Source: Erythrobacter mangrovi (GTDB lineage: Bacteria; Pseudomonadota; Alphaproteobacteria; Sphingomonadales; Sphingomonadaceae). From it: DNA of 64,000 nucleotides. This document shows positions 1 to 64,000 of this stretch, piece by piece. Numbering within the stretch: position 1 is the first letter of the stretch; each line of letters begins with the position of its first letter. Under the pieces are notes generated by a model. That model was given only the letters and a program-made list of their open reading frames with translations, was not told the origin of the DNA and made no database searches. The position numbers were made by a program, and so were the translations under genes. Location: NCBI RefSeq assembly GCF_013260645.1, contig NZ_CP053921.1:2994694-3058693 (forward strand), in the 5' to 3' direction.

Positions 1-325
1 AATGAAGAACGAGCGCGTCGAGAAGCCGACTGATGTCGTGTCGGAAGGCATGGAGGTGAAGGTCAAGGTCCTCGAGATCGACAACCGCGGCAAGGTTCGC
101 CTGTCGATGCGTGTGGTCGACCAGGAAACCGGTGAAGAGCTGGAGGACACCCGTCCTCCGCGCGAACCGCGTGAACCGCGCGGCGACCGTGGTGGTGATC
201 GTCGTGGCCCGCGTGGCGATCGCGGTGGCCGTGGTGGCGACCGGGGTGGTCGTGGTGACCGTGGACCGCGTCGGGACCGCGACGGCGGTGGCGACAACCA
301 CGTACCGGACTTCCTGAAGGACTGA
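1..325 (+). CDS. pnp: Polynucleotide phosphorylase, C-terminal part (5' end outside window)
   Basis: This is the 3' end of a gene that runs in from the left edge; the frame is set by base 2. The first ~40 residues match the end of an S1 RNA-binding domain ([15 protein letters not shown]). They are followed by an Arg/Gly/Asp-rich tail of about 50 residues ending in VPDFLKD. This S1-then-RGD-tail ending is usual for alphaproteobacterial PNPase, the phosphorolytic 3'-5' exoribonuclease of the RNA degradosome, in which the basic tail is thought to help RNA or partner binding. The catalytic RNase PH and KH domains lie outside the window, so ribosomal protein S1 or another S1-domain protein cannot be fully excluded. 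A strong hairpin terminator follows 20 bases after the stop. Confidence 0.8.
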
Positions 326-345
326 TCCTGCCTTAGGGTTTAGGG

Positions 346-382
346 AAGGGGCCGCGGGTTCGCCTGCGGCCCCTTTGCTTTT
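346..382 (+). terminator. Rho-independent terminator after pnp
   Basis: A perfect 10-bp stem (AAGGGGCCGC at 346-355 pairs with GCGGCCCCTT at 366-375) has a 10-base loop and is followed by TGCTTTT. It lies directly downstream of the pnp stop and ends 11 bases before the next start codon. Confidence 0.85.
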
Positions 383-393
383 GGAGAGCTGAA

Positions 394-1074
394 ATGCTGC
401 CGCGTGAGACCGTTGCCACCGCCCAGATCCCCGATGGGGAGACGCTTACGCTCGTCAGCCACGGGCGTGACTTCATCATCATGCTGGGGCGCGATGAGCT
501 GATGGGCACGCGCATGCAGTTCTCCGAGGAACAGCTGGCCGTTCTGACTCTGGCCGAGCTCGAGGCAAAGCGGCCGCGCGTGCTGATCGGCGGTTACGGC
601 ATGGGTTTCACCTACCGTGCCGCCTTGGCCCATCTGCCTGAAGGCGGCAGCGTCACCGTGGCGGAGATCGTTCCGGAAATCCTCGATTGGGCGCGCGGCC
701 CGCTTGCGGAGCTTACGGGAGAAAGCCTTGCCGACCCACGGGGTGAGATCGTGCTCTGCGATGTCGCTGCGCTGATCGACGACGCCAATGACGGCACCAC
801 CGACAAGTATGATGCGATCCTGCTCGATGTCGATAACGGCCCTGACGGGATCGTGCGGGATGCCAATTATCGCATCTACAGCAAGACCGGCCTGGGCAAG
901 GCGCGCGATGCGCTAAGGCCCGGTGGCATCCTGTCCGTCTGGTCGGCGGCGCCGGATCACAAGTTCACCGTCCGCCTCAAGGAATGCGGCTTCGAGGTCG
1001 AGGTGCGTGAAGTGCGGGCGCGGCCCAACAACAAGGGACCGCGCCACACCATCTGGTTCGCCCGCAAGCGTTAG
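394..1074 (+). CDS. Spermidine synthase-like methyltransferase-fold protein
   Basis: This 226-aa protein has a Rossmann SAM-binding fold of the spermidine synthase/SpeE type. Visible elements are the glycine-rich motif VLIGGYGMGFTYRAAL (residues ~63-78), the acidic VAEIVPEI strand, and DAILLDVDNGPDG (residues ~140), which corresponds to the acidic substrate loop of the family. Proteins of this short class are usually annotated as spermidine-synthase-like or SAM-dependent methyltransferases, and the substrate is not known. The start has a good ribosome site (GGAGAG) 7-8 bases upstream. The stop TAG at 1072-1074 overlaps the stop TAA of the convergent DUF1993 gene, so the two genes share four bases tail to tail. 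Confidence 0.75.
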   Translation: MLPRETVATAQIPDGETLTLVSHGRDFIIMLGRDELMGTRMQFSEEQLAVLTLAELEAKRPRVLIGGYGMGFTYRAALAHLPEGGSVTVAEIVPEILDWARGPLAELTGESLADPRGEIVLCDVAALIDDANDGTTDKYDAILLDVDNGPDGIVRDANYRIYSKTGLGKARDALRPGGILSVWSAAPDHKFTVRLKECGFEVEVREVRARPNNKGPRHTIWFARKR

Positions 1075-1598
1075 GCGGTCTTGATCCGCGGCATGCCCAT
1101 GAAGTCGCGCTTGCCGATCTCGAGGCCCTTCATCCGCAGGATGTCGTAGAAGGTCGTCGCGTGGAAATAGAAGTTGGGCTGGCTGAAGCTGAGCAGGAAG
1201 TTCTGCCCGGTGAACTCCATCAGTCGCTTGCCGCCAAGCACGAAGCCGATCGTGTTGTCGGCGATCGCCTCGAGTTCGTCCACGGTCACCGCCGCCAGCG
1301 AATCCTGCGCTGCCTTCAACTGCGCGCGCATCGCATCCCAGCTCTGCGGCAGTTCGGTGAAGTCAGGCGAGAATTCGCCGGTCGGTAGCTGCGAGATCAC
1401 ATAGGCCGAATGCACCCACACGCTGCGTACGTGCTGGGGTAGCGGCCACATGGTGTCGCACAGCTGGGCTTCGATCAGGTCGGCGTCGGTCAGGCCGTGC
1501 TCCTGCACAAACGCCTCGGCCTTGTTGACCAGTGCTTGCATGCCGCCAAGCACTTGCTGGCAGCTGGGGACGAAGGCTTCGTGAAGGGTAAGCGCCAT
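1071..1598 (-). CDS. DUF1993 family protein
   Basis: This 175-aa protein matches the DUF1993 family over its whole length. It shows the N-terminal segment with FVPSCQQVLGGMQALVNKAE, the central helix with a conserved GGKRLMEFTGQNFLLSFS stretch, and the FYFHATTFYDILRMKG motif near the C terminus, which resembles the His-containing helices of the DinB/YfiT four-helix-bundle superfamily. The biochemical function of DUF1993 is unknown. No signal peptide or membrane segment is seen, so it should be cytoplasmic. The ribosome site GGAGAG lies just upstream of the ATG. The gene is convergent with the SpeE-like gene and downstream of gcrA, but the gcrA terminator separates it from gcrA. Confidence 0.8.
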   Translation of the reverse strand: MALTLHEAFVPSCQQVLGGMQALVNKAEAFVQEHGLTDADLIEAQLCDTMWPLPQHVRSVWVHSAYVISQLPTGEFSPDFTELPQSWDAMRAQLKAAQDSLAAVTVDELEAIADNTIGFVLGGKRLMEFTGQNFLLSFSQPNFYFHATTFYDILRMKGLEIGKRDFMGMPRIKTA

Positions 1599-1622
1599 GT
1601 TTCTCTCTCCTGTAGTCGCAAT

Positions 1623-1658
1623 AAAAGGGCCCGGCAGTCCTGCGACTACCGGGCCTTT
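1623..1658 (-). terminator. Rho-independent terminator of gcrA
   Basis: Read on the - strand, AAAGGCCCGG pairs with CCGGGCCCTTT across a 14-base loop and is followed by a T-rich run (TTTTATT). It sits between the gcrA stop (1671) and the DUF1993 start (1598). Confidence 0.75.
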
Positions 1659-1670
1659 GGGGGGATTTCG

Positions 1671-2348
1671 TCAGCGAACCCGCGGGCCGCCGAATGGCAG
1701 CGGCGGAGGGGGACGTCGGGCACCGCGCGGCAGCTGCGCCTGGTAGGCCCGGCCGCAGTGTTCGACGCAATAAGGGAAACCGGGGTTCACCTGTTCGCCG
1801 CAGAAGTGGAAGTCAGGCTCGCCCGGGTGGCCCATCGGCCAGCGGCAAACCTTGTCGTTGAGGTCGAGCAGGCTGGTCTTGTCGGCAATCGAGGGGTCGG
1901 GCTTCGCCGGCACAAGGCGGCGCGGCGGAGCGGGCGGGATCGGGGCCTGCTGGTCACCGGGGCCCTGGCGCAGGAAGCCGCCCGGACCGACCGAGACGAT
2001 CTTGGGCAGATCCGACGAGCGATTGGGCAAGGGCTGCGACGGGATCGCGGAGTCGGCCTTCGGTGCGGGTGCATCGGCAGGTTTCGCCGGGGCGCTCGCT
2101 ATAGGCTTTGCAGCCGGCTTGGCCGCGACCGGCTTGGCGATCGGCTTTGCCGCCACCGGCTTGGGCTTGGCCGGCTTCTTGTCATTTGCCTTCACCGGCG
2201 ATGGGCGTGACTTCAGGCCGAGGCGGTGCGCCTTGCCGATCACCGCATTGCGGCTGACCCCACCGAGTTCATCGGCGATCTGGCTGGCGGTAGAGCCGCT
2301 CTCCCACATCTTCTTGAGTGTTGCGATCCGTTCGTCGGTCCAGCTCAT
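1671..2348 (-). CDS. gcrA: GcrA cell cycle regulator
   Basis: This 225-aa protein starts MSWTDERIATLKKMWESG and carries the helix-turn-helix ASQIADELGGVSRNAVIGKAHRLGL (residues ~21-45), the hallmark N-terminal domain of GcrA. A Lys/Ala/Pro-rich low-complexity linker follows (residues ~50-135). The conserved C-terminal GcrA segment reads CRWPMGHPGEPDFHFCGE..PYCVEHCGRAYQ, with four cysteines and two histidines. In Caulobacter, GcrA binds sigma70 domain 2 and activates promoters carrying methylated GANTC sites, linking transcription to CcrM methylation. The linker is long and repetitive (PVAAKPIAKP-type repeats) but the domain order is normal. The ABC permease gene diverges from it. Confidence 0.95.
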   Translation of the reverse strand: MSWTDERIATLKKMWESGSTASQIADELGGVSRNAVIGKAHRLGLKSRPSPVKANDKKPAKPKPVAAKPIAKPVAAKPAAKPIASAPAKPADAPAPKADSAIPSQPLPNRSSDLPKIVSVGPGGFLRQGPGDQQAPIPPAPPRRLVPAKPDPSIADKTSLLDLNDKVCRWPMGHPGEPDFHFCGEQVNPGFPYCVEHCGRAYQAQLPRGARRPPPPLPFGGPRVR

Positions 2349-2419
2349 TCGCGAATCCTGTATCCTTCTGCCCGCCCGGCGCTTGCCAAGATGGGGTGCT
2401 TGGCCCTAGGCGCGCAGCC

Positions 2420-3319
2420 ATGGCCGATCAAGTCCAACCCATGCCTTCCGCGTCAGGGCAGCCCGATGCCCCGCTAGTCGAGGGAGATGCCGGAAGTAAG
2501 GGTCGTTTTCCCGAACGCGGCAAGCCGGTAATCACCGGGATCAACCGCGTGGGATTATGGAGCCTCTATATTAAGGAGGTCCGGCGGTTTCTCAAGGTCC
2601 AGACGCAGACAATATGGGCCCCGGCGGTCACCACGCTGCTCTTTCTGGTGATCTTCTCGGTCGCATTGGGTCGCGGCGGGCGCGAAGTCCTTGGCGTGAA
2701 CTTCCCGACCTTTGTCGCACCGGGCCTGATCGCGATGGCGATGATGCAGAATTCCTTCGCGAACTCGTCGTTCTCGCTGCTCTCGGGCAAGATCCAGGGC
2801 ACGATTATCGACCTGCTCATGCCGCCGCTGTCCGAAGGCGAGCTGATGACCGGCATTGTCGCCGCAGCGGTGACGCGCGCGGTAGCCGTCGGATGCACGG
2901 TCGCCCTGGCGATGTTGCTCTATCCCGGCGTAAACCTGGCGATGGCGCATGCCTGGGCGGTGATATGGTTCGGCCTGATGGGAGCCGCCATGCTGGCGCT
3001 GCTGGGCCTCATGGCCTCGATCTGGGCGGAGAAATTCGACCACAATGCCGCCGTGACCAACTTCGTGGTTGCCCCACTGTCGATGCTTTCGGGCACATTT
3101 TACGTGATCGAGAACTTGCATGGCGTGTTCCAGGCGATCAGCCGCGCCAACCCGTTCTTCTATGTCATCTCGGGTTTTCGCTATGGCTTCCTCGGCCAGA
3201 GCGACATCGGCGATGCCGCGCATGTGGCAGCTGCGGCGCTGGGCCTGCTGGCGTTCAACGGCCTCCTGGCGCTGATCGCCTACCGGCTGCTGAAATCGGG
3301 CTGGAAGATCAAGAACTGA
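2420..3319 (+). CDS. ABC-2 type transporter permease
   Basis: This 299-aa integral membrane protein has an N-terminal cytoplasmic segment of ~45 residues, then LYIKEVRRFLKVQTQTIWAP, the typical lead-in of ABC-2 permeases. About six membrane helices follow (e.g. VTTLLFLVIFSVAL, AVTRAVAVGCTVALAML, AWAVIWFGLMGAAMLALLGL). The PLSMLSGTFYVIENL and ANPFFYVISGFRYGFLG motifs near the C terminus are typical of the NodJ/DrrB/YadH export family. No ATPase partner gene is next to it in this window, which is unusual for the family. An ATG at 2420 was chosen because the frame extends further upstream only by running into the divergent gcrA gene. Confidence 0.85.
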   Translation: MADQVQPMPSASGQPDAPLVEGDAGSKGRFPERGKPVITGINRVGLWSLYIKEVRRFLKVQTQTIWAPAVTTLLFLVIFSVALGRGGREVLGVNFPTFVAPGLIAMAMMQNSFANSSFSLLSGKIQGTIIDLLMPPLSEGELMTGIVAAAVTRAVAVGCTVALAMLLYPGVNLAMAHAWAVIWFGLMGAAMLALLGLMASIWAEKFDHNAAVTNFVVAPLSMLSGTFYVIENLHGVFQAISRANPFFYVISGFRYGFLGQSDIGDAAHVAAAALGLLAFNGLLALIAYRLLKSGWKIKN

Positions 3320-3320
3320 C

Positions 3321-3344
3321 ACGCGCCGCTGGCGGCGCGTCGTT
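3321..3344. terminator. Hairpin terminator between convergent ABC permease and hspQ
   Basis: ACGCGCCGC (3321-3329) pairs with GCGGCGCGT (3332-3340) and is followed by CGTTT. It lies between two convergent genes and could serve both. Confidence 0.6.
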
Positions 3345-3725
3345 TCAATGCGTCAGGCTGCGGCGCATGCGGTAGCGCCCATTCTCGAACTGCTGGAAAT
3401 AGACGTGCACGTCAGGGTGCTCGACCGGTCCGCCGCGTGAATCGTTGATCAGGTTCTGCTGGCTGACATAGGCGACGTAGCTGCTGTCGTCGCTCTCGGC
3501 GAGCAGGTGATAGAACGGCTGGTCGCGGTCCGGCCGGATATCCTCCGGGATCGCCGCGTACCATTCTTCGGAATTGGCGAAGACCGGGTCGATATCGAAG
3601 ATCACGCCGCGGAAGTCAAAAACCCGGTGCCTGACCACGTCACCTATTGCGAAGCGGGTTTGCAGGCGACGGGGGGCATCTATCGTGCGACCCGCCTGGG
3701 CGGAGAAAAACTGAGCGCGTTCCAT
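3345..3725 (-). CDS. hspQ: Heat shock protein HspQ / hemimethylated-DNA-binding family
   Basis: This 126-aa protein contains the YccV/HspQ domain: FAIGDVVRHRVFDFRGVIFDIDP, EEWYAAIPEDIRPDRDQPFYHLLAE and YVAYVSQQNLI. In enterobacteria HspQ is a heat-inducible specificity factor for the Lon protease and was first described as binding hemimethylated oriC DNA. Here there is an extra N-terminal extension of ~25 residues before the domain. It is convergent with the ABC permease gene. Nothing else is encoded in the 160 bases between its start and the tRNA gene. Confidence 0.88.
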   Translation of the reverse strand: MERAQFFSAQAGRTIDAPRRLQTRFAIGDVVRHRVFDFRGVIFDIDPVFANSEEWYAAIPEDIRPDRDQPFYHLLAESDDSSYVAYVSQQNLINDSRGGPVEHPDVHVYFQQFENGRYRMRRSLTH

Positions 3726-3886
3726 CTTTCACGACAATATGGTGCGCTGCGGCAAGGAAACAAGCTGCACGGTAGGGCCATCCCCCGATTTCGCATGCAA
3801 AGGGGCTTGGCAAGGGAAGGGGGCTCGGCTAATCGGCGCGCCTCGCTTCGACCTGGGCCACGCGCCCGCAAGCGCACCCGAAATGC

Positions 3887-3974
<88 letters not shown>

Positions 3975-3976
<2 letters not shown>

Positions 3977-3982
3977 CGCACC
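3975..3982 (+). repeat. Left 8-bp target-site duplication of the transposon
   Basis: CACGCACC lies directly outside the left terminal inverted repeat. The identical octamer lies directly outside the right one, at 10667-10674. Confidence 0.85.
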
Positions 3983-4007
3983 CGGTATTATGGCGCAATT
4001 GCACCAA
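3983..4007 (+). repeat. Left terminal inverted repeat of the transposon (25 bp)
   Basis: It matches the reverse complement of 10642-10666 at all 25 positions. The outermost bases are CGGTATTATG. Confidence 0.9.
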
Positions 4008-4105
4008 CATCGATCCGGCTCGAAACTCACCTACTACAAGCGGTTCGAAAACAGCCCTTTGCTTCAAATGCAACAGCGTTTTGTGGATGGCGTAAGATGG
4101 GTTAG

Positions 4106-6439
4106 ATGTCCGCCATGACGAAGCCTGAAACATTCAGAATCAGTTCTCACCTCAAAGACATAATTGGCCGCGATCTGGTCACTAACGAGTTCGTTGCAAT
4201 CTTTGAGCTTGTCAAAAATTCCATTGATGCTGGGGCAACGACGGTCGATATCGAATTTGACCCGGATGAGGACTCAATTGCCCTAATCGACAATGGGCGT
4301 GGGATGTCGGCGGATGACATCCGCGATAAATGGCTTTTTGTAGCCTATTCTGAGAAGGCGCTCGCATCGCCCGACAACTACCGCGACAAGATCAAGCCTG
4401 CCGGACAGTTTGCTGGAAGCAAGGGGATCGGTCGTTTTGCGTGCGACACACTTGGAGAGAAGCTTGAGCTGTATAGTCGAGCTACAAAGAGTGGCGACAT
4501 ATCAAAGCTCGATGTGGACTGGACCAAATTCGAGAAGGATAGCACTGACGAGTTTCAGCGAATACGTGTTTCTCTAGGGGTGGTAGACGAGTTCCCTGAG
4601 ACTTTCGTTGATGATCCGATAACCGGACGCGGAACAATGCTGGTCATAAAAAAGACCCGGCAGACATGGGATCAGGACGCGATTGTTCGTCTAAGGCGTG
4701 ATCTTGCGAAGCTCATCGACCCATTTGGCACAAGCAAAGATGTCACGGTTTCAACCTGGCTGTTGGATGGCTCCAATGATCTTATTGATGGGGTTGATGG
4801 ACCGGTTGGGAATGAAATTGCGGACTTGCTCCGTGATAAGACCAGTCGAGTTGAAGTGGCGATTGCAAATGAAGTGATACACACAACCCTGTTCGACCGA
4901 GGCCGGAAAATCTATGAGATTCAGGAGCCTTCGAGTTACCCTGAACTCGCTGATTGCGAAGTAACCGGGCAGATATTTTTCCTGAACCGCTCCGCGAAAC
5001 ACACTTTCACCTCTCGGATGGGTGTACGACCGGTCGAGTTCGGCAGTGTGTTTCTGTTTTTGAACGGCTTTCGGATTTCACCTATTGGAGATGAAACCGA
5101 CGACACATTGGGTCTAAGCCGCCGAAAGCAACAGGGCCAATCTCGGTATTTAGGCACCCGCGACGTAATTGGCCGCGTAGACGTGGCGGCTGCGCCAAAA
5201 ATGTTCCGTGAGGTCTCAAGCCGAGACGCTGGGCTTGTCGAGGATGCGCGTAGTCGGGCGTTGTTCGAGGCAATCCGTAAGCACATGATATTCCGTCTGG
5301 AACGCTACGTGGTTGGCGTGAATTGGCAGGATAAGCCGGATCAAGATCGGGATACACCGGAAGGATTGGAAACTGACCGGGCACGTGAACGTGTGCTCGG
5401 GATCGTTGGCGCCTTAGCAAAGTCAAAAAAGATCGACATACTATATTATGATCAGGAGCTGGTTCGCGTTTCTGACGATCCCGACCAAATCACAGACAAC
5501 GCTCTACAGGCGATGTCTGCTGTTGCGGAAAGTCGGGGCGACAATTCTTTGCTGGGTCAAATTGAGGATGCTCGCAAACGCATTGAAGAGTTAAAGGCGG
5601 CACGCGATGAAGCGCGCGAAACCGCACGGCATGAAATTGAAAAGCGTGCTCAATCAGACGCGCGTATTGCAGCACTTGAAAAGCAGGCCGCATTCCTCGG
5701 TAGCAGCAAAGACGTGGACGTTGAACGTGTTCAGCTCCTTATGCATCAGGCAGCAATTCATTTGGGGCACATTCGATCTGCAATTGCGAACGCAGCGCAC
5801 GAGGCTCGCGGTGTAATTTCTTCTGCGACTTTGCCCGAAGGCATCGATGAATTGGACGATGTCGAGGATTTGCTGGCGACTATACGCCAATCCGCTCGCC
5901 GGATTTCTGCATCGATCGCAGGAGCAAGCCTTTCCGGAGATCGATTGAGAACAGTCCTATCGTTTGCGCCAAACATTCGCGTGGACTTGGAGACAGATAA
6001 GGTCACCGGAGATTTGGTTCGTTTCCTCACCGAGTATTTCGATGTTCGCTTGGATGGCATACCAGATATGCCAATCGCCACATTTGAGGCATCTGACGCA
6101 GAGTTGGAGCGAGAGTTTTCTCCTGTCGATATGGCTGTTTTGATTGACAATTTGCTGGACAATGCCCGTAAAGCCAAAGCGTCGAAGATCGATTTCTCCG
6201 CTTCGATGAAAGGCAAAAATTCACTCGGCATCAAAGTCACTGACGACGGCCTTGGCATTAATGGACGGAAAGTTGATCCTTCGATGTTGTTTGAGCGCGG
6301 GTATAGCGGGTCTCCGAACGGAACTGGGCTGGGCCTCTATAGTGTGCGACAGATTCTTGAGGGCATGGGTGGCTCAATAGAAATGATCGGTGATGGCTCT
6401 CGTGCTGATTTTGAGATTGTGATTCCCGGAGGGCAATAG
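4106..6439 (+). CDS. Double-GHKL ATPase (MutL/MORC-like N-terminal plus histidine-kinase-like C-terminal ATPase)
   Basis: The 777-aa protein has two ATP-binding folds. Residues ~1-220 form an Hsp90/MutL/MORC-type GHKL domain: ELVKNSIDAGAT (~34-45), IALIDNGRGMS (~58-68) and AGSKGIGRFA (~104-113). A middle region of unknown fold follows, then a charged coiled coil (~490-545). A helical segment with LLMHQAAIHLGHIRSAI comes next, which may be a DHp-like dimerisation helix, and then a second, sensor-kinase-type HATPase domain: LIDNLLDNARKA (~680), VTDDGLGI and NGTGLGLYSVRQILEGMGG (~737). No membrane segment is seen. The receiver gene starts on the base after its stop. MutL/MORC-like GHKL ATPases are known next to DNA methylases in restriction-type loci, so a role in DNA defence or methylation-coupled signalling is an inference. 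A start at 4115 is also possible. Confidence 0.8.
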   Translation: MSAMTKPETFRISSHLKDIIGRDLVTNEFVAIFELVKNSIDAGATTVDIEFDPDEDSIALIDNGRGMSADDIRDKWLFVAYSEKALASPDNYRDKIKPAGQFAGSKGIGRFACDTLGEKLELYSRATKSGDISKLDVDWTKFEKDSTDEFQRIRVSLGVVDEFPETFVDDPITGRGTMLVIKKTRQTWDQDAIVRLRRDLAKLIDPFGTSKDVTVSTWLLDGSNDLIDGVDGPVGNEIADLLRDKTSRVEVAIANEVIHTTLFDRGRKIYEIQEPSSYPELADCEVTGQIFFLNRSAKHTFTSRMGVRPVEFGSVFLFLNGFRISPIGDETDDTLGLSRRKQQGQSRYLGTRDVIGRVDVAAAPKMFREVSSRDAGLVEDARSRALFEAIRKHMIFRLERYVVGVNWQDKPDQDRDTPEGLETDRARERVLGIVGALAKSKKIDILYYDQELVRVSDDPDQITDNALQAMSAVAESRGDNSLLGQIEDARKRIEELKAARDEARETARHEIEKRAQSDARIAALEKQAAFLGSSKDVDVERVQLLMHQAAIHLGHIRSAIANAAHEARGVISSATLPEGIDELDDVEDLLATIRQSARRISASIAGASLSGDRLRTVLSFAPNIRVDLETDKVTGDLVRFLTEYFDVRLDGIPDMPIATFEASDAELEREFSPVDMAVLIDNLLDNARKAKASKIDFSASMKGKNSLGIKVTDDGLGINGRKVDPSMLFERGYSGSPNGTGLGLYSVRQILEGMGGSIEMIGDGSRADFEIVIPGGQ

Positions 6440-7384
6440 ATGAATTTGGATATCGGCATCCTCTGGATCGAGGATTCCTTCAGTGCGGATGAAGAGGCCT
6501 CTCTCAGGCGTAGAGTAGAAGAGGCCGGTTTTATCGCACGTATCGACACCATGCCCAATGGCGAGGGAATTGAAGAGCGGGCTCGAAAGCATCAGCTCTA
6601 CCATGTCTACGACATCATCCTTCTCGACTACCGATTGCAGAATGAGAATGGCGACGACCTTGCTCCAAAAGTCCGCCAGCTATTCCCTGCGACGTCAATA
6701 CTATTCTATTCGGGAAGCGAGGACGAATCGACGCTTCGCCAGCTTATCGCTGCCAATGCAGTTGAGGGGGTCTTTTGCAGCGCGAGACAGGGGGGGCGAT
6801 TCATTGAGCGCGCTGGTTCCCTGATCGATCAAACCGCCCGCTCACTTGATCGGTTGTCGGGAATGCGTGGACTTGCGATGAAAGTAGTCGCCGAATGCGA
6901 TGATCACATGAAGCGTGCGGTCCTGTCCATGACCGCGCGAGACGAAAAATGCGCAGCGAAAATGGCCGACTTAGACAACGACGTCAGTAAGGATCTGGAC
7001 GGAGTCAAGGACGCCTATCAAGCCGCCAGTGATCTGGATGAGCGCATGAAGACACGCGCAGTAGACAGCATGAAGTTGTTCAAACATTTCCGCCGACTCA
7101 CTCAGGTAGTCGCGGGGAGCCCGCAGAGCTTTGGTTTGGATTTAGAAGCGGTAGATGAGCTTCGCGAATTGCGAACTGCGACAAAAGACTACGGCACGCA
7201 CGTGCTCGGCAAGCGCAATGTCCTCGGTCACGTAGTCGAGGTGGAGGGAGATGCTGGATGGGAATTAAGCGGGAGTGATACGATCGCCATTGGCGACTTC
7301 CCTGAAATCCGTCAGGCGTTTGCTTCGCACATTAAGGCTGTCCGCCGGATGACCGAACTCGTCACGTTGCTGGATACTCAGTAG
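6440..7384 (+). CDS. Response regulator receiver-domain protein
   Basis: The 314-aa protein begins with a CheY-like receiver domain: the acidic pair E11-D12 (ILWIEDSF), phospho-acceptor D63 in DIILLDYRL, and FYSGSED for the conserved Ser/Thr position. The usual lysine near position 105 is not obvious (VFCSARQGG), so phosphotransfer could be altered. The remaining ~190 residues are helical, with no DNA-binding or enzymatic motif that I recognise. The ATG immediately follows the TAG of the GHKL gene, so the two are surely co-translated and the C-terminal HATPase is the natural partner. Its last 120 bases overlap the 3' end of the methyltransferase gene on the other strand. Confidence 0.75.
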   Translation: MNLDIGILWIEDSFSADEEASLRRRVEEAGFIARIDTMPNGEGIEERARKHQLYHVYDIILLDYRLQNENGDDLAPKVRQLFPATSILFYSGSEDESTLRQLIAANAVEGVFCSARQGGRFIERAGSLIDQTARSLDRLSGMRGLAMKVVAECDDHMKRAVLSMTARDEKCAAKMADLDNDVSKDLDGVKDAYQAASDLDERMKTRAVDSMKLFKHFRRLTQVVAGSPQSFGLDLEAVDELRELRTATKDYGTHVLGKRNVLGHVVEVEGDAGWELSGSDTIAIGDFPEIRQAFASHIKAVRRMTELVTLLDTQ

Positions 7385-8572
7385 GCCCATTAGAGTTTCG
7401 CCAAGGGCCTCTGCCAAAAGTGGCGGCACGGCGTTCCCCACTTGCGTGTATTTTGGGCAAGCATCGCGACGGCGACTCCCGCCAGTCGTGTATGGTCCTT
7501 TGAATGAAAACCAGTCGGGAAATGACTGCAATCTCGCGTGTTCCCGCACCGTCATGGCGCGCGGCTGCGCATAATGAATGAAGTCATCTGGCAGGGTGCT
7601 AATTGTGGGAGCAGGTCCGAGCGGGTCCAGCGGCGTGGTTGAGCGCTTTCTGATGCCGAGGCGCGCCCTGTCATCGGGACGCAAACAAACGCCTCGTTCA
7701 CAGCTCTTGAGTATCTGTCGCATACGGTCGGTTGTTGTCGCCGAATGTCGGGGTAGCCGCATATCAGTCGGCCGGTTTGAGCTACCTGCTCGCATAAGCA
7801 ACTGGAAGGGCGATTTCGGCTTTGTTGCTCGTTGCAGAGCCTTGAAGCCCAGGTGTCCCCAATCACTATCGAGACTAGGTGTGTAACCAGTTTCATCTAG
7901 GTCAGAAAGTGCATCTTGCGTGGTGGTGCCGTCCGACGAAAGTCCGCGTTCACGCAGAAACGCTTTGCGGGCAACTCGCAGTCTTTGAAGTGGATCAACT
8001 CCCGGTATTGATCTCTTAAGAGCGGCAATGAGCACGAAGCGCGGCCTGCGTTGAGGGACACCCCAATCTGCAGCCCGAATAATTTCACTCCATGTATCGT
8101 AGCCAAGAGCTTCAAGCTCGCTTTCGACATATTCGGAATATGTGGCGCCAGTGCGATGCTTCATTGAGCGGAAGCCGACCACGTTCTCAAGCAGGACAAG
8201 GCGCGGGCGAATTGTCTTCACATAGTCGAGATAGACTTCGACCATTCGACTGCGGGGATCGTCAGGCCGACGCAGGCCATTCATGCTGAATCCTTGGCAC
8301 GGTGGTCCTCCGGCGATTAGGTCAATCTTGCCCCTGAGATCCGCCAACTGGTCAGGATGTTGGTCGAGAAGCTTTTCCGCATGCCATGCGCGCTTTTCGA
8401 GCCAGCTTGGCCAAACTTCATCGAGTTCGGTGCCTTCAATAAGGTTGGAGCTGTATGTTTGAAAGGCGTCGTCATGGGCCTCGACCGCGAACTGAGGCGA
8501 AAAACCGGCGTTGCTTAGGCCAAGGGAAAGTCCCCCACATCCTGCAAACAAGTCAATTAGTGTCGCCGCCAT
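7265..8572 (-). CDS. DNA (cytosine-5-)-methyltransferase
   Basis: The 435-aa protein has the ordered C5-methyltransferase motifs: I LIDLFAGCGGLSLG (residues ~5-18), IV GGPPCQGFS with catalytic Cys92, VI LLENV (~128-132), VIII QRRPRFV (~174-180), a target-recognition region, then AMTVREHARLQSFP (IX) and QVGNAVPPLLAEALG (X). It should methylate C5 of cytosine in a short DNA motif that cannot be predicted here. The ATG at 8572 was preferred because motif I starts at residue 5 from it; the frame stays open upstream to 8722 without resembling the family. A TTGACA hexamer lies at 8620-8625. No restriction nuclease gene is adjacent. The C-terminal ~40 codons run antisense to the receiver gene. Confidence 0.92.
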   Translation of the reverse strand: MAATLIDLFAGCGGLSLGLSNAGFSPQFAVEAHDDAFQTYSSNLIEGTELDEVWPSWLEKRAWHAEKLLDQHPDQLADLRGKIDLIAGGPPCQGFSMNGLRRPDDPRSRMVEVYLDYVKTIRPRLVLLENVVGFRSMKHRTGATYSEYVESELEALGYDTWSEIIRAADWGVPQRRPRFVLIAALKRSIPGVDPLQRLRVARKAFLRERGLSSDGTTTQDALSDLDETGYTPSLDSDWGHLGFKALQRATKPKSPFQLLMRAGSSNRPTDMRLPRHSATTTDRMRQILKSCERGVCLRPDDRARLGIRKRSTTPLDPLGPAPTISTLPDDFIHYAQPRAMTVREHARLQSFPDWFSFKGPYTTGGSRRRDACPKYTQVGNAVPPLLAEALGETLMGLLSIQQRDEFGHPADSLNVRSKRLTDFREVANGDRITPA

Positions 8573-8619
8573 AGCAATCCCATTCCATGCGGATAGTGCA
8601 ATGTCCAGGGAAATGGGTT

Positions 8620-8625
8620 TGTCAA
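8620..8625 (-). promoter_or_regulatory. Possible -35 element upstream of the methyltransferase
   Basis: A consensus TTGACA on the - strand lies ~48 bases upstream of the methyltransferase ATG. No clear -10 box is seen at 16-18 bases, so this is only a candidate. Confidence 0.3.
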
Positions 8626-8805
8626 GCAACGGGTTCAGGACCACGCATCGAAAATGACTGACTCCCCGAGCCGGCAAATCGACCGAAAGGAGTGAACCTC
8701 TCACTCTTGAGGCTAACCTCACATCGCTCCGATCCCCCCGAACTCTGGTTCTTCAAACGTTCGAAAGGGGCTGCGCGGACTGGAGCGATTTCGTATGAGA
8801 CGGGC

Positions 8806-9009
8806 CTACGGCACCTCTAAGGCACACGAAACTCGTGAGGCTGCTATCATCACCTTCGGCTGACAACCGCATTCATCAGCATCCACTACATGCCCGACGA
8901 CAAAACGAGATCGGCTAGCAAGATCGGCAAGTTCGTCGATACTTGAGCAGTCAAGCTCCACCGTGAGTGGTTCACGATTGCCTTGAGCATGCAGTTGAAA
9001 AAGCTTCAT
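8806..9009 (-). CDS. Small protein coupled to the transposase
   Basis: This is a 67-aa ORF (MKLFQLHAQGNREPLTVEL...). Its ATG shares one base with the transposase stop (TGATG), the classic layout for translational coupling, which is the main reason to call it real. The sequence has an alternating hydrophobic pattern, an acidic patch and three cysteines (CSS, CGC, SCA), but no family that I recognise. Its conserved position as a partner of the transposase suggests an accessory or regulatory role in the element. Confidence 0.55.
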   Translation of the reverse strand: MKLFQLHAQGNREPLTVELDCSSIDELADLASRSRFVVGHVVDADECGCQPKVMIAASRVSCALEVP

Positions 9010-9983
9010 CAGGCCGCATCCTTCCTGCGTTGCCAGTAACCCTTCCAAAGTCGAGATACAGGATACCTGCCTGCCAACGTCAGGACTTGCGCATACTTTT
9101 CGCCGTTGGAATTGCGACGGTGGTCCTCTCTCCAGCAGGCATCATTTGCGTAGTAGAGTGTATAAGGACCAGCGATCTTGTGATGAGTGCCAAGTTCGAA
9201 GCGCCTTAAACGTGAAAAGAACGACTCAGCGTGGTTGGTACTGATCCAACCATCGGCATACTGCTTCGAATGGTTGACCCTGAAGGCTTGATAGCGAGCC
9301 GCAATTTTCGCCGAACCGGAAAAACTATCTGAGATGACCATCGCATCCTCTTCAAGGATGTCAGGGAGCATGTCTGGCATTCTGCTCTCGTGGTTCACGA
9401 GCACGCAACGCGAGCGGCCATGCCTCTCCCGCAGAACCATAACGACCCTTTGCTTCTCCTTATTTCGATTAAGTCTCCGCCGATTTCGCTTCGAAGGGTT
9501 ATCTTTTCCCGGCTTGACGTATCCACCGCAGTGGAGAGCGTCGATCTCAACCTCTCCCCCCAAGCGAAAGCTCGATTGATAGGCCGTGAGCACCTCGCGA
9601 AGCTTGTGAGCGATGACGAACGCAGTTTTGTACGAGACTTCGATCAGATGACTGATGCGGATCGCGCTAATTCCCTTGGGCTCGTTTACGAAATGCGCGA
9701 TTACGAGGAGGATGTCTCGATATGGAAGTTTCCGGTCCTGAAATATCGTGCCTGAAGTGGCTGAGAATGTGTTGGCGCAAGCCGTGTCGGCACACTTCCA
9801 ACGACGACGAGTGCTAATCTTGTAAAGGTGGGTGCCTCCGCAATTGGGGCAAAACGGCTCGCCGCTGTTCTCCGCAAAGCGCAGCGCGACGAATTCGGCG
9901 TAGGCCTCTTCGTCTGAAAGGCAATGAATGCGCTTAAAACTAAGCGTTCTTGCCTTTGGCGAGAGTAAAAAATGCTGCGAAAT
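9009..9983 (-). CDS. IS1595-family (ISXO2-like) transposase, apparent ATT start
   Basis: The 324-aa reading frame covers a full ISXO2-like transposase. The N terminus ISQHFLLSPKARTLSF matches the family start (usually M-x-QHFLLS). A zinc ribbon follows (FCPNCGG ... WKCADTAC), then SGTIFQDRKLPYRD, HKLREV and the DDE core: GGEVEIDALHCGGYVKP, VISDSFSGSAKIAARY and HAESFFSRLRRFELGTHHKIAGPY, ending YYANDACWREDHRR. The codon at the expected start is ATT (9981-9983) behind a strong AAGGAGGAA. Upstream there is no ATG, GTG or TTG before an in-frame TGA at ~10026, so either a non-standard start is used or a point mutation has silenced the gene. A GTG at 9593 would give only a C-terminal fragment lacking the zinc ribbon. 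Confidence 0.85.
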   Translation of the reverse strand: MSQHFLLSPKARTLSFKRIHCLSDEEAYAEFVALRFAENSGEPFCPNCGGTHLYKISTRRRWKCADTACANTFSATSGTIFQDRKLPYRDILLVIAHFVNEPKGISAIRISHLIEVSYKTAFVIAHKLREVLTAYQSSFRLGGEVEIDALHCGGYVKPGKDNPSKRNRRRLNRNKEKQRVVMVLRERHGRSRCVLVNHESRMPDMLPDILEEDAMVISDSFSGSAKIAARYQAFRVNHSKQYADGWISTNHAESFFSRLRRFELGTHHKIAGPYTLYYANDACWREDHRRNSNGEKYAQVLTLAGRYPVSRLWKGYWQRRKDAA

Positions 9984-10124
9984 TTCCTCCTTTGCGAAAT
10001 CGCAGCGGAAGAAGAGTGCAGATTTTCATCGTGGATCAACACGAATCTTTTTTCTCAGATCACTCTTAGGTAATCTGGCAAAACTTTCTTTTTTTCTCAG
10101 ATCATTTTCAACACAAAATATCGC

Positions 10125-10607
10125 TTATGAGCCAATCACTCGCCACTCTTTCGCAAAGTCACCCCGCGATTCGACCAAGTCGCCTTCGTATTTTTTGAAG
10201 TAGGTGCCGATTGAATTTGTGACCTTTTCGAGAGTCACTTGATCGTCGGGGTCATGATCAATGTGTTCCAGCATGAGCTTGGCGACTTCACGTGGGCGCA
10301 ACCAGTCACCCGCTTCGCGCAGCTTTGTTAATGCCAACTGGCCCTGTTCCCCCGAGCGAAACGGGCTTGACCATGCTCCTGCGCGCATTGGCTTAATGTG
10401 GTCACCCGACCACCCGGGGTGATCAAATCGCAAGATTGTTTCGGCAGCTTTGATAATGGCCGAGTGGTTCCGCAAACTCTCGCGGAGCGGGATAAGGCGA
10501 CGCAAGCCTTCTCGTATCTCGGAAATTTCTTTCTCGGCGGCTTTGACTTCGCCCTTGGCAAAAGCGATCTTCCTCTCAAGGCCATGCTTCAGATTAGACT
10601 TTCCCAT
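10125..10607 (-). CDS. Hypothetical 160-aa protein next to the transposon end
   Basis: The protein has a charged, coiled-coil-like N-terminal third (residues ~10-45, LERKIAFAKGEVKAAEKEI). A central stretch has LRFDHPGWSGDHIKP. The C-terminal part (WLRPREVAKLMLEHID..., NSIGTYFKKYEGDLVESRG) reads like a winged-helix domain. It is the first gene inside the right end of the element on the - strand, 141 bases upstream of the transposase start. The layout suggests a DNA-binding accessory or regulator of the element, but I do not recognise the family. No strong ribosome site precedes the ATG. Confidence 0.5.
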   Translation of the reverse strand: MGKSNLKHGLERKIAFAKGEVKAAEKEISEIREGLRRLIPLRESLRNHSAIIKAAETILRFDHPGWSGDHIKPMRAGAWSSPFRSGEQGQLALTKLREAGDWLRPREVAKLMLEHIDHDPDDQVTLEKVTNSIGTYFKKYEGDLVESRGDFAKEWRVIGS

Positions 10608-10641
10608 GGCGAGAAATTTACTGCGAACAGACGCTTAAGTC

Positions 10642-10666
10642 TTGGTGCAATTGCGCCATAATACCG
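10642..10666 (-). repeat. Right terminal inverted repeat of the transposon (25 bp)
   Basis: It is the perfect reverse complement of 3983-4007 and is followed directly by the right copy of the CACGCACC target duplication (10667-10674). Confidence 0.9.
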
Positions 10667-10802
10667 CACGCACCCCCAGTACTTGTCTCTGCTTGCAGAG
10701 ACCCTTCGCGGGTCATTGATGTCCGATGCTTTGGGAGTTCAGACGCTTACATCGGCCATAAAAGCGGCTTGACCTTGTCACTGTGTCAGGTCGGATAGGC
10801 TT

Positions 10803-10876
10803 GAATCACTCGGTTGGGAACACCCCTCGAGGATGCTGCGGTGCGTCCGCAGCATGGCAACACCTTGGAGTGATTC
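10803..10876 (+). promoter_or_regulatory. Structured 5' leader that can hide the ribosome site of the outer-membrane gene
   Basis: GAATCACTC (10803-10811) is the exact reverse complement of GAGTGATTC (10868-10876), the bases between the Shine-Dalgarno GGAG and the ATG at 10877. Nested inside are a GTTG/CAAC pairing and a perfect 9-bp hairpin, ATGCTGCGG (10833-10841) with CCGCAGCAT (10847-10855). Folded, the structure would occlude translation initiation. It resembles a leader switch or thermosensor but has no poly-U tail, so it is not a terminator. Confidence 0.45.
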
Positions 10877-11456
10877 ATGAACAAGCATTCTCTGGTCGGC
10901 GCTGCTGCGCTGGCGATTTTTTTGGACCGGTTCGGCGCATGCCGAGGACTTCACCGGCCCCCGCATAGAGGCACGCGCCGGATGGGACCGTGCAAGCCCG
11001 GGCGACAAGCAGTCATCGGTCGACGGCATTTCTTACGGTATTGCAGCGGGTTACGACATCGCTTTGACCGACAGCCTGATTGCAGGCTTGGAAGCCGGGG
11101 TCGACCTGTTCAACAATGACACGAGCTGGGTGTCGGGAACGACAGCCTTCGAGTCATCCGCAAAACGCGACATCGAGTTTGCAGGGCGCATCGGCACCGG
11201 GCTGGGCGAGAACTTCCTCGTTTACGCCAAGGCTGGCTATTCCAATGCCCGCTTTGAAGAAACGATGACGGTTGGCGGTACGACCGGCAATAGCCGAACC
11301 GAGCTCTCCACGAACCTCGATGGTATCCGGGTCGGTGCCGGCCTGGAGACGAAGCTCGACGACGGCATCTATGCGAAGACAGAGTATCGTTACACCAACT
11401 ATGAGCAGGGCGTTTCCCGTCACCAGGTGGTGGCGGCTATCGGCTTGCGCTTCTGA
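10877..11456 (+). pseudogene. Outer-membrane beta-barrel protein, frameshifted in a T7 tract
   Basis: Translation from ATG 10877 gives a signal peptide (MNKHSLVGAAALAIF) and then leaves the frame at seven T residues (10917-10923). With six T residues the frame continues WTGSAHA, a normal signal-peptidase site, followed by EDFTGPRIEARAGWD and a small beta-barrel ending VAAIGLRF. The barrel part is open at 11064-11456 and beyond in that frame. This is the porin-like or OmpA/Opa-type 8-stranded family (GYDIALTDSLIAGLEAGV, VYAKAGYSNARF, KTEYRYTNYEQG). The homopolymer could mean a true mutation, phase-variable slippage or a sequencing error. A terminator follows at 11481. Confidence 0.75.
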
Positions 11457-11480
11457 GATCGAGCAATCCCCAAAATAGGG

Positions 11481-11517
11481 CGCGAGCGGCGGGCTGCCGC
11501 TCGCGTTCCTTTATTTG
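11481..11517 (+). terminator. Terminator after the outer-membrane protein gene
   Basis: CGCGAGCGGC (11481-11490) pairs perfectly with GCCGCTCGCG (11496-11505) across GGGCT, followed by TTCCTTTATTT. The remaining ~160 bases up to the amidohydrolase gene show no gene. Confidence 0.8.
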
Positions 11518-11677
11518 GATCAGGTGCGACGTGCTTGGTTGCCGGGTGTGGGGTTGGCATGGCAGCACCACTTGCGGCTCGAACGATTGAATCGCGAGTT
11601 GGCTAGAACGCCAGCCCCTGCCCAGAGGTTGGCGGAGAGTCCGCATTGCCGCCTAATCCGCTCACCATTCACGAATG

Positions 11678-13132
11678 TCAGAAATTTCGGGCGGCTTCGT
11701 CGACAGTCTTTTGAGCTGCCTTTCGTGCAATAGCCCGCAATGGCCACGCCTCGTAGTGTCGCAGGGACCGGCGCAATGCCTGCTCCAGCTCGGCGCGCGT
11801 ATAGAGCTTGCCTCTGACGACTACCGCCTCGAGGCTGTCCAGCGCGTCGAGCGACTTTGTCGGATCCTGCGCGAAGATCAACAGATCGGCCTGTGAGCCC
11901 TGCGCAATACGGCCCGCCTCGTTGCCAAGCGACGCGCCGGCAACATTCGTGGCGTAGGCCAGCACTTGCTCTGGCGTGATACCAGCCTGTTCGAACAGGC
12001 GCATCTCGCGCCAGAACGACCAGCCCGGGGCGGTAAAGGGCTGGCCTGCATCGGTTCCGATGTGGAGGGTTGCCCCTTTGTCCGACAGGCGCTTTACCAA
12101 GCGCTGCTTGAGCACAAGCGCATTGGCGGCCTGGGCGAAACGCCCTGCTTCAAGGCCACGATAGACCGGCAAGCCCGTTTGCGAGTTCCAGACCACATCG
12201 GCAAAGAAGGATGGCAGCAGCGCCTTCGACGCCTTTGAAGCGACAGCGGGATTGGCAATGCCCTGGAAGCCTTCGAGCGTTGCGATAGTTGGAGTATTGC
12301 GTATTTGCTTGGCGAGGATGTGAGCTTCGACCGCCGCCAACCTAGATGCGTCCACCTTAGCCCAATCACCGTTGCGATAGGTTACCTCGTGGCCACCGAG
12401 CGTGGATGGGTCGGGGACGCCGAAAAAATGCTGGACGTCAGGGATGCCTGCCTTCTCCAGCGTCATCTCCACCGGAACATGACCGATCACATGCATGTCT
12501 CGGGCGTCGGCAGCAGCGATGAGCGCGCGGATCAATGATGGGGTCAGTCCCTCATACGCCTTGACGCATGAGTTGCCCCCTTCGGCGATTGCGGCGACCG
12601 CCCGTTCTGCATCGGCCGCCGTTTCGACCAGCAACGTATTTGGCCAGACCTTCTTGCCCTTCGACACGAAGGGACCGCAGGAGACCATATTCGGAAACGG
12701 GCTGCCTTCGCTGATCAGTTGCCTTGCCGCAGGATCCGCGGTGCCGTCGATATCGCCCGCGCTGCGAATGGTGGTCACCCCATGCGACAAGTGCAAAAGC
12801 CCATAGTGCTGGGTCAGCTTGAGCAGGTTGTCGCCCGGCAGGTGGGTATGCATGTCGACAAAGCCGGGGAGGACAAATTTGCCCCGGTATTCGGCCAGGA
12901 CGGGCATGTTCGCCGTGCTGGTGCCCAGTCCGAGCCGCCCGGCCGCAACCTCGATCCTGGCCTGTGGGGTTCGATCCAGCATCGGATTGATGATGGTCAC
13001 TTCGTCGAGTGCGAAGGCCTCATGAGAGGGGGCCGGGGCCGTGGGTATTCGGAAGACAAAGAGCCATAGGCCCACGAGCAGAAGCGCCAGGACGCCCAGC
13101 CCGATGAGCGAGCGCCGGTAGAGAACTCTCAT
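11678..13132 (-). CDS. Amidohydrolase family protein, membrane-anchored
   Basis: The 484-aa metal-dependent hydrolase has an N-terminal membrane anchor or uncleaved signal (residues ~8-27, LIGLGVLALLLVGLWLFVF). The TIM-barrel metal ligands are visible: DMHTH (~93-97), the lysine of SCVKAYEG (~190), VIGHV (~216), VQHFFG (~234) and TDAG (~355). The C terminus GSQADLLIFAQDP...VVRGKLY is the composite beta-sandwich typical of imidazolonepropionase/dipeptidase-like amidohydrolases. The substrate is unknown; periplasmic peptide or imide hydrolysis is common for anchored members. Its ATG overlaps the TGA of the hxlR-type regulator (ATGA), so the two form an operon and the regulator probably controls it. 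Confidence 0.82.
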   Translation of the reverse strand: MRVLYRRSLIGLGVLALLLVGLWLFVFRIPTAPAPSHEAFALDEVTIINPMLDRTPQARIEVAAGRLGLGTSTANMPVLAEYRGKFVLPGFVDMHTHLPGDNLLKLTQHYGLLHLSHGVTTIRSAGDIDGTADPAARQLISEGSPFPNMVSCGPFVSKGKKVWPNTLLVETAADAERAVAAIAEGGNSCVKAYEGLTPSLIRALIAAADARDMHVIGHVPVEMTLEKAGIPDVQHFFGVPDPSTLGGHEVTYRNGDWAKVDASRLAAVEAHILAKQIRNTPTIATLEGFQGIANPAVASKASKALLPSFFADVVWNSQTGLPVYRGLEAGRFAQAANALVLKQRLVKRLSDKGATLHIGTDAGQPFTAPGWSFWREMRLFEQAGITPEQVLAYATNVAGASLGNEAGRIAQGSQADLLIFAQDPTKSLDALDSLEAVVVRGKLYTRAELEQALRRSLRHYEAWPLRAIARKAAQKTVDEAARNF

Positions 13133-13611
13133 TTCTTGTCGTCCTTCAATGCGCGAAGTTCCGCCTGGTCCAGCGGGACTGCCTGTCCATTGTCGTCGAC
13201 GAGCCCAATTCTCAGTCGCTCGCCAGTCTGCCTGTTCACCAGCCTGGTAAACGGCTCGTCGTCACGCAGGACGTTGTCCCCCCACTCCTTCATCGCGAGG
13301 ACGACGGGCAACAAGGCGCGGCCGGCTTCGGTCAGTTGGTAGGCTTCGCGTGTGCGCTCGGTTTCCACCTTATAGGGAACGCGCTCGAGAATGCCGCTTT
13401 CGACCAGCATTGCGAGGCGCTTCTGCAGGGTCGCCGGGGGGACACCGAGATCCGCCCGGATATCGCCAAAGCAGGAGACGCCATAGAAGACCTCACGCAG
13501 GACCAGCAGCGTCCATTTGTCTCCTAACAGCTTCGCTGAAATTGCCATGCCGCAGTCCGACGTAGCAATGGGGGCACGCTGGCGCGGTGGCGGGTTCGAA
13601 TCAAACTTCAT
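13129..13611 (-). CDS. HxlR family transcriptional regulator
   Basis: The 160-aa protein has a winged helix of the HxlR/MarR-like type: LLGDKWTLLVLREVFYGVSCFGDIRADLGVPPATLQKRLAMLVESGILERVPY (residues ~28-80) followed by EAYQLTEAGRALLPVVLAMKEWGD. HxlR proteins are small dimeric regulators, often of redox or aldehyde responses and often of an adjacent enzyme gene. It overlaps the amidohydrolase gene by four bases and is transcribed first, so it is likely autoregulated together with that enzyme. One cysteine pair (C20 and C47) could be redox-active, but this is speculative. Confidence 0.88.
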   Translation of the reverse strand: MKFDSNPPPRQRAPIATSDCGMAISAKLLGDKWTLLVLREVFYGVSCFGDIRADLGVPPATLQKRLAMLVESGILERVPYKVETERTREAYQLTEAGRALLPVVLAMKEWGDNVLRDDEPFTRLVNRQTGERLRIGLVDDNGQAVPLDQAELRALKDDKK

Positions 13612-13676
13612 TTTTTGAATTTAGCTTTCGCCCCGGCTGACGTCAATTAATGAAGTCAGCGGGGTACAAGCCTAAC

Positions 13677-14153
13677 CTACGGGCGGCGTCGTTCGCCTGC
13701 GTCCAGGCCCCTAGCCACGCCAAAGCGCGGCAGGTTCCGCGCGCCCTTCGAGCCAATGACTCCCTCGCCCTCGGCAAGCCCTTCGATGATTGGGCAGTCC
13801 GGCCGGTCGTCGCCGTGGCAATCGCGGGCAAGCGTTTCCAACGTGTCGATCATCTGACTCAGCTCGACCTGTTTCGCCTTCAGGCGCTCGACGTGACCCA
13901 ATGCCAGCGACTTCACATCGGCGCTCGATCGCTCTCGATCCGACCAAAGCGCGAGGAGGTCCCCGATCTGTTCGACCGTGAAGCCCAGGTCCCTCGCGCG
14001 GCGAATGAAATGCAGCCGATAGACATCGCTCTGGTCGTAGTCGCGATAGCCGCTGTCCCGCCGCGCAGCCTTGGGAATCAAGCCGGTCTGCTCATAATAA
14101 CGGATCATCTTCGCGCTCACTCCCGAAGCGCGCGACGCTTGCCCAATGTTCAT
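13677..14153 (-). CDS. cueR: Cu(I)-responsive transcriptional regulator CueR
   Basis: The 158-aa MerR-family protein has the winged helix MNIGQASRASGVSAKMIRYYEQTGLI at residues 1-26 and a long dimerisation helix (~75-110). The Cu(I)-binding loop has Cys112 and Cys120 (DCHGDDRPDC), at the same residue numbers as E. coli CueR. It activates copper-export genes by untwisting promoters that have a 19-bp spacer. Two such promoters lie upstream of copA and copZ in this window. The gene follows copA by 31 bases on the same strand, so it is probably co-transcribed and positively autoregulated. Confidence 0.93.
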   Translation of the reverse strand: MNIGQASRASGVSAKMIRYYEQTGLIPKAARRDSGYRDYDQSDVYRLHFIRRARDLGFTVEQIGDLLALWSDRERSSADVKSLALGHVERLKAKQVELSQMIDTLETLARDCHGDDRPDCPIIEGLAEGEGVIGSKGARNLPRFGVARGLDAGERRRP

Positions 14154-14184
14154 TGCGGTTCTCCCGTCTTCATCGCTTATCCGA

Positions 14185-16770
14185 TCAAACCGCCTGTGGC
14201 CTCAAGCCGGAATCAAGCGAACTATGTCCTTCCACCTGACCGCCCGGTCGTTGCCGGGTACTTTCGATCCCAATCACGCTCTTGAAACGCTTGAGCCGCA
14301 GAGCGTTGGAGAGGACGAACACGCTCGAGAGAGCCATGGCGCCTGCGGCGAAAACCGGTGTGAGCAGAATGCCTCCGGCCGGATAGAGTACGCCTGCTGC
14401 CACAGGGACCAGCGCGGCATTGTAAGCGAAGGCCCAGAACAGGTTCTCCTTGATGTTGCGGATCGTCGCTTGCGACAGCGCGATTGCGTTCACCACGCCG
14501 CGCAGGTCCCCAGACATGAGGACGACATCCGCAGTTTCGATCGCCACGTCCGTACCGGTGCCGATCGCCAGCCCCACATCGGCTTCTGCAAGCGCGGGGG
14601 CATCGTTGATGCCGTCACCGACAAAGGCAGCCATGCGGCCTCCTTCGCGCAGACGCTTCAGGGCATCGACCTTTCCTTCCGGCAGCACTTCCGCGATGAC
14701 TTCGTCGATACCCAGTTGACGGGCCACGGCCTCGGCGGTTGCGCGGTTGTCGCCGGTGATCATCGCGACCATTAGGCCTAGTTCATGCAATGCTTCTATG
14801 GCTGCAGGAGAGGTTTCCCGGATCGGGTCGGCCACCGCAATGATCGCTGCAAGTTGCCCATCGATAGCGGCGTAGAGCGGCGATTTTCCTTCGGCTCCCA
14901 GCCGTTGGGCCTCGGCACCGAAGACTGCCAGGTCGATTCCCAGCCTTTCCATGTATCGATCCGCACCAACCATCACGGACCTTTGATCAATCTTGGCCGA
15001 GACGCCGTAGCCTGGTGTCGCTTGGAATTCGCGGATCGTGTGGCTGGCCAGTTCGCGCTCCCGCGCGGCTGCCACGATGGCTTCCGCTATCGGATGCTCC
15101 GATTGTGTCTCGACCGCAGCGACGAGGGCCAGGGTTTCGTCGGAATCGAAGCCGGGCGCGGTGCGGAAGTCGGTCAGATGGGGGCGACCCATCGTCAGGG
15201 TTCCCGTCTTGTCGAGCGCGACGACTTCAACCGAACGAAGCGACTGCAGTGCTTCACCCTTGCGGAAAAGGATGCCCAGCTCTGCCGCGCGCCCTGTCCC
15301 AACCATGATCGATGTCGGAGTGGCCAGCCCCATCGCACAGGGGCAAGCGATGATCAGCACCGCAACTGCGTTGACCAGCGCAAAAGTGAGCGCAGGCTCT
15401 GGGCCGAAGATGAGCCACACGAGAAAGGTGAGCGAGGCTGCTGCCATGACCGCCGGGACGAACCAGGAAGTAACCTTGTCGACCATCGCCTGGATTGGGA
15501 GCTTTGCGCCTTGCGCTTGCTCAACCATGCGGATGATTTGTGCGAGCATGGTTTCCGCACCGACTTTGGTGACGCGAAAGGAAAAGGCACCCGACGTGTT
15601 GATGGTACCACCGACGACAGTCGAACCCACCACTTTCGCTACCGGCAGGGGTTCGCCCGTGATCATACTCTCGTCGACATATGACTGCCCTTCGACCACT
15701 TTGCCGTCGACCGGGATTTTCTCACCGGGCCGCACCAGGATCTTGTCGCCGGGAAGCACCTCGGAGATCGGCAATTCGACGGCTTCGCCATTGCGCGATA
15801 CGCGCGCGGTCCTTGCCTGCAGCCCGACGAGGCGCTTGATTGCCTCGGAGGTCCGACCCTTGGCTTTCGCCTCTAGATAGCGGCCGAGCAGGATGAGCGC
15901 CACGATGACTGCGGCCGCCTCGAAGTAGACGTTGACGGTTCCTGCCGGGAGAACCGAGGGCAGGAATGTGGCAACGACGGAATATGACCAGGCCGCGCCC
16001 GTACCGACAGTGACGAGCGAGTTCATGTCAGGCGTTCCGCGCAGGATTGCAGGGATGCCCTTGCGGAAGAACCGCATGCCGGGGCCGAACAGAACCGCCG
16101 TGGTCAGCACGAATTGGAAGACCCAACTCGTCTGCTGTCCGATCGTCGTCATCACCAGGTGGTGGACTGACGGCACGAGATGCGACCCCATCTCGAGAAC
16201 GAAGACCGGGAATGCCAGCAATCCGGCTGTAGCCAGGGCCAGGCGCAGATCGCTCATCTCCTTCTCGCGGGCGGCACGTTCGCGATCTTCGCCCGCCTGC
16301 TCGCGCTCTGTCCGCTTGGGCTGATAACCAGCCTTACGAATGGCGCGTTCGATGTCCTCCAACGACGCTAACCCTTCATGATAGGTGATGCTGGCTCTCT
16401 CGGTCGCCAGATTCACACTGGCCGCGGTCACGCCTGGAACGGTCCGTATGGCCCTTTCGACATGGCTGACACAGGACGCGCAGGTCATCCCCTCGACGAT
16501 GAGTTCCGCATTGATCTCGGGTACCGAGTATCCGGCGCCGTGAACCGCATTGACGATTGGCGCGGGATCGAGCGGTCCGGCCAGGGCGATATCCGCCCGT
16601 CCGGTAGCGAGGTTTACGGTCACTCCAAGGACATCAGGGACCTGCGCGATCGCCTTCTCGACATGCACTACACAAGAGGCACAGGTCATGCCTTCTACGG
16701 GAACGCTGAGCTTGCTCGACTGTGGGTTGATACCCTCGGGCAGTCGAATCGCTGTTCCATCGCTTCGCAT
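14185..16770 (-). CDS. copA: Copper-exporting P1B-type ATPase CopA
   Basis: The 861-aa protein has two N-terminal heavy-metal-associated domains, each with GMTCASC (residues ~27-33 and ~95-101). Eight membrane helices follow. The TGE phosphatase loop is in MITGEPLPV, the CPC metal site is in [13 protein letters not shown], the phosphorylation site is DKTGTLTMG, and the HP motif is SEHPIAEAI, followed by TGDN and [17 protein letters not shown]. It pumps Cu(I) out of the cytoplasm. An ATG at 16770 was chosen: GGAG lies 8 bases upstream, while the more upstream GTG (16779) sits inside the leader hairpin. The promoter is of CueR type and cueR follows. Confidence 0.95.
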
Positions 16771-16776
16771 TGAGAA

Positions 16777-16803
16777 CACTCCAAAATATCACATCTTGGA
16801 GTG
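16777..16803 (-). promoter_or_regulatory. Leader hairpin covering the copA ribosome site
   Basis: On the - strand CACTCCAA pairs perfectly with TTGGAGTG across an 11-base loop. The 3' arm contains the GGAG that serves the copA ATG at 16770, so the folded leader would lower copA translation. Alternatively the repeat could be a protein operator. Confidence 0.4.
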
Positions 16804-16804
16804 G

Positions 16805-16835
16805 TTTCTGCGGCTTCCAACGATTGTAAGGTCAA
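16805..16835 (-). promoter_or_regulatory. CueR-type promoter of copA
   Basis: On the - strand the -35 TTGACC (16830-16835) and the -10 CAGAAA (16805-16810) are 19 bp apart. Between them lies the dyad CTTACAA-N3-TTGGAAG (16814-16830). The long spacer with a central dyad is diagnostic of MerR/CueR activation. Confidence 0.8.
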
Positions 16836-16993
16836 ACGAAATCTGCAGCCTTTGCATGGTTTCGGCTCGCTATCGTTTATTTGCCTACCCGCCTAAGTGG
16901 CGGTCGAGATTCCGGACGCGCAATCCTCCAAACTAGTTTAAATTACTGATAATTAGTAGGTATTCGGAGTGAGAACCTCCCGTGGAATTCCGC

Positions 16994-17024
16994 TTGACCT
17001 TGCCACGGTGGCAAGCCGGACAAG
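16994..17024 (+). promoter_or_regulatory. CueR-type promoter of copZ
   Basis: The -35 TTGACC (16994-16999) and -10 GACAAG (17019-17024) have a 19-bp spacer. The spacer carries the perfect palindrome CTTGCCAC-G-GTGGCAAG (16999-17015). The layout matches the copA promoter on the opposite strand, which supports both. Confidence 0.85.
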
Positions 17025-17054
17025 CCCAGCTCCACTACGGAAAGGTAACTCCAA

Positions 17055-17252
17055 ATGACTACTTTCACTGTGAACGGGATGAACTGCGCTTCCTGTGTAC
17101 ATCGAGTAACCAGTGCGGTGCAGGAGCTCGATCCTGAAGCGATGGTCGCCGTCGATCTTGCCGGCAAGACCGTCCAGACAGATGCCTCGGCCAGTCTCGA
17201 AGCGATCAAATCGGCTATCGAGAATGCCGGATATGAAGCCGTTCCGGCCTGA
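17055..17252 (+). CDS. copZ: Copper chaperone CopZ (HMA domain)
   Basis: This 65-aa protein is a single heavy-metal-associated domain with NGMNCASCVHRV (metal-binding Cys at ~11 and ~14). It is the right length for a free CopZ chaperone, which carries Cu(I) to CopA and CueR. It is divergent from copA and has its own CueR promoter 31 bases upstream. A short ribosome site (GGAAAGG) precedes the ATG. The -xCASC- motif is the same as in the two HMA domains of CopA, consistent with docking between them. Confidence 0.9.
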   Translation: MTTFTVNGMNCASCVHRVTSAVQELDPEAMVAVDLAGKTVQTDASASLEAIKSAIENAGYEAVPA

Positions 17253-17353
17253 CGACGGGCCGGGAAGGTGGCGTCCCAGGCCAACCGCAGTTCCAGGGTC
17301 AATCTGTCGAGCGACCCAGAATCGACGGCTTGGTCTTCCGGCGCAAATCCCGG

Positions 17354-17394
17354 GGGCAGCTCCATGAAACGAAGGTACTGGAGCTGCCCTCAAA
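17354..17394. terminator. Hairpin downstream of copZ
   Basis: GGGCAGCTCCA (17354-17364) pairs over 11 bp with TGGAGCTGCCC (17379-17389), with a 14-base loop. It is followed by TCAAAA and not by a T run, so it is a weak or factor-assisted terminator at best on the + strand. The ~200 bases between copZ and the GNAT gene hold nothing else recognisable. Confidence 0.45.
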
Positions 17395-17452
17395 ACCATA
17401 GGATATGGCTCTGGCTTGCCCCTGCGTGCGAGGGCGGAGTGGGACGAGGACT

Positions 17453-17992
17453 ATGATTGAGACTGAAAGACTCTTGCTGCGGCGGTGGAAGGACAGCGAC
17501 CTCGCTCCATTCAGCGAAATGGGGCAGGACCCTGAAGTGATGCGGCATTTTCCCAAGCTTCTCTCCCGCGAGGAATGCGAGGTGATGATCAGGGACAGGT
17601 TTGAGGCGCATTTCGATCGACACGGTTTTGGCCTGTGGGCGGTCGAACGAACCGACGACCATTCGTTCATCGGCTTTGTGGGTCTGGGGCACGTCGCGTT
17701 CGCCTGCCCGATCGAAGGCCAGGTCGAGATTGGCTGGCGGCTTGCGAGGAGCGCATGGGGCCACGGTTTCGCGTATGAGGCCGCATCAGCAGCGATGAAG
17801 TTCGGCTTTGGGGTGCTGGAACTCGGGAGTATCGTCGCGATGACCGTGACAGGAAACGAGCGCTCGCAACACCTCATGGGCAAGCTCGGCATGACAAGGG
17901 CGCCGGAGCTCGACTTCGACCATCCCTGGATCGAGGAAGGGCATTTGGTGCGCCCACAGATCGTCTATCGCAAGGAGGCTCCGGCCCGATAG
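17453..17992 (+). CDS. GNAT family N-acetyltransferase (RimJ/RimL-like)
   Basis: The 179-aa protein starts METERLLLR-like (MIETERLLLRRWKDSDLAPF), the usual opening of RimJ/RimL-type GNAT enzymes. The acetyl-CoA signature region is VEIGWRLARSAWGHGFAYEAASAAM (residues ~90-115), followed by VTGNERSQHLMGKLGM, the typical end of the fold. The acceptor is unknown (protein N-terminus or small amine). The ATG is preceded by GGACGAGGA. A 58-bp segment of its 3' end (17923-17980) recurs exactly at 47186-47243. It is convergent with the ABM-like gene, with 11 bases between stops. Confidence 0.85.
   Translation: MIETERLLLRRWKDSDLAPFSEMGQDPEVMRHFPKLLSREECEVMIRDRFEAHFDRHGFGLWAVERTDDHSFIGFVGLGHVAFACPIEGQVEIGWRLARSAWGHGFAYEAASAAMKFGFGVLELGSIVAMTVTGNERSQHLMGKLGMTRAPELDFDHPWIEEGHLVRPQIVYRKEAPAR
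17923..17980 (+). repeat. 58-bp exact repeat, copy 1 (inside the GNAT gene)
   Basis: It is identical to 47186-47243, in the same orientation, about 29 kb away. Identity stops abruptly on both sides. Confidence 0.85.
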
Positions 17993-18003
17993 GAGGGAGC
18001 GTG

Positions 18004-18321
18004 TCAGCGGTCCGACATCGGGCCCAGTTCGGCCAGGTGCAGGCTGGAAAGCACGGCGTCTTCTGTACTTTCCAGGAAGCCAACTGCCAGGATCGAATTG
18101 ACCGTCGCGAGATAGGATTCCGACTGATCCAACCGCCGGATCGCCTCTTCGTCGCGCCAGAAGGTCAGAACCGTGCATTCATTCCCGTTGCGCATCATCG
18201 CCACGCCTTCGAAGCCGTCCTGCTGGCGGAACATCGGCAACGAGATGTCGCGTGCGAATGTCTCGTACTCGGGGGCTCGTCCCTCGATCACCGTGGCCTT
18301 CCAGATTCGAGCAATGGTCAT
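18004..18321 (-). CDS. Antibiotic biosynthesis monooxygenase (ABM)-like protein
   Basis: The 105-aa protein (start MTIARIWKATVIEGRAPEYETF) has the dimeric alpha/beta-barrel pattern of ABM/quinol-monooxygenase-like proteins. It has a first strand IARIWKATV, a helix, GFEGVAMMRN, then ECTVLTFWRDEEAIRRLDQSE. Members can be heme-degrading or quinol-oxidising enzymes or simply binding proteins, so no substrate is assigned. A longer frame exists upstream, but the ATG at 18321 fits the domain start. It lies between the GNAT gene and the first IS6 remnant. Confidence 0.65.
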   Translation of the reverse strand: MTIARIWKATVIEGRAPEYETFARDISLPMFRQQDGFEGVAMMRNGNECTVLTFWRDEEAIRRLDQSESYLATVNSILAVGFLESTEDAVLSSLHLAELGPMSDR

Positions 18322-18354
18322 TCGTGAACTTCCCGCCTGAACCATAGCGATCAA

Positions 18355-18665
18355 TACGACCCCGTCATAGCAGATGCACCCGCTGACAAGGAGTAAGCGG
18401 GCAGCGTGGCTGGGTGCCAAGGGCGCGCAAGCCGAAGAGCCCGTTCAAGCACCTTGTCTAGTCGCCCGAGCTGTTCGTCTGGTGGTGATGATCTGCGTGC
18501 GCTTCCCGCTGACTTATGGAACTTGGAAGACCTTCTGGCCGAGCTTTGGATGGATATCTGTCACAAAGCCGTGCGTCACTGGTGGAATCCGTGCGGCCCA
18601 CTGTTCGCCGGTGACAACAGGCGACAGCGGATTGGCCGAGATCGGGTTGTTTGCGGAATGACCGG
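18355..18665 (+). mobile_element. IS6-family element remnant 1 (frameshifted transposase N-terminal part)
   Basis: Broken frames still read VRLVVMICVRFPLTYG and then, shifted, LEDLLAELWMDICHKAVRHWWNPCGPLFAGD. This is the N-terminal third of an IS6-type transposase (family sequence ...VIRLVVMMYVRFPLSLRNVEDLL.ERGIDICHETVR.WW). The lead sequence AGCAGATGCACC..CTGACAAGGAGTAAGCGGGCAG is shared with the other three copies. It has several frameshifts and no functional ORF. The 315 bases from here to 18980 contain no gene that I can recognise. Confidence 0.75.
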
Positions 18666-18980
18666 TTCTTGAGGTCTTGGGCTGAAAGCAGCTGGTCCGC
18701 CTTCGGCCCATATCGGTCGCTCAAGTTCGCTTACAAGCCTCGCATATCCTTGGGAACGCACCACCTCTCGAAACACTAACTGCCAGCCAACCCGTTTGCC
18801 TTGATCAGCACCGCAACCCCTCTTGTTCGCGAGCGTAAAAGTGACCCAACCGTGCCATCGAGGTATCGCGCGAACATTGGGTGCCCCTCGTCTCTTGGGG
18901 CGCGTAGGCCCCTGCCGCGATTAGCGAAACAATTGACATTCAGCGTCACCAATGAAAGCCCTTGTTTCGAGGGGGGCTTC

Positions 18981-19019
18981 ATGAAAATTGATTGTCGCAT
19001 GCCCAAGCTCGGCATTTGA
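18981..19019 (+). CDS. Possible 12-codon leader ORF coupled to the flavin oxidoreductase
   Basis: ATG AAA ATT ... ATT TGA encodes MKIDCRMPKLGI and has a strong purine-rich ribosome site (GAGGGGGGC) 4 bases upstream. Its TGA (19017-19019) overlaps a TTG (19016-19018) that opens the next gene. Ribosomes ending here could restart on the TTG. It may instead be the remains of a former start region. Confidence 0.4.
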   Translation: MKIDCRMPKLGI

Positions 19020-21145
19020 GCAAGGACGTCCGTCCGATCAAGGTCGCCATCATCGGCGGCGGATGCGCTTCGATGACGACGGCGTGGGAACTTTCTCGAC
19101 CGGACCATGGGGGCAAGTACGAAGTAACAGTCTACCAGGAAGGCTGGCGGCTGGGAGGCAAGGGCGCGTCTGGCCGTGGTGCCAGCGGGCGGATTGAAGA
19201 ACACGGCCTGCACATCTGGCTCGGCTTTTACGACAACAGCTTTCGCATGATGCGCCAATGCCATGCCGAACTGGCGGCCAGGGGCATGGGTGACATCTAC
19301 GGCGACTGGCGCGATGCGTGGACGCCGAAAAACGATATCGCGTTGTGTTCACAATCCCCCGAGGGCGGCTTCACCCATTGGCGTGCACACCTTCCTCCTC
19401 GCCCCGGCCTGCCCGGAGATCCCCTGCCGCGGGACGCCGGGTTTTCGCTGACTCACTACCTGGCAAGCGCGTTCGACCTGTTCCGCGCGCTATTGCTGGA
19501 TACGAGCGTGAACGGGCACGGCGTTGCCACCGCCAGCGAATCAACTGGCGATCCGGACCAGTTGGCACGCAGACTCGCCTCGATGGTCAAATTCGGCTCA
19601 TTTGCTACTACGGCGGGACTTGCCCAGATGCTGGGATTGCTCGCTTCGCTAAGCCGTTCGGCCACGCCCGACAATGCAGAGGCCATGCTGGGCGGGGTGG
19701 AGAAGGTTTGCAGTTCACTGAGGCAATGGCTCGAGGACAGGTGGCTGGCCGACAGTGAGAATCGTTATCTTTGGGAGATCGCGGACCTTACCCTGGCAAC
19801 CATCGTAGGCATGACGCGTCACAGGGTCTGGTTCGATCCGCGCGGACTCGATGCGATCGAGGACTACGAGTGCAGAGAGTTCCTGCACATGCACGGTGCC
19901 TCGTTGCGCTCGTTACAATCGCCCTTCATCCGCGGCCTCTACGATCTCTCGATGGGCTATGAGAATGGTGACATGACCCGGCCCTCGCTGTCGGCGGGTC
20001 AGGGGCTGCGCGGCACCATGCGGACGTTCTTCAGTTATCGCGGTGCTTTCATGTGGAAGATGCGCGCCGGGATGGGCGATGTCGTCTTCGCGCCTCTCTA
20101 CACCGCCATGAAGGAACGTGGCGTCAGGTTCGAGTTCTTCCACCGGCTGACCAACATGGGCATGGCGAGCGATGGCGACCACGTCGACAGCCTGACTTTC
20201 GACATTCAGGCGAAGACGAAGCGGGGACGCGAGTACCGTCCGCTAGTGCCCGTCGCGGGTAAACCCTGCTGGCCGTCAGCGCCGGACTTCGGCCAGCTCG
20301 CGGGTGGCGCGACGATGGCGAGTGAAGGCTGGAATTTCGAATCGCACTGGGATCGACGCCGGGTCGGCACCAGGACCCTCGCACTGGGGCAGGATTTCGA
20401 TCTGGTCGTGTTGGGAGTGGGCATCGGTGCCGTGCCCTACGTGGCAAGCGATTTCGTGGAACGCGACCCACGCTGGAAGGCGATGTGCGACAATGTGAAG
20501 ACCGTCGCGTCGCAGGCGTTCCAGGTGTGGATGGACGAAGATCTTGGTGAACTCGGCTGGCCGGGACCAGCCTATATCACCGGCGCGTTCGCCAAACCCT
20601 TCGATACCTGGTGCGACATGGCCCATGTGGTGCCGGAGGAGGGCTGGAAGCAGTTGCCGAAGACTTCGGTCTATTTCTGCGCTGTACTGCCCGACCCGGC
20701 TGATCCGCCGGACGAGAACGATCGCGGCTATCCTGCAAGGCGCGCCGCCGAAGTTCGCGCCAATGCGGAAGAGTTCCTGCAAGGACCCGTACGCGAGGTC
20801 TGGCCACGGGCCTACGACGCCAAGGGCGATTTCCGATGGGAGATTCTGAAGACGGAAACTGAAGGCCAGACGACGCTCAAGGGCAAGGCGCGGTTCGAGA
20901 GCCAGTATTGGCGCGCCAACGTCAACCCTTCGGACCGGTACGTCATCCACACGCCGGGCAGCCACCGGTATCGGATTTCGCCGCTCGACATGACTTACGA
21001 CAATTTGACAATCTGCGGAGACTGGACCGATAGTGGGTTCAGCTCGGGTTGCGTCGAAGGGGCCGTTATGTCCGGCCTGCTTGCCGCGCATGCACTTTGT
21101 GGTTCACCAAAGCTCGAGGATATCACGGCCTATGACCACCCCTGA
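19016..21145 (+). CDS. FAD/NAD(P)-dependent oxidoreductase, phytoene-desaturase-like
   Basis: The ~709-aa protein has an N-terminal dinucleotide-binding motif IKVAIIGGGCASMTTAWEL and YEVTVYQEGWRLGGKGASGR, the pattern of carotenoid desaturases and amine-oxidase-type flavoproteins. A large insert follows (residues ~100-480). The C-terminal FAD motif is TYDNLTICGDWTDSGFSSGCVEGAVMSGLLAA. The family is much longer than CrtI (~500 aa), and the reaction is unknown. The start is unclear: TTG 19016 (coupled to the leader ORF) or TTG 18992; no ATG fits. It is the first gene of a six-gene operon with an isoprenyl diphosphate synthase, which suggests a polyprenyl or terpenoid substrate (inference). Confidence 0.75.
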   Translation: MSKDVRPIKVAIIGGGCASMTTAWELSRPDHGGKYEVTVYQEGWRLGGKGASGRGASGRIEEHGLHIWLGFYDNSFRMMRQCHAELAARGMGDIYGDWRDAWTPKNDIALCSQSPEGGFTHWRAHLPPRPGLPGDPLPRDAGFSLTHYLASAFDLFRALLLDTSVNGHGVATASESTGDPDQLARRLASMVKFGSFATTAGLAQMLGLLASLSRSATPDNAEAMLGGVEKVCSSLRQWLEDRWLADSENRYLWEIADLTLATIVGMTRHRVWFDPRGLDAIEDYECREFLHMHGASLRSLQSPFIRGLYDLSMGYENGDMTRPSLSAGQGLRGTMRTFFSYRGAFMWKMRAGMGDVVFAPLYTAMKERGVRFEFFHRLTNMGMASDGDHVDSLTFDIQAKTKRGREYRPLVPVAGKPCWPSAPDFGQLAGGATMASEGWNFESHWDRRRVGTRTLALGQDFDLVVLGVGIGAVPYVASDFVERDPRWKAMCDNVKTVASQAFQVWMDEDLGELGWPGPAYITGAFAKPFDTWCDMAHVVPEEGWKQLPKTSVYFCAVLPDPADPPDENDRGYPARRAAEVRANAEEFLQGPVREVWPRAYDAKGDFRWEILKTETEGQTTLKGKARFESQYWRANVNPSDRYVIHTPGSHRYRISPLDMTYDNLTICGDWTDSGFSSGCVEGAVMSGLLAAHALCGSPKLEDITAYDHP

Positions 21146-21992
21146 GAAGTCCCGTTCCAACGGCAAGACGACCAAGGGTACCAAGCGTGTAAAGCGCAAG
21201 GCTCCGGCTCGCTCCGGCCCCATCCGTACCAGCGTCGACCTGCCGCAGGATCATCACGACTATCATGCGCAGGCTCACCACCAAGGCCATCCGGTCGGCA
21301 TGTCGCCGCAGACCGAGGCGAACGTCCAACTCGACGAAGGACTGATCAACAAGGCCGTGGCCGATGCGGTGCGCAGTGCCAACAAGGTGCTGAACGACAC
21401 CGTCGCTCAGGGGCGCATCGCGGCCGAACATTTCCGTCATGGCGACTACAACATGCGCGATGTGCCGGTCGATGTGCAGATCCTTGGCCAGCGCATGATC
21501 AAGCTGGCGCGTGAACTGAGCGAGACCACGCTGAGCATCTGCGAACAATTGCTGCGCCAGCTGACCCAGATCCCCACGCCGCCAAGGCCGGGGGTGCCGG
21601 GCAAGGTGCCACCATTCCCGACTGGCACGGGTAGCACCGCCGCGCCGCCGTCTTCGCATGCCTCGCCATCGGCCGATCCGGCTCGCGACGACAGAGTCCT
21701 GCCCCTGGCCGTTGTGTTTACGGGCAACCAGGCGGCCAAGGCGTTGCCTTCGCCGCTGTGGAAGCCGCAAAAGCCGACCTCCCCACAGCAACTCCATATC
21801 ACCCCACTCCAGCCCCTGGGAGGCAAGGGCAAGCAAATTGAGGGCGTGAGCTTCAGCGTCGACATTGGCGGTGCGCTTACTGCGACGGTACCGGTCCCGG
21901 CCGGGCAAGCGCCCGGCGTCTATGCCGGGATGGTGACGACGGACAGCCAGGGCGCACCGCTGGGCGTGTTGACCATCGAGGTCGTCGGATAG
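21132..21992 (+). CDS. Phasin-like hypothetical protein
   Basis: The 286-aa protein overlaps the preceding gene by 14 bases. It has a Lys/Ser/Thr-rich basic start and a His-rich patch (HHDYHAQAHHQGH, residues ~40-52). A helical segment of about 80 residues (LINKAVADAVRSANKVLN...LARELSETTLSICEQLLRQL) resembles phasins. A Pro-rich linker and a C-terminal beta segment follow (VPVPAGQAPGVYAGMVTTD). No catalytic motif is visible. In context it may be a scaffold or granule/lipid-associated partner of the operon enzymes. I do not recognise a named family with confidence. Confidence 0.6.
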   Translation: MTTPEKSRSNGKTTKGTKRVKRKAPARSGPIRTSVDLPQDHHDYHAQAHHQGHPVGMSPQTEANVQLDEGLINKAVADAVRSANKVLNDTVAQGRIAAEHFRHGDYNMRDVPVDVQILGQRMIKLARELSETTLSICEQLLRQLTQIPTPPRPGVPGKVPPFPTGTGSTAAPPSSHASPSADPARDDRVLPLAVVFTGNQAAKALPSPLWKPQKPTSPQQLHITPLQPLGGKGKQIEGVSFSVDIGGALTATVPVPAGQAPGVYAGMVTTDSQGAPLGVLTIEVVG

Positions 21993-21994
21993 GT

Positions 21995-23059
21995 ATGGAG
22001 GTCAGCCCGCAACCCGTTTTCGCGCCAGCGGAACCGCCGGAGGGCAGCCTTGTCGCACGCTATGCCAGATCGACCCGCAATGTGCTGGATCGCTACCTTG
22101 CTCTGGAGGACAAGGCGCCGTTCCTTGGCGAATTGATGGCGGACTATCCGGGGCGCGGGGGAAAGATGATGCGGCCGGCGATCTGCATCGCCAACGCCCG
22201 CATCTTCGGAGAGAACCTGGGTGAGGATTACGCCCCGGCCATTCGTTGTGCTGCCGCGATCGAAATGCTGCACAATGCGCTGCTGATCCATGACGACGTA
22301 CAGGACGGTAGCGAAGAACGACGTGGTCGCCCCACGCTTCACGCACTCCACGGTGTGCCGCTGGCGATAAACGCCGGCGATGCGCTGATGTTCAGTGCTT
22401 TCCACCCCTTGCTGGATGCTGTGCGCCCGCTCGGGAGCGATGTGAGTAGGCAAGTTCTGGAGGTCACCATGACCATGGCCCGCCAAACGGCTGAGGGTCA
22501 GGCGCTCGAACTGGGTTGGCGAGACCGAAATATCACCGGGCTTACCGAGGCCGACTATCTGCAGATGGCGTTGAAGAAAACCGCGTGGATGGGAATGATC
22601 TGGCCTGCACAGTTGGGCGTGATCGTGGGGTCGGGCGGCTACGTCGATCCCGATCGCGTGCTGCGTTTCGGTTATTTTCTCGGCCTCGCCTTTCAGATCG
22701 AGGACGATCTGCGCAATCTCTCGTTCGATCCGGGCTATGGCAAGGAACGCAACGGAGACCTGCTTGAGGGCAAGCGCACGCTGATGCTGATCCACGTCCG
22801 CGATGCATGCTCGGCAAACGAGCGGAAGCGGCTCGACGCCTTCCTTGCAAAGCCCCGGTCGGAACGCGATGAAGCCGAAGTCTTGTGGCTGGCCCAGCTG
22901 ATGGAACAGCACGAATCGATCGAATATGCACGCCAGATCGCGCACGCCATGGGCGGTGCGGCGATGCACGAGTTTTCGGTCGCTTATGCGGGAAAGCCGC
23001 AGTCGGAAGACCTCGAATATCTGGCCGGCCTCGCCAGTTGGGTTTTCGAGCGGCCATGA
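21995..23059 (+). CDS. Polyprenyl (E-isoprenyl) diphosphate synthase family protein
   Basis: The 354-aa protein is of the trans-isoprenyl diphosphate synthase fold. The first aspartate-rich motif is complete (HDDVQDGSEERRGRPTLH, residues ~99-116), with GGKMMRP upstream for the diphosphate. The second motif reads FQIEDDLRNL, DDxxN in place of the usual DDxxD. These enzymes condense IPP with allylic diphosphates; the altered second motif may change Mg binding or product. It starts 3 bases after the previous stop and overlaps the next start (ATGA). Chain length cannot be read safely. Confidence 0.85.
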   Translation: MEVSPQPVFAPAEPPEGSLVARYARSTRNVLDRYLALEDKAPFLGELMADYPGRGGKMMRPAICIANARIFGENLGEDYAPAIRCAAAIEMLHNALLIHDDVQDGSEERRGRPTLHALHGVPLAINAGDALMFSAFHPLLDAVRPLGSDVSRQVLEVTMTMARQTAEGQALELGWRDRNITGLTEADYLQMALKKTAWMGMIWPAQLGVIVGSGGYVDPDRVLRFGYFLGLAFQIEDDLRNLSFDPGYGKERNGDLLEGKRTLMLIHVRDACSANERKRLDAFLAKPRSERDEAEVLWLAQLMEQHESIEYARQIAHAMGGAAMHEFSVAYAGKPQSEDLEYLAGLASWVFERP

Positions 23060-24132
23060 ACGGTCGTGTCCTCCTCTATGGAGCCACGGGCTTCACCGGA
23101 GCAGAGGTCGCGCGGACACTGGCAGGAACGGTCGACCTGGTCATAGCCGGTCGCAACGAGGCCAAGGTACATCAATTCGCGCAGGCGCTCGACGTGCCTT
23201 GGCGCTCGTTCGAATTGAGCGACGCGGGCGCGATCGACATCGCGCTGGAAGATATCGACCTGGTGCTGCATGCCGCCGGTCCGTTCGGCACGACGGCGCG
23301 GCCGATGGTTGAAGCCTGCCTGCGCCAGCGGGTCGACTATATCGATCTGGGTGGCGAATGGCCGGTGTTCATCGACCTGATGAGTCTGGATGCACCAGCG
23401 CGTGATGCGGGGATCATGATCCTCCCGGGGATCGGGCTGACGGTCGCTGCTTCGGATTGCCTATTGGCCAAGGCCATGCAGCGTTGGCCCGAAAGCACCC
23501 GACTGTGCCTCGGTATTTCGCGAGCTCAGATCATTTCACGGGGCAGCGTCGAGAGCGCATCGGAGATGATGAGCTCGCATGTGATCGTCCGCCGCCAAGG
23601 CGAACTTGTCGCGATTCCTGCGGGTAGCCTCGCGCGAGCATTCGACTTCGGAGAAGGCTTGAGCGAGGCTACCGCGATGAGCTGGGCCGACGTCGTGACC
23701 GGCGCACTGACCACCGGGGTGGACAACCTTGAGGTCTATTCGGAAATGCGCTGGGTCGAGCGGGCCAGCTATCGTTTGTCAGGCATGACAATGGATGTGT
23801 TCGGCAATGGACCGGCCAAGGCAATCGGCAAGGCGCTCTCGCGGGTGTGGCCGGAAGGACCGAACATGGAAGCTCGCGGAGAGGCAAGCTTCACCATGGT
23901 GGTCCACGCGCTCGATCCCTGGCGACGCGAGAGAACGCTCTCGATGCGCACCCGCGACGGATATAGCTTCAGTGTCCTGACCGCGGCCGACGCCGTCCGG
24001 CGCGTGCTTGGCGGCCAGCGACTGGACGGGTTCCAGACTCCCGCGCTCGCCTTTGGTCCGGATTTCATCTTCGAAGCAGATGCTGCGCGGATGGAAGAAC
24101 CTGATCGTTCTGAGGGGAGTGTCGCCGCATGA
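23056..24132 (+). CDS. Saccharopine dehydrogenase-like NAD(P)-binding reductase
   Basis: The 358-aa protein begins MNGRVLLYGATGFTGAEVARTLA, a Rossmann motif of the saccharopine dehydrogenase/trans-acting enoyl reductase type. It continues with DLVIAGRNEAKV and VLHAAGPFGTTARPMVEACLRQRVDYIDLGGE, all family hallmarks. Mycobacterial relatives reduce polyketide or isoprenoid double bonds, so reduction of a prenyl product is plausible here (inference). Its ATG overlaps the stop of the isoprenyl synthase gene (ATGA), and its stop is followed 10 bases later by the next start. Confidence 0.82.
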   Translation: MNGRVLLYGATGFTGAEVARTLAGTVDLVIAGRNEAKVHQFAQALDVPWRSFELSDAGAIDIALEDIDLVLHAAGPFGTTARPMVEACLRQRVDYIDLGGEWPVFIDLMSLDAPARDAGIMILPGIGLTVAASDCLLAKAMQRWPESTRLCLGISRAQIISRGSVESASEMMSSHVIVRRQGELVAIPAGSLARAFDFGEGLSEATAMSWADVVTGALTTGVDNLEVYSEMRWVERASYRLSGMTMDVFGNGPAKAIGKALSRVWPEGPNMEARGEASFTMVVHALDPWRRERTLSMRTRDGYSFSVLTAADAVRRVLGGQRLDGFQTPALAFGPDFIFEADAARMEEPDRSEGSVAA

Positions 24133-24142
24133 GGAATTCCGC

Positions 24143-25321
24143 ATGATCCGTGGTCCGCAGAATATCCCCTTCGCCCAGTCTTCGACCAGCGAACAGGTTC
24201 CGCCGCCCTATCACTTCCCCGGCGTGACGGTGAATGCGTTCGTCTGGCCCGTCGATATCGCGCGGGTGCAAGCTTATTGCGATCAGACCTTTAATCTCGG
24301 CACGGAAGAAGAACGCGGATTCACCTACCGCCCGGCACCGATGTGGCCATACGCCACCCTCCTGTTCCTCGACTATCCGGTGATGCTCAGCTCCAATCCG
24401 CTACCGCAGGACGTCGGCGGATTGCCCTATTCGGATCGCGGGATCATCAGCCAGACCGAGGTATTCATTGCCCTGCCGGTGATCCGCTACGGAACCAATG
24501 TACGAACCCTGATTACGCAATCCACGCTGGAATGGGCGCTGCCCTTCATCGTTGTCGGCAATCCTATGTCGAGCGTGTGCGGGCGCGAAATGCTGGGCCT
24601 GGGCAAGCTGCTGGCCGATATCGAAACCGGCGAAGGCTGGTACCCCGACAGCTTCACAGGCACGATTAAGCTGCCGGGATGGCCTAGCCTTGAACCCAAC
24701 GTGCAGATGGAGAACATGGAATTCGTCAGCGTGAAGACCAATCCGGTCTTGCCGACGTTCCGCACTACGGGCTCCCCCCAGGCTTCGATGGCGACGCTGT
24801 TCGAAAGCCGCGAGGCGAGCGTCGCGATCGAAGAGATCGCCAATATCTCCAACTTCATCAACGATGCCTCGCTGGGCATGATACCAACCAACATGCGCAC
24901 CGTGGGTCTCAAACAGTACCGCGATGCGGTGGATGTCGAGCGGGCAATTTACCAGTCGATCGTGACCTGCAGGGCGCGCTATTCGAACCTCGAGCAGTTC
25001 AAGATCTATGACGAGACCGATGTCCATATCGAGTTCAACGACACCGGGAGCTTCAACGAAATCCTGCAGGTCTTCCTCGAAGTTGGCGACACGCCCTCAA
25101 ATCAGCCGTTCACCGTCAAGCCGACAGCCGGATACCGCTTCATGGCGGACATCGACTTCGATGAGATGCACGTGATCCATTCCTTTGCCATCGATCGCGA
25201 TAACGACCTGCCGCCGATCCCCTCCCAGAGCGATCTCACCGCCCGATGGGCGCGGCCGATCAAGGGCTTCTTCGGTCCGATGACCCATCCCGCGCGCAAT
25301 CCCGACCTGGAGGAGTGGTGA
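24143..25321 (+). CDS. Acetoacetate decarboxylase-like protein, lysine retained
   Basis: This 392-aa protein has the acetoacetate decarboxylase (ADC) beta-barrel signature: YSDRGIISQTEVFIALPV and, at residues ~146-158, CGREMLGLGKLLADIE. The latter aligns with the ADC motif GREVxGFPKKLA and keeps a lysine (about K155) at the Schiff-base position. It is longer than classical ADC (~250 aa), with a C-terminal extension of ~200 residues. The reaction is unknown. The ATG has GAGGA upstream, and the stop overlaps the next start (TGATG), so translation is coupled to the second ADC-like gene. Confidence 0.65.
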   Translation: MIRGPQNIPFAQSSTSEQVPPPYHFPGVTVNAFVWPVDIARVQAYCDQTFNLGTEEERGFTYRPAPMWPYATLLFLDYPVMLSSNPLPQDVGGLPYSDRGIISQTEVFIALPVIRYGTNVRTLITQSTLEWALPFIVVGNPMSSVCGREMLGLGKLLADIETGEGWYPDSFTGTIKLPGWPSLEPNVQMENMEFVSVKTNPVLPTFRTTGSPQASMATLFESREASVAIEEIANISNFINDASLGMIPTNMRTVGLKQYRDAVDVERAIYQSIVTCRARYSNLEQFKIYDETDVHIEFNDTGSFNEILQVFLEVGDTPSNQPFTVKPTAGYRFMADIDFDEMHVIHSFAIDRDNDLPPIPSQSDLTARWARPIKGFFGPMTHPARNPDLEEW

Positions 25322-26361
25322 TGACCCGCTTCGTCCCAAACTTCTCGACCCAGCAATTGCTCCCGCCCTGGGTCTCGATAGGCGCGCGCAACTGGGTCTT
25401 CGCGATCAAGGTCCCGCATCATTGCCTGCAGGGCTATCTCAACACGCATTTCAACGAGCCTGCCCCGGATTATGCGCCGTTTTACTATGAGGCGCTGGAT
25501 TATCCCTACGGTCTGCTCCGCGTGACCAAGCACACCGACTTCTCCAGCCATTATCGCGGACTTGAAGGGAGGCAGACGCTCAGCAAGATCGACGTCAACT
25601 GGGCCTATCCTGTGTACCGCTGGCGGGTTTCGGATGGAAACATCCGGTACGACCGCAAGACCGTATGGGTCGAGCCGATGAGCTTCGACAATAACAGCTA
25701 CACCATGTTCTCCAGCCGCGAGATCTGGGGCACGGAGTCCGACATGGCGCGGATCGTCGTGGACGAGGAGACCGATCCCAACCGCATGCATATCGACATC
25801 GCCATGCAGGGGTTGCGTACCTTCACGCCCAAGTCCAAGGCGCACCTGATCGGGGTCATGCACATGGAGATGAATCCCGAAGTGAAATCGGACCTGATAC
25901 CCGATCTGGCAAATCACAAGGGGCTGGCCGCATTCGTTGGGGCGCTCTTCGCCAGCGTGGGCCTGAAAGGCGCGCCCGATCTCCATCAGACCAGTGAGGT
26001 CAATACGCTCAAGCAATTCCGCGATGTCTTCAACATGCAGATCGCAGTCTATCGGGCAATTATTGCATCGCGCACCGACCACACCAACGTTACCGACCTG
26101 CAATTCTACAAGGGAAGCGCCGTCACCCTGGATTTCATGTGGTCGCAATCCATGGCAGAGCCGCTGAAGAAACTGTTCGACATCGACAACGATATCCCAG
26201 ATCGATATCCGGTCGGCCATCCCGGCGGATCGGACGAGATCGATGGCAAGGACGTCGATTGGGAGCTTCCTCGAATCCAGAAGGAGGTTGTGCTGGCGGC
26301 ATCCTATACTGCCGACATTCGGTATAACGTGACCGGTACGCTCCACACTTACGGCAATTGA
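25321..26361 (+). CDS. Second acetoacetate decarboxylase-like protein, lysine motif lost
   Basis: The 346-aa protein is related in layout to the preceding gene: an N-terminal WVFAIKVPHHCLQGYLNTHF segment, LRVTKHTDF, and the ADC-type motif reading FSSREIWGTESDMARI at residues ~128-142. The Schiff-base lysine of the GREVxGFPKK motif is replaced there. It may be a non-catalytic partner of the upstream protein or have a different chemistry. It is the last gene of the operon. The TIR-TolB-TPR gene converges on it, with stops 20 bases apart. Confidence 0.6.
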   Translation: MTRFVPNFSTQQLLPPWVSIGARNWVFAIKVPHHCLQGYLNTHFNEPAPDYAPFYYEALDYPYGLLRVTKHTDFSSHYRGLEGRQTLSKIDVNWAYPVYRWRVSDGNIRYDRKTVWVEPMSFDNNSYTMFSSREIWGTESDMARIVVDEETDPNRMHIDIAMQGLRTFTPKSKAHLIGVMHMEMNPEVKSDLIPDLANHKGLAAFVGALFASVGLKGAPDLHQTSEVNTLKQFRDVFNMQIAVYRAIIASRTDHTNVTDLQFYKGSAVTLDFMWSQSMAEPLKKLFDIDNDIPDRYPVGHPGGSDEIDGKDVDWELPRIQKEVVLAASYTADIRYNVTGTLHTYGN

Positions 26362-26381
26362 TGGCGCCTGCCTGATCGCAA

Positions 26382-28382
26382 TCAGCCGGCCAGGCGCACG
26401 CTTCGCTTCACCTCCGCCTTGAAATCATAGGGAGTCCAATCGACGCAATCGGGCCAGGCACCGGTTCCTACCCAATAGTCGCACAACCCCAGCCGATGGC
26501 ACAGCTTGATGAAACGGGTGGTCTTGTTGATCTCGCTCCAACGACCAAGCACAATGCCGGGATAGATATCGGCAGGGCGTTCCCCCTCCGGCAGGAAAAT
26601 GTGGTCGAATGAAGCCCTCTCCGCCAGTTCTAGCGCCTCCTCGGTCATTCCCAGGCTAGACACGCTATCAACGATGTTCAGTGCGATAGTGCCGGATTTG
26701 GCCAACATCTGGTTGTAACGGGCCAGGCGCGCGCGCTTCTTTTCTTCATCATCGGACCGCAAAGCCTCGGCATAAAGGCGCGTTTCCAGCAAGGCGTAGG
26801 CCTGCCAGCCATCGAAATACTCGCAATCGTCAACTGCCGCGTCATAAATATCGGGGAAGCCGAGCGTCGCCGAAAAGCCCAGCAGGGACAGGAGGATACC
26901 GGCGTTCTTCGGCCACCGCTCATGCAATTCCGCGAGCATCCTCACAGAGCCTTCGTAATCGCCGACATAGGTTCGCATTTGCGCTACGTGCAGCCTCGCA
27001 GAGGGCATCAGCGGATTTAGCTCGCAGGCCTGTTCGGCCAGCCGCAAGGCTTCGCGGAACCTTCCAACGCTCCAGCAGAAGACGCTCATGTCATTGAGTG
27101 CTTCGGGATCGTGCGGGGCGACGGCCAGCGCCTGCTTAAGCAGTTTCTCGCGGGCATTGTAGGCACCCCACGGCTCGAGCCGCGCCAACGCCAGCAACGC
27201 GCCTGATCGCCGTGGGTCGAGACTTAGCGCAGTGTTGGCGGCATGGATCACACCGTTGCGGCCTTCCTTGAAATCGCCCTTACCGTGCGAGTAGCGCAAG
27301 ATCTTCGACCGCGCGCTGGCGAGCAATTCCCAGCCCAGCGCGAAATCCGGGGCTGAATGGACGACGTCCTCGAGCATGGGTTCTGCCCGGATCGCAGTGT
27401 CGTCGAACTCCGGGTCGCCTTCAGCCAGGATACCGCGTGCCCGCAGAAACTTCTCGTAAATCGCCGGGTCGAGCACTGCAGATTTGGGCGGCGGAGCAAG
27501 CTTGACCTTGAGGGCATCGGCAACCGCTTCGGCGATGTTCTCCTGCAGCGTGAAGACATCGTCGAGATCGCCGTCGAAACGATCCGCCCATAGGGCGTTG
27601 TGAGTGGCGCAATCGACCAGTTCGGCGGATATCCGGACTCGAGACCCGCTGCGTCTAACGGTTCCGTCAAGCAGGTGGCTGGTACCCAACGCGCTCGCCA
27701 CATTGGAGATCGTCTTCTCCTTGCCACGGAACTGGAAGCTCGAAGTGCGAGCCACCACTCGCAGCGTGGTGGAACTGGCAACCGTGCGCTGGATTTCTTC
27801 CGAGACCCCATCGCAGAAATAGGTCAATTCCTCGTCTGAAGAGAGATTGTCGAATGGCAATACCGCGAGCAGCGGTAGCCCATCACCTGGCTGCAGGTTG
27901 GGGACCGAGCGCACTGCTCGGTGCGTGGGCGAGGGAGCGGCAACTCCACGCGGCTCATGCGCGTGTTGCGCCGGCCTGGAAATGAACTTTGCTACGTCCT
28001 GCACAAAGGCGAGCCAGGCCGGATCGTTTGCCTCACCGTTCCAGTGCCCAAGTTCCGCGGTCTGTGTTAGTTCAAACATGACCGGCCTCTCGCAGGGCTC
28101 GATCATGGCCGGCACTAACGTCTTCTTACGATCCGCGATCGTCGCTTCCGCACGTACCCAGCGCGACACCACTGATCGCGGTGACCACAACACGACGACA
28201 GCTTTGGCGGCCTTCAGCGCCGCTTCAGTTACTTCGTCGTAAGCCTCTCCCGATCGCAAGGCCTGATCCCACCAAACAGTGAATCCCTCACGCTCAAGTC
28301 CCTCGGCAAATCTCCGGGCCACCTCCGCATCCTTGCGATTGTAGGAGAGGAAGATATCAGAAATGGCGTGTAATCTCCGCAA
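26382..28382 (-). CDS. TIR domain - TolB-like domain - TPR protein
   Basis: The 666-aa protein has an N-terminal TIR domain (residues ~7-135: DIFLSYNRKDAEVARRF, VVVLWSPRSVVSRWVRAEATIA) with candidate catalytic Glu79. A TolB/FlgO-like N-terminal domain follows (~170-300: LAVLPFDNLSSDEELTYFCDGVSEEI, LDGTVRRSGSRVRISAELVD), then a TPR-type helical region (~330-660). The same order is known from adenylate-cyclase-like signalling proteins. TIR domains of bacteria often cleave NAD+ or make signalling nucleotides; which applies here is not known. The only usable start is TTG 28382, because two in-frame stops lie just upstream. It is a paralogue of the TIR-FHA protein at 46 kb. Confidence 0.85.
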   Translation of the reverse strand: MRRLHAISDIFLSYNRKDAEVARRFAEGLEREGFTVWWDQALRSGEAYDEVTEAALKAAKAVVVLWSPRSVVSRWVRAEATIADRKKTLVPAMIEPCERPVMFELTQTAELGHWNGEANDPAWLAFVQDVAKFISRPAQHAHEPRGVAAPSPTHRAVRSVPNLQPGDGLPLLAVLPFDNLSSDEELTYFCDGVSEEIQRTVASSTTLRVVARTSSFQFRGKEKTISNVASALGTSHLLDGTVRRSGSRVRISAELVDCATHNALWADRFDGDLDDVFTLQENIAEAVADALKVKLAPPPKSAVLDPAIYEKFLRARGILAEGDPEFDDTAIRAEPMLEDVVHSAPDFALGWELLASARSKILRYSHGKGDFKEGRNGVIHAANTALSLDPRRSGALLALARLEPWGAYNAREKLLKQALAVAPHDPEALNDMSVFCWSVGRFREALRLAEQACELNPLMPSARLHVAQMRTYVGDYEGSVRMLAELHERWPKNAGILLSLLGFSATLGFPDIYDAAVDDCEYFDGWQAYALLETRLYAEALRSDDEEKKRARLARYNQMLAKSGTIALNIVDSVSSLGMTEEALELAERASFDHIFLPEGERPADIYPGIVLGRWSEINKTTRFIKLCHRLGLCDYWVGTGAWPDCVDWTPYDFKAEVKRSVRLAG

Positions 28383-28499
28383 TGCAGTCTATCGATGAGA
28401 GGCTGACTAGACCGCGAGCAGCTCGGTCTTCAATAGGCATGAAGTGGACGCTTGCCGCCACGTATCACTTCTAAGCCAAACTCGCTCTGGAGTCTCCTT

Positions 28500-28745
28500 G
28501 GCTCTGCCAGAGCAAATGCACCTGCTGGTGAGGGTTGAGCGCGGGCAGGGCGGTGAGATGCCGCGCAAGAAGAAGCCAGTCAGCCCTTTTCGGTACTTCA
28601 ACTCTTCGCCCGAGGCGATCACGACCGATGGCCTGCGCTCCTACAAGGCGGCGATGGGCGAGCTTGGCAGTCAGGACAAGCAGGCGGTCGACAGCACCCT
28701 CGGCGCGTCTCTGGTGCCAGATCAGAACCCTTGCCTGAGCCACGT
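28500..28745 (+). mobile_element. IS6-family element remnant 2, internally deleted
   Basis: The left end GGCTCTGCCAGAGCAAATGCACC is followed by a frame from 28558 reading MPRKKKPVSPFRYFNSSPE joined directly to AITTDGLRSYKAAMGELGSQDKQ. The N terminus and the late catalytic part of an IS6 transposase are thus fused, and about 130 family residues are missing. The junction falls on TCGCCCGAGG, which occurs at both places in the intact family sequence, so recombination between short repeats is the likely cause. The rest of the gap 28383-28901 has no gene that I can recognise. Confidence 0.75.
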
Positions 28746-28901
28746 CTCTTGGCGGATCGGCATCGGTCCGGTTGCCTTACATGTCAGGGTTCGGGCAGCG
28801 AAGCGACATCAATTTCATTGGGTTCCATACGACTCGATCCGGCCAATTATCCGTGGTATCAGTACGCTGTCGGGGTCGCGAGATGACATGGGGGCTTCGA
28901 C

Positions 28902-29618
28902 ATGCAATTTCTTGGCATAGGAACTCTTCTGGTTGGCGTGTTAGCGGTCGCCGCATGCACCCCCGAAGATCGACAAGTCGCTACCTCGGATCAAGAGGTT
29001 GCCGCATACAAGAGCCTTTGGGCCTTCAACGCCTGTGAACCGCAGGATGATGAGGTCAAGGGCACTGTCAATTTGGTTCTGCCCAACACGCTGAACGGGA
29101 ACCAGATTTCACGCGGCAACCGAGTGAATTACGGGAAAGAGGTTCTTCCTGCCAAAAGCCCCAAAACGGGGCAGGGCCCTGGAGACGGTACGGCACCGGG
29201 ATGGACTGCCAACGGACCTGACAATCCCCATCCATTCGATGTGTTCATGAAGGACACGATCGGTGCATTCGGCGAAATCGGCTATGTCCAGATCAGGATC
29301 ATCATTCCGGCCAATTCGGATTGGCGGTTTCTTGTTCATGAGGGACAGGGCGGGGACAGCGAAGGCAAGCTCTTCGGCGCTGGGCGAAACAGTCTGAGCG
29401 ATGACACGTTATGCGGTGTGAGGGCAATCGAAGTCAACGAAACGGCAAACGGCCGACAAGCCAAATACATTGCAACCTTCTACGTCGATCTTGCCGCGCT
29501 CTATGACGAGGGGAAGCCTCAGCCGTACAATGCACCGTTCACGATCTTGCTCACGGCAGGCAATACGCCCATCTTGATTGACCCCAAGGTCTGGAACGAT
29601 GGCGCCGGCACCTCTTGA
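28902..29618 (+). CDS. Hypothetical lipoprotein
   Basis: The 238-aa protein has a lipoprotein signal (MQFLGIGTLLVGVLAVAAC) with the lipobox LAVAAC and Cys19 as the acylated residue. The mature part is a predicted all-beta soluble domain (QIRIIIPANSDWRFLVHEG, YIATFYVDLAALYDEG). It has one further cysteine pair (CEP, LCGV) that could form a disulfide. No family is recognised. It precedes the TIR-membrane-TPR gene by 14 bases on the same strand, so the two form an operon and may work together across the envelope. Confidence 0.7.
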   Translation: MQFLGIGTLLVGVLAVAACTPEDRQVATSDQEVAAYKSLWAFNACEPQDDEVKGTVNLVLPNTLNGNQISRGNRVNYGKEVLPAKSPKTGQGPGDGTAPGWTANGPDNPHPFDVFMKDTIGAFGEIGYVQIRIIIPANSDWRFLVHEGQGGDSEGKLFGAGRNSLSDDTLCGVRAIEVNETANGRQAKYIATFYVDLAALYDEGKPQPYNAPFTILLTAGNTPILIDPKVWNDGAGTS

Positions 29619-29632
29619 TTGAGTAAATCCCT

Positions 29633-31549
29633 ATGTCTGATGACATGGCCGAGAATTTTCTGGGCGAGGCACGCCGCCCCAGCCGCACCTACTGCGCGTT
29701 CATAAGCTATTCGCACGATGATCGGGCAAAAGTCTTGCGCCTGCAGTCGCGCTTGGAGCGCTTTCGATTTCCCAGGCAACTCGCTCGGAAACTTGGGTAC
29801 TCCCGCCTGAGGCCCGTGTGCGTTGATCGGTCGGATATGCGGGCTGCGCCGCATTTGGACGATGCGATCAAGGAAGCCCTGGAACGCTCAGACTATCTGA
29901 TCGTGGCCTGCACTCCCAGGACTCCTGCTTCGCATTGGGTGGGCAAGGAGATCGAGTTCTTCCGTGAAATTCGAGGCGACCAACATATCCTGGTTGCATT
30001 GCTCGAAGGCGATGCGCCTGAGTCCTTTCATCCGCAATTGCTTCAAGGCCCAAGCGAAGATCACAAGCAGCCCTTGGCAGCTGACTTTCAACGTGGGGGA
30101 GACGGGCACCACTTCGCCCTGCTGAAGTTGATTGCTTCGCTTTCAGGCGTAGATCTCGACGACCTCGTGCTGCGACACAAGAAGCGTCAACGCGGTTTTC
30201 GGCTGGCGCTGATCTCCGGTGCAGCTACCGCATCGCTGCTCATTGGCTTCCTCGTCTATCGCACATACCAGTCCGGTATTGCGGTTCAGAACGAGCGTAT
30301 CTTCGCGTCGCACGCGATGCAAAGGCAATTGGACGAGCTTCGCAAGGAGGTCCGCGAGGGGGGCACCTTGAATATGGCGGAGGCGATCAACCGCAATGTA
30401 GAACTGTTCTATCAGGGTCAGTCTGCTGACATTGGCGTACCCGAGATCGAGCTCGGCCGAGCGCGTCTGCTTCACGCGAAGGCTGAAACGGATATCTCGG
30501 GACGGGACTTCGACGCCGCAGCAGGCAACGCACGCAAGGCCTGGCAGATTACTTCAAGCCTGCACGCCCGCGAGCCCGACGACCTCAAGATCACATTCAT
30601 GCACGCACAAAGTGCATTTTGGGTAGGATATGCGGCTTGGCTGCAGAGAGATACGCCGCTGGCAGCTGCCTTTTTCGCGCGTTACGCGCAGTTGGCAGAT
30701 GAACTCGCAGCCGCAAGCCCCAACAACAGCGACTATGTGCTCGAACAAGGATATGCATATAGCAACCTTGGGATGATCGCATTGAGGGAAGCGCGAGACC
30801 TGGGCGCTGCCGAAGGGCACTTCGGCTCCTCTCAATCTGCATTTCGAGAAGTGTCGCGCCGAAATCCTGCGGACCTGGACACAAAGTTTGCACTTGCTGA
30901 CGGGGACTCTTGGCTTGCGGATGTCGCGCTATTCCGTGGCGATTACCAATCTGCACAACAATATCGTGACGAACAACGCAGCGCACTCAACGATATACTG
31001 CGAAGCGAGCCACAGAACAGGGCCTATCGGCTGGGATTTCTGGCAAGTCAGATCGGCCAGGCTCGGCTTGAAGCCGCCAAGGGCAATCACAGAGTCGCGC
31101 TGCGACTCCTTCGCTTGGCCGAAGCGGAGGCCGGCGAGCTATTGGCTGGCGACCCCCAGAATCCATCGCTGGCCGAGCGAGTGCGGATAATCAAGCTGTT
31201 CCAGGCTAAGTATGAGTTGGCCACGGGCGCGGCAGACGACTTGCGACGTGCCGAGGATCATATTGCGGACTGCAACAGGGATTGGGTTGTGACACCGGAC
31301 GGCGAACTGCCGGTGTTTTGCAGCTTTCTGAAAGCCTCGCTCATGCTTCGCAAGGGACGCCACGCTATCGCCAAGGACATAATGGCGGATCCCCGCCTCA
31401 CCCCTTGGATTAGCTCTCCATCCCTATCGCCGATCTGGCGTATCGACTTCCAGGAGGAATGCCGCAGCCTCGCCGCGCCCCTACTGTGCAGGATGCATTC
31501 TCGAGAAGCGGGCCCCGCCAAGGCAAGTGCACCTGCTCGTAAGGAGTGA
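29633..31549 (+). CDS. TIR domain membrane protein with TPR-like region
   Basis: This 638-aa protein has an N-terminal TIR-type domain (residues ~18-150: CAFISYSHDDRAKVLRL, SDYLIVACTPRTPASHWVGKEIEFF) with Glu106 at the likely catalytic position. One membrane helix follows (~193-212, LALISGAATASLLIGFLVY), then a long helical TPR-like region with repeated Ala-rich helices. The TIR is predicted inside the cell with the TPR part beyond the membrane, facing the lipoprotein encoded just upstream. The last ~14 residues (AGPAKASAPARKE) are read from the left end of IS6 remnant 3, so the original C terminus has been replaced. Confidence 0.8.
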   Translation: MSDDMAENFLGEARRPSRTYCAFISYSHDDRAKVLRLQSRLERFRFPRQLARKLGYSRLRPVCVDRSDMRAAPHLDDAIKEALERSDYLIVACTPRTPASHWVGKEIEFFREIRGDQHILVALLEGDAPESFHPQLLQGPSEDHKQPLAADFQRGGDGHHFALLKLIASLSGVDLDDLVLRHKKRQRGFRLALISGAATASLLIGFLVYRTYQSGIAVQNERIFASHAMQRQLDELRKEVREGGTLNMAEAINRNVELFYQGQSADIGVPEIELGRARLLHAKAETDISGRDFDAAAGNARKAWQITSSLHAREPDDLKITFMHAQSAFWVGYAAWLQRDTPLAAAFFARYAQLADELAAASPNNSDYVLEQGYAYSNLGMIALREARDLGAAEGHFGSSQSAFREVSRRNPADLDTKFALADGDSWLADVALFRGDYQSAQQYRDEQRSALNDILRSEPQNRAYRLGFLASQIGQARLEAAKGNHRVALRLLRLAEAEAGELLAGDPQNPSLAERVRIIKLFQAKYELATGAADDLRRAEDHIADCNRDWVVTPDGELPVFCSFLKASLMLRKGRHAIAKDIMADPRLTPWISSPSLSPIWRIDFQEECRSLAAPLLCRMHSREAGPAKASAPARKE

Positions 31550-31945
31550 GCAGGCAGGGCAGATGGATGCAAAGAAAGCGCAAGCCTGATAGCCCGTTCA
31601 GGTACTTCAACTCTTCGCCCGAGGTGATCCGCCTGGTGGTGATGATATAGGTGCGGTTTCCATTGAGCCTACACAACGTCGAGTACCTGCAGGCCGAACG
31701 CGGGATCGACAATTGCCATGAGACCGTGCGCCACTGGTGCAACAGGTTCGACCCGCTGTTCGTCGGTGACATGAGAAGTAAGCGGGTGGGTCGCATGCGC
31801 GGCTTTATGCAGCAACGATGCGGTTCATGAAGTTGGCGGTCAAGCGCGATGGCTCGCCCGAGGCGATCTCCACTGATGACCTGCGCTCCTACAAGGCATC
31901 GACGACCGAACTCGGCTGTGAAACGAAACAGGAGGTCGGATGCTG
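31508..31945 (+). mobile_element. IS6-family element remnant 3
   Basis: The lead AAGGCAAGTGCACCTGCTCG is shared with the other copies. The transposase frame starts KRKPDSPFRYFNSSPEVIRLVVMI and then meets a stop (TAG in place of the Tyr codon). It continues VRFPLSLHNVEYLQAERGIDNCHETVRHWCNRF, runs to RMRGF, has a deletion, then reads MRFMKLAVKRDGSPEAISTDDLRSYKA. It is clearly dead. The following gap to 32276 holds no recognisable gene. Confidence 0.78.
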
Positions 31946-32276
31946 AGCAAACAACCGGGTGGTTCCGCCGCCCTTCGGGTCAGCCTCGAACCCCACCCGT
32001 CGACAAAGACGCCACAAGACCTGCCGCTCGGCTGCACAAGTCGATTGGCAGTCGCTCATGACCTGACGCTTACCGGGGCAGGGGACAGCCCCGTCGATCA
32101 GAGACAAGTTGCGATAAAACTGACAGCGCCTTTCCTATTCCTCACGGTCGGGCGTCCATTTTCACTGCCACCCACATACCCCATAAGCCAATGTTATCGT
32201 CGCTATGACGAGAGGCGATTTCACATCCGATTGCGAATGGCCCAGTGCGGAAGAAACCTTCGCAAAGGATCAATCG

Positions 32277-32771
32277 ATGAGCCGCACCCTCCCGTCAGTC
32301 CTCGCTGCCGTAGCCCTCGCGTCCGTAACAATCGCTGCACCCGCACTAGCCGAGACGCCTACCGCCGTTCCCAACGCGGCCGGCGTGCTTCGCCTGCGCA
32401 GTGCCAATGGCTTCGATCAGACGCTGGCCCAGCTCAAGGCCGACGTGCAGGCAAAGGGAATTCGGTACTTCGATACTATCGATCAGTCGGGCCTGGGTGC
32501 CTCGGCCGACCTTCCCCTGGGGCGTTCCACGCTGGTTCTGTTCGGCAATCCGCCGCTCGGAGTGCAGTTCCTCCAGTCCAACCCCTATGCCGGCCTCGAC
32601 TGGCCTGTCCGCATGCTGGTGGTCGAGGAACCCGATGGCGCGGTCTATGTTGCCTGGACTGATTTCGGTTTCATAGCCCAGCGCTATGCGATCGGCGACA
32701 AAGCCGCGCAGTTCGCCATGGCGAGCGAAGTTGCGGCTTCGATTGCGGCCGCTGCGACCGGCAAACGATGA
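32277..32771 (+). CDS. DUF302 domain protein, periplasmic
   Basis: The 164-aa protein has a Sec signal peptide (MSRTLPSVLAAVALASVTIAAPALA, cleavage after ALA). The DUF302 domain follows: FDQTLAQLKADVQAKGIRYFDTIDQ, RSTLVLFGNPPLGVQFLQSNPYAGLDWPVRMLVVEE. DUF302 proteins are small alpha/beta domains of unknown activity, often found with sulfur-metabolism genes. Its stop overlaps the start of the YeeE/YedE-type transporter (ATGA), which supports that link. The ATG at 32277 was chosen because it opens directly on the signal peptide. Confidence 0.85.
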   Translation: MSRTLPSVLAAVALASVTIAAPALAETPTAVPNAAGVLRLRSANGFDQTLAQLKADVQAKGIRYFDTIDQSGLGASADLPLGRSTLVLFGNPPLGVQFLQSNPYAGLDWPVRMLVVEEPDGAVYVAWTDFGFIAQRYAIGDKAAQFAMASEVAASIAAAATGKR

Positions 32772-33703
32772 CTCCCGCGACGGCGTTCCTGTTCGCCGTC
32801 GCGCTGCTTTCGGCAGCGGTCATGGGCGCTGCGATCCAGCGCGGTGCGACATGCATGGTCGCGGCCGTCGACGAGGCCCTGGTTGGTCGAAGCTTCGGAC
32901 GCGCCGGGGCGCTGCTCGAGGCGGCTCTGTGGGTCGGCGGATTGATCGCACTTATCCAACTTGTTGGCGTCCGGACCCCCGCGCCGCTCGCTTACGCGGT
33001 ATCCCATGTGACCGTGCTCGGCGGCATGCTGCTGGGGCTTGGGGCGTGGGTCAATCGCGCCTGCGTCTTCGGTTCGGTTGCCCGTATTGGATCCGGGCAG
33101 TGGGCTTGGCTGGCCACGCCTGTCGGTTTCTTCCTGGGTTGCCTTCCTGCGCTGGGCAATCCCGGCGGGGTTGCCGCGGAACTTTCGCCTGCAGTCCTTC
33201 TGGTGATGACCACGGGATTCGTTGTTCTTGCAGCATGGCGTCTGCGCGCCGCAGCCAAGGCACCTAACATGCTGCAGTATCTGTCGCATCCGCATAGGGC
33301 GACCTTGATGATCGCGATTACCTTCGTTTCAACCACGCTGACGGTGGGGGCCTGGGCTTATACCGACGCTCTGGCGGCTCTCGCTCGCCCGATGAAGGGC
33401 ATGGATCCGCAAGTGGTCCTGCGCGGCGTAATGGCACTCGCACTGCTGGGCGGAGCCATCGTCGGCGGGCGCCTGGCAAGAACTTTCGCGCCGCTCCCCG
33501 CACGACCGGGCGACGTCCTTCGTTGCCTGGCAGGCGGCGCCTTGATGGGGATCGGTGCGCAGCTGGTGCCGGGAGGAAATGACGGCCTCATCATGCAGGG
33601 CCTTCCGTTCTTGCAGCCGCACGCATGGGTTGCCGTTTCCGCAATGGTATTGACGATTTCCGTGTTAATTACGGTAACGTATCGGGTCGCACGTCCGAAC
33701 TGA
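32768..33703 (+). CDS. YeeE/YedE family sulfur-compound transporter
   Basis: The 311-aa membrane protein has ~8-9 helices, with the Cys-containing motifs of the YeeE/YedE family. Examples are GAAIQRGATCMVAAVDE, LGLGAWVNRACVFGSVARIGSGQ and GGALMGIGAQLVPGGNDGLI. In YeeE-type proteins such in-membrane cysteines guide thiosulfate across the membrane. It is translationally coupled to the DUF302 gene, consistent with a small thiosulfate or sulfane-sulfur uptake module. Substrate is assigned by family only. Confidence 0.85.
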   Translation: MTPATAFLFAVALLSAAVMGAAIQRGATCMVAAVDEALVGRSFGRAGALLEAALWVGGLIALIQLVGVRTPAPLAYAVSHVTVLGGMLLGLGAWVNRACVFGSVARIGSGQWAWLATPVGFFLGCLPALGNPGGVAAELSPAVLLVMTTGFVVLAAWRLRAAAKAPNMLQYLSHPHRATLMIAITFVSTTLTVGAWAYTDALAALARPMKGMDPQVVLRGVMALALLGGAIVGGRLARTFAPLPARPGDVLRCLAGGALMGIGAQLVPGGNDGLIMQGLPFLQPHAWVAVSAMVLTISVLITVTYRVARPN

Positions 33704-33780
33704 GGCAACCTGACGCGCAACGGCGTGCGGGTGCAGTGATGCTCTAGTATTGCGGCTGAGCCGCATGGGGATAGCGACCG

Positions 33781-34674
33781 ATGGAGATGCAGCAGGTCCG
33801 TTACTTCGTGACGTTGGCGAAAACGCTCAACTTCACGCGGGCGGCTGAACAATGCAATGTAAGTCAGCCAGCGCTGACGCGTGCGATACAGCAGCTCGAG
33901 CACGAGTTCGGCGGGCCGCTGTTCCACCGCGAACGCAACAACACGCATCTGTCCGAGCTTGGGCGGATGATGCTGCCTTATCTTGAGTCGGTCGAAGCGT
34001 CGACACGGGCCGCCAAGGATGCGGCACAGTCCGCACGCAAGCTTGAGAATATTACCCTGACGATCGGTGCAATGTGCACCATCGGGCCCCAACTAGTCGC
34101 CGACCTCATCGTCCGGTTCCAGGCCATGCACCCCGATGTCGTGGTGCGGGTCATCGAAGGCGAAGCGTCGGCGATGATCGAAAGGCTCGGCAAGGGGGAT
34201 CTCCACGTGGGTCTGGTCGGCGTGCCGGAAGAGCTTCCGGAACAATTCCACCAGGTGCCTGTGTTCACAGAGAAATTCGTGATCGTCCTCCCTCCCGATC
34301 ATGCCCTGGCTACGAAGAATGCGATCCGTGTCGTCGATCTCGATGGCCTGCCTTACGTCGGCCGATCCAATTGCGAGGTCTATCGCATGGTGACCGAGGA
34401 TTTCGCCCTAAGGGGAGTGCAGCCCAAGAAGGTCTTCAGCTCTCCGCGTGACGACTGGGTGCAGAAGATGATCCGGTCAGGCCTGGGGTTCGGTTTCTTC
34501 CCCGAGTACTGCGTGACCGATCCTGACCTGGTGGTACGCCCTTTGATCGAACCCGGCTATTCCCGGACGATCTATCTTGCGACAGTTCGCGGGCGCCCGC
34601 ATTCGCCAGCGGTCGGCGCATTTGTGAAGGCAGCGCGCAATCATACGTGGCCTGTTACCGAAATGCCGGATTGA
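33781..34674 (+). CDS. LysR family transcriptional regulator
   Basis: The 297-aa protein has a canonical LysR N-terminal winged helix (MEMQQVRYFVTLAKTLNFTRAAEQCNVSQPALTRAIQQLE). It has the effector-binding domain with typical strand LTIGAMCTIGPQLVADLIVRFQ and the second subdomain VFTEKFVIVLPPDHALA. The effector is unknown. It lies 77 bases downstream of the YeeE gene on the same strand, and its target could be that module, the cupin gene or a distant one. Confidence 0.9.
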   Translation: MEMQQVRYFVTLAKTLNFTRAAEQCNVSQPALTRAIQQLEHEFGGPLFHRERNNTHLSELGRMMLPYLESVEASTRAAKDAAQSARKLENITLTIGAMCTIGPQLVADLIVRFQAMHPDVVVRVIEGEASAMIERLGKGDLHVGLVGVPEELPEQFHQVPVFTEKFVIVLPPDHALATKNAIRVVDLDGLPYVGRSNCEVYRMVTEDFALRGVQPKKVFSSPRDDWVQKMIRSGLGFGFFPEYCVTDPDLVVRPLIEPGYSRTIYLATVRGRPHSPAVGAFVKAARNHTWPVTEMPD

Positions 34675-34731
34675 TGGTGAAGAGCGGTCGGCCGGCACGC
34701 TTCGGCCCCGATGGATTTCCGAGATAAGGAA

Positions 34732-34763
34732 AACGGCACCCCGGGGTGCTCCGGGATGCCGTT
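34732..34763. terminator. Terminator between LysR and cupin genes
   Basis: AACGGCACCCCGG (34732-34744) pairs with CCGGGATGCCGTT (34751-34763) with one mismatch. On the - strand it is followed by TTTCC. It separates two convergent genes. Confidence 0.65.
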
Positions 34764-34804
34764 CTCCATGGTCGCTCCGGGCCGCTCGGTCCGAATGCGT
34801 AGTA

Positions 34805-35254
34805 TCAGTCGCGCAACTTGACGTCGGCCGACAGCAGCACCGCCGGCTTGTCGGAGTTGTTGCGCCACCAATGCGACAGGCCGTCCGATTCCATCGAGAC
34901 GTCGCCAGCATGATGGTCGATGCCGACTGCGCAGGTGCTGCGATATTCCGTGATTGAGCCATCGACGACGGTGATCAGCGCCGGGCGGCCAGCATGGCTA
35001 TGCAGCGGCACGACGCCGCCGGGCATCACCACCAGGCGGCGCAGACGGAGGTCATGGTCGGAAAAGCCGAGCTCGGTTTCGAGGTCGACCGAGCCCACGA
35101 CATCATCGGTCACGCCCGATGGGGAGGTCTGGGCATCGGACAACGGGTTGGCGGCTACCTTGCCAGCAGGGCAGGTCCCAGCGAGCGCGGGCGAAGCCGA
35201 AATGAATGCACCGCCTGCGAAGAGCGCTGCGACGATGAGTTTGAGATTCTTCAT
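34805..35254 (-). CDS. Periplasmic cupin-domain protein
   Basis: The 149-aa protein has a signal peptide (MKNLKLIVAALFAGGAFISASPALA) and a single cupin barrel with metal-ligand-type residues in PGGVVPLHSHAGRPALITVVDG and YRSTCAVGIDHHAGDVSMESDGLSHWWRN. The small size and secretion suggest a metal- or small-molecule-binding protein. No enzyme activity can be assigned. The ribosome site AAAGGAAC precedes the ATG. A run of 13 C residues (on its strand) sits ~66-78 bases upstream of the start, in its probable promoter or leader. Confidence 0.8.
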   Translation of the reverse strand: MKNLKLIVAALFAGGAFISASPALAGTCPAGKVAANPLSDAQTSPSGVTDDVVGSVDLETELGFSDHDLRLRRLVVMPGGVVPLHSHAGRPALITVVDGSITEYRSTCAVGIDHHAGDVSMESDGLSHWWRNNSDKPAVLLSADVKLRD

Positions 35255-35319
35255 TGCTAGTGTTCCTTTGTGGAAGCTGAAACCTGGACGTCACGGGAAC
35301 CGGGCCCAGTCGGGGCGTC

Positions 35320-35332
35320 GGGGGGGGGGGGG
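35320..35332. repeat. Homopolymer of 13 G residues
   Basis: Thirteen consecutive G (C on the - strand) lie between the divergent cupin and bdhA genes. Such tracts slip readily in replication and are also error-prone in sequencing. Confidence 0.9.
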
Positions 35333-35420
35333 ATGGTGAACCGGAGCACTCGGTTTCCGTGACATCCCAAACACTAGGGACCACTGCACCTTCATGACAT
35401 TCGATTGATTGCATGATTTC

Positions 35421-35435
35421 CATGCCTGATCGGCA
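35421..35435. promoter_or_regulatory. Dyad upstream of bdhA
   Basis: ATGCC-TGATC-GGCAT is an inverted repeat ~60 bases upstream of the bdhA start. It is a possible operator, with no direct evidence for the protein that binds it. Confidence 0.3.
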
Positions 35436-35494
35436 TTAGTGAGTGCGCGCGGTCCCAGACATCCTTCCGTCAGCAGAATGGAAGGAGAGCATCC

Positions 35495-36316
35495 ATGACA
35501 ATTCAACCGATGGCCGCACTGGAGCAAACACGGGACCTTGAGGGCCGCGTTGCGGTTATCACTGGATCCACCAGCGGTATTGGCCTGGGCATCGCCCAAG
35601 CCCTTGCCGCTGCGGGCGCCAGCATCGTCATCAACGGCCTGGGCGACTTCGACGAAATCGAAATGACCCGCCACAAGCTCGCCAGCGAGCATCAGGTCGA
35701 AGTGTCTTACGATGGCGCCAACCTCATCGAGCGTCGCGGTGCCGAGCGGCTGGTCGAAAACACCATTGCCACGCATGGCAAGCTCGACATCCTCGTCAAC
35801 AATGCCGGCATCCAGCATGTCAGCCCGATCGAGTATTTCCCGCCCGAGAAGTGGGATGCCATCCTTGCGCTGAACCTGTCGGCCGCGTTTCACACCACTC
35901 GCGTGGCCTTTGGCGCCATGAAGGAGGCCGGCTGGGGACGGATCATAAACGTCGCTTCTGCGCACGGCCTCGTCGCGTCACCCTTCAAGAGCGCCTACGT
36001 CGCCGCCAAGCATGGCGTGGTTGGATTGACCAAGACCGTCGCGCTTGAAGGAGCGCGCCACGGGGTGACCTGCAACGCGATTTGCCCTGGCTATGTGTGG
36101 ACGCCGCTGGTCGAGAACCAGATTGAGGATACGGCCAAGGCGCGAGGCATCTCGCGCGAGGAAGTTATCGAGAACGTCCTGCTCGCAGCTCAGCCGAGCC
36201 GCAAGTTCGCGACCGTTGAAGAGCTCGGCGCCCTGGCGGTTTTCCTCAGCAGCGATGCCGGGAAATCGATCACAGGGATTGCCTTGCCGGTCGACGGTGG
36301 GTGGGTCGCACAATGA
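35495..36316 (+). CDS. bdhA: D-3-hydroxybutyrate dehydrogenase
   Basis: The 273-aa short-chain dehydrogenase has TGSTSGIGLGIA (NAD site), NNAGIQHVSPIEYFP, catalytic Ser/Tyr/Lys in NVASAHGL...SAYVAAKHG, and NAICPGYVWTPLVENQI. The ending FLSSDAGKSITGIALPVDGGW is typical of bacterial BdhA. The HVSPIE and CPGYVxTPLVExQI motifs distinguish 3-hydroxybutyrate dehydrogenase from other SDRs. It oxidises D-3-hydroxybutyrate to acetoacetate in polyhydroxybutyrate and ketone body use. It is the first of four overlapping genes; a patatin-like protein often accompanies bdhA in alphaproteobacteria. The ribosome site AAGGAGAG is strong. Confidence 0.92.
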   Translation: MTIQPMAALEQTRDLEGRVAVITGSTSGIGLGIAQALAAAGASIVINGLGDFDEIEMTRHKLASEHQVEVSYDGANLIERRGAERLVENTIATHGKLDILVNNAGIQHVSPIEYFPPEKWDAILALNLSAAFHTTRVAFGAMKEAGWGRIINVASAHGLVASPFKSAYVAAKHGVVGLTKTVALEGARHGVTCNAICPGYVWTPLVENQIEDTAKARGISREEVIENVLLAAQPSRKFATVEELGALAVFLSSDAGKSITGIALPVDGGWVAQ

Positions 36317-36477
36317 CAGGGTTCCCCAGCAGCTCGGTGTTCGATCGCCCCTTGAGACCTGATCTTGCGGCATTCTTCGCCATGCGCGCGCATGGCATGA
36401 AGCAGGGCGCGCAGGTGGCACCGCAGGCGCTCACCGGTATCCTTGCCGATCTTGCGCGTAGCGGGCGCCTGCGATGA
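36313..36477 (+). CDS. Small 54-aa protein between bdhA and ndh
   Basis: The ATG overlaps the bdhA stop (ATGA) and its own TGA overlaps the next ATG (ATGA), so it is almost certainly translated. The sequence starts MTGFPSSSVFDRPLRPDL and ends ARSGRLR. It contains a helical middle (AAFFAMRAHGMKQGAQVAP) and is basic overall. No membrane segment or known domain is visible. It may be an assembly or regulatory partner of the neighbouring enzymes. Confidence 0.65.
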   Translation: MTGFPSSSVFDRPLRPDLAAFFAMRAHGMKQGAQVAPQALTGILADLARSGRLR

Positions 36478-37733
36478 CCCGCCAGCGTATCGTCATTATT
36501 GGCGCGGGCTTTGGTGGGTTGGCTGCAACGAGAGCGTTTGCCGGGGCCGCAGTCGACGTGACACTGATCGATCGGCGCAACCATCACCTGTTTCAGCCGC
36601 TGCTCTACCAAGTTGCGACCGCCGGCCTGTCGCCCGCCGACATTGCGGCGCCCATTCGTGCGATCGTGCGCGATCAGGCCAATGTCCGCGTGCTTCTGGG
36701 TACGGTGACAGGGGTCGATCGCATTCGGCGCACGGTCAAGCTCGCGCAGGGTGGAGAGATTCCCTATGATCGCCTGATCGTCGCCAGTGGAGCAAGACAC
36801 AGCTATTTCGGGCGCGACGACTGGGCGCAGCATGCACCGGGTCTCAAATCCATCAGCGATGCCACGGCGGTTCGCCATCGTGTCCTGTTGGCGCTGGAAA
36901 GGGCGGAGACAGAAGAGGATGAAACGCGTCGGCAGGCCCTGCTGACCTTCGTCGTTATCGGTGGTGGGCCGACCGGGGTTGAGATGGCCGGCGCCATCGC
37001 CGAACTCGCCCGGCGTTCGGTGTCGAAGGATTTTCGTTCGATCACGCCGCATTGCTCGCGCGTATATTTGATCGAAGGCGGGCCGCGCCTTCTGGCGGGC
37101 TTTCCCGAAGACCTGTCGAGCAAGGCCCGGGGCGCGATCGAACAGTTGGGCGTGACCGTCATGACCGGCCATCGCGTTGAAGGCGTTGCTGAAGATCACG
37201 TCCTGGTTGGCGGCGAGTGTCTGCCCGCACATACGATCGTATGGGCAGCGGGCGTCCAGGCTTCGCCAGCGGCTAAATGGCTCGGAACGTCAAGCGATCG
37301 TGCAGGCAGGGTGGAGGTCAACGATGACCTCACTATCCTTGGCGATGATCGGGTCTTTGTGATCGGCGACACGGCAGCTGTCAGCAACCTTCAGGGCGGC
37401 ACGTTGCCTGGCATAGCACCCGTCGCAAAGCAGCAGGGGCGGCATGTTGCGCGCCAGATACTGAGTGGGCGTTCGGAGCCCTTCCGCTACCGCAACTGGG
37501 GCAACCTGGCGACGATCGGACGACATCGTGCGGTGATCGATATGGGGCGCCTGCGCCTGTCCGGCCCGCTCGCCTGGCTGCTGTGGTGCACTGCGCACAT
37601 CTTCTTTCTCGTCGGCTTTCGCAACCGCTTCATCGTCGGGGCGAGCTGGCTGTGGAACTACTTCACTTTCCAGCGTGGCGCGCGGCTCATCACCAGCGAC
37701 GCGCTGACAATCCAACAAGGAGACCGAATATGA
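36474..37733 (+). CDS. ndh: Type II NADH dehydrogenase (NDH-2) family
   Basis: The 419-aa flavoprotein has a first dinucleotide motif IVIIGAGFGGLAA (residues ~6-18) and a second VVIGGGPTGVEMAGAIAEL (~160-178). It has VFVIGDTAAV with the FAD-binding GD, and a C-terminal region with LAWLLWCTAHIFFLVGFRNR that attaches NDH-2 enzymes to the membrane face. NDH-2 oxidises NADH and reduces quinone without proton pumping. Next to bdhA it could recycle the NADH made by 3-hydroxybutyrate oxidation. It overlaps both neighbours by four bases. Confidence 0.88.
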   Translation: MTRQRIVIIGAGFGGLAATRAFAGAAVDVTLIDRRNHHLFQPLLYQVATAGLSPADIAAPIRAIVRDQANVRVLLGTVTGVDRIRRTVKLAQGGEIPYDRLIVASGARHSYFGRDDWAQHAPGLKSISDATAVRHRVLLALERAETEEDETRRQALLTFVVIGGGPTGVEMAGAIAELARRSVSKDFRSITPHCSRVYLIEGGPRLLAGFPEDLSSKARGAIEQLGVTVMTGHRVEGVAEDHVLVGGECLPAHTIVWAAGVQASPAAKWLGTSSDRAGRVEVNDDLTILGDDRVFVIGDTAAVSNLQGGTLPGIAPVAKQQGRHVARQILSGRSEPFRYRNWGNLATIGRHRAVIDMGRLRLSGPLAWLLWCTAHIFFLVGFRNRFIVGASWLWNYFTFQRGARLITSDALTIQQGDRI

Positions 37734-38875
37734 CCAGTGTGGGCCTTCGCGACGAACTGCGCAGTCATGGCCAGCAGGTGCTGGTGCTTCAGGGAGGCGG
37801 CGCTCTTGGTGCCTATCAGGTTGGCGTATACCAGGCGCTCCACGAAGCCGGGATAGAACCCGATTGGGTCATTGGTACCTCGATCGGCGCTATCAACGCG
37901 GCGATCATCGCCGGCAGTCCCGCGGACGAGCGTATGGACCGCCTCACCGAGTTCTGGCGCCGGGTCGAACATGGCCACTCCTTCGAGCGGGCCCTGCCTC
38001 CGGCCATGGCCTCGTTCTGGCGCAACGCGTCGATGGTATGGGGCGGGCATCCAGCCTTCTTCATGCCGAACCCCATGGCCTTCGCCAGCGTGCAGTCGCG
38101 CCTGGGGCCGGAGAAGGCGGCGTACTACTCAGTCGATCGATTGCGCGAGACCTTGTCGGACCTGATCGACTTCGACCGGATCGATGGCGGTGAGGTGCGC
38201 CTGACCGTGGGTGCCTCGCGCGTCACCACCAGCGAAATGGTCTACTTCGATTCCCGCGAAATGCCGCTCGACTTGCGCCACGTGATGGCGTCCGGCGCGC
38301 TGCCCCCAGCGTTCCCGGCGGTGCGCATCGATGGTGAGCTCTATTGGGATGGCGGGATCCTGTCGAACACGCCGGTCGAGGTGGTGTTCGATGACAATCC
38401 CCGACGGGATTCAATGGTCTACGCGGTCCATATCTGGAATTCGGAAGGGCCTGAGCCGGAATCGATCTGGGAGGTTATGAACCGCCAGAAGGATGTGCAG
38501 TATTCGAGCCGATCAGCCAGCCATATCAAGCGCCAGCGGCAGTTGCACAAGCTGCGCCATGTCATTTCGGAACTCTCGGCCATGCTCCCGGCGGATGTGC
38601 GGGCCATGAAAGAGACTGCTGCCCTGTCAGCCTATGGCTGCCCCACGCGGATGCATGTGATCCGTTTGCTCGCCCCGGTACTCGATTACGAGGACCACTC
38701 GAAGGATATCGACTTCAGCCCGGGCGGCATTCGGGCGCGTTGGGATGCTGGCTATGCCGACACGATCCGCACGCTCGAGGCCGCGCCGTGGCGGGCGGAG
38801 GCCGATCCCCTTGAGGGCTTCATCCTGCACGAGGCGCGGGGAGGCCAGATGGTCGATCCTGTCGAGTGTGGTTGA
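37730..38875 (+). CDS. Patatin-like phospholipase with DUF3734 C-terminal part
   Basis: The 381-aa protein has a patatin fold: the oxyanion motif [20 protein letters not shown] (residues ~18-37), nucleophile Ser in [12 protein letters not shown] (GxSxG, ~45-55), and the catalytic Asp in [11 protein letters not shown] (~204-214). The later half, with [27 protein letters not shown], is typical of the DUF3734 extension. These proteins are serine acyl hydrolases, and their frequent linkage with bdhA suggests a role in polyhydroxyalkanoate or lipid turnover. It overlaps ndh by four bases and ends the operon. Confidence 0.9.
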
Positions 38876-38979
38876 CGCGAAATGCATCGAAACCATGCCC
38901 TCTCGATAGCAGACCCGGCGGGCGATCCAGGCGAAAACCAGAAGGCACCGAAGGTGCATCGATTCATTCGAAAGGAACC

Positions 38980-39261
38980 ATGATGAACAAGCTCAACCTC
39001 GCCATTGCCGCCGCCGCTGCGGTTGCCTTCGGCGCGACCGCCGCACAGGCCGGTCCGGTGAAGCCGCAGCCGACCAAGGACAAGTGCTACGGTATTTCGC
39101 TCACCGGCAAGAATGACTGTGCCGCTGGCCCCGGCACCAGCTGCGCCGGCACCAGCACGCGCGACTACCAGGGCAATGCCTGGAAGTACGTCGCCAAGGG
39201 CACCTGCACCAAGATCAAGACACCCAAGGGATACGGCTCGCTGAACCCGAAGAAGGGCTGA
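38980..39261 (+). CDS. bufA1: Bufferin-type metallophore precursor, DUF2282 (BufA1)
   Basis: The 93-aa protein has a signal peptide ([22 protein letters not shown]) and a DUF2282 core with four cysteines: [29 protein letters not shown] and KGTCTKI. Bufferins are small periplasmic peptides whose cysteines are modified by the DUF692 enzyme BufB with its partner BufC, giving copper-binding groups. Here BufC-like and DoxX-like genes follow, but no DUF692 gene is present. Two ATG codons (38980 and 38983) are possible; AAAGGAA precedes both. Confidence 0.85.
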
Positions 39262-39294
39262 CCGGCGCTCCACCGGTCGCCGGTACAGACTTTT
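39261..39294 (+). terminator. Hairpin after bufA1 (possible attenuator)
   Basis: ACCGGCG (39261-39267) pairs with CGCCGGT (39278-39284), followed by ACAGACTTTT. A partial terminator here would explain higher expression of the precursor than of the downstream genes. Confidence 0.4.
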
Positions 39295-39324
39295 GATCGC
39301 GCGTGTGACGCGCGCGGTCGGGCC

Positions 39325-39405
39325 ATGCCGGCGACCGGGCAAGGAGTTTCGGTCGGGCAGCAAGGCGCCCTTGGGCATGCACGAAAGGAGAGAGTCGATG
39401 CATGA
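39325..39405 (+). pseudogene. 26-codon ORF at the expected bufB position, possible deletion scar
   Basis: The short frame MPATGQGVSVGQQGALG...KERVDA occupies the place where bufB (DUF692, ~280 aa) normally lies. It ends with a TGA that overlaps the bufC start region, as a normal bufB would. An in-frame internal deletion of bufB would leave such a remnant. Similarity to BufB termini is too short to prove this. Confidence 0.3.
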
Positions 39406-40120
39406 ACTCGCAGCCACTACGCACGCAGGCGCCGGTCCATTCCACGGCCGCGCCGGGCAATTTGTGCTTCCACAAAGGGCGGCGAACAAATGCGCCCTGA
39501 ACGCGATCATCGAGACCTATCCGACTGTCGCCAGGATCGTTGGAGACGAGGTGCTTGAAGTTGTCGCCAACGACTACTTTCAGGCTTGCCCACCTGCGCG
39601 CGCGCAGATTGAGGAGGATGGCAGTCGCTTTCCCGAATTCATCGGGGGGCACTCGATCTCCATGGCCCTGCCCTATCTGCGCGGTGTCGCGCGGATAGAT
39701 CGGCTGTGTACCGAGGCGCGCCTGAGCAAGCGGGCACCGGCGTTCGGGCCGCAGGACCTGGCGCGCATGTCGGCGGATGAGTGGGCTCGATCCAAGGTCG
39801 TGTTCCATCCTGCAACCCGGTTTGCATGGTTCCCCAATCCGGCGCCGTCGATCTGGCTGGCCCATTCGCTAGGGGTCGCCGGCACGATCACACCGGCATG
39901 GCATGCCGAGGGGATCCTGATCACGCGAGGCGAAGATGCAGTCGGTGGGATCGTCATCGGGCCCAGTGCGCACCGCATCATCCATGGGCTCAGGCTGGGC
40001 GAAACCGTCAGTCAGGCGGCAATCGCGGCCGCGCGTCTCTATCCCGAGGCTTCGATAAGCACCGATTTTCATCGCATCGTCGCCAGCGGTGCCCTTTCCA
40101 AGCTCAAGCCCAAGAGGTGA
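39398..40120 (+). CDS. BufC-like DUF2063 protein
   Basis: The 240-aa protein has the HvfC/BufC N-terminal DUF2063 domain: [48 protein letters not shown] (about residues 29-75). A C-terminal beta domain ends [33 protein letters not shown]. BufC helps the DUF692 enzyme BufB modify bufferin cysteines. The ATG was chosen for its good ribosome site (AAAGGAGAG) and because the domain starts soon after. It lies in the order bufA1 - (no bufB) - bufC - DoxX. Confidence 0.8.
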
Positions 40121-40125
40121 CCGTC

Positions 40126-40602
40126 ATGACTGAAGTCCATATGGAATCGCGCTCACGCGGCGACGAAAGCGCTGCCAGTATCCCCGATCGGTTCGCCGCG
40201 CTTGCAGGGCAGGTCCTGCCGCTGTCGTTGCTCCTGCTTGTCATGCGACTGGGCATTGCCGGCATCTTCTTCCTGTCCGGCAGGACCAAGGTGGAAGGTT
40301 GGTTTACGATTACCGACAGCGCCTATGAGCTATTCGCTTTCGAATATGCCCTGCCGCTGATCCCATCGGACATCGCCACCGTCGCTGCGACCGTATCGGA
40401 GCATCTGTTCCCGATCCTGCTCGTGCTCGGTCTGGGCACACGATATGCCGCATTGGCCCTGTTCGGGATGACGATGGTGATCCAGCTCTTCGTGTATCCG
40501 GATGCCTGGCCGACTCATCTCAGCTGGGCGGGATTGCTGTTGCCGCTGATCAGTCTTGGAGGCGGCAAACTGTCCTTCGATCACCTTCTGCGGATTGCCT
40601 GA
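40126..40602 (+). CDS. DoxX family membrane protein
   Basis: The 158-aa protein has four membrane helices (e.g. [49 protein letters not shown]) and the DoxX hallmark [11 protein letters not shown] near the first helix. A DoxX protein is commonly the last gene of bufferin and related metallophore operons, where it is thought to support redox or membrane steps. It starts 5 bases after the bufC stop. Confidence 0.85.
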
Positions 40603-40649
40603 GGCCAAGGCGGTCAGTCCTCCGCTGGCAGGTTCGGCAGGCAGCGTGA

Positions 40650-40905
40650 AGGCGTTGTCAGAGCAAGTGCAAATGCTGGAAGGGAGTGGGTGGCCAGTGC
40701 GGCCGGATGCCAAGCAAGCGCAAGCCGGATAGTCTGTTCGGGTATGTCATCGCCTCGCCCGAAGTGATCCGCCTGATGGTGTTGAGGTATGTGCGCTTTC
40801 CACTGAGCCAGCGCAATGTCGAGGACCTGCGGGCCGAGCGTGGGGTCGACATTTGCCATGAGACCGTTCGCAAATGCCATGACGACGACCCGCGACAAGA
40901 TAACG
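40650..40905 (+). mobile_element. IS6-family element remnant 4 (transposase N-terminal part)
   Basis: The lead TGTCAGAGCAAGTGCAAATG matches the other copies. A short open frame (from 40710) reads KRKPDSLFGYVIASPEVIRLMV and then VRFPLSQRNVEDLRAERGVDICHETVRK, after which similarity to IS6 transposases ends. This is the least frameshifted of the four N-terminal pieces but lacks the whole DDE domain. The remaining ~190 bases before the kinase gene show no gene. Confidence 0.78.
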
Positions 40906-41095
40906 GCGATGCGTCTCAACTAGGCCCAACCGGAAATCATCCTGGCTCCCTTGGCCCGGATCAGCTTCGATCGTAATCGCCGCACAAACCTGCACGAAAG
41001 CATGAGCCAGCCAGAAATGTGCCGCTGGCAATGCTCGTCTGCCTGTGCAATTCATCTCGCCGACTTTTATCGTTTGTCGGGGGGCACACGTTTCG

Positions 41096-43387
41096 ATGAC
41101 CAAGGCCTACAGCAACAAGGCGCTCCCATCTGGAACGATCTTGCGCGAATGGCGCCTCGAGGAGGTGCTCGGCGTGGGCGGCTTCGGGATCGTATACAAG
41201 GGTCGTGGGATCTATTTCGACGAATTGGTCGCGATCAAGGAGTACTTTCCCAGCGCAATCAGTGAGCGGGACGAGGAATCCACCGTCGTCCCGATCGACT
41301 CCGATGCCGAGGAAGTACACGCGCTTGGGCTCAAGAAATTCGTCGAAGAGGCCAAGCTGCTGTGGAATCTTTCTACGCCATCTCGCCATCCCAATATCGT
41401 GAGTGTGCGCAGCCTATTCGAGATCCACGGCACCGCCTACATGGTGATGGACTTCGAAGATGGCGTCTCGCTCACCGATGTAATCAAGCGCGGCGAGAAA
41501 TTCGATGAGGCCAAGCTGCGCGAGATGGTGCTGCCGGTCGCGTCGGGCCTTGAACGCGCGCATCGCGTCGGCGTGTTGCATCGCGACATCAAGCCATCGA
41601 ACATCCTGATCACGGACAGCGGCCAACCGGTCTTGATCGACTTCGGTTCGGCCCGGTTCGAGGCTGAAGGCGTTACCAGCACCACCGTTACGTTCCATAC
41701 GCCGCCTTACGCGGCGATCGAGCAGTACGTGAAGACTTACGAACAAGGACCGTGGACAGACATCTATGCCCTCGGCGTTGTGCTCTATCGGTGCATCACG
41801 GGTGAGAAGCCGGCTGAGGTGCTCGAGCGGCTCCACGGTGAGAAGGAACCCGCCCTGGTCGACGGTAACTGGCCAGGCTACAGCCGCGCGTTCCTGGCGG
41901 CGGTCGATGCAGCCATGATCATCAAGCCGAGCGAGCGGCCGCGCTCACTGTCCGAATGGCTGGCGATGTTCGATGAAGAGGGTACTCAATCGGCCGGCTT
42001 TGCCAGCGACGCTGACGACGAAGACGATGAGGCAACCCGCATTGTCCCGATGGCCAGCGTGATCCCCGAGATCCGTCCGGTCGCGACACCGCCCGTGCCT
42101 TCACCAGAACCGGCAACGCCTGGTGCTGCGGTCCCGGACCCCAGCAAAGCGGTAAAGCCCGCAAAGCGCAGCAAGACAAAAGAGACGGACAGTTCTGCAG
42201 AAGTGGGCGAGAAGGCCGGGCCTGCATCAGGGAACAAGGCGTCTCCGAATGAGAAGTCGAACAAGCCGAAGGAGCCCGTGCCAGCGGCGAAGGCCAGTGA
42301 GGGTCAGCGGGCAAAAGCCGGAGAATCGAAGCTCCTGTCTCGACCGGTGATGCTCGGCGGCGCGGCAACCCTGGCAGTCATCGCGGGGCTTGCCTGGGCG
42401 CTCACCACCCGTGATGCTGATCCGGGTCCAGCCAATGAACCGGTCGCCGCGGTCGAGCAAATCTCGCTTGTCGACGGCTTTGGTCCGGCGCTCGCCAAGC
42501 TTGTGGAACTGGCCCGAGAAAAGAACATAGACCCCAAGTTGGTCAGTTCGCTCGAAGCACGAGCGACGCGGATCGCCAGTCTCGAAACGGAGAATGCCTC
42601 GCTGGCCGATAATCCCGCGCGTGAAGGCGACATCGGTTTCAATCGCTTGCGTATCGCAGATCTCACTCGCGCCAGTCTGGCTGAGCTGGGCGTCGGTCTA
42701 TCGCAAGTCCTGACAGCCAAGACGCGGGGGCTTGTAAATGCGGCGCCGTGGGCCGATCCGCGCAGGCCCAATTCTGCGGCCAAGGAGAGCCCGGCACTGC
42801 AAGAGCAGGCGGCGGCGGTCGCGGAAAGCCTGCGTTCTGCGCGGCAATCTATCGAGGGGCTGCGCGGTTCGAAGTCTGCAGAGGAGGCCTTGCCGCTGGC
42901 CCAGAAGGCCATCCTGGCGGTGGCTGCTTACGACACGGCAGCAGCGCAGGCGCTTAAGGACAATCCGCGCAAGCCAAAGCCCAGTGACACTCCCAAGACG
43001 GAAACATCGGCCAGCAGCAGCCCTTCACCCACCGCCAGTAGCACACAGGTCGTGACCGGCCGGACGGTTGAGCAGATTCGCCAAGAGCTCGATCGCGTTT
43101 CCGATGCGACGGACAGCCAGGCCAACGAAGTGATCAAACTGGCACGGACTCGAGAACCCGGTCGCGATGCGAGCGATGATGCCAAGAAGGCCTTCCAAAC
43201 GCTCGAAAGCAATGCTGGGGCCGCGCGCGATTACAAGCGCTACCTCGACACACTCAAGCGATCGATGCGCGGGGCGAAGACGCCGGCCGAGGCTGAGCAA
43301 TTGCTGGCGCAGGGTCGACAGACCAGCCAATATGTTGGTTCGATGCTGCAAGGCTCGCGCGCGGCGAGGGCAGTCCTCGATCGATAG
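41096..43387 (+). CDS. Ser/Thr protein kinase with single membrane helix
   Basis: The 763-aa protein has an N-terminal eukaryotic-type kinase domain: the glycine loop GVGGFGIVYKG (residues ~26-36), the VAIKE lysine (~48), HRDIKPSNIL (~162-171), DFG (~182), and PPYAAIEQY in the activation segment. A Pro/Ala/Lys-rich linker follows (~310-415), then one membrane helix (PVMLGGAATLAVIAGLAWAL, ~417-436) and a periplasmic helical region (~450-763). No PASTA repeats are seen. It converges on a PP2C phosphatase gene, its expected antagonist, with stops 19 bases apart. Confidence 0.9.
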   Translation: MTKAYSNKALPSGTILREWRLEEVLGVGGFGIVYKGRGIYFDELVAIKEYFPSAISERDEESTVVPIDSDAEEVHALGLKKFVEEAKLLWNLSTPSRHPNIVSVRSLFEIHGTAYMVMDFEDGVSLTDVIKRGEKFDEAKLREMVLPVASGLERAHRVGVLHRDIKPSNILITDSGQPVLIDFGSARFEAEGVTSTTVTFHTPPYAAIEQYVKTYEQGPWTDIYALGVVLYRCITGEKPAEVLERLHGEKEPALVDGNWPGYSRAFLAAVDAAMIIKPSERPRSLSEWLAMFDEEGTQSAGFASDADDEDDEATRIVPMASVIPEIRPVATPPVPSPEPATPGAAVPDPSKAVKPAKRSKTKETDSSAEVGEKAGPASGNKASPNEKSNKPKEPVPAAKASEGQRAKAGESKLLSRPVMLGGAATLAVIAGLAWALTTRDADPGPANEPVAAVEQISLVDGFGPALAKLVELAREKNIDPKLVSSLEARATRIASLETENASLADNPAREGDIGFNRLRIADLTRASLAELGVGLSQVLTAKTRGLVNAAPWADPRRPNSAAKESPALQEQAAAVAESLRSARQSIEGLRGSKSAEEALPLAQKAILAVAAYDTAAAQALKDNPRKPKPSDTPKTETSASSSPSPTASSTQVVTGRTVEQIRQELDRVSDATDSQANEVIKLARTREPGRDASDDAKKAFQTLESNAGAARDYKRYLDTLKRSMRGAKTPAEAEQLLAQGRQTSQYVGSMLQGSRAARAVLDR

Positions 43388-43405
43388 ACGACCCCAGCGA
43401 GTCCG

Positions 43406-44119
43406 TTAGCAGACGCGTACCACGACTACGCTGACGTTGTCTGGTGCACCGCGCGACAGAACCGTCTCGACCAGTTCCTCGCACGCCTGTGCGGGATTTC
43501 CCGACGTCACCGTTTTGCAAATCTCTTCCGCCTCGACACAGCGGGTAAGGCCGTCGCTGGCGAGGACAAAAATGTCGTTAGGCTGTGCAATCTCGACCAC
43601 ATGATCGATTTCGAGCACTTTGTCGGCCCCGACTGCGCGAGTGATTACGTTGGCATCCGGATGATGAGCGGCATCCTCTGGAGATATCAGCCGGTTGTCG
43701 ATCAGTTTCTGTACCAGTGAATGATCGCGCGTGATCTGCGTAATCTGGCCGCCCCGTATGTGATAGGCGCGACTGTCCCCTACCCAGAAACAGAAGTAGC
43801 GCCCATCGTCGGCCACGACCAAGCCGACCGCCGTACTGCCCATCTTGCGTAGCCGGTCGCCGGCCATCATCTCGACCATGGCGGAGTTGGCCTGCTGGAG
43901 GGCTTCCTCGACTTGCCGCAAGGCCGGTCCCAGTTCGATCTCGGTGACCGACTGCTCGATCGCCTCGACGACCATAGCGCTCGCAACTTCGCCGGATTCG
44001 TGCCCTCCCATTCCATCGGCCACGACCCAGATCGATCGATCGGCTCGGTCGAGCAGTGCGTCTTCGTTGAGCTTGCGCTTCAGGCCAACATCGGTGCGAC
44101 TGGCAGAATGAAAGCGCAT
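43406..44119 (-). CDS. PP2C-family Ser/Thr protein phosphatase
   Basis: The 237-aa protein has the PP2C metal-binding and catalytic motifs: RTDVGLKRKLNEDALL (motif 1 region), IWVVADGMGGHESGEVAS, GSTAVGLVV, FWVGDSRAYHI, ILASDGL-like FVLASDGLTRCV, and the closing APDNVSVVVVRV. It should remove phosphate from Ser/Thr of proteins, most likely targets of the convergent kinase, in the style of PppA or Stp1. A longer frame extends upstream, but the ATG at 44119 begins at the first PP2C strand. The 124 bases to the next gene hold nothing visible. Confidence 0.92.
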   Translation of the reverse strand: MRFHSASRTDVGLKRKLNEDALLDRADRSIWVVADGMGGHESGEVASAMVVEAIEQSVTEIELGPALRQVEEALQQANSAMVEMMAGDRLRKMGSTAVGLVVADDGRYFCFWVGDSRAYHIRGGQITQITRDHSLVQKLIDNRLISPEDAAHHPDANVITRAVGADKVLEIDHVVEIAQPNDIFVLASDGLTRCVEAEEICKTVTSGNPAQACEELVETVLSRGAPDNVSVVVVRVC

Positions 44120-44243
44120 TGTCCGAGTCCCCCCACGGCCCCAATTATCTTGTTGGCCTAGCTTATCCCGCATTTCACAAAGGCTGCAATGATGATGGCA
44201 CCAGTGTGCCGGCCTTGAACGTGTGGAACCGGGCTTCGGCGGG

Positions 44244-46028
44244 TCAGGCAGGAACCTCGAGCGACCTCTCACTATATGTCGTGGTCCACTCGTTGAGGTC
44301 CGCTAGCATGATGTAAGACGTCACCTGCAATTCTGCCGCGAGGTCTTCGATGTCGTCCAATTCGTCCAGCCGCCTCGCATTTTCGCGTAGCGCAGCGGCC
44401 GATTCCGCCGAACGGTTGGCCTGGAGCAAATGCTCGCCATGACCGCGCATTCCGAAGATGGCCGCCCCCGCGGCAGGAAGTCCCGCAGTGAGAAAGACGA
44501 TCACTGGCGTCATCGAATGCACGATATCCGGCACCGTGTAATAGCCCATGATGAACAGCACGCAGGTTGCGATGACCGCTCCCATCAGGAAGTTCCCAAC
44601 CTCATGCAATCGGTGGTCCAGCTTGCGCATCCGCCTGGCGTTGACGTCGTGATATTCCGCCTGGGGGATGACCTGCTCCTTGATCGCCGCCTGGGCCAGC
44701 TCCTTGACCTGCGCGTGCGACATCTCGCCACCCGGGCTTGCCATCTCGCGCCAGATTGCGGCGGTGTACCAGCGCGTCCAGTCGGTCCCTGCTTCCTTGC
44801 GATGAGCGCCAGAAATCAGATCGCTGCGGAACGGTGGGCCGGTAAGCCCGACGCGCTTGAGGTAAAGTAGCGGACGCAAGGACTCCGCCAAGTGCCTGTA
44901 TTGGAGCCAGCGCCGGTGCCAGTCACCCTTCTTGCCTGCTGAAGTGTTGTAGAACAGCGCCCCAATGAGCAGCAGCTCGAGCATCACCAGGTAGACCTTG
45001 AGTGCCGGGGCCAACAGGCCCGTCAGCGCTACGATCACGGCAAGCGCCGAAAGCGCATAATTGGTGATGTGGCCGGACCGAAAGCGTTGGGCGTACCGGA
45101 TCGCAAGGAAGTTGGCCCAGCCATAGCCGCGTTCGAGCGGCATTCTCAGCGAGGGTGGATATTGTTCGCGGATCACTGAGCGGTCCCGCTCAATGTCTGC
45201 GGAGATCGCATCCTGACGCCACGGGTGCGATGGCAGCGACTTCACTCCCAACATCGCCAACATGAGGGGATACTCGATCCGAAGATTTGTCCGGTTTTCG
45301 ACTTCCCGGAAATATTCGAGAATATGGAGCCGCTCGATCCTTTCGTGCGGCGCCAGGATGTTTGCCAGCAGTGCGGTATAATCATCCAGCGTATCGAGCT
45401 GGCCGAGTTCGGGTTCGGCGATGTCGCCGCCCACAATCAACCTGACAGTCGAGGCTTCGACCTTGTTCCGATCGATGTGCAAGTGAATGACCGGAACGCC
45501 GTCGCGCAGCGCCAGTTCCACGACATGGGCCGTGCCGCCAGGTCCGTTGCCTGGTTCGCCGTCCCAGATGGCTACGATGACATCCGAGGCGGCGATGACG
45601 GCCTTGCCGACGAGCACATAGGCGTCGCTGGCAGAGCGGTCTCCGGGCAATGTCATGACATTGTCGGCGTCTTCGAGGTATTCCGTGAACTCGTCGAGTT
45701 CCGCGCCGACGAAGTCTTGGGAGTATTCCGAAACCTTGAAAGGCAACAGCGCGCGCAGCTGATAGCCGTTCGCACGGGCGCTTTGCGCTGCAATCTGATC
45801 AGACCCCGTCGCTAAGGGCGTGTGGAGGCGTATGATCGGTTCGACTTCGTCGAACAGGGCGTGTTCGCGACGATGCAACTCATACGCAGCGAGCTTCAGG
45901 TTGGAGAATATGTGGTCAAGTCGTTCGCGAACCGGACCGAACAGGTCCTCGCCAAGCGCTTTTGCTCGATGCCCGGTGATGCCGACATTGAGGGCAAGCC
46001 TCGGGCGGGGAGGATGGCTTTGGTCCAA
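44244..46028 (-). CDS. SLOG-like nucleotide-binding domain fused to four membrane segments
   Basis: The 594-aa protein has an N-terminal Rossmann-like domain (residues ~12-190) with VGITGHRAKALG, TPLATGSDQIAAQSARANGY and ASDVIVAIWDGEPGNGPGGTAHVVELAL, matching the SLOG/LOG-type nucleotide-binding families of conflict systems. Two membrane pairs follow (~330-370 and ~490-535), which suggests a SLATT-like 2TM effector arrangement. Proteins of this type are thought to sense a nucleotide and perturb the membrane. It is 10 bases downstream of the TIR-FHA gene in one operon. Confidence 0.7.
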   Translation of the reverse strand: MDQSHPPRPRLALNVGITGHRAKALGEDLFGPVRERLDHIFSNLKLAAYELHRREHALFDEVEPIIRLHTPLATGSDQIAAQSARANGYQLRALLPFKVSEYSQDFVGAELDEFTEYLEDADNVMTLPGDRSASDAYVLVGKAVIAASDVIVAIWDGEPGNGPGGTAHVVELALRDGVPVIHLHIDRNKVEASTVRLIVGGDIAEPELGQLDTLDDYTALLANILAPHERIERLHILEYFREVENRTNLRIEYPLMLAMLGVKSLPSHPWRQDAISADIERDRSVIREQYPPSLRMPLERGYGWANFLAIRYAQRFRSGHITNYALSALAVIVALTGLLAPALKVYLVMLELLLIGALFYNTSAGKKGDWHRRWLQYRHLAESLRPLLYLKRVGLTGPPFRSDLISGAHRKEAGTDWTRWYTAAIWREMASPGGEMSHAQVKELAQAAIKEQVIPQAEYHDVNARRMRKLDHRLHEVGNFLMGAVIATCVLFIMGYYTVPDIVHSMTPVIVFLTAGLPAAGAAIFGMRGHGEHLLQANRSAESAAALRENARRLDELDDIEDLAAELQVTSYIMLADLNEWTTTYSERSLEVPA

Positions 46029-46038
46029 GGAGCCTCGG

Positions 46039-46968
46039 TCAACTCAAATCGGCTAGTTCGCGGACGCGGTGCGTCAGAACGACATCGCCCAGCATCAATT
46101 CGGAATTGGGCGGCAGCACGGTAGGCGCCTCGATCCGCTGGCCATCGATGAATGTTCCATTGGTCGACTGGAGATCGGTTACCAGCATTTCGCCGTCGCG
46201 CACCTCGACTTCGCAGTGGCGGCGTGAAATGCGCTTGTCGGCAAAGATGATGTCCGAAGGTGCTGCCCGACCGAGTTTGGCCCCCAGGATACCGATCGGG
46301 TGACGAACAAGTGGATCGTCAGCCGGGCCCACCTCAAGACAGTGAACCTCAGAGTTGGTGTGGAGCTGGGCATCGGATCGCGTGTAAAAAGCGGTCTGTT
46401 CGGTTTCTGAATCCGGTTGCGGCAACGTAGCCGGCCGAACCGCGGACGGAGCCTCATTGGCGGCCGTCCTTGCAGTTTCTGGTCTGCGCGTGAATGGGAT
46501 GCCATCAGAGGCATCGTCAGCAAGCAGAAACCCTCTGGCCCGCGACGCAGGTACCGACGGTTCCTCGTCATTTGGCGCGACCAGAAGGCGAATGTCGGCG
46601 ATGAGGCGTTGCCAATCGTCAGCACCGCGATCGCCGTCCCATTCAGACAGGTCGGTGGAATGGGTGAGTTCGAAGATTATGGGCAGGTCACACTTCTCGA
46701 TAATCACCGGTACGAAGATGTGACGCTTGTCGGCGAGGGTGGCTTCGGCGCGGACCCAGCGCGATGAAACGGACCGGGGGGACCACAGCACCACTGCGGC
46801 CTTTGCCGCACGCAGCTTCTGCTCGATCACCTCGTCGAATGACTCTCCCGAATGGATGGCCGCGTCCCACCAGACGGAAAAACCTTCGCTTTCCAGGAGC
46901 ATCGCAAAGCGCTTGGCCGCATTGCGGTCCTCACGGCTGTACGAAACGAATATGTCATGCCCCCGCAC
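46039..46968 (-). CDS. TIR - FHA domain protein
   Basis: The ~309-aa protein has an N-terminal TIR domain (HDIFVSYSREDRNAAKRF, VVLWSPRSVSSRWVRAEATL, candidate catalytic Glu75) and a linker. Its C-terminal FHA domain has GILGAKLGR, RISRRHCEVEV and STNGTFIDGQRI, the phosphothreonine-binding residues. An FHA domain next to a Ser/Thr kinase and a PP2C phosphatase implies that the TIR activity or location is controlled by phosphorylation. The GTG at 46968 has AAGGGA 7 bases upstream; a TTG at 47013 is also open. The TIR part is closely similar to that of the 26.4-28.4 kb protein. Confidence 0.82.
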   Translation of the reverse strand: MRGHDIFVSYSREDRNAAKRFAMLLESEGFSVWWDAAIHSGESFDEVIEQKLRAAKAAVVLWSPRSVSSRWVRAEATLADKRHIFVPVIIEKCDLPIIFELTHSTDLSEWDGDRGADDWQRLIADIRLLVAPNDEEPSVPASRARGFLLADDASDGIPFTRRPETARTAANEAPSAVRPATLPQPDSETEQTAFYTRSDAQLHTNSEVHCLEVGPADDPLVRHPIGILGAKLGRAAPSDIIFADKRISRRHCEVEVRDGEMLVTDLQSTNGTFIDGQRIEAPTVLPPNSELMLGDVVLTHRVRELADLS

Positions 46969-47185
46969 GATGTTTCCCTTTGTCTGGCACACCAAGTTCG
47001 ATGCAGTTACCAATCCCTTGAGATTTCTGATGCGCCCCGTCGAGCCGTACTTTTGGCCTCTGGCTGGTCAAACCACCTTCCAGCCACCCTGGTAAACGGC
47101 ATTTTTATGATTATTAACCCTTTTTGCAAGTGCGAACACAAGTTCTCTTACCCGCGACCTATTTTGGGACTGAGGTCCCCGGAAC

Positions 47186-47243
47186 TCCCTGGATCGAGGA
47201 AGGGCATTTGGTGCGCCCACAGATCGTCTATCGCAAGGAGGCT
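47186..47243 (+). repeat. 58-bp exact repeat, copy 2 (GNAT gene fragment)
   Basis: It is identical to 17923-17980, the 3' part of the GNAT acetyltransferase gene, but here without the rest of the gene. The surrounding 330-base gap (47014-47345) contains no other recognisable feature. Confidence 0.85.
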
Positions 47244-47345
47244 GCCAGTTGCCATTGGCGGGCCGACAAGCGAAGCTGAGCGCATCCTTCGCACAGCCGA
47301 GATTTTCGCTTAGGGGTTCCCCCGCAGGCAATCGGAGTCCGATCC

Positions 47346-47738
47346 ATGACGTATTATCGTTCGACCACGCTCAACGCGCCCTTTGAATCTGCGCTTGAAC
47401 GAACGCGGGCCGCTCTTGCGGCTGAGGGTTTCGGGGTCATCAATGAAATCGACATGGCGGGCACCTTGAAAGAGAAGATCGGAGTCGACTTCCGCCCTTA
47501 TCGTATCTTGGGTGCCTGCAATCCTCAGCTGGCCTATGAAGCGCTGCAACTCGAAGACAAGGTCGGAACCATGCTGCCCTGCAATGTCGTCGTGCAGCAG
47601 CTACCTGGTGGCGAGGTCGAAATCGCGGCAATCGATCCCGTCGCTTCGATGAGTGCAATTGACAATGATGCGCTCAAGCAGGCGGCCGAGCGTGTCGGCG
47701 AGAAACTGCAGCGCGTTATCGCCTTGATCGGATCGTAA
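47346..47738 (+). CDS. DUF302 family protein, cytoplasmic
   Basis: This 130-aa protein matches the DUF302 domain from end to end: FESALERTRAALAAEGFGVINEIDMAGTLKEKIG, YRILGACNPQLAYEALQLEDKVGTMLPCNVVVQQL. The CNP and PCN cysteines are typical of this subgroup. No signal peptide is seen, unlike the DUF302 protein at 32.3 kb. Function is unknown; DUF302 genes are often near sulfur or redox genes. Confidence 0.9.
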   Translation: MTYYRSTTLNAPFESALERTRAALAAEGFGVINEIDMAGTLKEKIGVDFRPYRILGACNPQLAYEALQLEDKVGTMLPCNVVVQQLPGGEVEIAAIDPVASMSAIDNDALKQAAERVGEKLQRVIALIGS

Positions 47739-47791
47739 TCTGCAACCACCGCGTTGCGCATGCCCGACGGACGCGCTGTGCGCGTGAGTCA

Positions 47792-48364
47792 TCATCTTCG
47801 CTCCAGGATACGTCTCCAATCGATCTTCAGGAGGCTGACGAGAGCGGCGATCATCACCAGTTCGATGGCAAGCACCCAGGGGTCCGAGAACATGCGGGCG
47901 AACTCCTGACCTAACGACGTGTCCCTCAATTGCTTCGCGGTCATCGCGTAGAAGGCGTAGGAGACGAGGCGACCAGCGAAGAATGCCAGGGTGAATCTGA
48001 CCAAGGGGAGTTTGGCCAGCCCGATCGCTTCGAACAGTTGCGCTGAGGGAAAAGGGGACAGCGCGAAGACGCCGATCCCGATGATACCGTTGCGGCGGTT
48101 GCGCTCGAACAAGAGGCGTGCGGCCTCGAGGTTGCCGCGGGTTTTCGGGGGCACGTGGTCGCCCAGCATGCGGAAGGCGCCAGCCAGGACCAGCCTGCCA
48201 GCTGCCGCTGCCAGGGCTCCGGCAAGAACGATCACGATCAGCGGGAGGTCGCTGGCAAGACCGTAGATGGCGATGATCGTCCAAGTGGGCGGGCCGAATG
48301 CGGGCAAGAGATTGACCGCGAAAACGATCGCCAGGAGTACGGCAAGCATCTCAATCTGATCCAT
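47792..48364 (-). CDS. VTT/DedA-like membrane protein
   Basis: The 190-aa membrane protein has about four or five helices. Its FGPPTWTIIAIYGLASDLPLIVIVLAGALAAAAGR and ERNRRNGIIGIGVFALSPFPSAQLFEAIGLAKLPLVRFTLAFFAGRLVSY segments resemble the re-entrant Pro/Gly motifs of VTT (SNARE-associated, DedA) proteins. DedA-type proteins flip lipids or affect membrane potential. The family link is by pattern and moderately sure. The ATG at 48364 follows GGAGCC. It is convergent with the DUF302 gene. Confidence 0.65.
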   Translation of the reverse strand: MDQIEMLAVLLAIVFAVNLLPAFGPPTWTIIAIYGLASDLPLIVIVLAGALAAAAGRLVLAGAFRMLGDHVPPKTRGNLEAARLLFERNRRNGIIGIGVFALSPFPSAQLFEAIGLAKLPLVRFTLAFFAGRLVSYAFYAMTAKQLRDTSLGQEFARMFSDPWVLAIELVMIAALVSLLKIDWRRILERR

Positions 48365-48559
48365 CCGAGGCTCCGGCCGCAAAATGACGGCTTGATTGCT
48401 CGCGACTACCGCATCCGCCGTCAATCGTTCGATTTCCGGGGCGGCCGCTAAGCGATGTGCTCCACGGTCCGGTATATTGCTGTATTCGGCTGCCTATTTG
48501 GGGGGTATAGCAGAGCTCAGTATTCCCTTAGAGCCTCAATTGAGATCGGAGGCATGGCC

Positions 48560-49942
48560 ATGTCGCACGCACAAGAGCCGTCACTGACCTTTCTCGGTGC
48601 GACCGGAACCGTGACCGGGTCGCGCTATCTTGTCGAAGCCGGGGGGCAGCGATTGCTCGTCGATTGCGGGCTGTTCCAGGGCTACAAGCAGCTTCGGCTT
48701 CGGAATTGGAATCCGTTCCCCGTGGACCCGAAGAGCATCTCGGCCGTGCTCCTTACCCATGCGCATCTAGACCATTCGGGCTATCTTCCCGCACTGGTGC
48801 GAAACGGCTTCAGTGGTCCAATTTATGCCACAACCTCCACGGTCGAATTGTGCGAGTTGCTGCTGCTCGACAGCGCGCATTTGCAGGAGGAAGAGGCTGG
48901 ATATGCGCGGCGCAAGGCATTCTCAAGGCATCGCGACCCCAAGCCGCTTTATACGCTGGATGACGCACAGGCTGCACTCGAGAGGTTCGAGCCCGTGTCC
49001 TTCGAACAGGACCTCGACATCGGCGAGGGCTTGGGCGCCCGTTTCATCCCCGCAGGGCATCTCTTGGGGGCTGCTTCTATCCACCTGTCCGTGGCTGGGC
49101 GTACGGTCCACTTCAGTGGCGATATCGGGCGCCCTTCGGACGCTATCATGCGTGACCCGCATCCTTTCCCGGGGGCGGATATCCTGATCGTCGAATCCAC
49201 CTATGGCAATCGCAGCCATCCGCATGTGGACGCCGAATCCGAGCTGGAGGAGGTGATCAATCGCGTCGCAAAGCGCGGAGGAACAATCCTGGTTCCCGCC
49301 TTCGCCGTCGGAAGGGTTCAAGCAGTGATGCTGCACATCGCCCGACTGCGCGCACGCGGCGCGATTCCACCCATACCAGTGTACCTCAACACGCCGATGG
49401 GGGTGAACGCGACCCGGATATATCACCGCCACCACGAAGAACACGAAGTCAGCCGCGGGGAATGCAAGGCGATGTTCGAGCTCGCCCAACGGGTGCGAAC
49501 GGTCGAGGAATCGAAAGCGCTCAACCGCGACAAAGAACCCAAGATCATCATTTCGGCCAGCGGGATGCTGTCAGGCGGCAGAATTCTCCATCATGTCGTG
49601 AGCTTCGGTGACGACCCGCGCAACGCGATTGTGCTCTCGGGCTTCCAGGCTGGAGGAACGCGCGGCGCGGCGCTCGTCCGCGGAGATCGAACGCTCAGGA
49701 TATTTGGCCGGGATGTGCCCATCGCCGCCGAGGTGGTCCAGCTTGAGGCGCTCTCCGGCCATGCCGACACAGATGAGCTCCTCGCATGGATGGGCGATGC
49801 TCCGCCACCCAGCATGACCTATGTCACGCACGGAGAGCCTGAGGCGGCGGATGCCTTGCGCTTCAGGGTAGACCATGAACTTGGCTGGAACGTTCGTGTT
49901 CCCGAACACCTCGAGCGCATCAATATCATGGCGCCCGAATGA
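48560..49942 (+). CDS. Metallo-beta-lactamase/beta-CASP RNase family protein
   Basis: The 460-aa protein has the MBL ligands THAHLDHSG (residues ~63-71), a histidine in IPAGHLLGAASI, FSGDIGRPSD, and the beta-CASP signatures DILIVESTYGNRSHP, TILVPAFAVGRVQAVM, IIISASGMLSGGR and LSGHADTDELLAWM (RMMBL). This is the YSH1/CPSF73-type RNA exonuclease family. ATG 48560 was chosen because GGAGG is 7 bases upstream; an ATG at 48554 is too close. It overlaps the phosphorylase gene by four bases. Confidence 0.9.
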   Translation: MSHAQEPSLTFLGATGTVTGSRYLVEAGGQRLLVDCGLFQGYKQLRLRNWNPFPVDPKSISAVLLTHAHLDHSGYLPALVRNGFSGPIYATTSTVELCELLLLDSAHLQEEEAGYARRKAFSRHRDPKPLYTLDDAQAALERFEPVSFEQDLDIGEGLGARFIPAGHLLGAASIHLSVAGRTVHFSGDIGRPSDAIMRDPHPFPGADILIVESTYGNRSHPHVDAESELEEVINRVAKRGGTILVPAFAVGRVQAVMLHIARLRARGAIPPIPVYLNTPMGVNATRIYHRHHEEHEVSRGECKAMFELAQRVRTVEESKALNRDKEPKIIISASGMLSGGRILHHVVSFGDDPRNAIVLSGFQAGGTRGAALVRGDRTLRIFGRDVPIAAEVVQLEALSGHADTDELLAWMGDAPPPSMTYVTHGEPEAADALRFRVDHELGWNVRVPEHLERINIMAPE

Positions 49943-51450
49943 GCACCGACATTCATTCGATCCCATTGGTTCGGGCAGGCATCGATACCTATCGCCAGCC
50001 TGTCGTCTACATGAGGGAGGACTGCCACCTGTGCCGGGCGGAAGGGTTCAACTCGCTGACGCGGATCGAGATCACGGTTCGGGATCGAACCATCATCGCC
50101 CTACTGAACGTTGTGACCAGCGCTGACTGGTTGCCGTCCGACACCGCCGCGCTCAGCGAGGCGGCATGGGAGCGGTTGGGTACGCGCCCAGGGGATACGG
50201 GGTCTTTCCGCCATCCCGAGCCTGCGCACAGCGCCTCAATCATTCGCGGCAAGGTCTATGGCGAAAAACTCGACAAGGTCGAGTTCAGGAAAATTGTAGA
50301 CGACGTCATCTCCTACCGCCTTTCTGATCTGGATATTGCCGCTTTCATTACCGCATGCGCCGGCCAGCGCCTGGACGTGAAGGAGACGCTGGCCCTGACG
50401 CAGGCGATGCAGGAATCCGGCCAGACCCTCGACTGGGGTGACCGGCTGGTGCTCGACAAACACTGTGTCGGCGGCGTTCCGGGTAATCGCACCACTCCCA
50501 TCATCGTGGCGATCGCCGCTGCCGCCGGTTTCTGGATTCCCAAGACATCGAGCAGGGCGATTACGTCCCCGGCCGGCACCGCCGATACCATGGAAGTGAT
50601 GACCCCGGTCGCGCTCGGAATCACCGAGTTGCGCCGCGTGGTCGAGCAGGAGGGTGGGTGTCTGGTATGGGGAGGGGGGCTGGACCTTAGCCCCGCCGAT
50701 GACCTGCTTATCAGGATTGAGCGACCGCTTGATTTCGACAGTGACGGTCAACTCGTCGCGAGCGTGCTTTCGAAAAAGGCGGCCGCAGGTTCGAACCATG
50801 TCCTGATCGATATGCCTGTGGGATCGACGGCCAAGGTCCGTTCGCCCAAGGCCGCTCGTTCCCTCTCCAATCGCATGAGTGCCGTGGCGCGGGGGCTGGG
50901 AATGAATCTCAGCATCCACCAGAGCGATGGGGCTGCCCCTGTGGGGTGGGGCATCGGGCCTGCACTTGAGGCAACCGACGTCCTGTCGGTCCTTAGGCTG
51001 GAGGCCGGCGCTCCGGTCGACCTCCGGGAACATTCGCTGGACCTTGCTGGCATGCTTATCGACCTTGCTCGACCGGGGCGCGAAGGAGGCCGGAGACTGG
51101 CTGAAGAACTGCTCGACGATGGACGGGCGTGGGCGAAATTCCTGGCCATCTGCGAGGCGCAGGGCGGGTTTCATGAACCAGGCATCGCCCGTTTTCGTGC
51201 AGAGGAGCAAGCAACACGTACAGGTTGGGTCACGGCGATCGATAACCGCCGGATCAGCCGGATCGCCAAGCTGGCGGGCGCCCCGGGCCGGAAAACGGCC
51301 GGGGTGCGTGTCCATAAACGGCTGGGCGAGATGGTGGAGAAGGGTGAGCCGCTCTTTGAAATCCACGCCGAAACCATCGGGGAGTTGGAATGGGCCAGTG
51401 AATTTGCCCGATCGCAGGCCCCGACCTACGAGATAGGTGAGGCGCCATGA
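49939..51450 (+). CDS. Thymidine/AMP phosphorylase family protein (archaeal-type length)
   Basis: The 503-aa protein carries the nucleoside phosphorylase II core (TLALTQAMQESGQTLDW, DKHCVGGVPGNRTTPIIVAIAAAAGFWIPKTSSRAITSPAGTADTMEVM). It also has the N-terminal extension of ~80 residues found in the archaeal AMP phosphorylase group. Bacterial DeoA is ~440 aa, so this fits the 503-aa AMP phosphorylase/putative thymidine phosphorylase class, which converts NMP plus phosphate to base and ribose-1,5-bisphosphate. It is coupled by ATGA overlaps to the RNase upstream and the PRPP synthase downstream, forming an RNA-to-PRPP type salvage unit (inference). Confidence 0.82.
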   Translation: MSTDIHSIPLVRAGIDTYRQPVVYMREDCHLCRAEGFNSLTRIEITVRDRTIIALLNVVTSADWLPSDTAALSEAAWERLGTRPGDTGSFRHPEPAHSASIIRGKVYGEKLDKVEFRKIVDDVISYRLSDLDIAAFITACAGQRLDVKETLALTQAMQESGQTLDWGDRLVLDKHCVGGVPGNRTTPIIVAIAAAAGFWIPKTSSRAITSPAGTADTMEVMTPVALGITELRRVVEQEGGCLVWGGGLDLSPADDLLIRIERPLDFDSDGQLVASVLSKKAAAGSNHVLIDMPVGSTAKVRSPKAARSLSNRMSAVARGLGMNLSIHQSDGAAPVGWGIGPALEATDVLSVLRLEAGAPVDLREHSLDLAGMLIDLARPGREGGRRLAEELLDDGRAWAKFLAICEAQGGFHEPGIARFRAEEQATRTGWVTAIDNRRISRIAKLAGAPGRKTAGVRVHKRLGEMVEKGEPLFEIHAETIGELEWASEFARSQAPTYEIGEAP

Positions 51451-52349
51451 CGCTGATACTTGCCTTCCCCGGGATGGAAGGACTGGCAGGCGGTATCGCC
51501 AACGAAGCAGGCTGCGACTGGCACCCGATTGATCTTCATCGCTTCCCTGACGGAGAGAGCCTCGTCACGCTTCCGGACCAACTCGCTGGCCAGGACGTAG
51601 CAATCCTGGCGACCTTGCGTGATCCTGACCGGCTTGCGCTGCAGCTGTTGTTTGCCGCCTCGACAGCGCGGGACTTGGGTGCGCGGAGCGTCGGTCTCGC
51701 TGCCCCCTACATGGGCTATATGCGCCAGGACAGCCGGTTCGAGGCCGGACAGGCCGTGAGCGCCCCGATCTTCGCGCGCTTTCTCGAACAAAGCTTCGAC
51801 TGGGTGGTCACCGCCGACCCTCACCTCCATCGACATGCTTCGCTCGACCAACTCTTCGCCATCCCCGCTCTGCGGATCGAAGCCGCTCCGCTGATTGCCG
51901 AATGGATCGGCCAGAACGTCCCCGATGCCGTGTTGATCGGTCCGGACAGCGAGAGCCGACAATGGGTCGAGCGAATTGCTTCGCTCAGTTCACGACCGTT
52001 CGAGATCTGGGAAAAGCGTCGGACCGGTGATCGGCAGGTGGCGGTCTCCCGTCCAGATGGGCATGATCGCCCATTCGGTACGCCCGTAGTCGTCGATGAC
52101 ATCGTTTCGACCGGTCACACGATGATGGACGTCATCAGGCAATTGCTTGCTGCCGGCTGGAAATCGCCAGTCTGCGTGATCACCCACGCTGTCTTTGCGG
52201 ATCAAGCGCAGGAGGATCTGTTGGCAAGTGGTGCGGCACGGATCGTCTCGACCGATTCCATACCGCACGAGACAAACGCGATTTCGCTCTGTGCTCCGCT
52301 GGCCAGGGGTATTGTACAGCTGGCCGATGGCGCCCGGAGCAGGCGCTAG
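51447..52349 (+). CDS. prs: Ribose-phosphate pyrophosphokinase family protein
   Basis: The 300-aa protein has the Prs fold: FPDGESLVTLPDQLAGQDVAILATL, APYMGYMRQD (flexible catalytic region), TADPHLHRHASL (PP loop region), DSESRQWVERIA, and the PRPP-binding loop VVVDDIVSTGHTM. It makes PRPP from ribose-5-phosphate and ATP or acts on a related sugar phosphate. It is slightly shorter than housekeeping Prs (~315 aa), and several regulatory residues differ. A special role with the upstream phosphorylase is therefore likely and it may not be the main Prs of the cell. Confidence 0.85.
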   Translation: MTLILAFPGMEGLAGGIANEAGCDWHPIDLHRFPDGESLVTLPDQLAGQDVAILATLRDPDRLALQLLFAASTARDLGARSVGLAAPYMGYMRQDSRFEAGQAVSAPIFARFLEQSFDWVVTADPHLHRHASLDQLFAIPALRIEAAPLIAEWIGQNVPDAVLIGPDSESRQWVERIASLSSRPFEIWEKRRTGDRQVAVSRPDGHDRPFGTPVVVDDIVSTGHTMMDVIRQLLAAGWKSPVCVITHAVFADQAQEDLLASGAARIVSTDSIPHETNAISLCAPLARGIVQLADGARSRR

Positions 52350-52370
52350 GCAGCGGAAAACTTCAGGGCT

Positions 52371-54356
52371 CTATCGCGGTCCGCAGTGGCCTTGGTGCGC
52401 TAGGGCGATAGCGCTCCAAAGCTGGGCGGCGTTGGATTCGGTTTCGTCGTCGCTCGCTTGCCCGTAAGGCTGCGCGACGTACTTTCCGTCCTCCAGGCGC
52501 CAGGACCAGAGCTCGGCGCCCTGCAAGGGCACGGTCCGTTCTATCGCTTGCGTGATCTTGCCATAGGCCGCTTCAAGCAGGGCTCTTGTCTCGTCGGAGA
52601 GATCGTCACGCTCCAGCTGGCACTGCACACCCGCTCGAAACAAGCCTTGCTGCCACGACCAGACGACCGTTCCATGATAGCGGGTCTTGTCGAACATCTC
52701 GGTTCGGTCGGCCCCGGCGAATGCCGGATTTGACGCGAACAGTCCGGCATCGCTCATCAACCCCAAGGGGAATGGCATGATCGCCTGGTTAAGTGCGGTC
52801 TTGATCGTCGCATCATCGGGCCTCAGGAAGAAGAGCAGGAAGCCCACGTCGGAATGGATGACGCGCAAGGGTTGCCCCTTCTCGTCGAGCGCCAGCGCCA
52901 TGAAGCGAACCGTTGCTTGCCCATCGATTCCGGGTGCGTGAACGCCCAGATCCTGTGCATACATGGCCAAACGTGCCTGCGCATCCTCCGGGGGAAGCGA
53001 CACTGTGAAGAGAGTTGGGGCTTCCTCCTTCCATACTCGCGCCAACGTATCGAGGTCGCGCAGTTCGCCTTGCTCAGCTCCGAACTGCTCCAGCAATCCG
53101 CTTTCCACCAGCTGGTTCGCGGCTGCGAGGGCCGCGGGAACCAGCGCGGCGTTGATGCTGAAGCTAAAGCGACCGTCGCGCCCAAGGCCGGTCACGCTAT
53201 CGCGCCAGTCGCCGACTTCCAGCCCTTCCTTGATCGGGATCAGGGACTCAAACGAAGGCTTGGCTGCAAAGGGCCGGGCTCTCCTGGCGACATAGGCGAA
53301 GTTGCGAAGAACGTGCTCGCCATATGAAACGCCATTGGCGTCCCTGCGCGCCAGAAAATCGGTCGCGCGGTCGCGACCTTCCGGCGTGTCGAGCAAATAG
53401 GCCGCCAGAACCGGGGCCAGCATGAAATCGTCGTCGACCATGTTATAGTCGAGGTCGGGCTGGTGCACATCATGCCCCGGTTTGCCGATCAGTGCGAACT
53501 CGCCAATGCCCTCCTCATGAGCCACTTCGCCCACCGGGTTGAGGCGTTCAAGGATGGAGCTCAATCCAGCTTCGATCGGAGCGGGCTTCAACTCATTCAT
53601 CATGAGCGCCAACGTCATCAACGTATCGCGTCCGAAATAGGTGTTGAACCGCCAAGACCCCGCGAGCAGCTTTTCGCGATAGGCCAGGAAAGCGAAGGAA
53701 TCCTGCAACTGGCTGCTTTGGGCAGGGCGCTTGAAGATCTCGTCCACAGTCAGCGGTGCCAGCGGTTCATCGCCGGTCAGGGCCGTGATCCTGAGGCGCA
53801 GTGGGCCAGCTTGCGATGTCAGTACGATCGCACCCTCGTGCCATGCGGTTGTGCCATTCAGGATCTCGACTTCCATGAAGTAGCCGGTGCCACCATCAAG
53901 TCGCGTGCGCTGCCAGATCACCTTGTTTCCGGAAACTTTGGGGGTGGCCTCAACCTCGGCGGGGATCGGGTTTCGATAGCCATAATCCCGCAATACGCGA
54001 ACGCTTCCAACGAGCGCGCGCTGGACGGTCAGAGTGTCTGCGTCGGCCGTGATATCCGTCACGACCCCGCGCCTAAGCCGGCCATTTTGAAGTTGCTGCT
54101 GACGCGCCTCCAGTGGGGCTGCAACTTGCCAAGTCGCCGCTTCCCTGAACCAGAGACCGACCCCGCTATTGCCGGCCGGGAACGCTATGACGACCCGAGC
54201 TTCAGGGCCGGAGCGCAGCACCGCATGGGCGGAGATCGGCCCATCGCGGAAGAACTCATTCTGGATGCGCTCTTCGGTGATGGAAAAGCGCAAGTCGGGT
54301 TCGGCTGCCGCTGGCGAAGCAAGGGCCAGCAAACTGAACGTCACGAACCGCTTCAT
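52371..54356 (-). CDS. Periplasmic six-hairpin glycosidase-like protein
   Basis: The 661-aa protein has a signal peptide (MKRFVTFSLLALASPAAA) and an N-terminal beta domain. A C-terminal (alpha/alpha)6 region has SWRFNTYFGRDTLMTLALMM and GEVAHEEGIGEFALIG, the pattern of glycogen-debranching/GH15-like hydrolases, followed by VDDDFMLAPVLAAYLLD. It probably cleaves an alpha-glucoside in the periplasm; the exact bond is unknown. It is the last gene of the alpha-glucoside operon and overlaps the MFS gene by four bases (ATGA). Confidence 0.75.
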   Translation of the reverse strand: MKRFVTFSLLALASPAAAEPDLRFSITEERIQNEFFRDGPISAHAVLRSGPEARVVIAFPAGNSGVGLWFREAATWQVAAPLEARQQQLQNGRLRRGVVTDITADADTLTVQRALVGSVRVLRDYGYRNPIPAEVEATPKVSGNKVIWQRTRLDGGTGYFMEVEILNGTTAWHEGAIVLTSQAGPLRLRITALTGDEPLAPLTVDEIFKRPAQSSQLQDSFAFLAYREKLLAGSWRFNTYFGRDTLMTLALMMNELKPAPIEAGLSSILERLNPVGEVAHEEGIGEFALIGKPGHDVHQPDLDYNMVDDDFMLAPVLAAYLLDTPEGRDRATDFLARRDANGVSYGEHVLRNFAYVARRARPFAAKPSFESLIPIKEGLEVGDWRDSVTGLGRDGRFSFSINAALVPAALAAANQLVESGLLEQFGAEQGELRDLDTLARVWKEEAPTLFTVSLPPEDAQARLAMYAQDLGVHAPGIDGQATVRFMALALDEKGQPLRVIHSDVGFLLFFLRPDDATIKTALNQAIMPFPLGLMSDAGLFASNPAFAGADRTEMFDKTRYHGTVVWSWQQGLFRAGVQCQLERDDLSDETRALLEAAYGKITQAIERTVPLQGAELWSWRLEDGKYVAQPYGQASDDETESNAAQLWSAIALAHQGHCGPR

Positions 54357-55576
54357 GTTGTGCTCAACCTCTTGAACATGGTGATGGCCGCAAGCAGGAG
54401 AGCCATCGGAATCAGTGAGAAGTAGAAGGCAGTCTGTCCTCCCAGCGCGGCGAACGTCTGCCCGGTGATGTAGGATCCGGTGGTCCCGCCCAGTGCGGAG
54501 AAGACCACGATCAACCCGGTCATTGTCGCATGAGCGGAGTTCGGCAGCGCCGACAGCACGCGCGAGTTGATGATCGGGTAGATGGGAGCGAGGAACAAGC
54601 CGACCATCGGTAAGATGAAGGCTGCAAGCGGCGCGCTCGCCCAGCTCATCTGGGGGTTGGGGGCAAGACCACGCGTCAGTGGCAGGGTCAGGATGACGAG
54701 CAGGGCCATGGCAGCGATACAGACTGCTATCAGACGGAACCAGGCCACTCGACGGAGCACAAAGCCGGCGCCCAGCCTGCCGGCGGCTGTTGCGCCAGCG
54801 AACAAGCTTGCCGCCATGACGCTCATGGCCTGCGGCATATGCAGGACTTCATTGTTGAAGGTGGGCAGCCATGTCCCGATGGCCTGTTCAACCAGCACGT
54901 AGAGAAAGGCAGACAAGAGGAATACCATGACCAGCGGGCGCACGATCAGCGTGAACATCGCGGTGAAATCGCTGCTGGGCGCTGCGTCGGGTCGCGCTGC
55001 GCTCTCATCCAGACTGGTCGTCATCACGACAAGCGCCACCACGGCGGATAGGGCTGCGAGCAGCCAGTATACCTTGAGCCAGCCGAGGCTTGCCGGATTG
55101 CTGCTGTCGATAACTGCGCTGAACAGCCAATAGCCGGACAAGACGCCGACCATGAACAGCCCTTCGATCGTACTGATCAGGCTGGCATGATCAGCCTTGT
55201 CTCGCGCGACGAGCCCCACCATCGAATAGGCAGAAACCTTGATCAAGGCGAAGCCCGCGCCGGTCACTGCGAACAGCAGTTTCGTCATGGCGAAGGAAGG
55301 GAGCAGTGGCATGGCGATGCAGGCCAGGCAAACGGATCCGCAAGCAAGGGCCATGCTGTTGCGCAGGCCGAAGCGCGGCAGGAAGGAGGCCACCAGGAAG
55401 GAGGTGATGGCGATGGGCAGGTCCTTGAATGCCTCAAGGATCGCCGCGCTCGACTTCGTCTGACCGAGCGATGCAATGGATTGGAGGATCACGGTGCCAA
55501 CGCTGTTCAGCAGAATGGCGAACAGCATGTAGGCAAGGATTATGGCGCCGATCACACGAAGGCGGCTGGCTGGCAT
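54353..55576 (-). CDS. MFS transporter, probable sugar uptake
   Basis: The 407-aa protein has 12 predicted membrane helices (e.g. VIGAIILAYMLFAILLNSVG, LLFAVTGAGFALIKVSAYSMVGL, LVMVFLLSAFLYVLVEQAIGTWLP). The overall pattern is that of fucose/glucose-type MFS carriers. Within an alpha-glucoside operon it most likely imports the sugar into the cytoplasm for the GH65 enzyme. ATG 55576 was chosen because AGAGGA lies 7 bases upstream; the more upstream GTG is inside that site. It overlaps the glycosidase gene. Confidence 0.85.
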   Translation of the reverse strand: MPASRLRVIGAIILAYMLFAILLNSVGTVILQSIASLGQTKSSAAILEAFKDLPIAITSFLVASFLPRFGLRNSMALACGSVCLACIAMPLLPSFAMTKLLFAVTGAGFALIKVSAYSMVGLVARDKADHASLISTIEGLFMVGVLSGYWLFSAVIDSSNPASLGWLKVYWLLAALSAVVALVVMTTSLDESAARPDAAPSSDFTAMFTLIVRPLVMVFLLSAFLYVLVEQAIGTWLPTFNNEVLHMPQAMSVMAASLFAGATAAGRLGAGFVLRRVAWFRLIAVCIAAMALLVILTLPLTRGLAPNPQMSWASAPLAAFILPMVGLFLAPIYPIINSRVLSALPNSAHATMTGLIVVFSALGGTTGSYITGQTFAALGGQTAFYFSLIPMALLLAAITMFKRLSTT

Positions 55577-55607
55577 CTGCGATCCTCTCACGTAACTTAT
55601 ACAATAG

Positions 55608-55641
55608 CCCCGCCGGGTAGCATTGAAGCCGCCCGGCGGGG
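55608..55641 (-). terminator. Hairpin after the TonB receptor gene
   Basis: CCCCGCCGGG (55608-55617) pairs perfectly with CCCGGCGGGG (55632-55641), loop 14 bases. There is no strong T run on either side, so it may stabilise the receptor mRNA instead of ending it. Confidence 0.55.
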
Positions 55642-55687
55642 ATAGATCCAGGGACTTATGTCCCTTGGTTCTTGATTAGCATGCAGC

Positions 55688-58063
55688 TCAGAACTTGAAC
55701 TGCGCGCTGAAGGTGAACGACCGACCCAGGATCGGCCGCGCCAGGATGGGCCCAACACCCTGCGATCCGATCGCACGCGGGTTGCCTTCGGTAAGGCCGT
55801 GCGAGTCGAGCAGGTTGTCGGCCGTGGCGGTCAGCGTCAGCTGCTGGTTCACGTCGAATGCGATACCGGCATCGACCTTGGTATAGGAAGGAAGCACCTG
55901 AGTATTCAGGTTGTCCGAGAACCGATCGTCGACCCATTGCACCGAGCCGAACAGGGTCGCGTCCACACTGCCGAAGCTGGCGGTGTATGCGGCTCGTCCG
56001 CGTGCTTGCCACTCGGGCTGGCGCTGCAGCCTGTTGCCCGAAATGTCGACCGTTCCATCGAGCGCGAAGAAGTCGGTGTACTTCGCGTCGAGGTAGGTGA
56101 CGTTGCCGCCGAGGCTCAGGCCGTCGATCGGGCGCAGTTCGCCTTCGATCTCGACGCCGAAGGCATCTGCCGAACCCACGTTGGGGATTGGGGCACCGTT
56201 GACGATCTGCGTGTTCTGGATACCGCTGAATTCATTGTAGAACACGGTAGCGAACACGCTGAAGGTATCCTTGGTGACCTTCAGCCCGCCTTCGTAGGTG
56301 TCGATTTCCTGCACCAGGCGCAGGCCGTCACGCAGCTGGTCAAACTGCGGGAAGCTGTTGCCGCGGCTGTACCGCAGGAAGGCACCGACATCGTCTGTGA
56401 AGGCGTAGTTGGCGCCGATCGTCCACGCAGCCTTTTCCTTGGTATAGCTGATGGTCGAGAAGGTACCGTTCAGGACCGCATCGCCATTGTTGTACAGCGT
56501 GTCGGGATCGCCGTCGGTATCGACCCCGAAGTCATTGTTCTCGAGGATTCCGTTCACTTCGTGGCGATGCCAGCGGATACCGGCGTCGACGCGAAGCTTG
56601 TCGGTAACCTGCCACTCGTCCGAGATGTAGGCCGCCACGTCTTCACCGTCGTAGTCTGCATTGACGTTGAAGAAGGATCCGCGGGTGAAGCCGTTGCGGG
56701 TGACCGCGCGGCCATCGTCAAGCGTGAGACTGAGAATGCGCGGGTTGCTGACGGCTTCCAGGAGCAGGAAGTTGCCGAGATTCCAGCGATCGCGCGACGA
56801 GAACGAAGCGTAATAGACGCCGGCCGTCAGGGTGTTCGACCCGAAGTCGAAGGTCAGGCCGTTCTCGGTGACGAAGGATTCGAGGTCCTTGTCGACGCGC
56901 CAAGCGCCAACCTCGATCACCGCATTGGCCGGATCGAAGGCTTCGCCGCCGTTCAGATAGGTAACGCTGCCCACACCGGCTCCGAAACCTGCGGCAATAT
57001 CGGCCACCGTTGTGGGTGCGCCCGCCGGGACAAGGCCACGCGTGTCGGCCGAACCGTTGAGGTAGCTGGTCTTGCTGAACAGCGAGATCGTGTCCGACAG
57101 CTCATAGTCGAGGTTGGCGCCAAAGTTCACCAGGTTGGCACCGCGGCCCTGCGACTGATCGATCGCCACGCCATCGTTGGGGATGGTGAGGCGGGTTTCC
57201 GGGCTGTTGAAGGTACCTTCGCCGCGATCGAATCCGGGGAATCCTTCAAGGCTGCCATCCTGGTTCTGGATGACGGGGATCGGCAGCAGCCATGCGCCGC
57301 GGTCGTTGAGGTAACGGCCCCAAACGGTGATGTTGCCCTTGCCAAAGTCATGCGTGATATTAGCGCTGATCTGGCCACCTTCCTCGGCGGTGAAGCCAGC
57401 GTCGCGAACGCCGTCACCCGAATGATAGAAGCCGCCGACCATGAAGCCGGTGTCCGGGCCAAGCGGCCCGCTGATCACTGCGTCGAAGCGCTTGTCGCCA
57501 TAGTCGGTGATGCTGGTCTTGACCAAGCCTTCGAACTCGCTTCCGCCCTTACGGGTGATGAGGTTGGCGGTGAGGCCGACCTGCCCATTCGAGAAGACCT
57601 GCGCCGGGCCACCGCGCACCGCTTCAACCCGCTCGATCGTCTCGTCGAGACGGAACAGCTGCGAGTTCTCGAGGAACGAAAGTGTCGGGGGAGGGAAGGA
57701 AGGCGAGCCTTCATACTGGAAGGTCACGAATTCGGCGTCGCCGCCGCCCGGGAAGCCGCGCACGAAGATGTTGGCGCCGTTCTGGCCGCCCGAGCTTTCT
57801 GCCCAGACGCCCGGCACGACCGACAACAGGTCGGCAGTGCTGCTCGGTGCGATCTGGTCGATAGCGCTGCTATCGATCGTGCTGATCGCGAAGGCGGCGT
57901 CCTGCTTGCTCTGTTCGGAGCCGCCCGGACGCGCGGTGACGATGATGACGTTTGTTGACTCACCGTCGTCGCCGGACTCGCTTGCGTCCTGAGCGTAGGC
58001 GGTAGCGGGGGCTAATGCTGCCAACGTGGCAACAGAAGCGAACCATTTGTTTCTAAGCTTCAT
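55688..58063 (-). CDS. TonB-dependent outer membrane receptor
   Basis: The 791-aa receptor has a signal peptide (MKLRNKWFASVATLAALAPATAYA) and a TonB-box-like NVIIVTARP. The plug domain has PSSTADLLSVVPGVWAESSGGQNGANIFVRGFPGGGD and ETIERVEAVRGGPAQVFSNGQVG, and a 22-stranded barrel ends in the aromatic TFSAQFKF. In sphingomonads this class takes up sugars across the outer membrane. It lies 19 bases downstream of the GH65 gene in the same operon, which points to an alpha-glucoside ligand. The ribosome site GGAGAG fits ATG 58063. Confidence 0.92.
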   Translation of the reverse strand: MKLRNKWFASVATLAALAPATAYAQDASESGDDGESTNVIIVTARPGGSEQSKQDAAFAISTIDSSAIDQIAPSSTADLLSVVPGVWAESSGGQNGANIFVRGFPGGGDAEFVTFQYEGSPSFPPPTLSFLENSQLFRLDETIERVEAVRGGPAQVFSNGQVGLTANLITRKGGSEFEGLVKTSITDYGDKRFDAVISGPLGPDTGFMVGGFYHSGDGVRDAGFTAEEGGQISANITHDFGKGNITVWGRYLNDRGAWLLPIPVIQNQDGSLEGFPGFDRGEGTFNSPETRLTIPNDGVAIDQSQGRGANLVNFGANLDYELSDTISLFSKTSYLNGSADTRGLVPAGAPTTVADIAAGFGAGVGSVTYLNGGEAFDPANAVIEVGAWRVDKDLESFVTENGLTFDFGSNTLTAGVYYASFSSRDRWNLGNFLLLEAVSNPRILSLTLDDGRAVTRNGFTRGSFFNVNADYDGEDVAAYISDEWQVTDKLRVDAGIRWHRHEVNGILENNDFGVDTDGDPDTLYNNGDAVLNGTFSTISYTKEKAAWTIGANYAFTDDVGAFLRYSRGNSFPQFDQLRDGLRLVQEIDTYEGGLKVTKDTFSVFATVFYNEFSGIQNTQIVNGAPIPNVGSADAFGVEIEGELRPIDGLSLGGNVTYLDAKYTDFFALDGTVDISGNRLQRQPEWQARGRAAYTASFGSVDATLFGSVQWVDDRFSDNLNTQVLPSYTKVDAGIAFDVNQQLTLTATADNLLDSHGLTEGNPRAIGSQGVGPILARPILGRSFTFSAQFKF

Positions 58064-58082
58064 AGTTACTCTCCACTCAAAT

Positions 58083-61031
58083 TTACTGGCTGGGGGAAGG
58101 GATTTCGTTCGTCGTTGGATCGACGAGCAGGTCAAGATTCAGGGAGGCGATGTCCGGGACCACGCGGTCGGCGGTCGAGAGTTCGTCCTTCGCGCCAATT
58201 CCGATGGCGCGCATGCCGGCGCCCTTGATGGCGGCAATTCCGGCACTGGCGTCCTCCACACCGACGCAGCGAGTCGGATCGCAGCCCAATGCGCGTGCCG
58301 TGGTCAGGAAGATTTCCGGGTCAGGCTTCCCATTGGTTACTTCAGCGGCATTGGTGATGGAGTCGAACAGGGTTTCGATACCCAAGGCACGCACAACGTC
58401 GCGCGCATTTCGGCTCGCCGAGGCAAGCCCAATCCTCAGGCCGGCAGCAAGACATGACAGCAGGCACTCGCGTGCGCCGGGGAACAGGTCATCGGGCGAA
58501 TAATGGGCAATCGCATCGCGATAAAATTCATTCTTGCGGGCCATCATGGCCGCCCGCTCGTCGGTGCTCGCTTCGACGCCTGCAGCCGCGAGAATGATCG
58601 CCAGCGATCCCGCGCGGTCGACGCCCTTGAGCTGCTGGTTGAGCTTACGATCGAAAGGCAGGTCCAACTCGTCGCATAGGCGCTTCCATGCCTGGAAGTG
58701 GGCCTCTGCCGTATCGGTTAAGACGCCGTCGAGGTCGAAGATGACCGCTTCGACCTGTGGCGGCGGAACCGAGGTGAACTCTGCGGTCAGTTCGACATTG
58801 CGACCATGATCGAGCAATGTCGCAGCAGGTCCATCGCAAAGGCGATATCTTGCTCCATCGGCATCGATCACGGCCTCAATCAGCGAGCCGCGCCAACGCA
58901 GGCGGAAGGAATAGGACGTCCACGCGTTGGGGCAGCGCGGGTGGAAATGCAGTTCGCCCGAGGCGAGTTTCAAACCACCCCAGCCCATTACCAGTGTCAG
59001 CCAGCTCCCGGCCATCGCCGCCATATGCGCACCGTGATGGGTGTTGTTATGCCGGTTCTCGAGGTCGACGAAGGCGGTCTCGCGATGGAAGTGCAGCGCC
59101 TGCTCATCGTCACCCGTTTCGGCCGCCAGAATACCGAATGCCGTCGACGAAAGGGTGGAATCGTGCGTGGTAAGCGGGCCGTAATACGCGAGATCGCGTT
59201 GCTTCGTGGCCAGCGGTACGTCTTCGCCAATCAGGCTTAGGGCCTGAACGACGTCGCCCTGCTTGCATAGCTTGTGGCGGAACAGCAGGAGCGGGTGATG
59301 GTGCAGCAATAGCGGGAAGCGCTCCCGCGGCAGCTCTGCAAAGGGCAGTTCCGGCTTGTCGAGGAAGCTGTCGTCTTGAGGGTGGATGCCGAGGTCGGCG
59401 TCGACCGGTAGCCACATCTTGTCCGCCGCAGTGCGCCATTGGACCACTTCGTCATGCGCGAGTCCGATTTCTTCGGTCAACGCTGCGTAGTAGGCGGGGC
59501 TATCGTCGGCGAGTTCCTGTGCCAGAGTGGCCGCGAAGGCGAGATGCCGGCGAGCCATCGCGTTGGTGTAATAATCGTTGTCGACCAGGCAGGTATACTC
59601 GTCAGGCCCGGTCACCCCGTGGATGGTGAACGCACCGCCACGACGGGAATTGAAGTGGCCGATCTCCATCCAGACGCGAGCTGTTTCGAACAGCATGGCG
59701 GCCGCTTCGCGTACCAGTGCCTCATCGCCTGTCGCGTCGCGATAGACCTTCAGTGCGTAGGCGATGTCGGCGTTGATATGGTACTGCGCCGTACCGGTCG
59801 GATAGTGGGCCGAACATTCGTCGCCACCAATGGTCCGCCACGGATAGAGAGCCCCCTTGGCGTGGCCAATCTGACGCGCGTTGTGGCGCGCCTTTTCCAG
59901 GGCTCCGATGCGGTAGCGAAGGATATGCGCGGCCAGATGGGGTTGGGTGAGCGCCAACACGGGCAGCACGAAAACTTCCGTGTCCCAGAAGTAATGACCT
60001 TCGTAGCCTTCGCCGGACAATCCCTTGGCTGCGATGGAGTGACGATCGCTGCGGCTACCCCCCTGATACAGGTGGAACAGCGAAAAGCGGATCGCATGCG
60101 CAAGGGCCTCTTCGCCATCGATCGTCAAGTCGCAGCTGGCCCAGAGCTCCGTCAGTTCGCGCTCGAGGCGAGCGGACAAGACATCCCACCCGGCGGCACG
60201 GTTGCTTTCAAGTAAGGCTTGCGCGCCGTTTGCGGCGTCCTGGCCAAGTGCGTAGGCGACGTGGCGCTCGACCTGCACGGCGGCTCCCTCGACCAACTCG
60301 AACCGGACGGCGGCGCACCCATTGAGAGCGAGAACGTCGCCTGCGCTGTCCCGAACGATGAGCGACTGGGCCATCGCCAACGGAAGCGCGGCCTCACCCC
60401 GGCCTGCAAGGAAGCTGGCCTGTAGCGCATCGTCGCTCACACGTTCGCGCTGCAACGGAGCCGCCTTGTTCAGGCGCGGATCGTCAGGGTCGGTCGAGAG
60501 GTCGGGCGCACAATCGAGAGGGAAGCGGATCTCCAATTTGCCAGACCCGCCTGACAGGCAGGCTTCGATCCGGCTTGCGCAATAGGCCCCTGCGCCGGGC
60601 GCGACGATTCGCGAGGAGGTAATGTGCAGGGTGCGTTGTGCATCGACGCGCCAGGTGGTCGTGCGCCGCAGTACTCCGGTTCGCAGATCGAGGTGCCTGG
60701 CAAAGGCCAGCATCGCATCCCGTGTCAGGGTTAGCGGAGCATCATCGACCAGCAACTCGATCTGGACCGGGCTGGGGGCAAGGAAGCGCATGTCCGATTG
60801 GCTCGCAAAGCCCGTGAAGCGCTCGTGATAGGAGATCGGATTGCTTATGTGCCCATCAGCCAGGACGGCAGCGTTTTCGCCGGGCAGTTCGTCCAATCCA
60901 CCGCGCACACCGATGGTGCCATTGGCCAAGGCGAACAGAGTCGCCAGGGCGGGCTCCTGCTCCGACTCATAGGCAGTCTGCTCCAGCTGCCAGCCGTCTT
61001 CCGCCATCGAATGAATGCGCGCGTCGCCCAC
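58083..61031 (-). CDS. GH65 disaccharide phosphorylase fused to beta-phosphoglucomutase
   Basis: The 982-aa protein is a fusion. Residues ~10-745 are a GH65 glycoside phosphorylase or hydrolase (LANGTIGVRGGLDELPG, GYEGHYFWDTEVFVLP, catalytic acid Glu in GVTGPDEYTCLVDN ~474). Residues ~760-975 are an HAD-type beta-phosphoglucomutase (VIFDLDGVLTDTAEAHFQAW, GLRIGLASASRNA, GVEDASAGIAAIKGAGM). The first part would split maltose, trehalose or a related alpha-disaccharide to beta-glucose-1-phosphate, and the second would convert that to glucose-6-phosphate, saving an ATP. GTG 61031 has GGAGAG upstream; ATG 61007 lacks one. Three LacI-type operators lie upstream. Confidence 0.92.
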   Translation of the reverse strand: MGDARIHSMAEDGWQLEQTAYESEQEPALATLFALANGTIGVRGGLDELPGENAAVLADGHISNPISYHERFTGFASQSDMRFLAPSPVQIELLVDDAPLTLTRDAMLAFARHLDLRTGVLRRTTTWRVDAQRTLHITSSRIVAPGAGAYCASRIEACLSGGSGKLEIRFPLDCAPDLSTDPDDPRLNKAAPLQRERVSDDALQASFLAGRGEAALPLAMAQSLIVRDSAGDVLALNGCAAVRFELVEGAAVQVERHVAYALGQDAANGAQALLESNRAAGWDVLSARLERELTELWASCDLTIDGEEALAHAIRFSLFHLYQGGSRSDRHSIAAKGLSGEGYEGHYFWDTEVFVLPVLALTQPHLAAHILRYRIGALEKARHNARQIGHAKGALYPWRTIGGDECSAHYPTGTAQYHINADIAYALKVYRDATGDEALVREAAAMLFETARVWMEIGHFNSRRGGAFTIHGVTGPDEYTCLVDNDYYTNAMARRHLAFAATLAQELADDSPAYYAALTEEIGLAHDEVVQWRTAADKMWLPVDADLGIHPQDDSFLDKPELPFAELPRERFPLLLHHHPLLLFRHKLCKQGDVVQALSLIGEDVPLATKQRDLAYYGPLTTHDSTLSSTAFGILAAETGDDEQALHFHRETAFVDLENRHNNTHHGAHMAAMAGSWLTLVMGWGGLKLASGELHFHPRCPNAWTSYSFRLRWRGSLIEAVIDADGARYRLCDGPAATLLDHGRNVELTAEFTSVPPPQVEAVIFDLDGVLTDTAEAHFQAWKRLCDELDLPFDRKLNQQLKGVDRAGSLAIILAAAGVEASTDERAAMMARKNEFYRDAIAHYSPDDLFPGARECLLSCLAAGLRIGLASASRNARDVVRALGIETLFDSITNAAEVTNGKPDPEIFLTTARALGCDPTRCVGVEDASAGIAAIKGAGMRAIGIGAKDELSTADRVVPDIASLNLDLLVDPTTNEIPSPSQ

Positions 61032-61115
61032 AGGCTATGTGCTCTCCCATGTCCATGGCCGATTGAAGTCAGTGTGACCGGTTCAGCCCATTGCTGGCGG
61101 TCCATGCGAGCGGAA

Positions 61116-61162
61116 TGATATCGATGTCAAGACATCGATATCATTTTACGGTATCGATGTCA
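61116..61162. promoter_or_regulatory. Three tandem LacI-type operators upstream of the GH65 operon
   Basis: Three 14-bp sites are centred on ATCGAT: TGATATCGATGTCA (61116-61129), AGACATCGATATCA (61130-61143) and CGGTATCGATGTCA (61149-61162). The first two together form a perfect 15-bp inverted repeat around AA (61114-61145). A TTGACA (- strand, 61125-61130) lies between them. The LacI gene is 70 bases away. Confidence 0.75.
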
Positions 61163-61230
61163 TAAAAAGCATGTACTTGCGGAGGACCGTCGGATGACAG
61201 GTCGCGGCTAAGTGCTGAATTCGGGTTGGA

Positions 61231-62223
61231 TCAGCTGTCGCGTACGACGAGCTCGACCGGCATTTCTTCCGATTCGGAATGTTCGCCCTGGATGGCGGCC
61301 AAGGCCTTGCGGGCCAGCAACCGCCCCCCTTCGGTCCAGTGCTGGCGCACCGTCGTCAATGCAGGGACGAAGAACGAGGCGCTTTGCGAATCGTCGAAGC
61401 CAATCACCGATACATCGCGAGGAATCTTCAGGCCTGCCTCGGCAATTGCGCGGATCGCACCCATGGCAATCGCGTCATTGCTGGCGAAGACGCCGTCGAT
61501 CTTGTTGTCGTGCAGCTCCAGCAATTCCTGCATGGCGTCGTGGCCCGCAACAAAGCTGAACTCACAAGCCTTCATACCCAGCAGGTGGGCGCCGTTCTCT
61601 TGCAGGCGTGCACTGAAGCCATCGAGCCGGTCGGCGACCTCGGCGTGTTCGGTGTCACCCAGGAATACCAACCGCCTGCGCCCCAATTGGGCCAGCCTGT
61701 CGGCAGCCAGCGCACCGCCTTCCCGATTATTGCTGCCCACCACGACATGGCCACTCCCAGGGCGCGGCGCACCCCAAACCACCAATGGAAGGCCAAGCTG
61801 CTCGATCCCGGCAACTGCATCATTGTGCATGCCCTGGCCGAGCAGGATGATCCCATCGACCGCTGCAGGCGCAGAGGTGAACGTCGACATGGTGGACAGG
61901 CTGAGGGTGAAGTTGGCGCTTGAAAGCTCCTGAATGATCCCCCCGAGCAGGGCGAGCGGATAGGGCTCGCTCATCGGACGGACGGTGGTCGGCGTCATCT
62001 CCACCACGACCGCTATCGTATTGCTACGCTGTCGGCGGAGATTGCTGGCAGCCTGGTTGAAGCGATATCCCGCCTTTTCGGCGATCTCCACGATCTTATC
62101 GCGCGTGTCTTTGCGCACCGCAGTACTGCCAGACAGTGCGCGAGAGACAGTAATGGGAGAAACGCCCGCCAGGCGAGCCACGTCAGCCATGGTCAAGTTG
62201 CCGGTCTGCTTCGGCTTGGGCAT
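61231..62223 (-). CDS. LacI family transcriptional regulator
   Basis: The 330-aa protein has the LacI helix-turn-helix and hinge (TMADVARLAGVSPITVSRALSGSTAVRKDTRDKIVEIAEKAGYRFNQAA, residues ~10-57). The periplasmic-binding-protein-like sensor domain has GGIIQELSSANFTLSLS, VDGIILLGQGM, DGVFASNDAIAMGAI and DVSVIGFDDSQ. It should repress the GH65-TonB-MFS operon through the three upstream ATCGAT sites, with an alpha-glucoside or its phosphate as inducer (inference). The ATG at 62223 fits the domain start; a TTG five codons upstream is possible. Confidence 0.92.
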   Translation of the reverse strand: MPKPKQTGNLTMADVARLAGVSPITVSRALSGSTAVRKDTRDKIVEIAEKAGYRFNQAASNLRRQRSNTIAVVVEMTPTTVRPMSEPYPLALLGGIIQELSSANFTLSLSTMSTFTSAPAAVDGIILLGQGMHNDAVAGIEQLGLPLVVWGAPRPGSGHVVVGSNNREGGALAADRLAQLGRRRLVFLGDTEHAEVADRLDGFSARLQENGAHLLGMKACEFSFVAGHDAMQELLELHDNKIDGVFASNDAIAMGAIRAIAEAGLKIPRDVSVIGFDDSQSASFFVPALTTVRQHWTEGGRLLARKALAAIQGEHSESEEMPVELVVRDS

Positions 62224-62238
62224 TGCGATAGGGCTCAA

Positions 62239-62693
62239 TCTGGCAATTTGGTCGGAAGCCGAACGGTAACAAGCATGCGAATGTTGCGCCAGTGCGGATC
62301 ACCAATTCATCCTGTTCAGGTAGGGCCGATCGCTCCGTTTGGGAACTTAACCCCCTAAAATTCCGTGTTATTCTTCGGTGTGCCTATAGGAGTGACTCCA
62401 ACTATTCGGGAAAGCCAAGCGAAACAGCGAGCAAGCAAAAATCGGGGGATATTGACTCTGGTTTACTTAAAGTTGACTCTAAAGGCTGGGCTAGCGAGTC
62501 GAAAAGGGCCGCGTCCTCCAAAACATATCGGTCGTTGGGTCGCACGAAGCTAGCAGGTCAAAGCCGGTTTCGCGCCTAGTCTTGCCCGTCTTCGTAATCG
62601 TCGCAGTTTTAGTGCGCTCTCGCGGCGCAAGTGGGTCGATGCATGTGATCGAGGCCGCCTAGCGATGACGGTCCCTTGGGAAAGGATTTGGAG
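62239..62693. other. Intergenic region, AT-richer, with a direct repeat
   Basis: There is no convincing gene in these 455 bases. TTGACTCT occurs twice (62452-62459 and 62473-62480), 21 bases apart, in an AT-richer stretch. It may mark the promoter or an activator site of the surface-protein gene that follows. Confidence 0.35.
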
Positions 62694-64000
62694 ATGGCTA
62701 CTGGGCAATCGTCCTATTGGAAGGACCTGGATGGCGATGGTGAAATCGATGCTGGCGAAATCATCTACTATGACCTGACGACGGAGACTGGCGACAGAGC
62801 CGAGATCAATGGCGCGCTATTCTTCGCAACGGCCCCGACGACCTCTTCCGGGACCGGCCTGATCAATGCCTTTGTGCGCGTCCAAGATGGCGGCAATGAC
62901 GACAGCCCCGGCTATGAAGACGGCTACAATACGTCATTCCGGCCGCTGTCCTACGAAGAGAACACCTCGCCGACGTTCACCAAGTCGCTGCTACTCAGCG
63001 ATATTCCCGAAGTGACCATTGACGGCGTTGTCTATTACGAGTTCCGGCTCGACATCAACCAGCTGAACAGTTCCAACCTCCTCTCCCTCGACGAACTGCA
63101 GATTTTCAAGAGCGCGACTTCGGCGGGCCTTGCGCAAGGTGAGATCGACGGCGCCTGGTTCACCAGCAATGCAAGCCTCGTCTACGACATGGATGGGGCC
63201 GGCGATGCGAGCGTCCTTCTCGATTATTCGCTCCAGGCCGGCAGCGGCAAGTCGGACATGTTCTTCTATGTTCCCAAGTCCAATTTCGGGGGAGCGGACG
63301 AAAGCACAACTTACGTCACGCTTTACTCAGCATTTGGCGAAGCAGATGTCCTCGACAGTTCCGACCAACTCGCCGCTATCGATGATCCTGCCAATTCGAA
63401 GTTGATGGATGACGGCAGTGACGCCGGAGATACCCCCACTGCCATCTATGGTACCTACACGGCCAATGACGGCTTCGAAGAATGGTCGGTCTCGAAGGTT
63501 GTCGATGGGCCCTACATCGGCGGGTACAAGTTCAACGACGCCAATGGGAATGGTGCCTGGGATCTGGGTGAAGTTGCGCTCGGCGGATGGCAGTTCGACT
63601 ACACGATCACCTGGGAAACCAAGCAAGGCAACGTCACGACCCTTCACACCGAGACGGGTACGGTCAAGACATCGGATGGAACGATCGATGTCACCGGAGA
63701 CGGGGTGGTCGATCCGCTCGGATTTTATGCGATCTTCGTACCGCCGAGCACGGACAACAATGAAACCTATACGATCACGATCAACGAAGTTCCCCAATCG
63801 GGCTGGATCAACACCTATGATGGCGATGCAACGCCGGATTACACGACGACATTCATGTTCCAATCGAAGGACCTGACGACGACGGGCTCGCCGAATATCT
63901 CCGGCGCCCTTGGCATGACTGAGCAGATGAACTTCGGCAACTTCGACCTGTTCGACATCTCGGGTACCAAGTACCTCGATGCCAATGGCGACGGCTCGAC
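62694..64000 (+). CDS. Large surface protein with SdrD_B-like domains (3' end outside window)
   Basis: The frame is open from ATG 62694 to the end of the window (435 codons and continuing). It is Asp/Gly/Asn-rich with calcium-loop-like motifs (KDLDGDGEIDAGE near the start, GYKFNDANGNGAWDLGE at residues ~280-296, SGTKYLDANGDGS at the window end), the pattern of SdrD_B/Cna-B-like repeats in adhesins. No N-terminal signal peptide is seen, so export would need a type I system with a C-terminal signal beyond the window. AAAGGA 7 bases before the ATG supports the start. Confidence 0.75.
   Translation, partial: MATGQSSYWKDLDGDGEIDAGEIIYYDLTTETGDRAEINGALFFATAPTTSSGTGLINAFVRVQDGGNDDSPGYEDGYNTSFRPLSYEENTSPTFTKSLLLSDIPEVTIDGVVYYEFRLDINQLNSSNLLSLDELQIFKSATSAGLAQGEIDGAWFTSNASLVYDMDGAGDASVLLDYSLQAGSGKSDMFFYVPKSNFGGADESTTYVTLYSAFGEADVLDSSDQLAAIDDPANSKLMDDGSDAGDTPTAIYGTYTANDGFEEWSVSKVVDGPYIGGYKFNDANGNGAWDLGEVALGGWQFDYTITWETKQGNVTTLHTETGTVKTSDGTIDVTGDGVVDPLGFYAIFVPPSTDNNETYTITINEVPQSGWINTYDGDATPDYTTTFMFQSKDLTTTGSPNISGALGMTEQMNFGNFDLFDISGTKYLDANGDGS

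What the first reader, a model, noticed from the sequence alone, without database searches (positions are those of the whole stretch)
41096..46968. Kinase, PP2C, SLOG-membrane protein and TIR-FHA protein: phosphorylation-gated conflict system
The kinase, PP2C phosphatase and FHA trio recalls the threonine-phosphorylation control of type VI secretion (PpkA/PppA/Fha), but no secretion genes are present. Here the FHA domain is joined to a TIR domain, and a SLOG domain fused to membrane helices completes the set. This suggests an immune or cell-suicide circuit in which phosphorylation controls TIR nucleotide signalling to a membrane effector.
Basis: inference. Interest (0 to 1): 0.78.

Follow-up and report, generated by a model that had tools for sequence, protein, structure and literature searches.

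The report
Phospho-gated TIR-to-membrane signalling module
A bacterial gene cluster appears to wire a protein kinase and phosphatase to an enzyme of the kind used in innate immunity and to a membrane protein that could open in response, suggesting a cell-protection or cell-suicide switch controlled by phosphorylation, which has not yet been tested in the laboratory.

Summary
A membrane Ser/Thr kinase (41096-43387 +) converges on co-directional genes for TIR-FHA, a SLOG-plus-membrane-helix (SLATT-like) protein and PP2C (46968-43406 -). The association is not random: in 249 family genomes the kinase family and its FHA partner occur in the same 10, always adjacent (9 partners are TIR-FHA, one is FHA-SpoIIE); the SLOG-membrane gene is adjacent in 6 of 10. 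The full set recurs in 12 non-redundant loci in several gene orders. The TIR keeps its catalytic-type Glu and the FHA its pThr-binding residues. New here: the kinase linker holds a Thr present in all 119 other listed homologs ([DE]-x-T-R-hydrophobic), the TIR-FHA linker a similar Thr (113 of 118; [DE]-x-T-Q-F-Y); both partly resemble tails bound by the FHA domains of GarA, OdhI and DgcB. Best reading: phosphorylation drives FHA-pThr assembly of the TIR, a TIR-made NAD-derived signal is sensed by SLOG, the membrane helices open, PP2C resets. The wiring is well supported; the signal, direction of control and anti-phage role are inference. SLOG-membrane relatives often sit beside other TIR genes. 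Not Thoeris, T6SS control or KKP by the features tested. New variant of a known kind.

The parts
41096..43387 (+). Ser/Thr protein kinase (763 aa): cytoplasmic kinase domain, acidic/Pro-rich linker, one TM helix, presumed periplasmic C-terminal part
   Evidence: Pfam PF00069 E 9e-37; start shared with homologs; TM by hydropathy 418-436; HRDIKP and DFG motifs visible in the sequence
42035..42037 (+). Kinase T314 in DDEDDEATRIV, candidate phosphothreonine docking site for the FHA domain
   Evidence: Thr in all 120 listed kinases, the window's own included (119 of 119 others), the only invariant column of the linker (median column identity 0.34); motif [DE]xT[RKQ]hyd in 103 of 120 versus mean 3.3 in shuffles
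42347..42403 (+). Kinase transmembrane helix (residues 418-436)
   Evidence: hydropathy scan
43406..44119 (-). PP2C-type Ser/Thr phosphatase (Stp1/IreP-like)
   Evidence: PF00481 E 3e-15; NCBIfam Stp1 219 bits, just under the cut-off of 230; start set by homologs such as L049 and L047
44244..46028 (-). SLOG-SLATT-like membrane protein (594 aa, TTG start), predicted nucleotide-gated effector
45351..45998 (-). SLOG (Rossmann) domain, residues 11-226
44448..45056 (-). membrane part: hydrophobic helices at residues 325-343, 345-363, 477-495, 509-527
   Evidence: hydropathy; SLATT_1 E 1.6e-7 at 449-581; 19 of 23 aligned members match SLATT_1 at E <= 0.01
46039..46968 (-). TIR-FHA fusion protein (309 aa, GTG start)
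   Evidence: TIR_2 E 2e-23, FHA E 1e-18; the 120 listed best homologs (of 2103 at E <= 1e-20, the window's own among them) all carry both Pfam domains
46744..46746 (-). TIR catalytic-type Glu (E90 in 324-aa numbering) in SRWVRAE
   Evidence: invariant in 42 aligned sequences; lines up with the Glu of AbTIR and three other TIR proteins of known structure
46393..46395 (-). TIR-FHA T207 (324-aa numbering) in ETEQTAFYT, candidate phosphothreonine ligand of the FHA domain
   Evidence: Thr in 113 of 118 other aligned proteins; [DE]xTx-hyd-hyd in the linker of 91 of 119 listed proteins versus mean 2.3 in shuffles
46087..46278 (-). FHA domain (residues 246-309) with invariant G248 R249 S263 H266 N285

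Best explanation
A phosphorylation-gated TIR signalling module, probably an immune or dormancy/suicide switch. Steps. (1) The membrane kinase is activated, or PP2C is inhibited, by an unknown trigger (inferred). (2) The kinase phosphorylates T314 in its own juxtamembrane linker and T207 in TIR-FHA (inferred; both Thr are strikingly conserved). (3) The FHA domain binds these pThr residues, docking TIR-FHA on the membrane kinase and linking TIR-FHA molecules in trans, so that the TIR domains assemble and become active (inferred, by analogy with the FHA-gated cyclase DgcB). (4) The TIR makes an NAD-derived nucleotide (catalytic-type Glu present; activity and product unknown). (5) The SLOG domain of the membrane protein binds it and the SLATT-like helices permeabilise or depolarise the membrane (inferred). 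(6) PP2C resets the system (inferred). Shown: gene set, domain anatomy, recurrent linkage, conserved catalytic and binding residues, conserved Thr motifs.
For: Co-occurrence of the kinase with an FHA partner (same 10 of 249 genomes, adjacent in all). The full set is in 12 non-redundant loci in several gene orders. A TIR domain lies within the fetched stretch, about 9 kb either side, of SLOG-membrane genes in 28 of 40 stretches, against about 0.7% expected per stretch. TIR Glu and FHA residues invariant. Thr motifs far above shuffles, with acidic -2 and hydrophobic +2 as in the self-bound FHA tails of DgcB, GarA and OdhI described in PMC6733907. In L092 the FHA is fused to a SpoIIE phosphatase instead of TIR, yet keeps DQTQIV before the FHA and DDDDATRIV in its kinase. 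The SLOG domain matches YpsA strongly and ThsA and TRPM2 more weakly. The two flanking genes tested are absent from 3 of 4 and 4 of 4 congeners, and those 4 also lack this kinase and TIR-FHA, so the region is accessory.
Confidence: 0.5

Rival explanations
1. Same parts, opposite sign: phosphorylation keeps TIR-FHA off. pT207 is bound in cis by the FHA (as in GarA/OdhI) or TIR-FHA is held on the kinase; when a phage or stress blocks the kinase, or PP2C wins, TIR-FHA is freed and activates the membrane effector. The kinase is then the guarded antitoxin.
For: T207 lies some 15 residues before the first FHA strand, and GarA and OdhI have self-binding tails before their FHA. Kinase-phosphatase balance acts as a toxin/antitoxin in KKP (PMC11341870 passages), though there the kinases are the toxin.
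Against: In the closest architectural analogue, an FHA fused to a messenger-making enzyme (DgcB), pThr binding is proposed to activate. Linker lengths vary from 56 to 127 residues, which does not demand a fixed cis contact of the TIR.
Confidence: 0.22
2. A non-immune envelope or ion-homeostasis regulator: the kinase senses a periplasmic condition and uses a TIR-made nucleotide to tune membrane permeability or potential, in many genomes together with a K+-channel-like protein.
For: Kinase has one TM and a C-terminal region with conserved stretches. A channel-like gene (PF07885 in the one member scanned) lies beside SLOG in 7 of the 13 loci that hold TIR-FHA and SLOG. No relatives in viral contigs.
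Against: Patchy distribution (kinase in 10 of 249 genomes), absence from congeners and TIR use fit conflict systems better (inference). The channel gene is absent from this cluster; the genome has only a 34% relative far away.
Confidence: 0.2
3. TIR acts only as a protein scaffold or simple NAD-depleting suicide enzyme and the SLOG-membrane protein is an independent neighbour.
For: TIR-FHA, kinase and PP2C occur without the SLOG protein in L089-L091. SLOG proteins also pair with other TIR proteins. The best fold matches of the TIR are animal receptor TIRs.
Against: TIR-FHA and SLOG are contiguous and co-directional in 10 of the 13 loci that hold both, 10 bp apart here. Of the 13 named loci with a close SLOG relative, 11 show a TIR domain nearby, L039 has only the FHA part at a contig edge and L048 shows none.
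Confidence: 0.15
4. Remnant or variant of type VI secretion threonine-phosphorylation control (PpkA/PppA/Fha).
For: Same three domain types (recalled); one homolog carries the source label 'predicted component of type VI protein secretion system' (P0234).
Against: No VipB in the genome; FHA scores 39.9 bits against a cut-off of 120.25 for TagH; I recognised no T6SS gene in the neighbour lists, but most neighbours were not scanned.
Confidence: 0.02

Closest known systems
Thoeris (ThsB TIR + ThsA SIR2-SLOG, or TM-macro ThsA)
   Same: TIR signal maker plus a nucleotide-sensing effector; SLOG sensor domain in one class and TM effector in the other (PMC11204291 abstract and passages)
   Different: Here SLOG is joined directly to SLATT-like membrane helices, with no SIR2 or macro domain, and the TIR is fused to FHA beside a kinase and phosphatase; no PADLOC model matches the SLOG protein at E <= 1
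SLATT conflict systems predicted by Aravind and co-workers
   Same: SLATT 2TM domain predicted as nucleotide-responsive pore-forming effector (PMC7159879 passages); TIR-SLATT gene pairs in firmicute phages (PMC9503650 passages)
   Different: No kinase + PP2C + TIR-FHA + SLOG-SLATT set was seen in the passages shown. The 2015 founding paper is recalled and was not readable here
Bdellovibrio DgcB (FHA-GGDEF)
   Same: FHA fused to a nucleotide-messenger enzyme; a Thr in its own tail is the proposed activating ligand; tail with Glu -2 and hydrophobic +2/+3 (PMC6733907 abstract and passages)
   Different: Enzyme is GGDEF, not TIR; its kinase is unidentified, whereas here kinase and phosphatase are encoded alongside; +1 Ser and hydrophobic -3 of the DgcB tail are not shared
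KKP (PfkA/PfkB kinases + PfpC phosphatase)
   Same: Ser/Thr kinase-PP2C module with an FHA domain in anti-phage defence (PMC11341870 abstract and passages)
   Different: KKP has two kinases, with CSD and FHA fused to them, and mostly lies in prophages; no TIR is mentioned in that paper (0 occurrences)
T6SS PpkA/PppA/Fha threonine phosphorylation pathway
   Same: Membrane kinase, PP2C, FHA adaptor (recalled; abstracts in listing)
   Different: No VipB in the genome; FHA fused to TIR
GarA/OdhI with PknB/PknG
   Same: FHA domain with a nearby self-binding Thr tail
   Different: Those regulate metabolic enzymes; no TIR (recalled)
TRPM2 channel
   Different: Different membrane part, eukaryotic; the match is modest and shows fold only

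Membership tests
Thoeris | TIR protein with catalytic Glu | tested here: met
   E90 invariant in 42 sequences, aligned with the Glu of AbTIR; that this Glu is catalytic is recalled
Thoeris | ThsA effector (SIR2-SLOG or TM-macro) | tested here: not met
   No PADLOC model matches the SLOG protein at E <= 1; no SIR2 or macro domain in Pfam
Thoeris | SLOG or macro nucleotide sensor fold in the effector | tested here: met
Thoeris | TIR-made cADPR-type signal activating the effector | not testable with these tools
   needs biochemistry
SLATT effector family | curated SLATT profile match | tested here: inconclusive
   SLATT_1 E 1.6e-7, 31.3 bits versus 41 cut-off; 19 of 23 aligned members match at E <= 0.01
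SLOG superfamily (YpsA-like) | SLOG Rossmann fold | tested here: met
FHA phosphothreonine-binding domain | conserved G-R, S, H, N ligand residues | tested here: met
   G248 R249 S263 H266 N285 invariant
Type VI secretion threonine phosphorylation pathway | presence of T6SS sheath gene | tested here: not met
   PF05943 absent from the genome
Type VI secretion threonine phosphorylation pathway | TagH/Fha-type FHA protein | tested here: not met
   39.9 bits versus cut-off 120.25
KKP | two kinases, one CSD-fused and one FHA-fused, plus PP2C | tested here: not met
   one kinase without CSD or FHA domain in Pfam; definition
TerY-P triad | vWA protein with kinase and PP2C (recalled) | tested here: not met
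   no vWA domain in the four proteins
Anti-phage defence system | protection against phage | not testable with these tools

The most novel reading that the evidence does not exclude
A new class of bacterial immune switch in which a kinase/phosphatase pair sets a pThr-FHA polymerisation threshold for a TIR enzyme, whose NAD-derived product opens a SLOG-gated membrane pore (a bacterial analogue in logic of TRPM2). Its arms are exchangeable: TIR-FHA or FHA-SpoIIE as the FHA arm; SLOG-SLATT with or without a K+-channel-like protein, or possibly a TPR-S/cyclase protein, as the accompanying arm.
Probability: 0.35. Interest if true: 0.82.

Novelty: new variant of a known kind. Interest (0 to 1): 0.62.

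Why it matters
TIR immune enzymes are usually thought to be switched on by direct sensing and oligomerisation (recalled). A reversible kinase/PP2C/FHA layer in front of a TIR would link bacterial Ser/Thr phosphorylation to NAD-based immunity, with two precise, mutable Thr sites to test. The SLOG-membrane arm would test the prediction that SLATT proteins are nucleotide-gated pores.

Tried and rejected
Rejected: T6SS control (TagH score); Thoeris, KKP and TerY-P membership (see Membership tests). Random neighbourhood.

Led nowhere: phages, plasmids and viral contigs as carriers (TIR-FHA: plasmids and viral contigs, none; SLOG: phages and viral contigs, none, plasmids, partial matches in 3 records; TIR-FHA was not run against the phage records). 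phmmer of the SLOG protein against PDB sequences: none at E <= 1. Foldseek gave no match at E <= 0.001 for the SLOG protein, so its SLOG assignment rests on the VIA second look, whose matches to the membrane part (ABC transporters, OprM) are generic helical ones. TIR-FHA outside the family: in 385 genomes of the class (at least 4 others of them from the own family; at most 5 candidates scored each; E <= 1e-30) only the own genome gave a match reaching the FHA part. SLOG relatives occur in 5 genomes besides the own, of 289; in one (G466) a TIR match lies beside it, in G252 the TIR match is on another contig.

Not in print: searches (open PMC library; capped listings of titles and abstract starts: 20 of 23, 7 of 7, 20 of 36,612, 15 of 60, 1 of 1, 0 of 0, 12 of 106) showed no paper describing TIR-FHA with kinase, PP2C and SLOG-SLATT; the terms 'TIR-FHA'/'FHA-TIR' gave 0 papers. 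The 2015 SLOG/SLATT paper by Burroughs and co-workers (recalled) is not held, so prior listing of such a cluster cannot be excluded.

Limits of counts: the 40 SLOG stretches were picked by me, mostly the stronger matches of the 62 matching genomes, where a match of any strength (E <= 1e-3) counts; G020 is used twice, one is the own genome's second copy, and several are cut by contig ends. My first count was 29 of 40 with whole-protein queries; with TIR-domain queries it is 28, because in L069 the TIR domain lies just outside the stretch. The TIR density null assumes even spacing. Only the best 120 of 501, 2103 and 1257 homologs were listed, each of the last two lists including the window's own protein; one TIR-FHA protein under 251 aa (P0142) was dropped before the motif counts. 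Hmmscan covered selected neighbours only.
Full report
WHAT IS THERE. The window is the last 64 kb of a 3.06 Mb single-contig genome. Named relatives of its proteins are Erythrobacteraceae/Sphingomonadaceae. Four genes fill 41096-46968. A 763-aa kinase is on the plus strand. Convergent to it, on the minus strand, lie TIR-FHA, then 10 bp later a 594-aa SLOG-membrane protein, then PP2C. Two flanking genes were tested in four congeners at E <= 1e-30: an MBL-fold-like protein at 48455 is missing from 3 of 4 and an NDH-2-like protein at 36474 from 4 of 4 (both names from sequence inspection only). The same four lack this kinase and TIR-FHA. So the cluster sits in an accessory region.

IT IS A REAL UNIT. 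In 249 genomes of the family, the kinase family (E <= 1e-70) is in 10. The genomes with a match that reaches the FHA part of TIR-FHA are the same 10, and in all 10 kinase, PP2C and partner are adjacent. Nine partners are TIR-FHA. The tenth (G178, L092) is FHA fused to a SpoIIE phosphatase domain. The SLOG-membrane gene is adjacent in 6 of the 10 (G000, G058, G138, G221, G232, G234). Adding titled contigs, the full set is seen in 12 non-redundant loci: window, L036, L038, L039, L042, L043, L044, L045, L047, L049, L076, L079. L051 and L052 were dropped as repeats of L043 and L045; the kinase of L036 and the TIR part of L039 are cut off by an edge. L040 has TIR-FHA, SLOG and PP2C without a kinase nearby. 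Gene order and orientation differ: the kinase is next to SLOG, next to PP2C or next to TIR-FHA, and SLOG runs with TIR-FHA and contiguous to it in 10 of the 13 loci that hold both, not in L047, L076 and L079. Conserved company with changing order argues for function, not mere inheritance of a segment. In 385 class genomes only the own genome gave a match to both TIR and FHA parts (capped as told under Tried and rejected).

TWO OVERLAPPING ASSOCIATIONS. The SLOG-membrane family is wider than the trio: some match in 62 of 249 family genomes. A TIR domain lies within the fetched stretch in 28 of 40. In 99 family genomes there are 117 TIR_2 matches, 1.2 per genome, so a 20-kb stretch should hold one in under 1% of cases; even at five per genome it would be 3%. 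Of the 13 titled loci with close SLOG relatives 11 show a TIR domain, L039 is cut and L048 shows none. The other TIR partners scanned are TIR-TPR proteins. A small protein with the K+-channel domain PF07885 in the member scanned lies beside SLOG in 7 of 13 TIR-FHA/SLOG loci and beside other SLOG genes. It is absent from this cluster, and the genome has only a 34% relative elsewhere. In L089 and L090, which lack SLOG, the gene next to TIR-FHA is co-directional; in L089 it was scanned and is a TPR-S/cyclase protein, and L090's looks similar in sequence.

THE NEW CLUE: TWO CONSERVED THREONINES. In the kinase linker between kinase domain and membrane (median column identity 0.34), T314, in an acidic run followed by Arg and a hydrophobic residue, is Thr in all 120 listed kinases, one being the window's own. 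It is the only invariant column; five other positions reach 0.90 or more (P347, P328, G359, F355, I326). The TIR-FHA linker is predicted disordered (pLDDT under 50) with median identity 0.24, yet T207 is Thr in 113 of 118 other proteins and the best column; P173 follows at 0.87. The motif [DE]-x-T-x-hydrophobic-hydrophobic occurs in 91 of 119 listed proteins against 2.3 expected from shuffles; [DE]-x-T-[RKQ]-hydrophobic in the kinase in 103 of 120 against 3.3. Misses: 28 of 119 and 17 of 120 depart from these strict forms. In L092, where TIR is replaced by SpoIIE, the FHA protein still has DQTQIV before the FHA and its kinase DDDDATRIV. The paper on DgcB describes its self-bound FHA tail, compared with OdhI and GarA, as having Glu at -2, Ser at +1 and hydrophobic residues at -3, +2 and +3, and proposes from structures and a constitutively active mutant that phosphorylation of that tail activates the cyclase (PMC6733907, abstract and passages). 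The motifs here share -2 and +2, and in TIR-FHA +3, but not -3 or the +1 Ser.

MECHANISM. Shown: the parts, their linkage, their conserved active and binding residues, the Thr motifs. Inferred: kinase phosphorylates both Thr; FHA-pThr contacts gather TIR-FHA at the membrane and in trans; assembled TIR cleaves NAD; the SLOG domain reads the product; SLATT-like helices open; PP2C resets. Precedents: SLOG of ThsA reads a cADPR isomer, and TM-macro ThsA is suggested to act on membranes (PMC11204291 abstract and passages); SLATT was predicted to be an ADPr-regulated membrane effector and is found beside TIR genes in phages (PMC9503650 passages; see also PMC7159879 passages); kinase/PP2C balance can drive anti-phage toxicity (KKP, PMC11341870 abstract and passages). 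The sign of control is the weakest step: a repressive FHA-pT207 contact is the main rival. An immune role is likely from the parts but rests on no phenotype, and no relative was found in the viral collections searched.

VERDICT. Its idea is the best available and survives the two of its own tests that can be run on a computer; it is refined here by the Thr motifs, the wider TIR/SLOG pairing and the exchangeable arms. It resembles Thoeris in logic but is not a member by the effector feature tested. New variant of a known kind.

Noticed in passing
window 26382-28382 (-) and 29633-31549 (+): Two further TIR proteins within 20 kb: a TIR-TPR protein whose TIR is 53% identical to that of TIR-FHA, and a TIR protein with AFISYSH near its start like those found next to SLOG genes in other genomes.
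   Followed up: partly
G000:C1:2845318-2851813 (L085): A second, distant SLOG-membrane gene in the same genome, about 2.6 kb from another TIR gene.
   Followed up: partly
L036, L038-L040, L042, L043, L049: A small K+-channel-like protein (PF07885 in the relative scanned, filter-like TLGIGD/TLGLGD in the four members printed) sits beside the SLOG gene, on the opposite strand; absent in the window.
   Followed up: partly
L089:10144-11922 and L090:10076-11866: In loci without SLOG, a co-directional gene lies next to TIR-FHA; in L089 it encodes a TPR-S/nucleotide cyclase protein, a possible alternative partner.
   Followed up: partly
L092:8890-10110: FHA fused to a SpoIIE-type phosphatase takes the place of TIR-FHA beside the same kinase and PP2C.
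   Followed up: yes
window 3887-10607: tRNA-Ser followed by a low-GC stretch with a double-HATPase protein, a receiver-domain protein, a C5 cytosine methylase and an IS1595-type transposase: looks like a separate mobile or defence island.
   Followed up: no
window 18992-26361: Flavoprotein (amine-oxidase-like) and polyprenyl synthetase genes; relatives of the flavoprotein lie beside SLOG genes in L068, L069, L081 and L083.
   Followed up: no
window 48455-52349: MBL-fold-like (by eye), pyrimidine-nucleoside-phosphorylase-like and PRPP-synthetase-like genes in a row, next to the module; the first is absent from 3 of 4 congeners.
   Followed up: no
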